From positions 1 through 36,594 of the forward strand of contig NZ_BONQ01000205.1 in assembly GCF_016862795.1 (NCBI RefSeq): a DNA stretch of 36,594 bases, written 5' to 3'. Shown in pieces: positions 1 through 36,594 of this stretch. How positions within the stretch are numbered: the first letter of the stretch is position 1; each line of letters opens with the position of its first letter. Below the pieces are notes generated by a model. That model did not search any database, was not told the DNA's origin, and worked only from the letters and a program-made list of their open reading frames with translations. Both the position numbers and the translations under genes were made by a program. The DNA is from Dactylosporangium siamense. Its GTDB lineage: Bacteria; Actinomycetota; Actinomycetes; Mycobacteriales; Micromonosporaceae.

Positions 1-945
1 GTGCTCCCCGCGCATGCGGGGGGTGGTCCGACGCGGTCGCCCGCATCGAGCAGTGCGTCAACGTGCTCCCCGCGCAGGCGGGGGTGGTCCCCCCGATGAG
101 GCCGGCGACGCGCAGCTTCTCGACGTGCTTCCCGCGCATGCGGGGGTGGTCCCCCGCCGGGGGAACCTCGTGCATCGCAATGGCGTGCTCCCCGCGCATG
201 CGGGGGTGGTCCGCACTCCTACACCCGCAAGGTCGCGGACCGCATGCGCTCCCCGCGCATGCGGGGGTGGTCCCTTGCCCACCGACGCGATCGGGGTCGT
301 GACGTCGTGCTCCCCGCGCATGCGGGGGTGGTCCCGTAGCGCAACCTGCGCTCCTGAACCGTAGGCGGTGCTCCCCGCACATGCGGGGGTGGTCCCCACA
401 CCACGCACACGAGCTCCGACCGCGGGCAGTTCTCCCCGCGCATGCGGGGTGGTCCGATGACCGGCTACTCCGGCTTCGTCTCGCAGGGCGTGCTCCCCGC
501 GCATGCGGGGGTGGTCCCCAGCGAGCCGTGTACGACCTGCGGCCGCTGTTGTGCTCCCCGCGCATGCGGGGGTGGTCCGACGACGGTCCATGTGACGGTG
601 GCGACGTTGCTGTGCTCCCCACGCATGTGGGGGTGGTCCCGCAACGCGCAGGAAGCCCTGCGAGCCAGCCTCGTGCTCCCCGCGCATGCGGGGGTGGTCC
701 GGCGGGGTTGCCCAGTTCGAGCCCCGGGGACAGCGTGCTCCCCACACATGCGGGGGTGGTCCGGTCCGGCGCTGGCGGACGACCCGCGAAGTCGAGTGCT
801 CCCCGCGCATGCTGGGGTGGCCCTCAGGTCCGTTCGGGTCGCATCGCCGCGAGGACCTGCCCCCCGCGCATGCGGGGGTGGTCCGGAGGAACCATCATCA
901 TGTCAACCGGTCCCGCCGTGCTCCCCGCGCATGCGTGGGCCCCAT
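1..945 (+). CRISPR. Type I-E style CRISPR array, 16 repeats / 15 spacers, left end outside window
   Basis: The repeat is 28 bp, begins GTGCT and ends GTGGTCC, and holds the palindrome CCCCGCGCATGCGGGG. Repeats start at 1, 63, 125, 185, 246, 307, 368, 429, 490, 551, 612, 673, 735, 796, 857 and 918; spacers are 32-34 nt, mostly 33. The CCCCGCG hairpin repeat with about 33-nt spacers is typical of class 1 type I-E systems, whose repeat hairpin is cut by Cas6e; that assignment is from family knowledge. In this orientation the repeat matches the usual crRNA-sense strand, so the leader should lie left of the window and the right end should be the oldest part. This fits the sequence: the last three repeats (796, 857, 918) are degenerate and the final one breaks up after about 16 bases. 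Only five repeats (185, 307, 490, 551, 673) are exact consensus; the first carries one extra G and that at 429 lacks one. No cas gene is present in the window. Confidence 0.97.
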
Positions 946-1545
946 TCTCGGTGACCGGTTGGCGGCCGCGGCGTCACGCACGACGTTGCTGCAGCTGATC
1001 GGTACGCTGCCAGTGCCGGAACCTGGGCGAGTGGTGACGGTCGGGGTGGACGACTTCGCGTTCCGCGAGGGCCGCCATTACGGCTCGATCGTGGTGGACA
1101 TGGACACACCGGCCGTCTGGTGGATCTCTTGCCCGACCGGCGGGCCGCCAGCTTCACCGCCTGGCTGCGGGCCCAGCCTGGCGCTGAGGTCATCTGCCGG
1201 GACTGGGCCGGCGGCTATGCCGAGGGCGCCCGGCTCGGCGCCCCGACCGCGATCCAGGTCGCCGACCGGTTCCACCTGCCCTACAACCCCACCCGGGCGG
1301 TTGACCGGGTGGTCCGCGCACACCGAAAGTCCTTACGCGAACGACCTGAGCATGCAGACGTTGCCCAACCCGCACCGCAGTCCGCGTCTGACTACGACCG
1401 CCGAGCGCAGCTGACCCGGCAACGCCATGCCGAGATCCACGCACTGCTCAGCAACGGCATCGGCATCACAGCGATCTGCAAAGCGCTCAGCCTGGATGGT
1501 AAGACCGTGCTCCGCGACAAAGACGGGCAACCCGGTGCCGCGGAG
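946..1545 (+). pseudogene. ISL3-family transposase remnant (frameshifted, both ends missing)
   Basis: The translation resembles the middle of actinobacterial ISL3 transposases: a segment with VVTVGVDDFAFREGRHYGS (about 1030-1085), then, after a frameshift near 1100-1120, VDLLPDRRAASFTAWLRAQP-like sequence and EVICRDWAGGYAEGARLGAP followed by QVADRFHLPYN. The VDDFA and CRDWAGGYAEGA blocks are catalytic-core landmarks of this family, carrying two acidic residues. The N-terminal zinc-finger part (roughly 150 residues) and the whole C-terminal part are absent. Similarity begins immediately after the last, broken CRISPR repeat and fades near 1510-1545, where an Hsp70-like remnant begins on the other strand. 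No terminal inverted repeats or target duplication could be identified, so this is debris of an element and not an intact insertion sequence. Confidence 0.8.
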
Positions 1546-1780
1546 CACCCCGTCGTCGATGCGTCGTTTCGGGTGCGGCTCGAAACGACGCGGGTCCAGG
1601 CGGGCGCTGCGCGCCTCGGCCGACGAGGACTGGGCCGTCCTCGACGTGGACACCAGACGGCAGCAGCGGCAAGGCGTCGAAGAGCAACGGCTCGACCGCG
1701 CAGTGCGGATCAGCCCGGACAAGCGCGGCGACAGTGTGCGACGTACCGAAGTCGACGCCGAGTGTCACCTCGTCAGACAT
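1545..1780 (-). pseudogene. Hsp70/DnaK-like ATPase, N-terminal fragment with frameshift
   Basis: Reading leftward from an ATG at 1780, the protein starts MSDEVTLGVDFGTSHTVAAL, the phosphate-1 motif (DFGTSxT) of the Hsp70/actin ATPase fold, and continues with EPLLFD and LLPSGVHVEDG, matching the start of actinobacterial Hsp70-like proteins. Near 1606-1614 homology jumps to another frame, where ARLDPRRFEPHPKRRIDDG continues the same alignment to about 1548. There it stops at the transposase remnant. Only about 78 of the usual several hundred residues remain, so the product cannot be functional. The abrupt end next to transposase debris suggests that insertion or recombination destroyed the gene. 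Confidence 0.78.
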
Positions 1781-1860
1781 GATCCGACCCATCGACTGTC
1801 ACCGCTCTATCGCGAACCGCCGACCGGGAGTCGCCCAGCCAAGGCACGCATGTCGATGTG

Positions 1861-1889
1861 TTGACATAGGCCGAGTATCATCCTATGTT
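1861..1889 (+). promoter_or_regulatory. Sigma-70-type promoter of the beta-helix gene
   Basis: A perfect -35 box TTGACA (1861-1866) is followed by a 17-bp spacer and a -10 box TATGTT (1884-1889). Inside it lies an interrupted inverted repeat, ACATAGG (1864-1870) and CCTATGT (1882-1888), covering the end of the -35 box and most of the -10 box, so a repressor bound there would block polymerase. The gene it serves starts at 2029, giving a leader of about 130 nt. Confidence 0.72.
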
Positions 1890-1971
1890 TCGCTCCAAGT
1901 GACCGTGGCCGCTACCGCGGACCTCGATCATAGACAGGGTTGCTGGCGAATCGGCGCGTCCAGCGATCGAG

Positions 1972-1986
1972 ATACATCCTATGTAT
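1972..1986. promoter_or_regulatory. Palindromic operator candidate in the 5' leader
   Basis: ATACAT-CCT-ATGTAT is a perfect 6/3/6 inverted repeat. Its core CATCCTATGT also occurs at 1879-1888 across the -10 box, 96 bp upstream. Two copies of one motif, one on the promoter and one in the leader, suggest a dimeric repressor contacting both sites. The regulator is not identifiable in this window. Confidence 0.55.
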
Positions 1987-2028
1987 TCCCGCCCGCCACG
2001 GGGGAGCGGTCCCGCCGAAAGGACAACC

Positions 2029-5000
2029 ATGAACCGAGTCAGACTCCTGCTCGCCGGGGTGGTCGCCACAGCCGCCGGGCTTGCGCCGGTCCAGCCAACG
2101 TCCGCGGCGACCGCGGCGACCTTCTACGCGTCGCCGGCCGGCGCCGGGTCGGCGTGCACGCAGGCGGCCCCGTGCTCCCTCACCGGCGCGCAGGGCGCGG
2201 TACGCGCCAAACTCGCCGCCGACCCCGGCGCGGACGTGCAGGTGCTGCTCGCCGACGGCACGTACCGGCTGTCGAGCCCGTGGAAGTTCACCGCCGCCGA
2301 CTCCGGCAGCGCGGGGCATCCCGTGGTGTGGCGCGCCGCGCCCGGTGCGGCGCCGGTGATCTCCGGCGCGACTCGGGTGACCGGTTGGACGCAGGAGGGC
2401 ACCAGCGGCGTCTGGTCCGCGCCGGTGCCGGCCGGTAGCCAGACCCGGCAGGTGTACGTCGACGGCAAGAAGGTCCCCGTGGCCGGTGCGGCCCTGTCGG
2501 ACCTCGGCTGGACCGGCAGTTGGACCGGTTCGTCGTCCGGGTACAACATCAACACCGACGCGAACGCAAAGGCGTGGTTCGGCGCGCGCACGGCGGCCGA
2601 GGTGGCGAGGGTCGAGTTCGACTACCCCGGCGGCAACGGTCCGTGGACCGAGTCGCGGTGCCCGGTCGCGAGCTACACGGCGAGCACCGCGACGCTGACG
2701 ATGGCGCAGCCCTGCTGGACGAACGTCACCAACCGGGCCGCGTTCAGCCAGGGCAGCGGTGGGCTGCCGTCGATGTCGGTGAACACCAAGCCGGCCCGGA
2801 TCGACAACGCCCGAGCGCTGCTGAGCCCCGGTGAGTGGCTCCTCGACGGGAACCGGCTGTACTACCAGCCGGAATCCTGGCAGCAGATGCAGAACCTCGC
2901 CGTGGAACTCCCCCGCCTCGAGTCGCTGCTGCAGGGCGCGGGCACGCTAGCCAATCCGTTGCACGACGTCACGTTCACTGGGTTGCAGTTCTCCTACGCC
3001 ACCTGGAACGACCCGTCACGCGGGTTCTCCGACGTGCAGAGCAACCTGCGCATCACCGAAGGCCGTAACCAGGGCATGTGCAACTTCGCGAACCCGGCGG
3101 GCAGCTGCCCGTGGGGCGCGCTGACCCAGCCCCTCGCCAACGTCGCGTTCACCGCCACCACCAACCTCACCCTGGCCGGCAACCGGTTCGTCAACCTCGG
3201 CGGCGCCGGGCTCAGCGTCATGTACGGCGCACGCAACACCCTTATCCAGGGCAACGAGTTCACCGACATCGCATCGACGGCGCTCCTGCTCGGCTGCACC
3301 TACGACCCGACCCCGACCAACGCCGGCGAGGCGCAGGGGATCAAGGACCACTGCACGCCCGATCCCGCGGCCGTCAGCGGCGACAGCGTCGGCCTCAACG
3401 AGATCCTGACGAACACCACCGTGTCCGACAACGTGATCCATCACATCGGTACCGACTACTCCTCCGCGTGTGGCATCACGCTGCTGTTCTCCCGTGGCAC
3501 GAAGATCACCAACAACGTGCTGTACGACCTGCCGTACACCGCGATCACCGCCGGGGTCATCCAGGGTCACGTGGATCAGGCGAGCACGCCGCAGAACTCC
3601 ACCAACATCAACGAGAGCAACACCATCAGCAACAACCTCTTCCACGACTACATGTCGGTGCGCAGCGACGGCGGTGCGATCTACGTCGAAGGCCACCAGG
3701 CCGGCTACGTCAACAAGTCCGACGGCACCATCGACCCGGTCGCGACGCTCGCGAAGGGCCTGCAGGTCAAGGGCAACGTCGCCTTCAACGGCCGCAACAC
3801 CAACTTCACCTACTACGACGACGCCGGCGCCGAATGGATCAACTGGGAAGGCAACGTCGCCTTCAGCGCCGGTGGCTCGGCGCAGGGCGGCTGCAGCCCC
3901 ACCGGCCACTTCTGGATCCGCAACAACTACTTCTCCGCCGGCACCCAGTCGTACCCCTGCGCGCAACCGGTCGACTCGAACGCCTCCGGCAACGTCTCGA
4001 TCCCGGCGACACCCGGTCCGACCAGCATCCCGACCAGCATCCTCGCCGCGGCGGGGCTCACCTCCGCCTATGTCGCTCAGCCGAACGCGGGCGCGCCGCA
4101 GGTCCGGTACATCTCCCCGACGAACGCCTCCCAGGTGCTCATCGGCGGGCACGGCTTCACCTCGACCACGCCGGTCTACGTCAAGAACGTCCGGGTCACC
4201 AACGTCCAGTTCGTCTCCGGCGGGTTCCTCATCGTGCCGATCCCCTCCGGGACCACCACGGCCGACATCCGCGTCGGCGACGGCAACGGCGGCCCGGTCA
4301 CCCCCGGTCGCATCGACAACACCGACAGCCGCATCCTCTACAGCGGCTTCAGCCAGCAGTCCGGCCGGACGTACGGTGATCTCAACGGCGACGTCCACTT
4401 CGCCTCAGCCAACGGGTCGACCGCCACGCTGACGTTCACCGGCACCGGCATCTCCGTCTACGGTGAGCAGAACACCGACCAGGGCAACCTCGGCATCAGC
4501 ATCGACGGCGGCACCCAAGTGACCGTCAACACCGTCCCGTCCGACGGCGTACGCCACGCCAACGTCGCCGTCTACACCAGAACCGGCCTCAGCGCCGGCA
4601 CCCACACCATCGTCGTCACCAAACTGTCCGGCAACTACGCGGTCCTCGACGGCTTCGCGGTCCTGAACACGGGCCCGACCACGACCCGGATGGACAACAC
4701 CGACAGCCGCATCGCCTACAGCGGCTTCACCCTGCAGTCCGGCCGGACCTTCGGCGACCTCAACGGCGACATCCACTACGCCACCACCAACGGATCCACC
4801 GCCACCCTGACGTTCACCGGCACCGGCATCACCGTCTACGGCGAACAGAACACCGACCAGGGCAACCTCGGCATCACCATCGACGGCGGCACCCAAGTGA
4901 CCGTCAACACCGTCCCCACCGACGGCGTACGCCACGCCAACGTCGTCGTCTACACCAGAACCGGCCTCACCGCCGGCACCCACACCATCGTCGTCACCAA

Positions 5001-5052
5001 ACTGTCCGGCACATACGCGGTGCTGGACGGGTTCGCGGTGACGTCGGCCTGA
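2029..5052 (+). CDS. Secreted right-handed parallel beta-helix protein with tandem C-terminal modules
   Basis: A 1007-residue exported protein. The ATG at 2029 follows GAAAGGA (2017-2023), and the first 26-30 residues are a Sec signal peptide (MNRVRLLLAGVVATAAGLAP..., ending near TSA/ATA). Residues about 30-640 have the TFYASPAG...GTYRL start and repeated N-rich rungs (NNVLYDL, SNNLFHDY, GNVAFNG, NNYFSAG) of the pectate-lyase-like parallel beta-helix superfamily; many members are polysaccharide lyases or hydrolases, but no family-specific catalytic set could be assigned. About 690-757 resembles an IPT/TIG immunoglobulin-like domain. Residues 761-886 and 887-1007 are two nearly identical modules ending in GTHTIVVTKLSG-Y-AVLDGFAV, a beta-sandwich pattern probably binding carbohydrate or cell wall. 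It has its own promoter (1861) and is followed by a strong hairpin at 5071. Function as a polysaccharide-acting enzyme is inference. Confidence 0.9.
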   Translation: MNRVRLLLAGVVATAAGLAPVQPTSAATAATFYASPAGAGSACTQAAPCSLTGAQGAVRAKLAADPGADVQVLLADGTYRLSSPWKFTAADSGSAGHPVVWRAAPGAAPVISGATRVTGWTQEGTSGVWSAPVPAGSQTRQVYVDGKKVPVAGAALSDLGWTGSWTGSSSGYNINTDANAKAWFGARTAAEVARVEFDYPGGNGPWTESRCPVASYTASTATLTMAQPCWTNVTNRAAFSQGSGGLPSMSVNTKPARIDNARALLSPGEWLLDGNRLYYQPESWQQMQNLAVELPRLESLLQGAGTLANPLHDVTFTGLQFSYATWNDPSRGFSDVQSNLRITEGRNQGMCNFANPAGSCPWGALTQPLANVAFTATTNLTLAGNRFVNLGGAGLSVMYGARNTLIQGNEFTDIASTALLLGCTYDPTPTNAGEAQGIKDHCTPDPAAVSGDSVGLNEILTNTTVSDNVIHHIGTDYSSACGITLLFSRGTKITNNVLYDLPYTAITAGVIQGHVDQASTPQNSTNINESNTISNNLFHDYMSVRSDGGAIYVEGHQAGYVNKSDGTIDPVATLAKGLQVKGNVAFNGRNTNFTYYDDAGAEWINWEGNVAFSAGGSAQGGCSPTGHFWIRNNYFSAGTQSYPCAQPVDSNASGNVSIPATPGPTSIPTSILAAAGLTSAYVAQPNAGAPQVRYISPTNASQVLIGGHGFTSTTPVYVKNVRVTNVQFVSGGFLIVPIPSGTTTADIRVGDGNGGPVTPGRIDNTDSRILYSGFSQQSGRTYGDLNGDVHFASANGSTATLTFTGTGISVYGEQNTDQGNLGISIDGGTQVTVNTVPSDGVRHANVAVYTRTGLSAGTHTIVVTKLSGNYAVLDGFAVLNTGPTTTRMDNTDSRIAYSGFTLQSGRTFGDLNGDIHYATTNGSTATLTFTGTGITVYGEQNTDQGNLGITIDGGTQVTVNTVPTDGVRHANVVVYTRTGLTAGTHTIVVTKLSGTYAVLDGFAVTSA
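4309..5049 (+). repeat. Tandem in-frame duplication of a ~125-residue module
   Basis: The segments 4309-4686 and 4687-5049 encode two copies of a module starting RIDNTDSRI-YSGF / RMDNTDSRIAYSGF. They are close to identical in DNA as well as protein; long stretches such as the one encoding EQNTDQGNLGI and the one encoding DGGTQVTVNTVP match base for base. Such nucleotide similarity points to recent duplication or continuing gene conversion within the gene. Confidence 0.85.
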
Positions 5053-5070
5053 ACCGCCACCGACCCGGAA

Positions 5071-5102
5071 CCGTGGCCTGTCCGGCGCTGGACAGGCCAC
5101 GG
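5071..5102. terminator. Strong hairpin terminator after the beta-helix gene
   Basis: CCGTGGCCTGTCC (5071-5083), loop GGCGCT, GGACAGGCCACGG (5090-5102): a perfect 13-bp stem starting 18 bp after the stop codon at 5052. There is no U-tract, as is common for actinobacterial intrinsic terminators. Confidence 0.75.
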
Positions 5103-5115
5103 AACGGCAGCCCCA

Positions 5116-5139
5116 CCGTCCTGTCGCAAGACAGGACGG
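5116..5139. terminator. Second hairpin with GCAA tetraloop
   Basis: CCGTCCTGTC (5116-5125), GCAA, GACAGGACGG (5130-5139): a perfect 10-bp stem capped by a GNRA tetraloop. It shares the CCTGTC/GACAGG core with the hairpin 14 bp upstream, so the two could exchange arms. It may reinforce termination; if the next gene started at ATG 5144 it would bury that gene's ribosome-binding site. Confidence 0.5.
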
Positions 5140-5175
5140 CCGCATGAGCGCCGTACAGCACTCAACGACAACGGT

Positions 5176-5181
5176 TAGGCT
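5176..5181 (+). promoter_or_regulatory. -10 box for a leaderless mRNA
   Basis: TAGGCT (TANNNT) lies 7 nt before the GTG at 5189, the spacing seen for leaderless transcripts in actinobacteria. No convincing -35 box is visible. It is the main reason for preferring GTG 5189 over ATG 5144 as the start of the following gene. Confidence 0.5.
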
Positions 5182-5188
5182 CGCCGGC

Positions 5189-5920
5189 GTGACGTATCCA
5201 CGGAGGGCGGCCCGGCCGGATCTGCTGACCCGGATCGCGGCCGTGCGGGATGTGAGCGCCACGATGCGCCAGATCGACCTGATCGGCCCGGATGTGCCGC
5301 GCCTGCGGTGCCGTCCAGGCGCACACGTGGTCGTGCGGGTGCCCGCCGGCAACGGTGAGGCGCGCCGGGTGTACTCCATCTGGCGGCACGACCCGGCCAG
5401 CTCGGCGCTGTCGCTTCGGCTCGCGTTGCACGACGCCGGCGGGCCGGGCTGCGACTGGGCCCGCACCGCCGCTCCCGACGACCGCGTGACCCTGGAGCCG
5501 CCACGAAGCAAGATCACCCTCGACGACTCGGCGGCGTACCACCTCTTCATCGGGGACGAGACAGCGGCGGTACCACTGCTGGCGATGCGCGCCGCGCTGC
5601 CCCGGACCACGGCGACGGCGATCGGCGTCTTCGAAGCGCCGGGCCCGGCGGACGAGATGCCGGGCCCGGACGGGGTGCCGCCGCTGCCGTGGGTGCACCG
5701 GGGGCGGGCGTCCGCGGTCGCCTCCCCGGTGCTGCTGCAAGCCGTCCGCGAGTTGGCCCTGCCCGCCGGCGCCGGCGCCGCGTACGTGGCCGGCGAGAGC
5801 GACACCTGCCGGCTGGTGCAGCGCCTGCTGATCGAGCAGCGCGGCTTTGCCCGCAAAGCCGTGCGCGTCCAACCCCACTGGGCCCCGGGCCGCCCGGGTT
5901 TCGGCGCCGGCGGCGACTGA
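5189..5920 (+). CDS. Siderophore-interacting protein family FAD-dependent reductase
   Basis: A cytoplasmic flavin reductase of the SIP family, which uses NAD(P)H and FAD to reduce ferric siderophores (family knowledge). Numbered from GTG 5189 (243 residues): an N-terminal FAD-binding barrel with the flavin motif RRVYSIW near 59-65, then the NAD-binding half with LFIGDETAAVP near 119-129, YVAGESDTCRLVQRLL, and the family-typical C-terminal segment QPHWAPGRPGFG. Length is close to family size. An in-frame ATG at 5144 gives 15 more residues, but it lies 4 nt after a strong hairpin and lacks an exposed ribosome-binding site, whereas GTG 5189 has a -10 box at leaderless spacing. The gene stands alone between two exported proteins; no siderophore biosynthesis or uptake genes are nearby, so an iron role rests on family membership. 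Confidence 0.82.
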   Translation: MTYPRRAARPDLLTRIAAVRDVSATMRQIDLIGPDVPRLRCRPGAHVVVRVPAGNGEARRVYSIWRHDPASSALSLRLALHDAGGPGCDWARTAAPDDRVTLEPPRSKITLDDSAAYHLFIGDETAAVPLLAMRAALPRTTATAIGVFEAPGPADEMPGPDGVPPLPWVHRGRASAVASPVLLQAVRELALPAGAGAAYVAGESDTCRLVQRLLIEQRGFARKAVRVQPHWAPGRPGFGAGGD

Positions 5921-6544
5921 CCGCGGCGGACGCGGACGCGGCGACTGCGACCGGATCGCGCGGCCATCAGTACCGCGACGTGTCGCGGCTGCGGCACGGC
6001 CTCAGGTACCAGTGTCCTGCGCCGGAAATTCGCCGTCGAAACTTCCCGGGAACTGAACGACGGCGGGCTGAATCACACCTGCTGGCACTAAGCCAAAAGC
6101 CACCCGGCTGTATGGTTTACCGCATCGCAAGAATGATGAAGATCGTCATTTTCGGCCACACCTGTAGGTGTGATCCGGGTCACTCGAACTCGCGCCGACA
6201 TGTCCGATCCGGGGCTTAAGCGGGGTTTTTAATCGTACTGCCTATTAGCTCAGGCTTAAGCGGGCTAAAGGTAGCTGTTCGTCTATCCGGCAAGGATGCA
6301 TTCCCTGGTCAAGCCATGGCATGCTTTCGACCGGAAGGTTTACGGCAAGGTCTCGGACGGTGCCAAAAGCGCCGGTCATCACGCGGCCAATTTCGGGTTA
6401 GCCGGAATGGACAACGCGTGCGCCGCAGACAAAGGAATGTTTCAGCTTGGACTGGAACCCCAACCGACTTTCATGCCGACAAGCTCCGCCAGGCCGATGG
6501 CCGTCGACGGACAGATGTCGACTGAAAGGGAGGATTCCCGCAAC
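5921..6544 (+). other. 624-bp non-coding leader with repeats and hairpins, no gene seen
   Basis: The stretch is clearly AT-richer than its surroundings from about 6080 to 6460. It contains a near-perfect hairpin AATGATGA-AGA-TCGTCATT (about 6132-6150), the palindrome CACACCTGTAGGTGTG (6157-6172), two direct copies of GGCTTAAGCGGG (6213-6224 and 6253-6264, 40 bp apart), and a hairpin around CGGTGC-CAAAA-GCGCCG (about 6357-6380). An open frame from 6296 runs into the downstream lipoprotein gene but has no ribosome-binding site or family-like sequence. The region probably holds the promoter and a long 5' UTR of the gene at 6545. I could not match it to a known riboswitch class. Confidence 0.5.
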
Positions 6545-7717
6545 ATGAACCCGCACTCCATCTCGCACGACTCCGCCGACGTGCTCCCCGCCGCCGGGTC
6601 CCCGCTCCACCCCGCACCGCAGTCTGCGGCCGGCCGCAGTCCGCTGCGCCGCGCGGGTGTCGGCATCGTGGCGGCACTGCTCGCCACCGGCGGCCTGACC
6701 GCGTGCAAGGACACCCTCCCCGGCTACGGCGCCGTCCCCGGATACAGCGCGCAGCCCGGCGCCTCCACGAGCACTGGCGCTTCCCCGTCCGCGTCCACCG
6801 GCCTGGGTAGCCCTTCCGCTTCGACGACCCCGGCGACCTCGGCCTCGCCCTCCGGCTCCACGTCCCCCGCGCCGACGACCACCAGCACGACGACGCAGAG
6901 CCCGAGCGGCAACCCGACCTACACGGTTGCCGGTTTCCCCGCCGCGAACAACACCGGCTACCCGCAGGGCCTGGCCGGCGACACCCGCAAGAAGGTGACG
7001 CTGACGCCGTACACCGGCCCCATGACCATCACGGTCGCCGGCACGGTCATCGACAGCAAGGACATCAACGGCCACATCGAGATCAAGGCCAAGAACGTGA
7101 CGATCCGCAACAGCCGGATCCGCGTGGCCAACGTCCAGGCCGTCACGTCCACCGATGACAACGCGAACCTGCGCATCGAAGACACCGAGATCGACGGCCA
7201 GCTCAAGGACGCCTCGACCGGTGGCATCGCCCTCATCGGCCGCACCGGCTTCACCCTCCTGCGGGTCAACGCCCACGGCTCCGGCGACATCCTGCGCATC
7301 GACGGCCGCGGCACGGTCCAGGACTCCTGGCTGCACGACCCGGGCGGCACCGGCTCCGCCCAGCACAACGACGTCATCCAGTCGACGAACGCGATCTACG
7401 TGCGCATCCTGCACAACCGCCTGGAGAACCAGCACACCCAGACGTCGTGCATCCTGCTCAAGGCCGACATCGGTTCGATCAACGACGTCATCGTCGACAG
7501 CAACCTGATGAACGGCGGCGGCTACTCGTTCTACTGGTACGACGCCAACTACAAGATCACCAACGGCAAGGTCACGAACAACAAGTTCATGCGCCAGTCC
7601 GGTGGTGGCTTCTGGCCCAAGGGCGGCTACTACGGCACCCAGGCCCTGAACGCGTCGACGCTCCCCACGTGGAGCAACAACACCTGGGCCGACAACGGTC
7701 AGCAGATCGGCCGATAA
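6545..7717 (+). CDS. Parallel beta-helix lipoprotein
   Basis: A 390-residue surface lipoprotein. ATG 6545 follows AAGGGAGGA (6526-6534). After an unusually long polar N-region (about 36 residues) come a hydrophobic stretch and the lipobox LTAC, with Cys54 as the lipidated residue. Residues about 60-122 are a Ser/Thr/Pro/Ala linker, like those joining surface anchors to extracellular domains. Residues about 125-390 contain regular rungs (VTIRNSRIRVANVQ, LRIEDTEIDGQL, DVIVDSNLMNGGG, KVTNNKFMRQ), the pattern of right-handed parallel beta-helix proteins, many of which bind or cut polysaccharides. No catalytic residues could be assigned. The 5' leader (5921-6544) is long and structured, suggesting regulated expression, and a long hairpin at 7735 ends the transcript. 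Together with the protein at 2029 it makes this a small cluster of exported beta-helix proteins. Confidence 0.85.
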   Translation: MNPHSISHDSADVLPAAGSPLHPAPQSAAGRSPLRRAGVGIVAALLATGGLTACKDTLPGYGAVPGYSAQPGASTSTGASPSASTGLGSPSASTTPATSASPSGSTSPAPTTTSTTTQSPSGNPTYTVAGFPAANNTGYPQGLAGDTRKKVTLTPYTGPMTITVAGTVIDSKDINGHIEIKAKNVTIRNSRIRVANVQAVTSTDDNANLRIEDTEIDGQLKDASTGGIALIGRTGFTLLRVNAHGSGDILRIDGRGTVQDSWLHDPGGTGSAQHNDVIQSTNAIYVRILHNRLENQHTQTSCILLKADIGSINDVIVDSNLMNGGGYSFYWYDANYKITNGKVTNNKFMRQSGGGFWPKGGYYGTQALNASTLPTWSNNTWADNGQQIGR

Positions 7718-7734
7718 GTCAGACGGGACCATCA

Positions 7735-7774
7735 GTCAGGGGCGCGACCCGGAACTCCGGGCCGCGCCCCTGAC
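7735..7774. terminator. Intrinsic-type terminator
   Basis: GTCAGGGGCGCG (7735-7746) pairs with CGCGCCCCTGAC (7763-7774), with an inner CCCGG/CCGGG stem, starting 18 bp after the stop at 7717. No U-tract follows. Confidence 0.78.
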
Positions 7775-7825
7775 CGGGTGCCAGCATCGGGCCGGACGAT
7801 CCGCCGTCACCACCGCCGACCCGGT

Positions 7826-7894
7826 TGCGAGCAGCGGCGCTTCTTCGTCCGCGACCCGGACGGCACGGTGGTCAACGTCGTCAGCCGCCGGTGA
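7826..7894 (+). pseudogene. VOC/glyoxalase-family C-terminal remnant
   Basis: A 22-codon frame reads CEQRRFFVRDPDGTVVNVVSRR then TGA (7892-7894). This is the typical last strand of vicinal oxygen chelate proteins (RFFVRDPDGTVVNV, containing the final metal-ligand region). Nothing upstream resembles the rest of the roughly 120-residue domain, so it is a leftover of a deleted gene. A complete VOC gene elsewhere in the window (25794-26225) is a different subfamily. Confidence 0.6.
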
Positions 7895-8157
7895 CTGGCC
7901 AAGAGGTCGGCGCGGCGGGTGCCCGCCGGACGGTCAGACGTTCAGGTCCGGCCCACGGCGGGAGGGACGACCTCCCAGGCGATGACGCCGACGACGACGA
8001 GCAGGACGGCGGCGATCGTCGGGCCTGCGGCGGACCTCCTCGTTGCCGGTCGCGGTCATGCCGTCGTCAACCACGGCGGCAGTGGGCGCAGACCGGTGCT
8101 GCGCACACCGCCGCCGAGGCTGGACCTATCCGGCCGCCGGCGAGGACCCGTCCGGCG
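7895..8157. other. Intergenic region without a supported gene
   Basis: The only notable content is a leftward frame (7942-8055) encoding one membrane-helix-like segment, PTIAAVLLVVVGVIAW, with no start codon. I regard it as gene debris. No operator or promoter motif stands out. Confidence 0.4.
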
Positions 8158-9243
8158 TCATCGACGACCGTGCCGCTCACGGGACGCGTACAGCTCCCGC
8201 TGGAAGCGGCTCATCGCCTTGGACTCGCGCGCCCGCAGGGCACGCAGCCGCGCGTCGGTGCGGGACGTCGCCCAGGCGTTCTCCCGCTGCAGCTTGTGGT
8301 AGCTGTCGAGGCGACGCTCGCTCAGCTCCCCCGCGGCGACAGCGGCGGTCACGGCACAGCCGGGTTCGGTGTCGTGGCCGCAGTCGTCGAAGTGGCACCG
8401 CTCGGCGAAGCGTTGGATCTCGGCGAAAGCCAGGTGCAGGCCGTCGTCGGCGTCGAACAGGCCGATCCCGCGCAGCCCCGGGGTGTCGATGAGCACCCCA
8501 CCGGCGGGCAGCGGCACCAGTTCCCGGCGCACCGTCGTGTGCCGGCCCTTGCCGTCCTGGCCCCGGACCGCACCGGTGGCCAGGACGTCAGCGCCGAGCA
8601 GTGCGTTGCCCAGCGTCGACTTGCCGGCCCCGGACGGGCCCAGCAGCACAACCGTGCCGGTGAGCACCGACGTCAGCATGTCCAGCCCGGCACCGGTGGC
8701 CGCACTGGTTGTGACGACCTCAACGCCTGGGGCCAGCACCGCCACGTCGGCCGCGGCGCGGGCTGCGTCGGCGGACCGGTCGGCCTTGGTCAGCACGAGC
8801 ACCGGCAGCGCCCCGCTCTCCCACGCGAGAGCGAGGAGCCGCTCGATGCGGCTCGGGTTCACCGGCACCTCGAGCGAGACGACGATCGCGGCCGTGTCGA
8901 CATTGGCGGCCAGGGCCTGCCCGTGCGACGACCGGGTGGCCGACGCCCGGACGATGACGCTCCGGCGCGGCAGCAGGGCCACCACCGCCGGCTCGGGGGC
9001 GGACCGCAGGGCAGCCCAGTCGCCGGTGCACGGCGCGGCCACCGGGTCAGGGTCACCGGTTGGGGCGGTGCGGGCCCGGAGGTGTCCGGTACCGGTGACG
9101 ACGTCGCAGCCGCCACGGTCGACGGCGACGATCCGGGCGGCGACCAGCCCGGCGGCACGGTGCGGGGTGAAGGTTTGTTCGAGCGTGTCGTCCCAGCCGT
9201 ATGCGGACAGGCCGGAGGACGCATGATGAGCAGACAACAGCAA
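8158..9243 (-). CDS. rsgA: Ribosome small subunit-dependent GTPase A (RsgA)
   Basis: A circularly permuted GTPase that checks late 30S subunit maturation. Numbered from TTG 9243 (361 residues): N-terminal OB-fold (about 30-105); then the G motifs in the permuted order G4 TKAD (152-155), G1/P-loop GPSGAGKST (202-210), G2 HTT (235-237) and G3 DTPG (253-256); then the C-terminal zinc-binding cluster with Cys283, Cys288, His290 and Cys296. All key residues are present. There is no ATG near the N-terminus; TTG 9243 or TTG 9237 are the candidates, and AAAGGG just upstream is better spaced for 9237. A small hairpin CCCTT-TACG-AAGGG (9247-9260) covers that ribosome-binding site. The gene stands alone, transcribed leftward, between debris and the sugar operon. 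Confidence 0.93.
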   Translation of the reverse strand: MLLSAHHASSGLSAYGWDDTLEQTFTPHRAAGLVAARIVAVDRGGCDVVTGTGHLRARTAPTGDPDPVAAPCTGDWAALRSAPEPAVVALLPRRSVIVRASATRSSHGQALAANVDTAAIVVSLEVPVNPSRIERLLALAWESGALPVLVLTKADRSADAARAAADVAVLAPGVEVVTTSAATGAGLDMLTSVLTGTVVLLGPSGAGKSTLGNALLGADVLATGAVRGQDGKGRHTTVRRELVPLPAGGVLIDTPGLRGIGLFDADDGLHLAFAEIQRFAERCHFDDCGHDTEPGCAVTAAVAAGELSERRLDSYHKLQRENAWATSRTDARLRALRARESKAMSRFQRELYASRERHGRR

Positions 9244-9549
9244 AGACCCTTTACGAAGGGGGCCCGGCTACGACCGCCGTGTCGTGCCCGCGCTCAGCGG
9301 GCTGTCACCGGAGCGGTCAGCCAATGGGCCTGAAGGTGAGGATGGATCGTGCGCTGCGGACAGCAGCCATCGCCGTGACGGTCACGCACTCCACCTCCCT
9401 TGAACGCCTCGTCTGGACCGGTGTTGACCCGGATGCCGTACCCAGGAATCTACCGGACCCGCCGCCCGCGCACGACGAACTGTCGCGGACCCGCCAGCCT
9501 CGCGGGCAGTCCTGCGCCGGCTACCCGACGAGGTCCTCGAACAGTTTGC
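9244..9549. other. 306-bp intergenic region, nothing recognised
   Basis: It lies between the end of the leftward sugar operon and rsgA. Apart from the small hairpin at 9247-9260 in front of rsgA I see no promoter, operator or gene. The C-terminal sugar-phosphate domain expected after the DeoR HTH at 9550 is not detectable here in any frame. Confidence 0.4.
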
Positions 9550-9750
9550 TCACAGGGGGTCACGGACGATCCCGCCGTGGACGCGGCGGCCGATGCGGGT
9601 GCCGACGCGGTCGCAGTCGCGGTTGGCGGTGGACGCGGAGACGTGGAAGCGTTGCGCCACCTCGCGGACGGTGACCGCGCCCACGGTCAGCACCTGTTCG
9701 ACGATCCAGCGGTGCCGCAGCTCGGGCAGCACCGTGATGGCGCCGGTCAT
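9550..9750 (-). CDS. DeoR-type helix-turn-helix protein, 66 residues, lacks sensor domain
   Basis: The product MTGAITVLPELRHRWIVEQV... contains a DeoR N-terminal winged helix: RHRWIVEQVLTVGAVTVREVAQ, then the recognition-helix region FHVSASTANRDCDRV, ending in the wing VHGGIV that closes this domain in full-length DeoR regulators. The protein stops three residues later, whereas DeoR regulators normally carry about 180 more residues forming a phosphosugar-binding domain. Its ATG overlaps the stop codon of the upstream permease (ATGA, 9747-9750), so it is probably translated by coupling as the last gene of the sugar operon. The recognition helix is slightly unusual (STANRDCDRV where STIRRDLD is common). 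It may be a small DNA-binding protein or a decaying regulator. Confidence 0.6.
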   Translation of the reverse strand: MTGAITVLPELRHRWIVEQVLTVGAVTVREVAQRFHVSASTANRDCDRVGTRIGRRVHGGIVRDPL

Positions 9751-10613
9751 CCCTTCACGCTCCCGGCGAGCAGCCCACGGACGAAGAAGCGCTGCATCGA
9801 CAGGAACACGATCAGGGGCAGCAGCATCGAGACGAAGGCGGCGGCGGACAGCAGGTACCAGGCGCTGCCGCGGCTGCCCGCCAGGTTGGCCAGGGCGACC
9901 GTCATCGGGTTGGTGCCGGGGGTGTTCGCGAAGGTCAGGGCGACCAGCAGGTCGTTCCACACCCAGAGGAACTGGAAGATGCCGAACGCGGCGACGGCCG
10001 GCACGAGCAGCGGGGCGAGGACCCGCAGGAAGATCTGGACGTGGCCGGCGCCGTCGACGCGGGCCGCCTCGACGAGTTCCTTCGGCAGGCCGCGCATGAA
10101 GTTGTGCAGCAGGAAGATGGCCAGGGGCAGCGAGTAGACGGTGTGTGAGATCCACACGGGCCAGTAGGTGCCGGCGAGGCCGGCGTCGACGTACAGGTTG
10201 AGCAGCGGGATCAGGGTCACCTGGATCGGCACGATCTGCAGCGCGAAGATGAGCACGAAGAGCAGGTCGCGGCCCTTGAAGTCGATCCAGGCGAGGGCGT
10301 AGGCGGCGATGAGCGCGATGGCGAGCGGGGCCAGGACCGATGGCAGGGTGATGACGACGGAGTTGACGAAGGCCTGGGACAGCGACCGGCCGGAGGTCTG
10401 GCTCTCCAGGACCTGCCGGTAGTTGTCGAGGGTGAAGCTCGTGGCGGTCCACCAGCCGGTCCGTTGGATGTCGGCCTGCGGGCGGAACGACGTGACGAGC
10501 AGGCCGGCGGTCGGCAGGCTCCACAGCACGGCGATGACGACCGTGGCGAGCGAGGCGATCGGTGAGGACAGGCGCTTGCGGGCCGTGGCCGATCGTTCGG
10601 AGATGGCTTGCAT
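9747..10613 (-). CDS. Sugar ABC transporter permease (MalG/CUT1 type)
   Basis: An inner-membrane subunit of a carbohydrate uptake ABC importer, 288 residues. It has an N-terminal membrane helix (SLATVVIAVLWSLPTAGLLVTSF), several further helices and the cytoplasmic EAA loop ELVEAARVDGAGHVQIFLRV-LAP that docks on the ATPase; the C-terminal FVRGLLAGSVKG is characteristic of MalG-like permeases. ATG 10613 overlaps the stop of the preceding permease (ATGA, 10610-10613 region), implying coupled translation. No ATPase gene is in this operon, so the importer probably uses a shared MsiK-type ATPase, as many actinobacterial CUT1 systems do (inference). Confidence 0.93.
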   Translation of the reverse strand: MQAISERSATARKRLSSPIASLATVVIAVLWSLPTAGLLVTSFRPQADIQRTGWWTATSFTLDNYRQVLESQTSGRSLSQAFVNSVVITLPSVLAPLAIALIAAYALAWIDFKGRDLLFVLIFALQIVPIQVTLIPLLNLYVDAGLAGTYWPVWISHTVYSLPLAIFLLHNFMRGLPKELVEAARVDGAGHVQIFLRVLAPLLVPAVAAFGIFQFLWVWNDLLVALTFANTPGTNPMTVALANLAGSRGSAWYLLSAAAFVSMLLPLIVFLSMQRFFVRGLLAGSVKG

Positions 10614-11578
10614 CACGCCCCCCACCGGCGCAGTTGCCGGATGTTGTACAGGATGACCGGTAGGACCAGCACGAACAGGAGCACGGCGAGCGTCGAGCCG
10701 AGGCCCTGGTTGTCGGAGCGGAAGCTTTGCGTGTAGAACTCGTTCGCCACGACGCTGGTGTCGAACTGCCCGCCGGTCATGGTGCGCACGATGTCGAAGA
10801 CCTTGAGGGTCCAGATCGCGATCGTGGTGAGCACGACGACGATCGTGGGGCGGATGCTCGGCAGGGTGATGTTGCGGAACAGGCCGATGCCGGTGACGCC
10901 GTCCAGCTGCGCCGACTCGATGATCTCCACCGGGATCTCCTTGATGGCGGCGGAGAGCACGGTCATCGCGAAGCCCGCCTGGATCCAGATCATCACCACG
11001 ACGAGCAGCAGGGTGTTGAGCGGCGCGTTGATGAGCCACTGCTGCGGGGTGCCGCCGAGCGTGACGAGGATCTGGTTGAGCAGCCCGATCTGGGAGACGC
11101 CGGGCAGGTCGGGGCGGTACTCGTAGACGAACTTCCAGATGATCGACGCGCCGACGAACGAGATCGCCATCGGCAGGAAGACCAGCGCCTTGGCGAAGGA
11201 CTCGAACCGGCTGCGGTCGACGAGGACGGCGTAGACGAGTCCGATCGCGGTCGCGGCGAGGGGCGACAGCAGGACCCAGATGGCGGTGTTGCGCAGCACG
11301 TGCAGCTGTTCGGCGGAGCTGAAGATGCTGACGTAGTTGTCGAGGCCGACGAACTGCGCGCCGTGCGCGTCGAACAGCGACTCGTAGACGGTGCGCAGCG
11401 CCGGGTACACGACGGCGACCGCGAGGCCGAGGACGGTCGGGGCCAGGAACAGCCAGGCCAGCCGGCGGTCGGCCTTCGGGCCGTTGAAGCGCCCGGCAAG
11501 GAGCAGGATCACCGTCACCACGAGAGCGAACGCCCCGAGGCCGAGGGCGAGCTGTCCCAGCTTCGCCGCGATTTCCAT
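10613..11578 (-). CDS. Sugar ABC transporter permease (MalF/UgpA/CUT1 type)
   Basis: The partner permease, 321 residues. It has an N-terminal helix (LALGLGAFALVVTVILLLAG), then the MalF-like core starting WLFLAPTVLGLAVAVVYPAL, a periplasmic segment (GLDNYVSIF) and the EAA loop EIIESAQLDGVTGIGLFRNITLP near residues 218-240. The ATG at 11578 is preceded by GGAGG (SD spacing about 6 nt). It lies 57 bp after the solute-binding protein gene, with a strong hairpin in the gap, and overlaps the next permease by 4 bp. Confidence 0.93.
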   Translation of the reverse strand: MEIAAKLGQLALGLGAFALVVTVILLLAGRFNGPKADRRLAWLFLAPTVLGLAVAVVYPALRTVYESLFDAHGAQFVGLDNYVSIFSSAEQLHVLRNTAIWVLLSPLAATAIGLVYAVLVDRSRFESFAKALVFLPMAISFVGASIIWKFVYEYRPDLPGVSQIGLLNQILVTLGGTPQQWLINAPLNTLLLVVVMIWIQAGFAMTVLSAAIKEIPVEIIESAQLDGVTGIGLFRNITLPSIRPTIVVVLTTIAIWTLKVFDIVRTMTGGQFDTSVVANEFYTQSFRSDNQGLGSTLAVLLFVLVLPVILYNIRQLRRWGA

Positions 11579-11594
11579 GTGGTTCCTCCAGTGG

Positions 11595-11627
11595 GGCGCG
11601 GCGGCCGTGGGGTGCGGCCGCCGCGCC
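11595..11627. promoter_or_regulatory. Intercistronic hairpin between binding-protein and permease genes
   Basis: GGCGCGGCGGCCG (11595-11607), loop TGGGGTG, CGGCCGCCGCGCC (11615-11627): a perfect 13-bp GC stem. It is the only sizeable gap in an otherwise overlapping operon. In mal-type operons such hairpins protect the upstream mRNA or partially terminate transcription, giving far more binding protein than permease; that role is inferred here. Confidence 0.65.
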
Positions 11628-11635
11628 GAGGGGCA

Positions 11636-12982
11636 CTACTTGGGCCAGGCCGCTTCGATCGCGTCGAGGGTGGCCTTGGTGGACTGTCCGGTCACCCAGT
11701 TGGTGCCCTGCTTCCAGAAGGCGTTGGTGCCGACGGCGCCGGGCATCTGGTCGGAGCCGTCGTAGCGGAACACCGACTTCGGGTCCTGCAGGATCTGCGC
11801 GGACAGCTTGTCGATCGGGTTGGTCAGCTTGCTCGCGTCCATGCCGGTGTTGGCGCTGATCCAGCCGCCGCCGGGGGTGCTCGCGACCTTCTCGTTGGCC
11901 CACGTGTCGGAGGCCAGGAAGGTCTGGAACGCCTTCACCTCGGGCCGGTCGGAGAACGCGACCACGAACTCGCCGCCGCCGAGGACGGGCTTGCTGGTGT
12001 CGTCCTTGCTCGGGAAGTAGAACGCGTAGATGTCGCCGTCGGGTGAGACGTTGACGCCCTTCGGCCAGTTCTGCGCGTAGAACGAGCCCTGCCGGTGCAG
12101 GCTGCACTGGCCCTGCAGGATCGGCAGGCCGGCGTCCTGGAACTGGGTCGACGCCACGCTCTTCACGTCACCGAGGCCGCCGTTGACGAAGGCGGGGTTC
12201 TTCAGGTATTCGCCGACGGCGTCGAGGGCGCCGGTCGCCTCCGGGCCGTTGAACGGGATCGTGTGGTTGACCCAGTCGTCGTAGGCCTTCGGGCCGGACA
12301 GGCGGAGCATCATGTCCTCCATCCAGTCCGTCACCGGCCAGCCGGTCGCGTCGCCGGACCCGATGCCCACGCACCACGGCTTCTGCCCGCCCGCGGCGAT
12401 CTTCTCCGACAGCGTCTTGAGCTCGTCGAGGGTCTTGGGCACCGTGTATCCCTTGGCCTTGAACTCCTTCGGGGAGTACCAGACGAAGGACTTCACGTTG
12501 GCGCCGAGCGGCGCGCCGTAGACCTTGCCGTTGACGGTGACGTAGCCCTGCCAGGACTCGCTCCAGAACTTCTTCACGTTGGCCACGACGGTGTCCGGGG
12601 CCTGCACCGCCTTGCCGGTCTCGACGAGCTGCTTGACGAGCCCGGGCTGCGCGAAGATCGCGAGGTCCGGCGGGTTGCCGCCCTTGATGCGCACCTGGAC
12701 CTGGGTGTCGAACTCCTTCTCACCCTGGAACTCGACCTGGATGCCGGTGCAGCGTTCGAAGTTCTTGTAGGAGTTGATGTGCGGCTCGTCCTCGGGCGCG
12801 ACGATGCCGGAGTACAGCGACACCTTCTTGTCCTTGAACGTGCCGTACTGCTGGTAGGCCTCGCAGCCGGCGGTGCCCTGGGCCGTGTCGCCGGCGGTGT
12901 CGGCGCAGGCGGCGAGCAGGAGGGTGGCGGCGGCGATGCTGAGGGCGCGACTGAGAACGCGGATGGGGGGTGTCCGTCTCAT
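11636..12982 (-). CDS. Sugar ABC transporter substrate-binding lipoprotein
   Basis: An extracellular solute-binding protein of family 1, 448 residues, that captures sugars and delivers them to the permeases. The signal peptide MRRTPPIRVLSRALSIAAATLLLAAC ends in a lipobox with Cys26. The mature part has the CUT1 binding-protein signs GIQVEFQGEKEFDTQVQVRIKGGNPPDLAIFAQPGLVKQL, VNGKVYGAPLGANVKSFVWYSPKEF, and a central Trp/Asp-rich region (GWPVTDWMEDMMLRLSG) typical of a sugar-binding cleft. The ATG at 12982 follows GGAAGG and overlaps the stop of the upstream GH1-like gene (ATGA, 12979-12982). The hairpin downstream probably raises its expression over the permeases. The ligand is likely an oligosaccharide released by the GH30 enzyme of the same regulon, but the sequence does not identify it. 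Confidence 0.93.
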   Translation of the reverse strand: MRRTPPIRVLSRALSIAAATLLLAACADTAGDTAQGTAGCEAYQQYGTFKDKKVSLYSGIVAPEDEPHINSYKNFERCTGIQVEFQGEKEFDTQVQVRIKGGNPPDLAIFAQPGLVKQLVETGKAVQAPDTVVANVKKFWSESWQGYVTVNGKVYGAPLGANVKSFVWYSPKEFKAKGYTVPKTLDELKTLSEKIAAGGQKPWCVGIGSGDATGWPVTDWMEDMMLRLSGPKAYDDWVNHTIPFNGPEATGALDAVGEYLKNPAFVNGGLGDVKSVASTQFQDAGLPILQGQCSLHRQGSFYAQNWPKGVNVSPDGDIYAFYFPSKDDTSKPVLGGGEFVVAFSDRPEVKAFQTFLASDTWANEKVASTPGGGWISANTGMDASKLTNPIDKLSAQILQDPKSVFRYDGSDQMPGAVGTNAFWKQGTNWVTGQSTKATLDAIEAAWPK

Positions 12983-14184
12983 GATTGCCTTCCTTGACAG
13001 AGTGCTTGAAAGACGTCGAAGAGCTCGTTGGGCCGGCGGGGGAAGCCGCCCACGTCGTCGGTGTCCAGGGTCACCAGGCCGAGCCGGTGCAGGTGCTGCT
13101 CGACGGGGTCGAGCGCCTCCCGGTACTGCCAGCGGATCTGGTCGAAGAACGGCCACCAGATGTAGCCGGCGATCTCGACCTCTGAGCGGAGCTTGTGGAG
13201 CAGGGCGACGGAGTCGCGCAGCCAGGCGATGCGCTGCGCCATCGTGCCTTCGTAGCTGGTCTCGGTCACCATGACGGGGACGCCGTAGCGGGCGGCGGTC
13301 TCGCGGATGATCTCCTCGAGCCCGGCGACGCCGTCGTCGCGTTCCTGAGCGGCGCCGCCGGGGCCGTCTTCGTGCACGAGCGTCGACCACATCGGGTAGT
13401 AGTTGATCCCCATGACGTCCGGCCGGGCCGGGTTCGACGCGAACCAGGTCAGGTCGTCGTCGGTGAAGCCGTGCTCGCGCAGGTAGCCGAGCAGCGGGTG
13501 GCCTTCGCCGACCATGCCGTTGAGCAGGTCGCCGCACAGCCACCGGCGTTCGTTCAACACGCCGGAGTCGCCGGACGGGTAGCGGAAGGACGCCTCCACG
13601 TGCACGAAGGTGGCCTTGCCGCCGGTGGCGTCGGTGATCGCCCGTTGCGAGCCGACGACGCCTTTCGCGATCGCCCGCATCATCTGCAGGTAGCCGTCGT
13701 CGCCGGTGAGGTACGGCGGCCAGGTCCCGGACTCCCCGCACAGCCGGGCCGTCCACTGCGGTTCGTTCAGCGGGGTCCAGGCGGTGAGCCGGTCGCCGTA
13801 GCGTTCGGCGAGCGCGAAGGCGTACTCGGCGACCGCCTGCGGGTAGCGGTGGTTGATGAAGTGGTTGTCGAGCCATTCGGGGGTGCCGTAGTGCACGAGG
13901 TCGACGATGACCTCGAGGCCGAGTTCGCAGAGCCGGTCGACGACCCGGTCGGCCCAGTCCCACACGTACGTCCCGGGTGCGGGGTTGATGCGGTACCACG
14001 GCAGCCCGTAGCGGACGGTGTTCGCGCCGGACGCCTTGACCAGGTCGAGGTCGCCGGCCCAGCGGGTGTAGTGCTGGGTCAGCTCGTACTCGTCGAGCTT
14101 GCGGCGGCCGAGCGCGGTGTGCGCGATGAACGTGTCCTCGATGCCCACGCCGAGTCGCAGGACGCCGTCGGAGAACTGGTTCAT
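12979..14184 (-). CDS. GH1-like beta-glycosidase (clan GH-A)
   Basis: A cytoplasmic TIM-barrel glycoside hydrolase, 401 residues. Motifs: YRINPAPGTYVWDWADR (66-80) near strand 2, the acid/base site TPLNEPQW with Glu141, and the nucleophile site VMVTETS with Glu308, both acids of a retaining enzyme. GINYYPMW and WWPFFDQIRW resemble family 1 beta-glucosidases, although the protein is shorter than typical GH1 enzymes (about 450). No signal peptide, so it acts on imported oligosaccharides. The ATG at 14184 overlaps the GH2 stop (14181-14184), and its own stop overlaps the binding-protein start. Sugar and linkage specificity cannot be read from the sequence. Confidence 0.85.
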   Translation of the reverse strand: MNQFSDGVLRLGVGIEDTFIAHTALGRRKLDEYELTQHYTRWAGDLDLVKASGANTVRYGLPWYRINPAPGTYVWDWADRVVDRLCELGLEVIVDLVHYGTPEWLDNHFINHRYPQAVAEYAFALAERYGDRLTAWTPLNEPQWTARLCGESGTWPPYLTGDDGYLQMMRAIAKGVVGSQRAITDATGGKATFVHVEASFRYPSGDSGVLNERRWLCGDLLNGMVGEGHPLLGYLREHGFTDDDLTWFASNPARPDVMGINYYPMWSTLVHEDGPGGAAQERDDGVAGLEEIIRETAARYGVPVMVTETSYEGTMAQRIAWLRDSVALLHKLRSEVEIAGYIWWPFFDQIRWQYREALDPVEQHLHRLGLVTLDTDDVGGFPRRPNELFDVFQALCQGRQS

Positions 14185-16802
14185 GACGCGGCTCCGATCA
14201 GGTCGGCGAGGGTGGCCACGGCGGTCGGGTCGTCGCGCAGGACGGCGTCGACGAGCGGCAGCTGGCACAGCCACAGCCAGCCGTCGTGCACGGGCAGCGC
14301 GGCGACGATGACGCCGGTGAGGCGCCCCGGCAGGGGCTTGTAGACGCCGAGCACGGGCCGTTGTGGCCAGTCACGCCCGTCCAGGGACGTGTAGACGACG
14401 TGCGCGGTGACGCTGAGCAGTTCGGTGGTGACGACCGTGCCGGGTGGCACCGCGGACAGCACCGGCTCGCCGGTCGTGAACACGTTCGGCAGCGAACCCC
14501 ATTCGGTGGCCAGGTCCTTGACGGTGGCCGGCACCGGCAGGTGCGCGGCGCCGTCGACGCCCTGGGCGAGGACGAGCACGTTGCGCCCTTCGCGCAGCGC
14601 CGCGTCGACGAGCGGGCCGGTGGCCGCGGACAGCGCGCCTTCGCCGACGACCAGGCACCCGGTGTCGCCGGTCCGTGCGCCGACGGCGGTCAACGCCCGC
14701 TCGTCCGTCGCCGATCCCAGCAGGTGTACGGAATGCGCCGCCGTCGGCCGGGCGAGGACGGTGAGCGGGTAGCGCTGCTCGACCGGGGCCGCGCCGGGTG
14801 CCGTCCAGGTCACGGTCAGCTCGTGGGGTCCCGGCCGGGACGGCAGCGGCACGGTCACCGGATGCGGTGTCGTCGGCGTGTGCGGGGCGAGCGTGGCGGT
14901 GCCGGTGACGCCGTCGACGGACCATTCGCCGGTGACCGTCGCGGGCGTGTCGTTGGACACGACGACCGACAGGTCGACGGTTCCGCCGGCGAAGCCGTTC
15001 CAGGCGTCGTCGTCGTGCAGCGCGATCGGCAGGGTGGGCCGGCAGGCCGCGGCGACCTCGCGGATCGCCGGGTCCTTGCCGCGCCGTTCGAGGTCCCACA
15101 GCCCGTTGTATTCGTGCGGCACGTCGGTGAGCTCGGTGAGGCACCATCCGGCGATGCCGGGCGTGCTGCGGAACAGCTCGATCTGCAGCCGGTCGGCCAG
15201 GCCCTGGTAGGCCTGGGTCCCTTCGACGAAGGCGGCGGCGGTGCCGGGCCACGGCAGCGCCGCGATGTCCTCGGCGAGATGGTTCGGCCACCAGAACGGG
15301 GTCTGCGTGGCGGCTGTCTCCAGTGACGGCAGGCCCCAGTCGCCGAACTCGCTGACCAGCAGCACCTTGCCGGGCACGGGAGCGGCGGTGCTCTTCGCGC
15401 GCAGCGCGGCGAGGTACTGGCGGCTGAGTCGCCCGTACCAGTGCGCTGTGAGGATCGGGCTGCGGTAGACGTGTTCCGGGCCGGGTTCGACGGAGTCGTT
15501 CTCGATCACGGGGCGGGTGCCGTCGAGGTCGGTGACGAGGTTGTACAGCATCCGGGTGAACCGTTCGTAGCCCGGCGAGGCGCGCACGTCGCGGTCGGTG
15601 TTCTCGGCGCCGATCTCGTTCATCGCCGACCACAGCACGACGCTGGGGTGGTTGCGGTCGCGCAGGACCTGCTCGGCGGCGGCCGCGGCGCAGGCCCGGG
15701 CGAGGGGCCCGGTGTCGTCGAGCTCGTCGACCGCGATCGGCTCGGCGATCGGCAGGTCGCAGTGCACGAGCATGCCGAGTTCGTCGCAGACGTCGAGGTA
15801 CCGGGGCTCGAACGCCTTGATGTGCAGGCGCAGCATGGTGAGCCCGATCGCCTTCGCGGCGTGGACCTCCCGCTCGATCGCGTCGCGGGAGCCCTCGGCG
15901 TAGAGGGTGTCGGCGCGGAAGCCCTGCACGAGCGCGGCCTGCACGCGCAGCGGCGCGCCGTTGAGCAGGATCCGGTCGCCGTCGACGGTGACGGTGCGCA
16001 CGCCGAAGCGGACCTCGGTCTCGTCGCAGGCGTACCCGTCGGCGAGCACCACGAACCGGGCGTGGTGCAGGGCCGGCGACTGCGGCGACCAGCGCTCGAG
16101 GCCGTCCAGGCGCGGGTGCAGGACGACCTCGCAGTCGGCGTGTCCGGGGACCATGACCTCCTGGCGGGTGACCCGGCCGTCGACCGTGCACTCGACGACC
16201 GCGGCGATGCGGCCGCCGCGGTTGCGGATGCGGACCTTCGCCTCGGGTCGGGCCGGGTCGCCGTTGACGAAGGCGTCCTGGAGGGTGACGGCGCCGTGCC
16301 GGGTCAGGGTGACCGGTTGCCAGATGCCGCCGTAGGTCAGGTACAGGCTGGGCGGGCTGGGGAACAGGTCGTTCTTCCAGCCCTGCTTGCCGTGCGGACC
16401 GCGCGGGTGCTCGGGCGCGTCGCCGGGGATGTCGAGGACCCGCACGGCGATGACGTTGCGCCCGGCCCGCAGCACGCCGGTGGCGTCGACGGTGAACGGG
16501 GTGTACGCGCCGGCGTGCGCACCGACCTGGACGCCGTTGACGTGGACGGTCGCCTCGTCCATCACGGCGCCGAATGCCACGGTCCAGTGACCTTCGACGT
16601 CGTCGAGGTCGAACTCACGGACGTACCAGGCGACCCCGCTCAGATGCAGGTGTCCCTGCGCCTCCCACAGACCCGGCACCTGGATGGCGCCGAGGCCGGC
16701 CAGGGGCGGCGGGAGCGAGTCGGCGGTGTCGCCCGGATGGAAGCCCCAGGTGCCGTCGAGGCTGAGCACCGAGGTGCGGGCTTCGTGGTCGGCGATGGTC
16801 AC
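14181..16802 (-). CDS. GH2-family glycoside hydrolase
   Basis: A large cytoplasmic retaining exo-glycosidase, 873 residues, GTG start. Order: sugar-binding domain (about 10-170; LDGTWGFHPGD, VPGLWEAQG, VAWYVREF, DEATVHVNGVQVG), beta-sandwich (about 170-275), TIM barrel (about 275-600) with acid/base Glu396 in WSAMNEIG and nucleophile Glu485 in LLVSEFGDWG, and a roughly 250-residue C-terminal region of beta character not recognised further. GH2 includes beta-galactosidases, glucuronidases and mannosidases; which it is cannot be decided. No signal peptide. Start GTGA overlaps the upstream oxidoreductase stop (16799-16802) and the end overlaps the GH1-like gene. With GH1 it should trim imported oligosaccharides from the non-reducing end. 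Confidence 0.92.
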   Translation of the reverse strand: MTIADHEARTSVLSLDGTWGFHPGDTADSLPPPLAGLGAIQVPGLWEAQGHLHLSGVAWYVREFDLDDVEGHWTVAFGAVMDEATVHVNGVQVGAHAGAYTPFTVDATGVLRAGRNVIAVRVLDIPGDAPEHPRGPHGKQGWKNDLFPSPPSLYLTYGGIWQPVTLTRHGAVTLQDAFVNGDPARPEAKVRIRNRGGRIAAVVECTVDGRVTRQEVMVPGHADCEVVLHPRLDGLERWSPQSPALHHARFVVLADGYACDETEVRFGVRTVTVDGDRILLNGAPLRVQAALVQGFRADTLYAEGSRDAIEREVHAAKAIGLTMLRLHIKAFEPRYLDVCDELGMLVHCDLPIAEPIAVDELDDTGPLARACAAAAAEQVLRDRNHPSVVLWSAMNEIGAENTDRDVRASPGYERFTRMLYNLVTDLDGTRPVIENDSVEPGPEHVYRSPILTAHWYGRLSRQYLAALRAKSTAAPVPGKVLLVSEFGDWGLPSLETAATQTPFWWPNHLAEDIAALPWPGTAAAFVEGTQAYQGLADRLQIELFRSTPGIAGWCLTELTDVPHEYNGLWDLERRGKDPAIREVAAACRPTLPIALHDDDAWNGFAGGTVDLSVVVSNDTPATVTGEWSVDGVTGTATLAPHTPTTPHPVTVPLPSRPGPHELTVTWTAPGAAPVEQRYPLTVLARPTAAHSVHLLGSATDERALTAVGARTGDTGCLVVGEGALSAATGPLVDAALREGRNVLVLAQGVDGAAHLPVPATVKDLATEWGSLPNVFTTGEPVLSAVPPGTVVTTELLSVTAHVVYTSLDGRDWPQRPVLGVYKPLPGRLTGVIVAALPVHDGWLWLCQLPLVDAVLRDDPTAVATLADLIGAAS

Positions 16803-17812
16803 GACGCGTCCTCAGCGGGGACCTCGGCGGGGACACAGACGCGGCGGCCGGTCTCGAACGACTCGATGACGGCCATGGCCAGGGCGAGGGCGCGGCGGCC
16901 GGCGCGGGCGTGCACGGGCGGCTCGGCCCCGTCGCGCAGGGCGGCGAGGACCGCGTCGACGTGCCGGTCGAACGTGAGGTGGAACTGGCGGGCGGCGTCG
17001 TTGAAGTAGCCGGCCTGCCAGACGTGGCGGGTCTCGTCGCCGACGGACTGCAGGGTGAGCCGGGCGACGGTGTCCTCGATGAGCGCGCGGCCGGCGGTGC
17101 CGTTGAGCTCGATGAGCTGGGTGCCGGGGTACGCGTAGGAGGAGTCGTAGCTGCCGACGAGGCTGCCGACGGCGCCGTCGGCGAACCCGAGCGCGACCGC
17201 CAGGGTGGTGTAGACGCCGGTGCGGGTCTTGTCGGTGAGCTGCGCCGCGACGGAGGTGATCGGCCCGCACAGGTGCTCGAGCATGTCGAAGCCGTGGCAC
17301 TGGGTCTCGATGAGGTTGGCGTGCGGGGAGGTGCCGAAGTTGGGTTCACCGCCGAAGCGCCAGGTGGCGAAGACGAGGTCGCCGATCGCGCCGTTGGCGA
17401 TGGCCTGCCGGGCGCGCAGCACCGGCTCGGCGTAGCGGTGGTTGAAGTTGATGCCGAAGAACAGGTCGCGTTCGGCCGCCTCGGCGATGAGCTTGTCGGC
17501 CTCGGCCAGGTCGAACACGAGCGGCTTCTCCACCAGCAGCGGCACGCCGAGCCGGATCAGCTCCAGGGTGGGCTCGAAGTGGCCCTCGTTGGGCAGGCTG
17601 ACGGTGATGAGGTCGGGGCGTTCGGCCTCGACCATGGCGGTGAGGTCGGTGTACGGCCGGGTGCCGTACGCGGCGGCCCGCTCGGCGGTGCGCCGCTCGG
17701 TGCGGCCGGCGATCGCGACGAGGTCGGTGTCGGGACGCTGGGCGAAGATGCGGGCGTGCTGCTCGCCCCAGCCGCCGGCGCCGACGACGGCGACCTTCAG
17801 GCGGGCGGTCAC
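16799..17812 (-). CDS. Gfo/Idh/MocA-family NAD(P)-dependent oxidoreductase
   Basis: A sugar or cyclitol dehydrogenase-like enzyme, 337 residues, GTG start. The N-terminal Rossmann fold has VAVVGAGGWGEQHARIF (7-23); the signature VEKPLVF carries the conserved Lys of the EKP motif; FGINFNHRYAEP and an H-rich segment (NLIETQCHGFDMLEHLCGP) form the substrate site. Family members oxidise or reduce sugar hydroxyls, some within redox-assisted glycoside cleavage. The GTGA overlap at 17809-17812 couples it to the alcohol dehydrogenase and the one at 16799-16802 to GH2, placing it in the catabolic operon. Substrate unknown. Confidence 0.92.
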   Translation of the reverse strand: MTARLKVAVVGAGGWGEQHARIFAQRPDTDLVAIAGRTERRTAERAAAYGTRPYTDLTAMVEAERPDLITVSLPNEGHFEPTLELIRLGVPLLVEKPLVFDLAEADKLIAEAAERDLFFGINFNHRYAEPVLRARQAIANGAIGDLVFATWRFGGEPNFGTSPHANLIETQCHGFDMLEHLCGPITSVAAQLTDKTRTGVYTTLAVALGFADGAVGSLVGSYDSSYAYPGTQLIELNGTAGRALIEDTVARLTLQSVGDETRHVWQAGYFNDAARQFHLTFDRHVDAVLAALRDGAEPPVHARAGRRALALAMAVIESFETGRRVCVPAEVPAEDAS

Positions 17813-18813
17813 CGCTCGTCCTGCGTGACGACGACCTTGCCGGTCTCGCCGCCGAGGAACAGTTCGAACGCGGCGGTCAGCTCACTGGCCGGCAGCCGGT
17901 GGGTGATGATCCGGGACAGCTGCGGCAGGTGCGCCTGGAGCAGCTCCAGGTTGGCGGCCATCTCGGCGTAGGCGAAGTATTCGCTGCCCATGACGGTCCG
18001 CTCGGGGGCGATGAGGTCGGCGGACACGTCGAGGGTGAGGCCCTCGCCGTGGCCGACGCAGGCGAGCACGCCGCGCTTGCCGAGCACGGCGACCGCGGTC
18101 TGCCGGGCGCTCTGCTTGCCGGTGGAGTCGATCGCGGCGTCGACGCCGGTGAGCGTGACCGGCCGGGTCGCGTCGACCGGGGTGGCGCCGAGCTCCTCGG
18201 CGAACGCCAGCCGCCACGGCGACACGTCGCTGACGTAGACGGGGACGTCGGCGCCGTAGCGGATGCGGGCCATGACGAGGATGCCGAGGCCGATCGGGCC
18301 GGCGCCGGCGACGTAGAGCGACTCGACGTCGTCGCGCATGCGGTGGATCCGGCCGAGCGCGTGGCCGCTGGTGCCCATCACGTCGAGCAGGAGGGTCGCC
18401 TCGGCGGCGGTCACGCTGTCGGGGACGGCGAAGAAGTTGCTCTCGTGGACGATCTCGTAGGGGCCGTAGCCGCCGTCGGCGGTGAAGCCCATGTCGTTGC
18501 GCTTGGCGAGGCACTGGTTGGTGTACCCGAGCCGGCAGCTGCGGCAGGTGCCGCAGTAGTCCATCAGGAACACGGCGCCGCGGGTGCCCTCGGCGACCGT
18601 GGTGCCCTCCCCCGCGGCGACGACGGTCCCGGCCGCCTCGTGTCCGGGCACGACGGCCGAGCCCTCGAACCACTGCTCGCGGTCAGTGCCGCAGATCGCG
18701 TTCGCGCCCACGGCGAGCAGCAGTTCGCCCGGGCCGGGGTCACGGTACGTGTGCTCACGGAGCTCGATCTTTCCTTCGCCGACGAATGTCGGTGCTATCG
18801 CGGTGCGGGGCAT
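17809..18813 (-). CDS. Zinc-dependent medium-chain alcohol/polyol dehydrogenase
   Basis: First gene of the leftward sugar operon, 334 residues. MDR-family features: catalytic-zinc motif ICGTD (40-44) and GHEAAG (57-62), structural-zinc cysteines in DYCGTCRSCRLGYTNQC (four Cys), and the NAD-binding turn YVAGAGPIGLGIL. Such enzymes oxidise polyols or sugar hydroxyls. The ATG at 18813 has the strong ribosome-binding site AAGGGAGG about 6 nt upstream, fitting its role as the first cistron. Two LacI operators lie 77-117 bp upstream. It overlaps the next gene by 4 bp (GTGA). Confidence 0.92.
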   Translation of the reverse strand: MPRTAIAPTFVGEGKIELREHTYRDPGPGELLLAVGANAICGTDREQWFEGSAVVPGHEAAGTVVAAGEGTTVAEGTRGAVFLMDYCGTCRSCRLGYTNQCLAKRNDMGFTADGGYGPYEIVHESNFFAVPDSVTAAEATLLLDVMGTSGHALGRIHRMRDDVESLYVAGAGPIGLGILVMARIRYGADVPVYVSDVSPWRLAFAEELGATPVDATRPVTLTGVDAAIDSTGKQSARQTAVAVLGKRGVLACVGHGEGLTLDVSADLIAPERTVMGSEYFAYAEMAANLELLQAHLPQLSRIITHRLPASELTAAFELFLGGETGKVVVTQDER

Positions 18814-18889
18814 GTGCGCCTCCCTTGGTCTTTGCGTTGTAGCACGTCAGCGGCATTTTCCCGGCGTTCCCACGATCACTTCGCCGGTG

Positions 18890-18930
18890 TTTACCACGTG
18901 GCAGAGAAAGTTTTACCACGTGGCAGAGAA
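18890..18930. promoter_or_regulatory. Two LacI-family operators in the adh/lacI divergent region
   Basis: TTTACCACGTGGCAGAGAA occurs twice, at 18890-18908 and 18912-18930, 22 bp apart (two helical turns), each centred on the palindrome CCACGTGG. The same motif stands upstream of the GH30 gene. A CpG-centred palindrome of this length is typical of LacI-family operators, and a LacI gene begins 65 bp away, so auto-regulation and control of the leftward operon are likely. Confidence 0.85.
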
Positions 18931-18940
18931 CCTGTACAGT
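18912..18940 (+). promoter_or_regulatory. Probable lacI promoter
   Basis: A weak -35 TTTACC (18912-18917), 17-bp spacer and -10 TACAGT (18935-18940). The -35 box is inside the second operator, so the regulator would block its own promoter. The start codon is about 55 nt downstream. Confidence 0.5.
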
Positions 18941-18994
18941 GGCTCCACGAGCAGTCGCTCTCTGCTGCCTGATCCAGAACGGGGGGTGTCCGCG

Positions 18995-20029
18995 GTGGCC
19001 GTGACGCAGGAGGACGTGGCGCGCCGTGCCGGCGTGGCGCGCAAGACGGTGTCCAACGTCATCAGCGACTACCCGCACGTCAGCGACCGCATCCGCAAGA
19101 AGGTCCTCGCCGCCATCGAGGAGCTGGGCTACCAGCCCAACCGCGCCGCGCAGAACCTGCGCAGCGGCCGGTCCGGCATGATCGGGCTGGCCGTGCCGGA
19201 GCTCGACGTGTCGTACTTCGCCGAGCTCACCCGCCTCGTCGTGCAGGCCACCGAGCGCCGGGGCCTCACCGTGCTCATCATCCAGACGTTCGGCGACCTG
19301 ACCCGCGAGCACGCCTCCCTCAACGGGTTCGGCCACCAGCGGCTCATCGACGGCCTCATCTGCAGCCCGATCGCCAGCAGCGGCGAGGACATCCTCAACC
19401 GCGGCGGCGGCTTCCCGGTCGTGCTCCTCGGCGAACAGGTCTCCGTCGCGCCGGACCACGCCGGGATCGACCATGTCGGGATCGACAACGTCGCCGCGGC
19501 CCGCACCGCGACCGAGCACCTGCTGTCACTGCCCCGCAAGCGGGTGGCGTTCGTCGGCGCCAGCCGCAGCACCGACTCGCACATGGCCGACCTGCGCCTC
19601 GCCGGCTACCGGCAGGCCCTGGCGGCGGCCGGCGTCCCGCTGCGCCCCGAGCTGGTGTTCAGCGTCAACGGCTACCACCGCCGCGACGGCGCGGAGGCCG
19701 GCCGGCGCATCCTCGCCCTGCCCCCCGAGGAGCGCCCCGACGGCGTCTTCTGCGCCAACGACCTCCTCGCGCAGGGGCTGATGCGCGCCCTGCACGACAC
19801 CGGCTACCGCATCCCCCACGACGTGGCCGTCGTCGGCTTCGACGACATCGACGAGGCGACCTACAGCATCCCGTCGCTGACGTCGGTCTCCCCGGACAAG
19901 GCCCAGATCGCCGAGACCGCCGTGGCACTGCTCCTGGACCGGGTCAACGGCAGCGACGAGGCCGACCACGACACCGTCACCGACTTCTCCCTGGTCGTGC
20001 GGGAGAGCACGGCAGGACCGCGCCGCTGA
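18995..20029 (+). CDS. LacI-family transcriptional regulator
   Basis: Sugar-responsive repressor, 344 residues. The N-terminal HTH is VTQEDVARRAGVARKTVSNVISDYPHVSDRIRKKVLAAIEELGYQPN, with the hinge helix NRAAQNLRSGRSGMIGLAVP joining it to the periplasmic-binding-protein-like sensor (about 60-344; e.g. DGVFCANDLLAQGLMRAL and VPxDVAVVGFDDI-like segment). GTG 18995 is chosen because GGGGGG lies 8-9 nt upstream; GTG 18986 and 19001 are in-frame alternatives. It is divergent from the sugar operon and convergent with the GH30 gene, with its probable operators in front of both, which marks it as the local regulator. The inducer is presumably a sugar from the GH30 substrate. Confidence 0.94.
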   Translation: MAVTQEDVARRAGVARKTVSNVISDYPHVSDRIRKKVLAAIEELGYQPNRAAQNLRSGRSGMIGLAVPELDVSYFAELTRLVVQATERRGLTVLIIQTFGDLTREHASLNGFGHQRLIDGLICSPIASSGEDILNRGGGFPVVLLGEQVSVAPDHAGIDHVGIDNVAAARTATEHLLSLPRKRVAFVGASRSTDSHMADLRLAGYRQALAAAGVPLRPELVFSVNGYHRRDGAEAGRRILALPPEERPDGVFCANDLLAQGLMRALHDTGYRIPHDVAVVGFDDIDEATYSIPSLTSVSPDKAQIAETAVALLLDRVNGSDEADHDTVTDFSLVVRESTAGPRR

Positions 20030-20046
20030 ACGCCGCGGCGCGGTCC
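20015..20046. terminator. Bidirectional terminator between lacI and the GH30 gene
   Basis: GGACCGCGCCGC (20015-20026), 8-nt loop containing the lacI stop codon, GCGGCGCGGTCC (20035-20046): a perfect 12-bp stem placed to end both convergent transcripts. Confidence 0.75.
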
Positions 20047-20054
20047 CTTGGTCC

Positions 20055-21133
20055 TCAGCTGATCGTGACGGCCCGGTAGTTCGCCTTCACGTCCTCGGTG
20101 ACCGCGCCGACCTGGCAGTTGCTCAGCGCCGCCGTCCGCGACGGCTGCGCCACCCCGTCGAGCTTGAACGTGAACGTGCTGCCGGTCTTCGTCACCGTGA
20201 TCGTGTGCGGCACCGCCGGGTTGAACCCGCCGGGCAGCGCCTGGACCCCCGACCAGCCCAGGTCGGTGCCGCCGACCAGCGCGTGCGACACGAACGCGTT
20301 GTTCACCGGGTCGATCCACGCCTGCACGTAGTTCAGGTCGTCGGTGTAGCAGCCGTAGACGCCGTACTTCGGCGCCGCCGACGTGGTGCCGGCCGCGACC
20401 CGGCGCACCGACGCGCTGAGCGTGTAGTCGGTGGTGCGGATGCCGGCGGCGCCATAGATCGAGCTCCAGCCGGAGCCCAGCGACGTCGACTCGAGGCTCT
20501 GCGGCGCGTTGACGACCCAGTTGCCGCGGACCGCCTTCCCGCCGTAGATGTTGCCGGGGTTCGACCCGAACCGCGCGTCGCCCCACTCCAGGCGGTCCAG
20601 CACCTGGGCGTTGGTGAACTCGACCGCGGTGTCCTCGGTGACCAGGCCGACCTGGCACCCGCCGGTGATCGCCACGGTCCGCGACGGCTGCGCGACCCCG
20701 TCCAGCGCGAACCGGAACGTGCTGCCCTGCCGGTCGACGGTCAGCTTGTGGGCGACGCCGGTGTTGAAGCCGCCCGGCAACGCCTGCGTCCCGGACCAGC
20801 CCAGGTCGGTGCCGCCGAGCCGGGCGTGGGAGACGAACGTGGCGTTGACCGGGTCGATCCACGCCTGCACGTAGTTGTCGTCGTTCTGGTAGCAGCCGTA
20901 GACACCGTACTTCGGCGACGCCGACGTGGTGCCGGCCGCGGTGCGCCGCACGTCAACGCTCACCGAGTAGTCCGCGAGGCGCGTGTCGGCGCCGCGGTAG
21001 AGCGAGTTCCAGCCCGAGCCGAGGCTCGTGACGGTCGCCGCGGTGGCGCTGGGCAGGCTCCACGACCCGCGGGCCAGGCCACCGCCGTAGATGTTGGCGG
21101 CGTTGGTGCCGCGCACCGAGTCGCCCCAGCCGT
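20055..21133 (-). repeat. Tandem ~180-residue modules at the GH30 C-terminus
   Basis: Two copies, about 21133-20593 and 20592-20055, share WGD, NIYGG, LGSGW-S-Y, SPKYGVYGCY or APKYGVYGCY, NYVQAWIDPVN, GGTDLGWSG-QALPGGFN and DGVAQPSRT. The second lacks the linker that follows the first. They look like binding modules and give no sign of catalytic residues. Confidence 0.8.
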
Positions 21134-22670
21134 GCCGGCCGCCGCTCGTGCCACCGGCCCAGGTGAACGTCACCATCGCTCCGGCCGGGATCGAGTAGGA
21201 GAACGACTGCCCGCCGCTGCGCACCTTGGTCGTGGCGGCGGACCCGCCCCGGTTCCAGGCCACGACCGCGCGGGTGCCGTCCGGGTTGAGGAACGCCACG
21301 TCCTGCACACTGCTTGCGCCGAAACTGTTGGACGCGATCCGCTTCGCGCCCGGCTTCACGAACTTCGCGAGGTGCCCGGTCCAGTAGTAGCTCGGCCGGT
21401 ACGTCGCCGCGCCGGTGCTCTGGTTGATCGTGACGAGCGGCTGGATGGGAATGCCCGGATGCGAGGCCGAGTCACAGATGTTGGCCGCGCCGGTGTGGTA
21501 CGGCCCGGAGGTGGTGTCCAGCGCGACGTTCCACGCGATGATCGACTGGGCCCAGTTCCGCGGCCCGTTGACGAGGATGTCGCGGAAGTCGGTGTCGGTG
21601 CAGTACGGCGCCAGCTCCGACTGGTAGATCGGCTTGTACGGGAACCTGTCGTGCATGACGCCGAGCTGGTCGGGCGTCCCGCAGTAGCCGTGGAACGAGG
21701 ACCCTTCGGTCTCCGCGTAGGCGGCCGCGTTGTTGAACACGTCGGTCGGGTAGGTCGCGTCGAAGCACACCATGTCACCGGCGAAGATGCGCGGCTGCAG
21801 CCCCGCGTTGTAGAGCTTCGGCGCGAAGTGGTTGGTGATGAAGTCGATCGACTGCGCGGCGCTGAGCACCATCGTGTTGTAGGTGTTTCCGGTGCTCGGC
21901 TCGTTCTGCGCGCTCGTCGCCCAGATCGGGATGCCGCGCGCCTGGTAGGCCTGGATCGCCTTCACCAGGTAGTCGGCGTAGAGGCTGTAGTAGCCCGCCA
22001 GCAACGTGCCCGGATAGCAGTCCTGGCAGGCGGCCTTGAGGTTGTTGTTGTCCTTCATCCAGGCCGGCGCGCTCCACGAGGTCAGGTTGACCTTGATGCC
22101 GGGGTTGACGGCGAGGGCCTGCTGGATCATCGGCACGATCGTGGCGTCGTCGTGCGCGACGCTGAAACTGCCGAGCGTGGTGTCGCCGGCGACGTCGTCG
22201 TAGGTGTAGTAGCCACCGACGGTGCTGATGAAGTCGGTGGAGCCCATCGGCTGGCGCAGCATCGACAGGCCGATGCCGGTCGAGGTGTTGAACAGGTCGT
22301 TGAGCACCGCCGAGCGCTGGGTGGCGTTCTGTTTGGTGGCCATCAACCACGCCGACGAGTCGGTGAAGGTGGCACCGAAGCCGGTCATCGTCTGAAACGT
22401 GCGCTCGTCGTCGACGTCGATGGTGAGCGGGTTGGTGCCGGAGTCGGCGGCGAAGGCGAGCGCGGTCTGCGGGGTGAGCTTGCTGACCAGGTCACCGGTG
22501 GTGAGCCAGACGTTCACGGCCTGCCCGTCCGCGTAGGCGGGCGTTGCGGCCTGAGCGCAGACGACGACGAGCGCGGCAACGACGGCCGCGGCGGCGGCGC
22601 GTCGCTGAGGGGATCTTCCGGGTTGTCGAACGGGTTCTCGAGAGGGCTGTCGAGCGGGTTGTCGAGCCAT
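20055..22670 (-). CDS. Secreted GH30-family glycoside hydrolase with two C-terminal modules
   Basis: An exported retaining endo- or exo-glycanase, 871 residues. The signal peptide is long: an N-region rich in Gln-Pro and Arg (MARQPARQPSREP...), a hydrophobic core (AAAAAVVAALVVVCAQA) and cleavage near PAYA/D. Residues about 55-505 are the GH30 (beta/alpha)8 barrel with its beta domain: GFGATFTDSSAWLM (97-110), LRQPMGSTDF, acid/base Glu257 in SAQNEP and nucleophile Glu352 in YQSELAPYC. Known GH30 activities include beta-1,6-glucanase, beta-1,6-galactanase, xylanase and glucosylceramidase; the subfamily is undecided. Two repeats of about 180 residues follow, each with WGD...NIYGG, YGVYGCY and YVQAWIDPVN, resembling a concanavalin-like binding fold. 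ATG 22670 has GAGGAG upstream. Three CACGTG operators upstream put it in the LacI regulon. Confidence 0.9.
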   Translation of the reverse strand: MARQPARQPSREPVRQPGRSPQRRAAAAAVVAALVVVCAQAATPAYADGQAVNVWLTTGDLVSKLTPQTALAFAADSGTNPLTIDVDDERTFQTMTGFGATFTDSSAWLMATKQNATQRSAVLNDLFNTSTGIGLSMLRQPMGSTDFISTVGGYYTYDDVAGDTTLGSFSVAHDDATIVPMIQQALAVNPGIKVNLTSWSAPAWMKDNNNLKAACQDCYPGTLLAGYYSLYADYLVKAIQAYQARGIPIWATSAQNEPSTGNTYNTMVLSAAQSIDFITNHFAPKLYNAGLQPRIFAGDMVCFDATYPTDVFNNAAAYAETEGSSFHGYCGTPDQLGVMHDRFPYKPIYQSELAPYCTDTDFRDILVNGPRNWAQSIIAWNVALDTTSGPYHTGAANICDSASHPGIPIQPLVTINQSTGAATYRPSYYWTGHLAKFVKPGAKRIASNSFGASSVQDVAFLNPDGTRAVVAWNRGGSAATTKVRSGGQSFSYSIPAGAMVTFTWAGGTSGGRHGWGDSVRGTNAANIYGGGLARGSWSLPSATAATVTSLGSGWNSLYRGADTRLADYSVSVDVRRTAAGTTSASPKYGVYGCYQNDDNYVQAWIDPVNATFVSHARLGGTDLGWSGTQALPGGFNTGVAHKLTVDRQGSTFRFALDGVAQPSRTVAITGGCQVGLVTEDTAVEFTNAQVLDRLEWGDARFGSNPGNIYGGKAVRGNWVVNAPQSLESTSLGSGWSSIYGAAGIRTTDYTLSASVRRVAAGTTSAAPKYGVYGCYTDDLNYVQAWIDPVNNAFVSHALVGGTDLGWSGVQALPGGFNPAVPHTITVTKTGSTFTFKLDGVAQPSRTAALSNCQVGAVTEDVKANYRAVTIS

Positions 22671-22715
22671 GCACGTGCTCCTCGGCTGGCGGGCTCATGG
22701 AACAGGACAGCGTGA

Positions 22716-22762
22716 TTTACCACGTGGCAGAAGATTTATCACGTGGTAAGCCACGTGGCAAC
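22716..22762. promoter_or_regulatory. Cluster of three LacI-type CACGTG operators upstream of GH30
   Basis: TTTACCACGTGGCAGA (22716-22731), TTTATCACGTGGTAAG (22735-22750) and TAAGCCACGTGGCAAC (22747-22762). The first matches the lacI/adh operators for 16 bases; the second is the most symmetric. The GH30 start codon is 46 bp away on the left. A further GCACGTGC lies at 22671-22678 next to that start codon. Repression by the adjacent LacI protein is inferred. Confidence 0.82.
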
Positions 22763-22822
22763 ACCCGCCTGCCGGGCTCTGGCCCGGCCCGTTCCCGCCG
22801 GATCGACGACCGTAACCGGCGC

Positions 22823-22828
22823 TACAGT
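22823..22828 (+). promoter_or_regulatory. -10 box of a leaderless transcript
   Basis: TACAGT ends 6 nt before the GTG at 22835, the spacing of leaderless actinobacterial mRNAs; no ribosome-binding site precedes that GTG. A -35 element is not clear. Confidence 0.5.
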
Positions 22829-22834
22829 GATCCG

Positions 22835-23326
22835 GTGGATCCCGCCGCGTTCGACGCCCTGGCCGAGCCGTTCCTGCGGAAGGCGGCCGAATGGGCAGCG
22901 CGGGAGGGCTTCACGACGATCGATAGGTACACCTGCACGCCGGAGGTGATCGCCCGCGTCGAGGCCCAGATGGGCGTGACCTTCCCGGAGCAGTACAAGG
23001 CCTTCATGACGCGGTACGGCGGCGGCATGTTCGGCTACCTCGAACTGTTCCGGCCGGTCGATCCGGATGCGCCGGAAACGGACCTCGACATCCGGTCGGA
23101 GAACGACCTGGAGTTCCCCGACCGCGACTTCATCGCCGTAGCCCCGGTCGGCACCGGCGACTACTGGGGGTTCCCGGTGACCGATGGGCGCTGCCACGAG
23201 CAGATCTGGTTCCACTTCCACGACGGCTACGAACGGAAGCTCGTGGCCGCGGACTTCCTGGAGTTCGTCGCCGAGCACGGGCTGAAGAGTTCGAGCGATC
23301 GGGCGCTGGAACTCCGCAATCAGTGA
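22835..23326 (+). CDS. SMI1/KNR4 family protein
   Basis: A 163-residue soluble protein with the SMI1/KNR4 (SUKH-type) fold: the start VEAQMGVTFPEQYKAFMTRYGGGMFG matches the family's core (LP-YK-F---GGG), followed by FIAVAPVGTGDYWGFPV and IWFHFHDGYERKLVAADFLEFV. In bacteria, SUKH proteins are frequently immunity proteins for secreted or polymorphic toxins, though many are of unknown role. GTG 22835 is chosen because a TACAGT box lies at leaderless distance and homology begins soon after. The gene is convergent with a Fic-domain gene, 13 bp between the stops. A toxin-immunity relation is possible but unproven, since such partners are usually co-directional. Confidence 0.8.
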   Translation: MDPAAFDALAEPFLRKAAEWAAREGFTTIDRYTCTPEVIARVEAQMGVTFPEQYKAFMTRYGGGMFGYLELFRPVDPDAPETDLDIRSENDLEFPDRDFIAVAPVGTGDYWGFPVTDGRCHEQIWFHFHDGYERKLVAADFLEFVAEHGLKSSSDRALELRNQ

Positions 23327-23339
23327 AGCCTTCGGCCCA

Positions 23340-24740
23340 CTAGCGGTCGCGGGTCCGTTCGATGAGGGTGGCGACGAAGCGGGCCACGCCTTCGGCGCCG
23401 CGCGGGTCGGTCGCCGGCCAGCGGGTCATCAGCAGCGCCGCGGCCCGGTCCAGGACCACGCCGTCGCGGGCGAGCACGAAATACAGTGCGAGCGCCGCCG
23501 AGCGCGCGTTGCCGTCGGCGAACGGGTGGAAGAACAGCACGTCGAGATACACCCGCGCGGCCCGGGACGGCAACGGCACGGCCGGGTCGGCGGACTCGGC
23601 CAGGCACGCCTCGAACGCCGAGGGCAGCTCACTGTCATAGGCGTACCGCTCCCGGCCGCCCCTCGCCCAGGCGGACGTCGTGCGGAACGGCGCCGCGGCG
23701 ACGCCGAGCACCTCCCGCTGCCACGTCTCGAGGCGCGCGAACGTGAGCGGACCGGACCCGGCCGCGTCGGCGCGTGCCAGCCGCAACGCGGCGAGAGCGC
23801 GGCCGGCACCGTACTTCCGCCTCGCGAAGACCTCGGCGACGCCGTCACGCGCGGTGCCGGCCGGACCGTCGACATGCCCGGCAACATGCGCCCAGCGGGC
23901 CGACTGCCGGACCTGCCGCCACGCCGCGAGGCTGTCGGGGATCGCCGCCGGCGGTGCGGCCGGCTGCGCCCGCCGGGCGGCGGTGGGAATCTCCGTGCTG
24001 CGCCGGCTCGGCCAGTCCTGCGGCCAGGTGTCGGGCCACGCGTCGTCCGGCCGCGGCGTGATGCCGGTGAGCGCGGCCGCCAGGGACTCCGCACCGTCGG
24101 CCACCTCGGCGCCCTGCGGGGAGACGGAGCTGAAGAACTTCCCGCCGATCGTGGCGTCGACGAGCACGTCGTGGTCGTCGCCCGGGACCTCGGCGACGTC
24201 CAGGAACCATTTCAGTGCCAACGTGCATACCGGATACCAGTGCTCGTCAGCGCCCGACCGCGCCGCCACCGTCGCGACCAGGGCGGCGGCGGTGGCCTCC
24301 CAGGCGGCGAAGGCCGCGTGGGGCTCGGTGGGCAGCGGCAGGTGCCGCGCGAACATCCCGACCAGGTCCTCGAGGAACGTCCGCCAGTCCAGCAGCGCCC
24401 CGGCGACCGCGTCGAGCGTCTCCTCGGGCGTCGTGATCGAGTCCTGGGCGCCGTTCCACCGGACGGTCAGCGCACCGTCGGCGGTGTGGCCGCCCATCTG
24501 GGCGTTCCAGCCGCACGCCCAGGAGCCGTAGTGCTCGACGAGGGCCTGCTCCATCGCCCGCTGCCAGGCCCAGCGCGCGTCGGCCGCGGCGCGATCGTAG
24601 CCACGGACCGGGTCGTACCGGTACGGCGCCGGCACCCCGCCCGCCGGAGCCAACGCCCGCACGACGTCGTGGACGGTGTCCGGGTCGAACGGATGCCGGG
24701 CAGGGTCGACGTCAGCCCAGGTAAGGGATTCGATCACCAT
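23340..24740 (-). CDS. Fic-domain protein with a long unknown N-terminal region
   Basis: Numbered from ATG 24740 (466 residues). The C-terminal roughly 190 residues are a Fic domain: a substrate flap region near PFRTTSAWARGGRERYAYDS and the active-site motif HPFADGNAR (His405 to Arg413). Fic enzymes transfer AMP or another nucleotide part to protein hydroxyls; the usual motif is HPFx[D/E]GNGR, so this one has Ala in place of the last Gly, a variation seen in some family members. No inhibitory [S/T]xxxE[G/N] helix could be identified with confidence. The N-terminal 270 residues (Trp-rich, e.g. WNAQMGGHTADGALTVRWNGAQD) are not recognised. A GTG at 24758 gives 6 more residues. The SMI1/KNR4 gene is convergent next door. 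Confidence 0.85.
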   Translation of the reverse strand: MVIESLTWADVDPARHPFDPDTVHDVVRALAPAGGVPAPYRYDPVRGYDRAAADARWAWQRAMEQALVEHYGSWACGWNAQMGGHTADGALTVRWNGAQDSITTPEETLDAVAGALLDWRTFLEDLVGMFARHLPLPTEPHAAFAAWEATAAALVATVAARSGADEHWYPVCTLALKWFLDVAEVPGDDHDVLVDATIGGKFFSSVSPQGAEVADGAESLAAALTGITPRPDDAWPDTWPQDWPSRRSTEIPTAARRAQPAAPPAAIPDSLAAWRQVRQSARWAHVAGHVDGPAGTARDGVAEVFARRKYGAGRALAALRLARADAAGSGPLTFARLETWQREVLGVAAAPFRTTSAWARGGRERYAYDSELPSAFEACLAESADPAVPLPSRAARVYLDVLFFHPFADGNARSAALALYFVLARDGVVLDRAAALLMTRWPATDPRGAEGVARFVATLIERTRDR

Positions 24741-24795
24741 CGCCGGCCATCGTGCCACGGCGGCATGCGTGGCGGCACCCGCATTCGTTGCTGAT

Positions 24796-25797
24796 CTACG
24801 GCGACACGAGGTCGTGGGACCCGAGCACCCACGACGACGTCTGCGCGATGAAGTCGGCCGGGAAGCCGAGACTGAAGCCGGTCGCCGTTTCCAGTCGTGC
24901 GGTGGCCTCCGGTGGCAGGGTCACGTCGAGACAGCCCAGGTTCTCGCGCAGTTGCTCGACGGTGCGCGCGCCGATCATCGGGAGCACGCCGCTGTGCTGG
25001 CGCACCCACGCCAGCGCGACCTGCGCCGGGGTGGCGCCGAGTTCACCGGCGACCTGTTGCACGGCCGCAGCGATGCTGAGGTCGCGCTCGCTGATCGAGT
25101 CGCGGCTGAGCCGCGTCGGTGCCCCGCCGTCGCCGGTGTACTTGCCGGACAGGACGCCGCCGCCCAGCGGGCTCCATGCCGTGACGGTGAGGCCGTAGGC
25201 GCCGGCCATCGGCAGCAGTTCCCGCTCGGCGTCGCGGTTGACGAGGCTGTACGGCACCTGCAGGCCGGCGAACGGGGTCCAGCCGCGCCACTCGGCAAGC
25301 GTGTTGCCGCGGGACACGACCCATGCGGGCGTGTCGGAGACGCCGACGTAGAGCACCTTGCCGGCGGTGACCGCGTCGTCGAGGGCCCGCATCGTCTCCT
25401 CGATCGGGGTGTGCCGGTCCCAGATGTGCACCCAGTAGATGTCGAGGTGGTCGGTGCGCAGCCGGCGCAGGCTGGTCTCCAGGGACAGGCGCAGGTTCTT
25501 GCGGTGGTTGCCGCCGCCGTTGGGGTCGGTCGCGTCGCGCGTCACCGTGTACTTGGACGCGACCACGAAACGGTCGCGGCGGCCTGCGAGGACCTCGCCG
25601 AGGATCTCCTCGCTGGCGCCGCCCCGGTAGTTGATCGCCGTGTCGACGACGTTGCCGCCCGCCTCCGCGTAGACGTCGAGGATGCGCCGGCACTCCGCCG
25701 GAGGTGCGCCGACCCCGCCCTGCTCGCCGAACGTCATCGCGCCGAGGACCAGTTCGGACACGCGCAGGCCGGTCCGGCCGAAGGTGGTGTACCTCAT
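24796..25797 (-). CDS. Aldo/keto reductase
   Basis: NADPH-dependent carbonyl reductase of the AKR superfamily, 333 residues, a TIM barrel with the full catalytic tetrad: Asp52 and Tyr57 in VVDTAINYRGG, Lys82 in VASKYTV and His124 in WVHIWD. The C-terminal cofactor segment MIGARTVEQLRENLG fits an NADP-binding site. The start MRYTTFGRTGLRVSELVLGAMTFGE is typical of the bacterial YakC/Tas-like group. The ATG overlaps the stop of the VOC gene (ATGA, 25794-25797), so the two are cotranslated from the TetR-controlled promoter at 26232. A role in aldehyde detoxification is plausible by context, but substrate is unknown. Confidence 0.94.
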   Translation of the reverse strand: MRYTTFGRTGLRVSELVLGAMTFGEQGGVGAPPAECRRILDVYAEAGGNVVDTAINYRGGASEEILGEVLAGRRDRFVVASKYTVTRDATDPNGGGNHRKNLRLSLETSLRRLRTDHLDIYWVHIWDRHTPIEETMRALDDAVTAGKVLYVGVSDTPAWVVSRGNTLAEWRGWTPFAGLQVPYSLVNRDAERELLPMAGAYGLTVTAWSPLGGGVLSGKYTGDGGAPTRLSRDSISERDLSIAAAVQQVAGELGATPAQVALAWVRQHSGVLPMIGARTVEQLRENLGCLDVTLPPEATARLETATGFSLGFPADFIAQTSSWVLGSHDLVSP

Positions 25798-26225
25798 GCG
25801 AACGCCTTCGCGACGAACGCGGCGAGCTCGTCGGCGGAGACGTCGCGCAGGTGCTGGTTGACCGCCCACCGATGACCGGAGGGGTCGAGGAACTGCGCGG
25901 TGCGGTCGCCCCAGAACGCGTCGTGCGGCGGCTCGAACGCGGTGGCGCCGGAGGCGATCGCCCGGTCCCAGACCGCGTCGACGTCGGGCACCGGGAGGTG
26001 GAACGCGGCCGGCGTGCCACCCAGCGCCGCCGGCGTGCGCAGGCCGCGCGCCGGCTGCTCCCCGGCGATGGCGAGCTCGGAGTCGCCGACGCGCAGGTTG
26101 ATCGTGAGCGGCCGGCCGTCGGGCAGCGGGAGACGGCCGGTCTCCTGCGCCCCCAGCACCTCGGTGTACCAGGCGGCCGCGGTCTCGGGGTCGGCGACTA
26201 CCAGATGGATGGCGATCTGCGTCAT
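25794..26225 (-). CDS. VOC (glyoxalase/bleomycin resistance) superfamily protein
   Basis: A 143-residue protein with two beta-alpha-beta-beta-beta repeats typical of vicinal oxygen chelate proteins: N-terminal IHLVVADPETAAAWYTEVLGAQETGR, and C-terminal FHLPVPDVDAVWDRAIASGATAFEPPHDAFWGDRTAQFLDPSGHRWAVNQH, the PhnB-like subgroup pattern (FWGDR, DPSGHRW). ATG 26225 is preceded by TATGGT at 6 nt, a leaderless arrangement; an upstream in-frame ATG at 26240 is inside the promoter and rejected. It is divergent from a TetR gene with a palindrome between, and coupled to the aldo/keto reductase. Confidence 0.88.
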   Translation of the reverse strand: MTQIAIHLVVADPETAAAWYTEVLGAQETGRLPLPDGRPLTINLRVGDSELAIAGEQPARGLRTPAALGGTPAAFHLPVPDVDAVWDRAIASGATAFEPPHDAFWGDRTAQFLDPSGHRWAVNQHLRDVSADELAAFVAKAFA

Positions 26226-26231
26226 GCCGCG

Positions 26232-26281
26232 ACCATACACAGTGTCTGGTCACAGTGTCCAGACGGCGCGTGCGGTACGCT
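26232..26281. promoter_or_regulatory. Divergent leaderless promoters with TetR operator
   Basis: Leftward: -35 TGGACA (26261-26256), 18-bp spacer, -10 TATGGT (26237-26232), ATG 26225. Rightward: -10 TACGCT (26276-26281), 7 nt, ATG 26289. The inverted repeat GTCTGG-N9-CCAGAC (26244-26264) lies between, over the leftward -35 and spacer, and CAGTGTC is directly repeated inside. It is the probable operator of the adjacent TetR protein. Confidence 0.7.
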
Positions 26282-26288
26282 GCGTCAC

Positions 26289-26891
26289 ATGCCGCGGCGC
26301 GACGAACCCAACCAGCACCCCACCGAGCTGCGCGAACGCATCCTCGGCGCGTTGCGCGACCTGCTGGTTGAGCGCACGTTCGACACACTGAGCGTGGCCG
26401 AGATCATCGCCGCGGCCGGCGTCTCGCGGGCAAGCTTCTACTTCTACTTCCCGGGCAAACAGGCGGCGCTGGCCGAGCTCGTGCGGCGCGCGGTGACCTC
26501 CGGCCACGAGGCCGCGCAGCCATGGGTCAGCGGAGCGGTCGATGCGCGCGAGGCGCTGCGGCTCGGCGTCGACGCAGGCGCCGGACTGTGGCTCGCGAAC
26601 GCGCCGGTGCTGCGGGCAATCGTGGAGAGCTGGGCCTCCGACCCGCAGCTGCGTGAGCTCTGGCTGGCCCAGATGGCCACGTTCACGGAGGCCGCGCTCG
26701 CCCGCATCGAGGCCGACCCGGAGGTGACGGCCCGGCTCGCCGGCGTCGACGCACCGGCCCTCGCCGCGTCGCTCACCTGGACCGGCGAGCGGCTGTACTA
26801 CCTGGCGGCCTGCGCAGTGCCGCCGTTCGACGACCGCGCCGTCCTGGTCGACACGCTCACCCACATCTGGGTGTCGACGCTGTACCCGTAG
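26289..26891 (+). CDS. TetR-family transcriptional regulator
   Basis: Repressor of 200 residues. The N-terminal HTH reads RERILGALRDLLVERTFDTLSVAEIIAAAGVSRASFYFYFPGKQAALAELV, the TetR signature. The C-terminal ligand domain (about 70-200) with GLWLANAPVLRAIVESWASDPQLRELW resembles the EthR-like subgroup. ATG 26289 has TACGCT 7 nt upstream and no ribosome-binding site, so the mRNA is probably leaderless. It is divergent from the VOC-AKR pair and shares an operator with it; it probably represses both directions. Its stop is 10 bp from the convergent enolase-superfamily gene. Confidence 0.92.
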   Translation: MPRRDEPNQHPTELRERILGALRDLLVERTFDTLSVAEIIAAAGVSRASFYFYFPGKQAALAELVRRAVTSGHEAAQPWVSGAVDAREALRLGVDAGAGLWLANAPVLRAIVESWASDPQLRELWLAQMATFTEAALARIEADPEVTARLAGVDAPALAASLTWTGERLYYLAACAVPPFDDRAVLVDTLTHIWVSTLYP

Positions 26892-26901
26892 TGGTACCTG
26901 G

Positions 26902-28080
26902 CTAGCGGGTCCGCTCGGCGAGCGTGCGCACCGCGGACTCGTCGACGGTGATGCCGAGGCCGGGTCCGGAGCCCACCAGCCATTGACCGGAGGCCGGGAT
27001 CTCGATGTCGGGGGCGACGGGCGTACCGAGCGGGTTGGTGCCGATCCAGTACTCGCAGATGTCGAAATTGGGCATGGCCGCGGCGCACTGCAGGCTGGCG
27101 GCGAAGTGCACCGCCGACCCGATGCTGACGTGGGGCGTCGCCATCGCGCCGAACGCGTCGGCGAGCGCGGCGATGCGGGTGACGCCGGTGATGCCGCCGG
27201 CCCGGCACACGTCGGGTTGCAGCACGTGCAGGGCACCGAGCCGCAGGAAGTCCAGGGCCCGGTGGCGGGTGGCGAGGGAGTCCAGGGCCAGCGGCGTGTC
27301 GAGTCGTTGCGCGAGGTCGCGGTAGCCGTCGATGTCCTCGGGTGGGATCGGCATCTCGAAGAAGCCGATGCCGAGCTCGCCCAGGGCGCGGCCGACCCGG
27401 AGCGCCTGGCGCAGGTCGTACTGGCCGGCGGCGTCGGCGAAGACCCGGCCGGTCGGGCCGACGACGTCGGTGACGGCGGCGACCGAGGTGACGTCGGAGC
27501 CCGGGTCGGTACCGATGGCCACCTTGATGGCGGTGTACCCGGCTGCCACGAGCCGCTCGGCCTCCACGCGGACCCGGTCGGTGTCGGCGCCGGCGGGGAT
27601 GCCTGACGCGTACACCGGCACGCTGCCGCGGAACGCTCCACCGAGCAGCGCGTGGATCGGCTGGTGCAGCGTTCGTGCCCACGCGTCCCACAGCGCGATG
27701 TCCACGCCGGACAGGGCCTCCAGCCAGAAGCCGCTGTCGTGGCCGCGCACGCGCATGGCGGCGTACATCCGCTCCCAGCTGACCGCGATCTCGTCGAGCC
27801 GGCTGCCGACGATCATCGGGGCGAGCAGCTCGGCGACGAGGGCCGCGGTGGCCGGCGCCGCGACCGGTGCCTTGCATTCGCCCCAGCCGACGACGCCGTC
27901 GGAGGTGACCACGCGGACCAGGACGGTGTCGATGGTGGTCGAGTACGCGTACCGGCGGCGTGCGGTGACCGGGTATTCGCCCAGTTCCGTGCCCTGGTCG
28001 GCGCTCCAGGTGCGGGCACCCCAGTAGGTTTCGGCGGGCTGGACCCGCAGCACGATCGGTTCGACGGATTCGATCTTCAC
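26902..28080 (-). CDS. Mandelate racemase/muconate lactonizing enzyme family protein
   Basis: Enolase-superfamily enzyme, 392 residues, GTG start. The N-terminal capping domain (about 1-130) is followed by the barrel: AAGYTAIKVAIGTDP carries the strand-2 lysine, but the second position of the usual KxK is Ala; metal ligands are probably in RVFADAAGQYD, FFEMPIPPED and LALDSLAT; the strand-7 general base His is kept in TPHVSIGS. Members abstract the proton alpha to a carboxylate, for example sugar-acid dehydratases. It is coupled by a GTGA overlap (28077-28080) to a GH105-like gene, so a sugar acid from unsaturated uronate or pectin fragments is a reasonable guess, not established. Confidence 0.9.
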   Translation of the reverse strand: MKIESVEPIVLRVQPAETYWGARTWSADQGTELGEYPVTARRRYAYSTTIDTVLVRVVTSDGVVGWGECKAPVAAPATAALVAELLAPMIVGSRLDEIAVSWERMYAAMRVRGHDSGFWLEALSGVDIALWDAWARTLHQPIHALLGGAFRGSVPVYASGIPAGADTDRVRVEAERLVAAGYTAIKVAIGTDPGSDVTSVAAVTDVVGPTGRVFADAAGQYDLRQALRVGRALGELGIGFFEMPIPPEDIDGYRDLAQRLDTPLALDSLATRHRALDFLRLGALHVLQPDVCRAGGITGVTRIAALADAFGAMATPHVSIGSAVHFAASLQCAAAMPNFDICEYWIGTNPLGTPVAPDIEIPASGQWLVGSGPGLGITVDESAVRTLAERTR

Positions 28081-29003
28081 GTCGTCTCCTCCTTGCGAGC
28101 GGACAGCAGTGCGAGCAGCAGGGGTCCCTGGCCCCAGGGGTAGGTGCCGGTGTCACGGTCGAGGTAGGTGGCGGGCGGCCCGACCGGTGTCGCCGACGAC
28201 ACCGGCAGGCCACCGTCCGCGTCGAGCGCGGCGACGGCGGCGTCGAGCGCGCGGTGTCCCATGGCCGCCCAGGCCGGGTCGCGCAGGGTGTCCGCGGCGA
28301 TCAGCGCGCTGACGCTGTGTTCGACCGGCGCCGCGGGATCGTCGACGATGGTTCGCCAGCTGCCGTCCTGTTCGTGTGCCGCGAGTGCGGTCAGCAGCCG
28401 CTCGGCCCTGGGCCGCAGTCGCGGTCCGGCCGCGAGCAGCCCGTGCAGTGCCCAGCCCTGTCCGCGGCCCCAGTGCACGCCGTTGGGCGTCGCGGTGGCG
28501 GTGTCGTAGCCGTGGCTGAACAGGCCGGATGGGTCCTGCAGCACGGCGGCAGCCTCGTCCACCAGGGCCGTTGCGGCCGCCGGGTGGCCGGTGGCGACCA
28601 GGCCCGGGCCGTCGGTGTGCAGGCAGTCGACCCAGATCATGGTGGCCAGGTGGGGCAGGTCCGGCCGGTGTACCGGTGGCCGGTCCGGAACCGGTCGGCT
28701 CGCGCCGAGCACGGCCGCCTGGAATCGGCGGAGCGCTTCGTCGGTGGCGATCGCCGGCCGCAGCCGCTTCAGCTCGACCAGGACGTCGACCGCGATGAGG
28801 TGGTCGGTCGGCCGAGGTGGGCCGGCCAGGCTCGGGGCGAGCAGCTCAGCGACGGCGTCGATCCAGGCCGGCCGGCCCAGCTGCTCGGCGGCCCGCAGGA
28901 CACCCAGCAGCGCCATGCCCTCGCCGAAGCCCCAGGTCTTGTACGGGTACGCGAGCGCACGCCCCGCCACCGCCTCGACGAGATCTCTGCAATCCCCTTG
29001 CAT
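28077..29003 (-). CDS. GH105/GH88-like (alpha/alpha)6-barrel glycoside hydrolase
   Basis: About 308 residues from ATG 29003. The start AYPYKTWGFGEGMALLGVL, the central WVDCLHTDGPGLVATGHP, the typical VHWGRGQGWALHGLLAAG (W-RG-GW, a hallmark of YteR-like unsaturated rhamnogalacturonyl hydrolases) and the end TGTYPWGQGPLLLALL fit GH105, which removes unsaturated uronic acids from lyase products. It lacks a signal peptide, so it acts in the cytoplasm. In-frame TTG 29012 is an alternative start. The first operator palindrome overlaps the start of the frame, and the promoter lies about 50 bp upstream. Coupled by 4-bp overlap to the enolase-superfamily gene. Confidence 0.72.
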   Translation of the reverse strand: MQGDCRDLVEAVAGRALAYPYKTWGFGEGMALLGVLRAAEQLGRPAWIDAVAELLAPSLAGPPRPTDHLIAVDVLVELKRLRPAIATDEALRRFQAAVLGASRPVPDRPPVHRPDLPHLATMIWVDCLHTDGPGLVATGHPAAATALVDEAAAVLQDPSGLFSHGYDTATATPNGVHWGRGQGWALHGLLAAGPRLRPRAERLLTALAAHEQDGSWRTIVDDPAAPVEHSVSALIAADTLRDPAWAAMGHRALDAAVAALDADGGLPVSSATPVGPPATYLDRDTGTYPWGQGPLLLALLSARKEETT

Positions 29004-29042
29004 ATGCTGCAAGCACCACCCTCATGTCGCAATCCTCTTGCG
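28988..29042. promoter_or_regulatory. Two operators, TGCAA-N5-TTGCA type
   Basis: TGCAATCCCCTTGCA (28988-29002) and CGCAATCCTCTTGCG (29028-29042) are 15-bp palindromes with 5-bp centres, 40 bp apart (about four helical turns). The extended copies at 28989-29006 and 29029-29046 match at 15 of 18 positions. They lie just downstream of the predicted transcription start, a repressing position. The regulator is not identified here. Confidence 0.65.
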
Positions 29043-29050
29043 CATGATCG

Positions 29051-29079
29051 AACGTAGCGGCAATCAGCGGCCGAAGCAA
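29051..29079 (-). promoter_or_regulatory. Promoter of the GH105-enolase pair
   Basis: On the minus strand, -35 TTGCTT (29079-29074), 17-bp spacer and -10 TACGTT (29056-29051). Transcription would start near 29044, at the edge of the second operator. Confidence 0.6.
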
Positions 29080-29274
29080 TCGCGAGAGGCTCGGCGTCGA
29101 ACGCGACAGCCAAGTCGTCGACCCGACCTCACCTGTGGTTGCCTCCTCGTCACCGAGCAAGTCGCGGAGTAGCCGCCGCCGGCCGATGTTGTAGAGTGCG
29201 TCGGACTCGTAGAACAGCGATAGAAGTCAGTGGCCACCTCGCACACGACGAGCCTTTTACATAGGAGCCTGACT

Positions 29275-30072
29275 ATGGTCGACCCGGATTCCGAGCTCGC
29301 CGCGCAGCTTCGTTTCGATGTGCCGCACGCGGCGCGGATCTGGAACTACTGGATGGGCGGCAAGGACAACTTCCAGGCCGACCGAGCCGCTGGGGACGCA
29401 GTGGTCCAGGTCTATCCAGAGATCGCCCTCATGGCGCTCGAGTCCCGGCAGTTCCTCATCCGGGTCGTGCGGTTCCTGGCGGCCGAGGCGGGCATCCGGC
29501 AGTTCCTCGATATCGGGACGGGCCTGCCCACCATGCAGAACACCCATGAGGTCGCCCAGCAGGTCGCGCCCGAATCCCGGATCGTGTACGTCGACAACGA
29601 CCCGATGGTGCTGGTGCACGCCCGTGCCCTGCTAACCAATTCCAGCGCCGAGGGCCAGACGGACTACGTCCATGCCGATTACCACGAACCGGAATTGATT
29701 CTCGCCGAAGCGGCGAAGACGCTGGACTTCTCCGAGCCGGTCGCTGTGATGTTCATGGGCGTCATGGGCTACGAGCCCGACCTGGACGTGGTGCGTTCCA
29801 TCGTCGGGCGGGTGATGGACAGCGTCGCGCCCGGCAGCCACCTGGTTCTGTGGGACGGCACCGACACCACCCCGGCCGTGGTCGAGGGCGCCAACAAGCT
29901 GGCGGAGAGCGGCGGTGTCCCGTACATCCTGCGCAGCCCCGACCAACTGGCCGGATGCTTCGAGGGTCTCACGATGGTGGACCCCGGCCTCGCGCCGATC
30001 ACGCAGTGGCACGCGGAGGACCCTGCGGCCGAGCACATCGACGCGTATGGCGCCGTGGCCCGCAAGCCGTGA
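29275..30072 (+). CDS. SAM-dependent methyltransferase of the DUF574/Methyltransf_19 family
   Basis: A 265-residue protein. It has the family's diagnostic N-terminus PHAARIWNYWMGGKDNFQADR (17-37), then a Rossmann SAM-binding fold with FLDIGTGLPTMQNTHEVA (77-94), the acidic-loop YVDNDPMVLVHARALL (105-120) and a C-terminal beta region ending WHAEDPAAEHIDAYGAVARKP. This family is abundant in Streptomyces and Micromonosporaceae, and its substrates are mostly unknown. ATG 29275 follows TAGGAG at 8 nt. It stands alone, divergent from the GH105 operon, and no clear promoter box was found in 29080-29260. Confidence 0.9.
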   Translation: MVDPDSELAAQLRFDVPHAARIWNYWMGGKDNFQADRAAGDAVVQVYPEIALMALESRQFLIRVVRFLAAEAGIRQFLDIGTGLPTMQNTHEVAQQVAPESRIVYVDNDPMVLVHARALLTNSSAEGQTDYVHADYHEPELILAEAAKTLDFSEPVAVMFMGVMGYEPDLDVVRSIVGRVMDSVAPGSHLVLWDGTDTTPAVVEGANKLAESGGVPYILRSPDQLAGCFEGLTMVDPGLAPITQWHAEDPAAEHIDAYGAVARKP

Positions 30073-30404
30073 CGCGTCCCTGATCGGACGGGGCCGCCTC
30101 CCGGGAAGTGTGCGCCAGTCATGGTCGGCGGGGCGTAGTGCCCTTGCCTGCCGCTGTTCCTCGAAGTCCACGACATCACCGTTGGTGTCCCGGACGTGGA
30201 TCCGGTTCATCATGCGCGCGAACGCCTTGCCCCTGCGCAGGTCCTCGACCACCGAACCGGCGGCGTCGGTCGTCGCCCACCTCGGCCGCACACCAGCGCC
30301 CCGACCAGCCTCGACATCGCCCGCTGAGGCACTGGGCAAAGCGGCCTGCCGAGCGGACCAGGCCGTCGAGCCGGATGGACAGCCACCGAGGCGAACCCAC
30401 CCGA
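30073..30404. other. 332-bp region without a supported gene
   Basis: Between the methyltransferase and the end of the leftward ABC operon. A minus-strand frame covering about 30120-30240 reads GKAFARMMNRIHVRDTNGDVVDFEE, which looks protein-like but has no recognisable family and no good start or ribosome-binding site; it may be debris. No terminator with a long stem is apparent. Confidence 0.4.
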
Positions 30405-31460
30405 TCAGGCGGCGAGCGCCACCGGCACCGGCGAAAGGTCGAGCCGCACAGCCGCGCCCGGCGTCAGCTCGGCCAGCCGGGCGCTGGAGACCTGCGCGGT
30501 GACCAGTACGTCGCCTGGCATGGCGACGGTGACCCGGCTCGTGGGTCCGAGGAAGCTCGCCGAGACGATCCGGCCGGTGCCCTCCGCATCGGCGACCACG
30601 TCGACGGACTCGGGACGCACGAGCGCGGTCACCGGCGCGGTCCGGTCGGCCGGTGCCGTGGTCGGATCGATCAGCGGCAGTACGACGCCGAGCACCTCGA
30701 CGGTGCCGGCCGAGAGGCGGCCCGGCAGGCGATTGCTCAACCCGATGAAGTTGGCCACGAAGGCGGACGCGGGTCGCTGGTAGACCTCGGCCGGCGCGGC
30801 CAATTGTTCCAGCCGGCCGTCGCGCATGACGCCGACCCGGTCGCCGAGCGCCAGCGCCTCCTCCTGGTCGTGGGTGACGAACAGCGTCGTGGTGCCGACC
30901 TCGATCTGGATGCGGCGGATCTCGTCGCGGAGCTGGACGCGCACCTTCGCGTCGAGCGCCGACAGCGGCTCGTCGAGCAGCAGCACCTGCGGGCGGATCG
31001 CCAGGGCGCGGGCCAGCGCCACGCGCTGCTGCTGGCCGCCGGAGAGCTGATGCGGGTACCGGTCGGCGTGTGTGCTGATGCCGACCAGCTCCAACATCTC
31101 CGCGGCAGTGCGGCGGCGCTCGGCGGCCGGGCGGCCGCGCAGCTGCAGGCCGAACTCGACGTTCTGCAGTGCGGTCAGGTGCGGGAAGAGGCTGTACGCC
31201 TGGAAGACCATGCCCATATCCCGCCGGTTGGCCGGCAGCATCGTGATGTCCTTGCCGCCGACCAGCACCGAGCCGGAGTCCGCGTCCTCCAGCCCGGCCA
31301 GCACCCGAAGCGCGGTGGTCTTGCCGCAGCCCGACGGTCCGAGCAGCGCGATCAGTTCGCCCGGTGCGAGGTCGAGGTCGAGTCCGTCGAGTGCCTGCAC
31401 GCCGCCGAACCGCCGGCGCAGTCCCTGCAGCCGCACCGCGACGCTCCGCTGCCCGCTCAC
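30405..31460 (-). CDS. ABC transporter ATP-binding protein (PotA/FbpC-like)
   Basis: ATPase of a binding-protein-dependent importer, 351 residues, GTG start. Walker A GPSGCGKTT (41-49), Q-loop Gln87 in VFQAYSLFP, signature LSGGQQQR (139-146), Walker B LLLDEP (160-165) and switch His197 in FVTHDQEEAL are all intact. After about residue 240 a TOBE-type regulatory domain follows (LVRPESVDVV, VSASFLGPTSRVTVAM). This architecture is found in polyamine, iron, thiamine and aminoethylphosphonate importers. The GTGA overlap at 31457-31460 couples it to the permease, as the last gene of a four-gene operon. Confidence 0.95.
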   Translation of the reverse strand: MSGQRSVAVRLQGLRRRFGGVQALDGLDLDLAPGELIALLGPSGCGKTTALRVLAGLEDADSGSVLVGGKDITMLPANRRDMGMVFQAYSLFPHLTALQNVEFGLQLRGRPAAERRRTAAEMLELVGISTHADRYPHQLSGGQQQRVALARALAIRPQVLLLDEPLSALDAKVRVQLRDEIRRIQIEVGTTTLFVTHDQEEALALGDRVGVMRDGRLEQLAAPAEVYQRPASAFVANFIGLSNRLPGRLSAGTVEVLGVVLPLIDPTTAPADRTAPVTALVRPESVDVVADAEGTGRIVSASFLGPTSRVTVAMPGDVLVTAQVSSARLAELTPGAAVRLDLSPVPVALAA

Positions 31461-32365
31461 CGCGTCACCTCCGGCGTCGCGGGGATGGCGGGCTCACTGC
31501 TCGTACTCACGGTTGGCTCCTTCGAACGGTTGCGTCGCCGGCCTCTGACGGCACCGACGAATGACAGCAGGAACAGCAGCACGAAGGCCAGGATCAGCGC
31601 GGCGAGGGAGACCGCGACCGACATGGTCGCGCTGCTCTTGCCGAGCAGTTCGATCGCGACCTGCAGGTTGGTGCGGCTGAGCAGGGACGCGAGGGTGAAC
31701 TCGCCGAGCACCAGCGCGACGGACAGGAACGCGGCGGACAGCACGGCGGACTGGATGTTGGGCAGCACCACCCGCCAGATCACGGTGGCCCAGCCCGCAC
31801 CGAGGGAACGGGCCGCCTCGGCGAGCGTGCGCACGTCGATCGCCGACAGCCCGGCGTCGATGGCCCGATAGGCGTACGGGAGCACGAGGACGGTGTAGGC
31901 GAAGGTCAGCGTCAGCGACGAGCCGCCCAGGAAGTACGTCACCCACGCGTACACCGGTGCCAGCCCAACGACCAGCACGATCGCCGGGATGGTCAGCGGC
32001 AGCAGGCACAGGAACTCGATCGTGCGGCGCAGCCGGGGCAGCCGCAGGCGCACCCAGATCACGGTGGGGACCAGGAGCACGAGCATCAGTACCGTGGTCA
32101 GCAGGGCGAGGCCGAACGAGGTCGTGATGCCGGCCGACAGGTCGGGGTAGGTCTCGCTCAAGCGCGGCCAGTCGACGAGCAGGCGCCACGTGTCGAACGA
32201 CAGCTTGCCTCCGGCGCCGCGGGTGGTGAACTCCAGCATGGCCAGCAGCGGCAGCGCGAAGAACAGCCCGAGCAGCCCGACGACGACCCATCGGAAGACC
32301 CGCTGCCGCCGGGCCCGGCGGCGGCGGAGCCCCGCCCGCCGAGGAGGCGCGGTCAGCCCAGCCAT
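31457..32365 (-). CDS. ABC transporter permease
   Basis: Membrane subunit, 302 residues. Arg-rich N-terminus, then helices VVVGLLGLFFALPLLAML, FGLALLTTVLMLVLLVPTVIWV, LLPLTIPAIVLVVGLAPVYAW and others; the EAA loop is TLAEAARSLGAGWATVIWRVVLP. ATG 32365 has GGAGG upstream and overlaps the preceding permease gene by 13 bp. The C-terminal tail is polar and Ser/Thr/Pro-rich. PotC-like organisation: it pairs with the permease at 32353-33273. Confidence 0.92.
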   Translation of the reverse strand: MAGLTAPPRRAGLRRRRARRQRVFRWVVVGLLGLFFALPLLAMLEFTTRGAGGKLSFDTWRLLVDWPRLSETYPDLSAGITTSFGLALLTTVLMLVLLVPTVIWVRLRLPRLRRTIEFLCLLPLTIPAIVLVVGLAPVYAWVTYFLGGSSLTLTFAYTVLVLPYAYRAIDAGLSAIDVRTLAEAARSLGAGWATVIWRVVLPNIQSAVLSAAFLSVALVLGEFTLASLLSRTNLQVAIELLGKSSATMSVAVSLAALILAFVLLFLLSFVGAVRGRRRNRSKEPTVSTSSEPAIPATPEVTR

Positions 32366-33273
32366 CGCGAGGTCCTCCGCTGCAGCAGCGCGTAGAGCCA
32401 CATCACGATCGCGACGACCACGATCATGCCGAGTGCCATCGCCTTGCCGAGGTTGGCCCGTCCGAGGACCACCTCGCTGGTGATCGTCCCTCGGATCTGC
32501 AGTGGCACGATGGGGTTGCCCTGACTGACCAACGCCGCCGCGGTGGCGTACGCCGAGAACGCGTTGGCGAACAGCAGCAGGGTCGAGCCGAGGAACGCGG
32601 GGGCCAGCAACGGCACCGCCACCCGGCGCCAGTACTGCCACGTCGAGCCGCCCAGGCTCTCGGTGGCCTCACGCCACTGTGGACGGATGCCGTCGAGGGC
32701 CGGCAGGAACACGATGACCATGAGCGGGATCTGGAAGTAGGTGTACACGAGGGTCAGGCCGGGCAGCTCGAACAGCCAGACGCCGCCGGCGTAGATATCG
32801 GCGCCGAGATGCTCGCGCAGGAACACCGTGACGAAGCCGCTGAGCCCGACCGTGGCGATGAAGGCGAAGGCGAGGGTGACCCCGCCGAACTGCGCGAGCA
32901 CCCCGGCGGCCGCGGTCACCGCGCGGCGCAGCAGCCCCTGTGGCTTCGCCGTGACGAGCGCGTAGGCGAGCAGCGCGCCGAGCACCGCACCGAGCAGGGC
33001 GGTGGCGGCCGACAGCACGATGCTGCGCACGAACGCGTCGACGATGTACCCGTCGGTCAGCGCTGCCAGGTTGTCCAGCGTCGGGCGGTTGTCGTCACCG
33101 GCGAACGCACCGATCGCCACGACGAGGGTGGGGATCGCGAGGAACACCGCGACGAACGCGAAGAACGGCACGACGCCGAACAGGTCCAGGCCGCGGCGCA
33201 GGCTTCGCCGGCCACGGGCTCGGACCCCGGGCGCGGGCGCCGCGGGGTCCGAGCGTTGTTGGACGGTGCTCAT
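32353..33273 (-). CDS. ABC transporter permease
   Basis: Membrane subunit, 306 residues, PotB-like. N-terminal helix FGVVPFFAFVAVFLAIPTLVVAIGAF, a long periplasmic loop, several further helices and the EAA-type loop WREATESLGGSTWQYWRRVAVPLLAP. ATG 33273 lies 9 bp after the binding-protein gene. The two different permeases form the heterodimeric pore expected for PotA-class importers. Confidence 0.92.
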   Translation of the reverse strand: MSTVQQRSDPAAPAPGVRARGRRSLRRGLDLFGVVPFFAFVAVFLAIPTLVVAIGAFAGDDNRPTLDNLAALTDGYIVDAFVRSIVLSAATALLGAVLGALLAYALVTAKPQGLLRRAVTAAAGVLAQFGGVTLAFAFIATVGLSGFVTVFLREHLGADIYAGGVWLFELPGLTLVYTYFQIPLMVIVFLPALDGIRPQWREATESLGGSTWQYWRRVAVPLLAPAFLGSTLLLFANAFSAYATAAALVSQGNPIVPLQIRGTITSEVVLGRANLGKAMALGMIVVVAIVMWLYALLQRRTSRWLG

Positions 33274-33281
33274 GCCGACGG

Positions 33282-34412
33282 TCAGCTGACCGTCTTGGCC
33301 CAGTTGGCGGCCAGGTAGTCCTTGGCCTTCTGGGTCTGCGCGTCGGTGAGGAACACCGGCGATCCGGTGAAGGGCGGCAGCGCCGCGTACGCCGTCTTGT
33401 CGAGCGTTCCTGCCTTGTCCATCGCGTCGGCGCGCACGGGCCGCGCGCCACCCTTCAGCCAGAGGTTCTGGCCGGCGTCGGAGTACAGGAACTCCTGCCA
33501 CAGCCGGGCAGCGGCCGGGTGCGGCGCGTCCTTGCTGATGGCCTGCACGTAGTAGGAACCCAGCACGGCATTGGCCGGCACGACCGTCTTCCAGTCGAGC
33601 TTGCCCTTGAGCTTCGTGCCCTGCGCGACGTTGAGGTAGTCCCAGTCGATGACGACCGGGGTCTGACCGGACTCGATCGTGGCCGGCGTCGGGTCGACGG
33701 GCAGGAAGTTGCCCGCCTTCTTGAGCTGACCGAAGAAGTCGACACCCTTGGCGACGTCGTCGGCGGAGCCACCGTTGCCCAGGGCCGCCATGACGACGCC
33801 GCTGAAGGCGGCGCCGGCCTGCGTCGGGTCGCCGTTGAGGGCGACCTTGCCCTTGAACTCCGGCTTGAGCAGGTCGGCGACCGAGGCCGGCGCGGGCACC
33901 TTGCCCGCGTCGTAGCCGATCGACATGTAGCCGCCGTAGTCGTTGATCCAGGCGCCGCCCGCCTCCTTGAGCGCGTCGGGCACCTCGGCCCAGGTGGCGA
34001 CCTTGTACGGGGCGAACATCGCCACGTTCGCCAGCGCCACGGCGCCACCGAGGTCGAACACGTCGGGTGCGTTGCCCTGGCCCTTCAGCCGGTTCGCGGC
34101 GTTGATCTCATCCTGGCTGGAGGCGTCCGGCTGCGCGGAGTTGACCTTCAGGCCGTACTTCGCCTCGAAGGCCTTGATGATCTCGCCGTAGTTGGCCCAG
34201 TCCGGCGGCAGCGCGATGACGTTGAGCTGGCCTTCCTTCTTCGCGGCCGCGACGAGCTGGTCCATTCCGCCCAAATCGGCGGCGCTGGCCGCCGTCGCCG
34301 CGTTGCTCGACGACGCCGGGCTCTCCTTCTCCGGCGGCGAGCACGCGGCGACGGAGATGGCCAGGAGCGAGGTCGCCACGAGCGCGCCGGCGCGGGCAAA
34401 TCGGGTGTGCAT
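33282..34412 (-). CDS. ABC transporter substrate-binding lipoprotein
   Basis: First gene of the second ABC operon, 376 residues. Signal peptide MHTRFARAGALVATSLLAISVAAC with lipobox SVAAC (Cys24), then a Ser/Ala linker and a type II periplasmic-binding fold: LVAAAKKEGQLNVIALPPDWANYGEIIKAFEAKYGLKV, VFDLGGAVALANVAMFAPY, VALNGDPTQAGAAFSGVV, VIDWDYLNVAQG. The pattern belongs to the PotD/FbpA/aminoethylphosphonate group; the ligand cannot be decided. ATG 34412 follows GGAGG. A hairpin, GGCCGGGC/GCCCGGCC (34430-34453), lies just upstream in the leader. A GMC oxidoreductase remnant lies directly upstream in the same direction, so the operon may once have included that gene. Confidence 0.92.
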   Translation of the reverse strand: MHTRFARAGALVATSLLAISVAACSPPEKESPASSSNAATAASAADLGGMDQLVAAAKKEGQLNVIALPPDWANYGEIIKAFEAKYGLKVNSAQPDASSQDEINAANRLKGQGNAPDVFDLGGAVALANVAMFAPYKVATWAEVPDALKEAGGAWINDYGGYMSIGYDAGKVPAPASVADLLKPEFKGKVALNGDPTQAGAAFSGVVMAALGNGGSADDVAKGVDFFGQLKKAGNFLPVDPTPATIESGQTPVVIDWDYLNVAQGTKLKGKLDWKTVVPANAVLGSYYVQAISKDAPHPAAARLWQEFLYSDAGQNLWLKGGARPVRADAMDKAGTLDKTAYAALPPFTGSPVFLTDAQTQKAKDYLAANWAKTVS

Positions 34413-34429
34413 AGAAGCCTCCTTCAAGC

Positions 34430-34453
34430 GGCCGGGCATGGAGCCGCCCGGCC
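34430..34453. promoter_or_regulatory. Leader hairpin before the second ABC operon
   Basis: GGCCGGGC (34430-34437) pairs with GCCCGGCC (34446-34453), 8-bp stem, 8-nt loop. It sits between the remnant oxidoreductase and the ribosome-binding site of the binding-protein gene and could be a terminator of the former or a leader structure of the latter. Confidence 0.45.
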
Positions 34454-34517
34454 GGACGTGATCATTGCCCATCCGGGCGGGACACTCGGTAACCATCGGA
34501 TGGCCTGCGGATGACGA

Positions 34518-34715
34518 TCATGAGTGCGGTCCGTTCGCGGCCCTGTGCTGGTAGAACTCGACCTCGACGGGCGGGAGCGGGGTGTTGCCGAGGATGAGGT
34601 CGTCGCTCTTCTCGGCGAGCATCATCACCGGTGCGTAGATGTTGCCGTTGGTGACGTACGGCATGACCGAGGCGTCGACCACGCGCAGGCCGTCGACGCC
34701 GTGCACCCTCAGGCT
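34518..34715 (-). pseudogene. GMC-family oxidoreductase (choline dehydrogenase-like), C-terminal remnant
   Basis: The last 60-odd residues are clear: [43 protein letters not shown], the GMC C-terminal signature, including the His and Asn region of the active site (VMPYVTNGN). The preceding roughly 470 residues, including the FAD-binding domain, are missing; homology stops at about 34715, where an unrelated remnant starts on the other strand. It therefore represents a gene whose 5' part was deleted. Confidence 0.82.
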
Positions 34716-35311
34716 CGACGGGCCTCGCCGGGCCGGTCGACGACGTCCTCGCCGCCTCCGCCGGCGGGCGCCGCGCTTGGCTGCAGGCGGTGCCGGACCT
34801 GGAGCACCTGCTGGGGGTGCTGCGCACCGCCCGCCTGCTCGCCGCCGACGCCCGCACGGCCGACGCCCTGCCCGGCTTCGGGCTACGCGACATCCTGTCG
34901 ACCGCGGCCGGCTCCGCCGACGAACTGTTCCGCCACCTGCTGACCCACTCCCCTGCCGGGCGGCACGTCCTGGCGCAGCTCGACGCCCCGGTGCAGCTGC
35001 TGGCCAGGTCGGTGCTCGACCGGGCGGTGCACGCCACCGTCGGCCACCTGACCCTGGAGGTGCGCGGGCACGCGGTCCTGCTCGACGGCCGGCTGTACCC
35101 GATCCAGCAGGGGCCCGTCGACGTGCTGCGGGCGCTCGCGCGGGCGCCCGGCGCCGTGCTGTCCAGCGCCGACCTGCGTCAGCAGGTCCCCGGCCTGACC
35201 AACGTCGACGACCACGCGATCGAGATGGCGGTGTCCCGGGTGCGCCGAGCGGTCCCCGGCGTCGAACTCGTCCACACCGTGATCAAACGCGGGTACCGCC
35301 TCGCCGCCTGA
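34715..35311 (+). pseudogene. Winged-helix protein, probably HemD-like fusion, 5' truncated
   Basis: The C-terminal roughly 95 residues ([17 protein letters not shown]...[24 protein letters not shown]...[34 protein letters not shown]) are an OmpR-type winged helix. In actinobacteria this particular form is fused to uroporphyrinogen-III synthase, and the upstream part ([43 protein letters not shown]) faintly matches the end of such a HemD domain. The frame is open from 34715, exactly where the oxidoreductase remnant on the other strand ends, so the 5' half was probably lost. A GTG at 34790 could restart translation as a 173-residue protein, so residual function is not excluded. Confidence 0.6.
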
Positions 35312-35403
35312 TCCGCCAGCAGGCGGGTGCAGTTCCATGTTGCCGGCTGTCCGTGCGCCAACGGCGGCGGCGCCTGACCGTGCCTTGAGGTCGCCGTACC
35401 GTG

Positions 35404-35433
35404 CCGGGCCAGGTGATACGGCTGCTGGCCCGG
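35404..35433. terminator. Probable rho-gene terminator hairpin
   Basis: CCGGGCCAG (35404-35412) pairs with CTGGCCCGG (35425-35433) across a 12-nt loop, 35 bp after the leftward rho stop codon. A smaller CCGCC-AGCA-GGCGG hairpin follows the rightward remnant at about 35313. Confidence 0.55.
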
Positions 35434-35468
35434 TCCAGATCTGAGGGCGGCCGTGGACGTCGGGTCAT

Positions 35469-36594
35469 CTATTCGCCCGGTGTGGTCTGGGCGATCTGCA
35501 TGAGGAACTCGACGTTGGTCCGGGTCTTCTTCAACCGGTCCAGCAGCAGGTTGAGCACCTCCTGCGAGTCGAGCGCGTGCAGCACCTTGCGCAGCTTGAT
35601 GACGATCGCGAGCTCGTCGGGCGCCAGCAGGATCTCTTCCTTGCGGGTGCCGGACGGGTCGATGTCGATCGCCGGGAAGATGCGCCGGTCGGCGATCTTC
35701 CGGTCGAGCTTCAGCTCGGCATTGCTCACGCCCTTGAACTCCTCGAAGATGACCGTGTCACCGGTGGAGCCGGTCTCGACCAGCGCCGTGGCGATGATCG
35801 TCAGCGAGCCGCCGTTCTCGATGTTGCGGGCCGCGCCGAGGAACCGCTTCGGCGGGTACAGCGCCGTCGAGTCGATACCACCGGACAGGATGCGGCCGCT
35901 GGCCGGCGACGCGTTGTTGTACGCGCGACCGAGCCGGGTGATCGAGTCGAGCAGCACCACGACGTCGTGGCCCAGCTCGACGAGCCGCTTGGCCCGCTCG
36001 ATCGACAGCTCGGCGACCGTGGCGTGGTCCGTCGGCGGGCGGTCGAAGGTCGAGGCGATGACCTCACCCTTGACCGACCGCTGCATGTCGGTGACCTCTT
36101 CGGGCCGCTCGTCGACCAGGACCACCATCAGGTGGCACTCCGGGTTGTTGCGGGTGATCGCGTTCGCGATCGACTGCAGCACCATCGTCTTGCCGGCCTT
36201 CGGCGGCGACACGATGAGCGCCCGCTGACCCTTGCCGATCGGCATGACCAGGTCGATGACGCGGGTGGTGAGGATGTGCGGCTCGGTCTCCAGCCGCAGG
36301 CGGTCCTGCGGGTAGAGCGGGGTCAGCTTGTAGAACTCGGGGCGGCGCTTGGCCTCCTCCGGGTCCATGCCGTTGACCGTGTCGAGACGGACGAGCGGGT
36401 TGTACTTGTCCCGCCGCTGCTCACCGTCGCGGGGCTGGCGCACGGCACCGGTCACGGCGTCGCCGCGACGCAGCCCATAGCGCTTGACCTGCGACATCGC
36501 GACATACACGTCGTTGGAACCGGACAGGTAGCCGGTGGTCCGCACGAACGCGTAGTTGTCGAGCACGTCCAGGATGCCGGCGACCGGCACGAGG
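35469..36594 (-). CDS. rho: Transcription termination factor Rho (5' end outside window)
   Basis: The visible 375 codons cover most of the conserved part of Rho, the hexameric RNA-dependent ATPase that ends transcription. The sequence enters in the RNA-binding domain (VPVAGILDVLDNYAFVRTTGYLSGSNDVYVAMSQVKRYGLRRGD), then the P-loop VSPPKAGKTMVLQ, VVLVDERPEEVTDM, Walker B VVVLLDSITRLGRAYN, the Q-loop region SGGIDSTALYPPKRFLGAARN and R-loop GGSLTIIATALVETGSTGDTVIFEEFKG. The frame is open to the window edge; actinobacterial Rho usually has a further long, Arg/Asn-rich N-terminal extension not seen here. Transcribed leftward with a hairpin downstream. As a core gene it shows this end of the window is chromosomal backbone. 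Confidence 0.97.
   Translation of the reverse strand, partial: LVPVAGILDVLDNYAFVRTTGYLSGSNDVYVAMSQVKRYGLRRGDAVTGAVRQPRDGEQRRDKYNPLVRLDTVNGMDPEEAKRRPEFYKLTPLYPQDRLRLETEPHILTTRVIDLVMPIGKGQRALIVSPPKAGKTMVLQSIANAITRNNPECHLMVVLVDERPEEVTDMQRSVKGEVIASTFDRPPTDHATVAELSIERAKRLVELGHDVVVLLDSITRLGRAYNNASPASGRILSGGIDSTALYPPKRFLGAARNIENGGSLTIIATALVETGSTGDTVIFEEFKGVSNAELKLDRKIADRRIFPAIDIDPSGTRKEEILLAPDELAIVIKLRKVLHALDSQEVLNLLLDRLKKTRTNVEFLMQIAQTTPGE

Follow-up and report, generated by a model that had tools for sequence, protein, structure and literature searches.

Paired CACGTG palindromes as predicted operators of a LacI-family regulator linking a sugar operon to a GH30 gene in Dactylosporangium siamense

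The window, by which we mean the whole stretch of 36,594 nucleotides analysed here from D. siamense contig NZ_BONQ01000205.1, carries a LacI-family gene between a divergent sugar operon and a GH30 gene (Table 1). Both domains of the regulator score over their cut-offs (59.8 bits for PF00356 and 130.9 bits for PF13377). The operon had been described as having eight genes, of which seven are clear; the eighth, counted by overlap, is a 66-amino-acid ORF with a DeoR-type HTH alone, and may be a remnant. Of the two dehydrogenases proposed at the same time, one is indeed a zinc alcohol dehydrogenase (ADH) and the other is more correctly a Gfo/Idh/MocA protein. The closest solved chain to the sugar-binding lipoprotein is a xylo-oligosaccharide binder. 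No match to the GH1-like protein was found in the plasmid collection at 1e-60.

Table 1. Genes and predicted operators of the locus, in window coordinates.
Feature	Position	Strand	Remarks
ABC permease, GlcU/UgpE type	9747..10613	-	
DeoR-type HTH-only ORF, 66 aa	9550..9750	-	eighth operon gene by overlap
ABC permease, GlcT/UgpA type	10613..11578	-	
ABC sugar-binding lipoprotein, divergent	11636..12982	-	start ATG read from sequence
GH1-like glycosidase, 401 aa	12979..14184	-	
GH2 glycosidase, 873 aa	14181..16802	-	
Gfo/Idh/MocA oxidoreductase (inositol 2-dehydrogenase-like)	16799..17812	-	
Zinc alcohol dehydrogenase (threonine/sorbitol dehydrogenase-like)	17809..18813	-	operon gene 1
Predicted operator 1, lacI/adh divergent promoter	18889..18906	+	core CACGTG 18895-18900; TTTACCACGTGGCAGAGAA copy 18890-18908
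Predicted operator 2, lacI/adh divergent promoter	18911..18928	+	core 18917-18922; TTTACCACGTGGCAGAGAA copy 18912-18930; 22 bp from operator 1
LacI-family regulator, 344 aa	18995..20029	+	recognition helix GVARKTVSN; PF00356, PF13377
GH30, 871 aa	20055..22670	-	N-terminus looks secreted; two C-terminal CBM66-like jelly-roll repeats (20055-21155)
Predicted operator 3, upstream of GH30	22715..22732	+	core 22721-22726
Predicted operator 4, upstream of GH30	22734..22751	+	core 22740-22745 (TTTATCACGTGGTA); 19 bp from operator 3
Predicted operator 5, upstream of GH30	22746..22763	+	core 22752-22757 (AAGCCACGTGGCAA); 12 bp from operator 4

The preliminary description had reported two copies of TTTACCACGTGGCAGAGAA between the adh operon and lacI, and three variants of the same CACGTG palindrome upstream of the GH30 gene, 3.8 kb away. 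Both observations hold: the two copies lie 22 bp apart, a third place (22716-22734) matches TTTACCACGTGGCAGAGAA with two mismatches, and the sequence occurs in none of 100 dinucleotide shuffles of the window. The centres of operators 1 and 2 precede the start of lacI by about 98 and 76 bp, and the 12-bp cores of operators 4 and 5 abut. A TTTACC-17-TACAGT arrangement (8/12), which we do not claim as a promoter, can be discerned by eye at operator 2. LacI-family proteins bind CpG-centred palindromes, and the window sites are even palindromes with a central CG near their own lacI gene, with half-sites TACCAC/TGCCAC that carry C third from the centre. Two features count against an operator function: the palindromes are imperfect beyond the core, the arms matching at 5-7 of 9 positions, and a scan of both regulatory regions gave no sigma-70 consensus, so that promoter occlusion would be only a possible mechanism.

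Searching the D. siamense genome (12.7 Mb, 296 contigs) showed that these patterns are not scattered. The 14-mer TTTACCACGTGGCA has three exact places, all inside the window and with two related sites beside the third, and TTRYCACGTGGYA has four, also all inside the window. With one mismatch TTTACCACGTGGCA has no places and with two it has 17, one of them (L018) being the window itself. Five of the 16 outside loci reach matrix scores of 15-17, where the weakest training site has 20.0; the central CG is missing from three of them (L005, L009 and L020), two are located in strong ORFs (L004 and L012), and the other 11 loci score at most 12.4, so that none was retained as a further regulon member. 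At lower stringency there is no excess over reversed-pattern controls, either for TTTACCACGTGGCA with up to three mismatches (150 and 150 per strand, control 209 and 219) or for TTRYCACGTGGYA with up to one (14 and 17, control 16 and 18). Going by the exact patterns, the regulon looks local rather than global.

Among 80 loci of LacI relatives compared with the window proteins, only that of Galbitalea sp. SE-J8 also encodes close relatives of the ADH (61% identity), Gfo/Idh (67%), GH1-like (57%) and GH30 (65%, with 59% for the C-terminal module) proteins beside its LacI (52%). It further holds a GH2, permeases and a binding protein, in a rearranged gene order. As no other locus of the 80 matches the GH30, calling this an uncharacterised utilisation locus seems fair. 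TRCCACGTRGCA occurs at six exact places in the 3.3-Mb Galbitalea genome, all inside the locus, as three pairs that precede lacI/adh, the binding-protein operon and GH30; exact patterns are thus confined to the regulator's locus in both species. The spacing is common to the two, at 22 bp for lacI/adh and 12 bp for GH30. When matrices trained on one species were each run on the single locus of the other, the Galbitalea matrix ranked the window sites 1-5 (scores 18.8-21.4, next match 11.2) and the window matrix ranked the Galbitalea sites 1-6 (14.8-22.6, next match 11.2).

Parts of the locus occur elsewhere. Gfo relatives are found at 1e-90 in five of 394 genomes of the class, D. siamense included. 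In two of these, G1036 and G820, the ADH-Gfo pair is retained close to other LacI genes (with identities of 30% and 40%, respectively), and the 39-40 kb extracted from each contain no TACCACGTGGCA-type site, suggesting that the pair is an exchangeable module; in G754 and G777 there was no LacI match within the stretches taken. The ADH-Gfo pair alone is therefore insufficient to define the regulon. Across the family, TTNCCACGTGGNAA occurs in 12 of 300 genomes, at one place each; the 3-kb loci surrounding these places gave no match to a LacI helix, and we regard the places as chance occurrences or as elements of another kind. A double CCACGTGGYA pattern is present in two of 396 genomes of the phylum, D. 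siamense and G690; the latter was rejected as a similar locus, the first 20 kb of its contig showing a short CCACGTGG repeat array and no locus-protein match above 45 bits.

The type of operator is associated with the type of recognition helix in a comparison of 67 LacI relatives sharing 40% identity or more. Of the 48 with SVK/SIK helices, 42 have TACAACGTTGTA-type cores; both of the two with ARK/ARR helices have CACGTG cores, which are seen in none of the 65 others. In 14 of the 67, no core could be recognised ahead of lacI. Since the two AR proteins belong to one clade, they represent a single evolutionary event. The limitation of the CACGTG class to two genomes, in one clade, counts against the operator reading, as do the 14 members lacking a core. 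In its favour, the exact AR-type helix pattern, with G/C third positions, was found in one of 300 family genomes, that of D. siamense itself.

Taken together, these results indicate that the five palindromes are very probably operators of the window LacI, through which it would repress lacI, the divergent operon and GH30. That LacI is the protein tying the operon to GH30, as had been predicted from position, gains support from three lines: paired operators are kept in the rearranged Galbitalea locus, to which exact TRCCACGTRGCA is confined in its genome; each species' matrix puts the sites of the other at the top, set apart from the next match; and operator type is associated with the recognition helix in the LacI subfamily, although only two proteins of a single clade make up the CACGTG class. 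Repression, autorepression and induction by an oligosaccharide are known for the LacI family, and we infer them here. Without a sugar signal, a LacI dimer would sit on the operators with its recognition helices at the TACCAC/TGCCAC half-sites and its hinge at the central CG, holding down its own gene, GH30 and the ADH-Gfo/Idh-GH2-GH1-ABC operon. Basal GH30 activity may then yield an oligosaccharide that enters through the ABC importer and, itself or as a breakdown product, frees LacI, such that depolymerase, importer and cytoplasmic enzymes would rise together. The locus would represent a GH30 utilisation system that is complete in just one other genome here, and its inducer could point to the polysaccharide.

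As to that polysaccharide, β-1,6-glucan is a possible substrate, at somewhat under even chances. The protein belongs to GH30 (112.9 bits for PF02055, 61.4 bits for PF17189), and its best solved match among 16 is 5ngk, a GH30_3 structure with the sequence of the endo-1,6-β-glucanase BT3312. E257 and E352 align with the catalytic residues of BT3312, and six of its seven -1 subsite residues are kept (Asp131, Trp179, Asn237, Glu238, Glu339 and Trp377). In the same alignment Asn244, His281, Asn282, Asp286 and Trp345 are not kept, nor is the Cys393-Cys396 disulfide pair, and the loss of Asn244 and of the + subsite residues lowers the likelihood of β-1,6-glucan. The score against the NCBIfam endo-1,6-β-glucanase equivalog NF053856 is 264.3 bits, below the cut-off of 700. 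We lean slightly towards the regulon acting on an arabinogalactan-type or other hemicellulosic glycan instead. Apart from the lost residues and the low NF053856 score, this agrees with the loci of SVK-type LacI relatives holding GH2 and a GH43 that bears the C-terminal module of the GH30, with a GH43 beside Gfo in Galbitalea, with a β-D-galactofuranosidase as best solved match of the GH2, and with the D. siamense SVK paralogue adjoining a protein with an α-L-arabinofuranosidase C-terminal domain. It agrees less well with the 5ngk match and the retained -1 subsite, and the GH30_4 structure 3clw, whose cleft has been described as resembling that of a GH30_5 galactanase, is absent among the 16 solved matches.

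It is improbable that another regulator, such as the DeoR-type mini-protein or an unlinked factor, reads the CACGTG sites and that lacI is a mere neighbour. The mini-protein is encoded by the last gene of the operon, and the ORFs of the Galbitalea locus are annotated only in part; however, it has no tblastn match at 1e-5 in the 80 loci, including Galbitalea, where the sites exist, and related CG-centred palindromes precede most lacI genes of the subfamily, their type changing with the LacI helix. A non-functional 22-bp tandem duplication lying upstream of two genes by chance is highly improbable: at lacI/adh the two sites do form an almost perfect tandem repeat of 22 bp, but Galbitalea has the same spacing with a different intervening sequence, and paired sites also before its GH30 and binding-protein genes. 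That the sites are a ParB centromere (parS) or another CACGTG-class element unconnected with sugar use can be practically dismissed, for although parS (GTTnCACGTGnAAC) is likewise centred on CACGTG and ParABS papers turn up in the literature on CCACGTGG with LacI, the window sites do not match GTTnCACGTGnAAC, their core being flanked by TTA/TTG rather than GTT, and TGTTTCACGTGAAACA with up to two mismatches occurs at six places in the genome, of which C70 carries four and C205, the contig of the window, not one.

With LacI as the predicted binder, the relatives with SVK helices allow the history of the circuit to be considered. SVK-type loci on contig C91 of D. siamense, in genomes G012, G070 and G086 of genus g13, and in Pseudonocardiaceae encode regulators 46-51% identical to the window LacI. 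Like the window, the g13 loci hold a GH2, an ABC importer and a glycoside hydrolase bearing the same C-terminal module, and have an operator before each of three units, but as single sites; in the example loci from which spacings were taken (the full table mixes strong and weak cores), C91 and Pseudonocardiaceae resemble the window in having overlapping operator pairs 11-12 bp apart. The SVK-type loci differ from the window in the operator, which is TACAACGTTGTA/TACATCGTTGTA, and in having, in place of the GH30, a GH43 (g13) or an arabinofuranosidase-type protein (C91). We give about even odds to a natural rewiring of LacI operator specificity within one clade, in which the adjacent helix positions 14/15 would have gone from Ser-Val/Ile to Ala-Arg while the third base out from the operator centre, a position that the published LacI code does not cover, went from A to C, keeping the circuit plan and the closely spaced operator pairs. 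The predicted cause is that the Arg directly contacts the G paired with C-3. Such a rewired circuit would share its genome with the SVK paralogue on C91, which retains an AACGTT operator of the TACAACGTTGTA type, and the change may thus keep two related sugar circuits insulated from each other. The Galbitalea-trained matrix scores that operator 17.0, near the 18.8 of the weakest window site, so that any insulation may be incomplete. The window LacI/operator pair would offer a specificity that may be swappable by few substitutions against relatives about 50% identical.

In its general plan the window resembles the LacI local sugar regulators described previously (PMC4052901), with an even palindrome around a central CG, sites preceding both the regulator and the adjoining catabolic operon, and an importer with glycosidases. 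By this comparison LacI fits the category of local regulator and is likely to be autoregulated. It differs in the TACCAC/TGCCAC half-site with C third from the centre and in the paired sites, and “CACGTG” is absent from the main text of that paper. The Bacteroides 1,6-β-glucan PUL with the GH30_3 enzyme BT3312 (PMC5481569) likewise places a surface or secreted GH30 and a further glycosidase under common control, but has a different regulator, SusD-type import and GH3, where the window has ABC import, GH1-like and GH2 enzymes and two dehydrogenases. No LacI regulon with a CACGTG operator of this kind was found in the literature searched, which does not by itself prove its absence. The central CG and the helix contacts agree with descriptions of the family (PMC2978694, PMC4052901), and as in the code of Camas et al. 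2010 (PMC2978694) the specificity residues lie at the start of the recognition helix. That code deals with helices of the TVSR kind, in which residues 15/16 are tied to NT-5/-4. The window regulator has a TVSN helix, and 21 of 22 half-sites have T at NT-6, where the TVSR class has G; the main difference among the branches of its subfamily is at NT-3 (A to C), along with residues 14/15. Neither “NT-3” nor “TVSN” appears in the main text of PMC2978694, and the present case would extend the LacI code to both. The window system belongs to the known LacI local regulons, with a proposed specificity switch that is testable.

The repeats on which the preliminary description built a LacI regulon can be read directly in the window sequence: two identical 19-mers lie between lacI and the adh gene, and three sites with the CACGTG core stand upstream of the GH30 gene (see table). 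A pattern search of the own genome found exact copies of the 14-mer TTTACCACGTGGCA at three places and of a degenerate 13-mer at four, all of them within the window. The motif is therefore not scattered at random through coding regions, whereas such scatter would, according to the preliminary description, have refuted its proposal. TTTACCACGTGGCA with one mismatch occurs nowhere in this genome, with two mismatches it occurs at 17 places, one of them inside the window, and at up to three mismatches the count is not above that of a reversed-pattern control.

The minus-strand run encodes ADH, Gfo/Idh, GH2, a GH1-like protein, a binding protein and two permeases. Adjacent genes overlap by 1-4 bp; only the binding protein and first permease genes are separated, by 57 bp. 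The N-terminus of GH30, judged by eye, is of the secretion type. The DeoR-type ORF is a mini-regulator or a truncated remnant, and has no match in the best 80 loci of the 462 LacI relatives found. A second Gfo/Idh copy in the own genome is 67-68% identical to that of the operon, with no match to other locus proteins and no operators in the 20 kb around it.

Features of the locus and of the loci compared with it (window positions unless stated otherwise)
Feature	Position	Strand	Remark
ORF, 1023 aa	1981-5052	+	carbohydrate esterase 2 N-terminal-like domain
DeoR-type HTH ORF, 66 aa	9550-9750	-	HTH is sole content; overlaps permease stop codon by 4 bp
ADH to permease run	18813 to 9747	-	
Identical 19-mers	18890, 18912		
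lacI	start 18995		divergent from the run
GH30	20055-22670	-	separate gene; catalytic domain, then two repeats at the C-terminus
Two tandem CBM66-like jelly-roll repeats	20055-21155	-	GH30 C-terminus
ORF, SUKH/SMI1-KNR4 match	22544-23326	+	just past GH30 promoter
ORF, Fic/DOC match	23340-24758	-	just past GH30 promoter
CACGTG cores	22721, 22740, 22752		upstream of GH30
Overlapping or abutting operator pair	22734-22763		11-12 bp apart
Overlapping or abutting operator pair	L067 19994-20023		11-12 bp apart
Overlapping or abutting operator pairs	L036, L039, L042, L043, L044, L055, L064, L175		11-12 bp apart
IS4/5-type transposase	L067 20055-20888	-	adjoins GH30 operators
Second Gfo/Idh copy	G000:C105:10932-11891		own genome

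The strongest evidence that the predicted sites are functional and belong together comes from Galbitalea sp. SE-J8 (locus L067). Among the loci of the best 80 of the 462 LacI relatives, which formed the comparison set, this is the one with a GH30 match, and ADH and Gfo relatives of at least 45% identity are confined to it. Identity to the window proteins is 67% for Gfo, 61% for ADH, 52% for LacI, 57% for the GH1-like protein, 65% for GH30, 59% for its C-terminal module, 31% for GH2 and 31-35% for the permeases; a binding protein is recognised by Pfam. Gene order is unlike that of the window: one unit, divergent from lacI, comprises ADH, Gfo and a GH43, the binding protein, permeases and GH1-like protein form a second unit with GH2 next on the same strand, and GH30 is the third. 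A predicted operator pair precedes each unit, and these three pairs account for all six exact occurrences of TRCCACGTRGCA in the 3.3-Mb genome, while at up to one mismatch there is no excess (14 and 10 places, versus 17 and 18 for the control). Site spacing is the same in both loci (22 bp at lacI/adh and 12 bp at GH30), the window GH30 having one extra site, 19 bp off. When a half-site matrix built from Galbitalea is run on the window, the five window sites rank 1-5; conversely, the six Galbitalea sites take ranks 1-6 in L067 when scored with the window matrix. A transposase adjoins the Galbitalea GH30 operators, suggesting that the locus may have moved horizontally.

Recognition helix and operator type were compared over 67 LacI relatives at least 40% identical, more distant ones being left out. 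An SVK or SIK helix is carried by 48, and in 42 of these a core of the TACAACGTTGTA type lies no more than 350 bp upstream, although these counts are not independent, since many rows are near-identical Amycolatopsis and Saccharothrix copies. The CACGTG core is found in both ARK/ARR members (window and Galbitalea) and in none of the other 65 rows. Overall, AACGTT occurs in 45 rows, CACGTG in two and related CG cores (ATCGTT, ATCGAT or AACGAT) in six, and 14 have no upstream core. A tree of 110 rows places the window and Galbitalea proteins together in a single clade with support 100/97, so that the operator change is read as one event; the exact AR-helix coding pattern, with G/C third positions, was found in one of 300 family genomes, the own one. 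Counted outward from the central CG, C-1, A-2, C-4 and T-6 are common to the operator types; position -3 changes from A to C, and -5 also differs in part. In TVSR proteins, according to Camas et al. (PMC2978694), helix residues 15/16 go with NT-5/-4, and NT-6 goes with residue 20; our numbering was matched to this scheme by our own mapping. Most LacI sites are even palindromes centred on CG according to Ravcheev et al. (PMC4052901), who also report autoregulation in 72% of the regulators studied. The LacI regulon put forward in the preliminary description is judged to be real and apparently local, and the window LacI as predicted binder is supported by helix/operator covariation and by the second genome.

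A paralogue in the own genome (contig C91; 48-50% identical, SVK helix) has an abutting operator pair, TACAACGTTGAA-TACAACGTTGTA, which contains the genome's single exact TACAACGTTGTA. Cross-talk between the two circuits may be possible, because the C91 site scores 17.0 with the Galbitalea-trained matrix, versus 18.8 for the weakest window site. Operator pairs of close spacing recur in the subfamily of the window LacI. Three genomes of one genus (g13: G012, G070 and G086) have the C-terminal module attached to a GH43-type protein, whose locus also encodes an SVK LacI, GH2 and an ABC importer. Each of three units there is headed by one site that agrees with TACAACGTTGTA at 11 or 12 of 12 positions. 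A GH43 of G092 also carries the module, with no LacI relative nearby. The GH43-type assignment rests on Pfam for three of the four proteins. The recurrence of module, GH2, importer, LacI and three-unit operators in these SVK loci argues that the circuit plan is common to both sides of the operator change.

The module occurs in five of 150 family genomes, own included, and elsewhere is joined to GH43 enzymes, as judged by Pfam for L171, L172 and L174 and by the resemblance of its module and locus for L173. The module itself draws weak Pfam matches, and its repeat, modelled with AlphaFold2 from an alignment of seven sequences (mean pLDDT 82.7), is predicted to be a jelly roll. It is probably a carbohydrate-binding module, since the best solved matches of the predicted fold are Bacillus subtilis CBM66 (E 1.1e-8, TM 0.70, 14% identity).

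The nearest solved structure to the window GH30 is 5ngk (2.3e-57), with the sequence of the endo-1,6-beta-glucanase BT3312. The BT3312 paper (PMC5481569) names seven residues of the -1 subsite and catalysis, six of which are kept in the alignment (D146, W199, N256, E257, E352 and W380 by window protein numbering); Asn244 is opposite Thr, Trp345 corresponds to Tyr356, and neither the Cys393-Cys396 disulfide nor the positive-subsite residues His281, Asn282 and Asp286 are conserved. The NCBIfam equivalog score is far under cut-off. In a GH30_5 galactanase, according to its description (PMC13431644), a Gln in a loop recognises the axial O4. The GH43 and arabinofuranosidase-type genes of sister loci and the galactofuranosidase-like best match of GH2 point elsewhere than beta-1,6-glucan, a substrate that we consider possible while leaning slightly against it. 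For the ADH-Gfo pair, the best family models are threonine 3-dehydrogenase and inositol 2-dehydrogenase, both below cut-off.

Systems of this kind are already known, and the novelty of the present one lies in the change of operator specificity, which is modest and directly testable.
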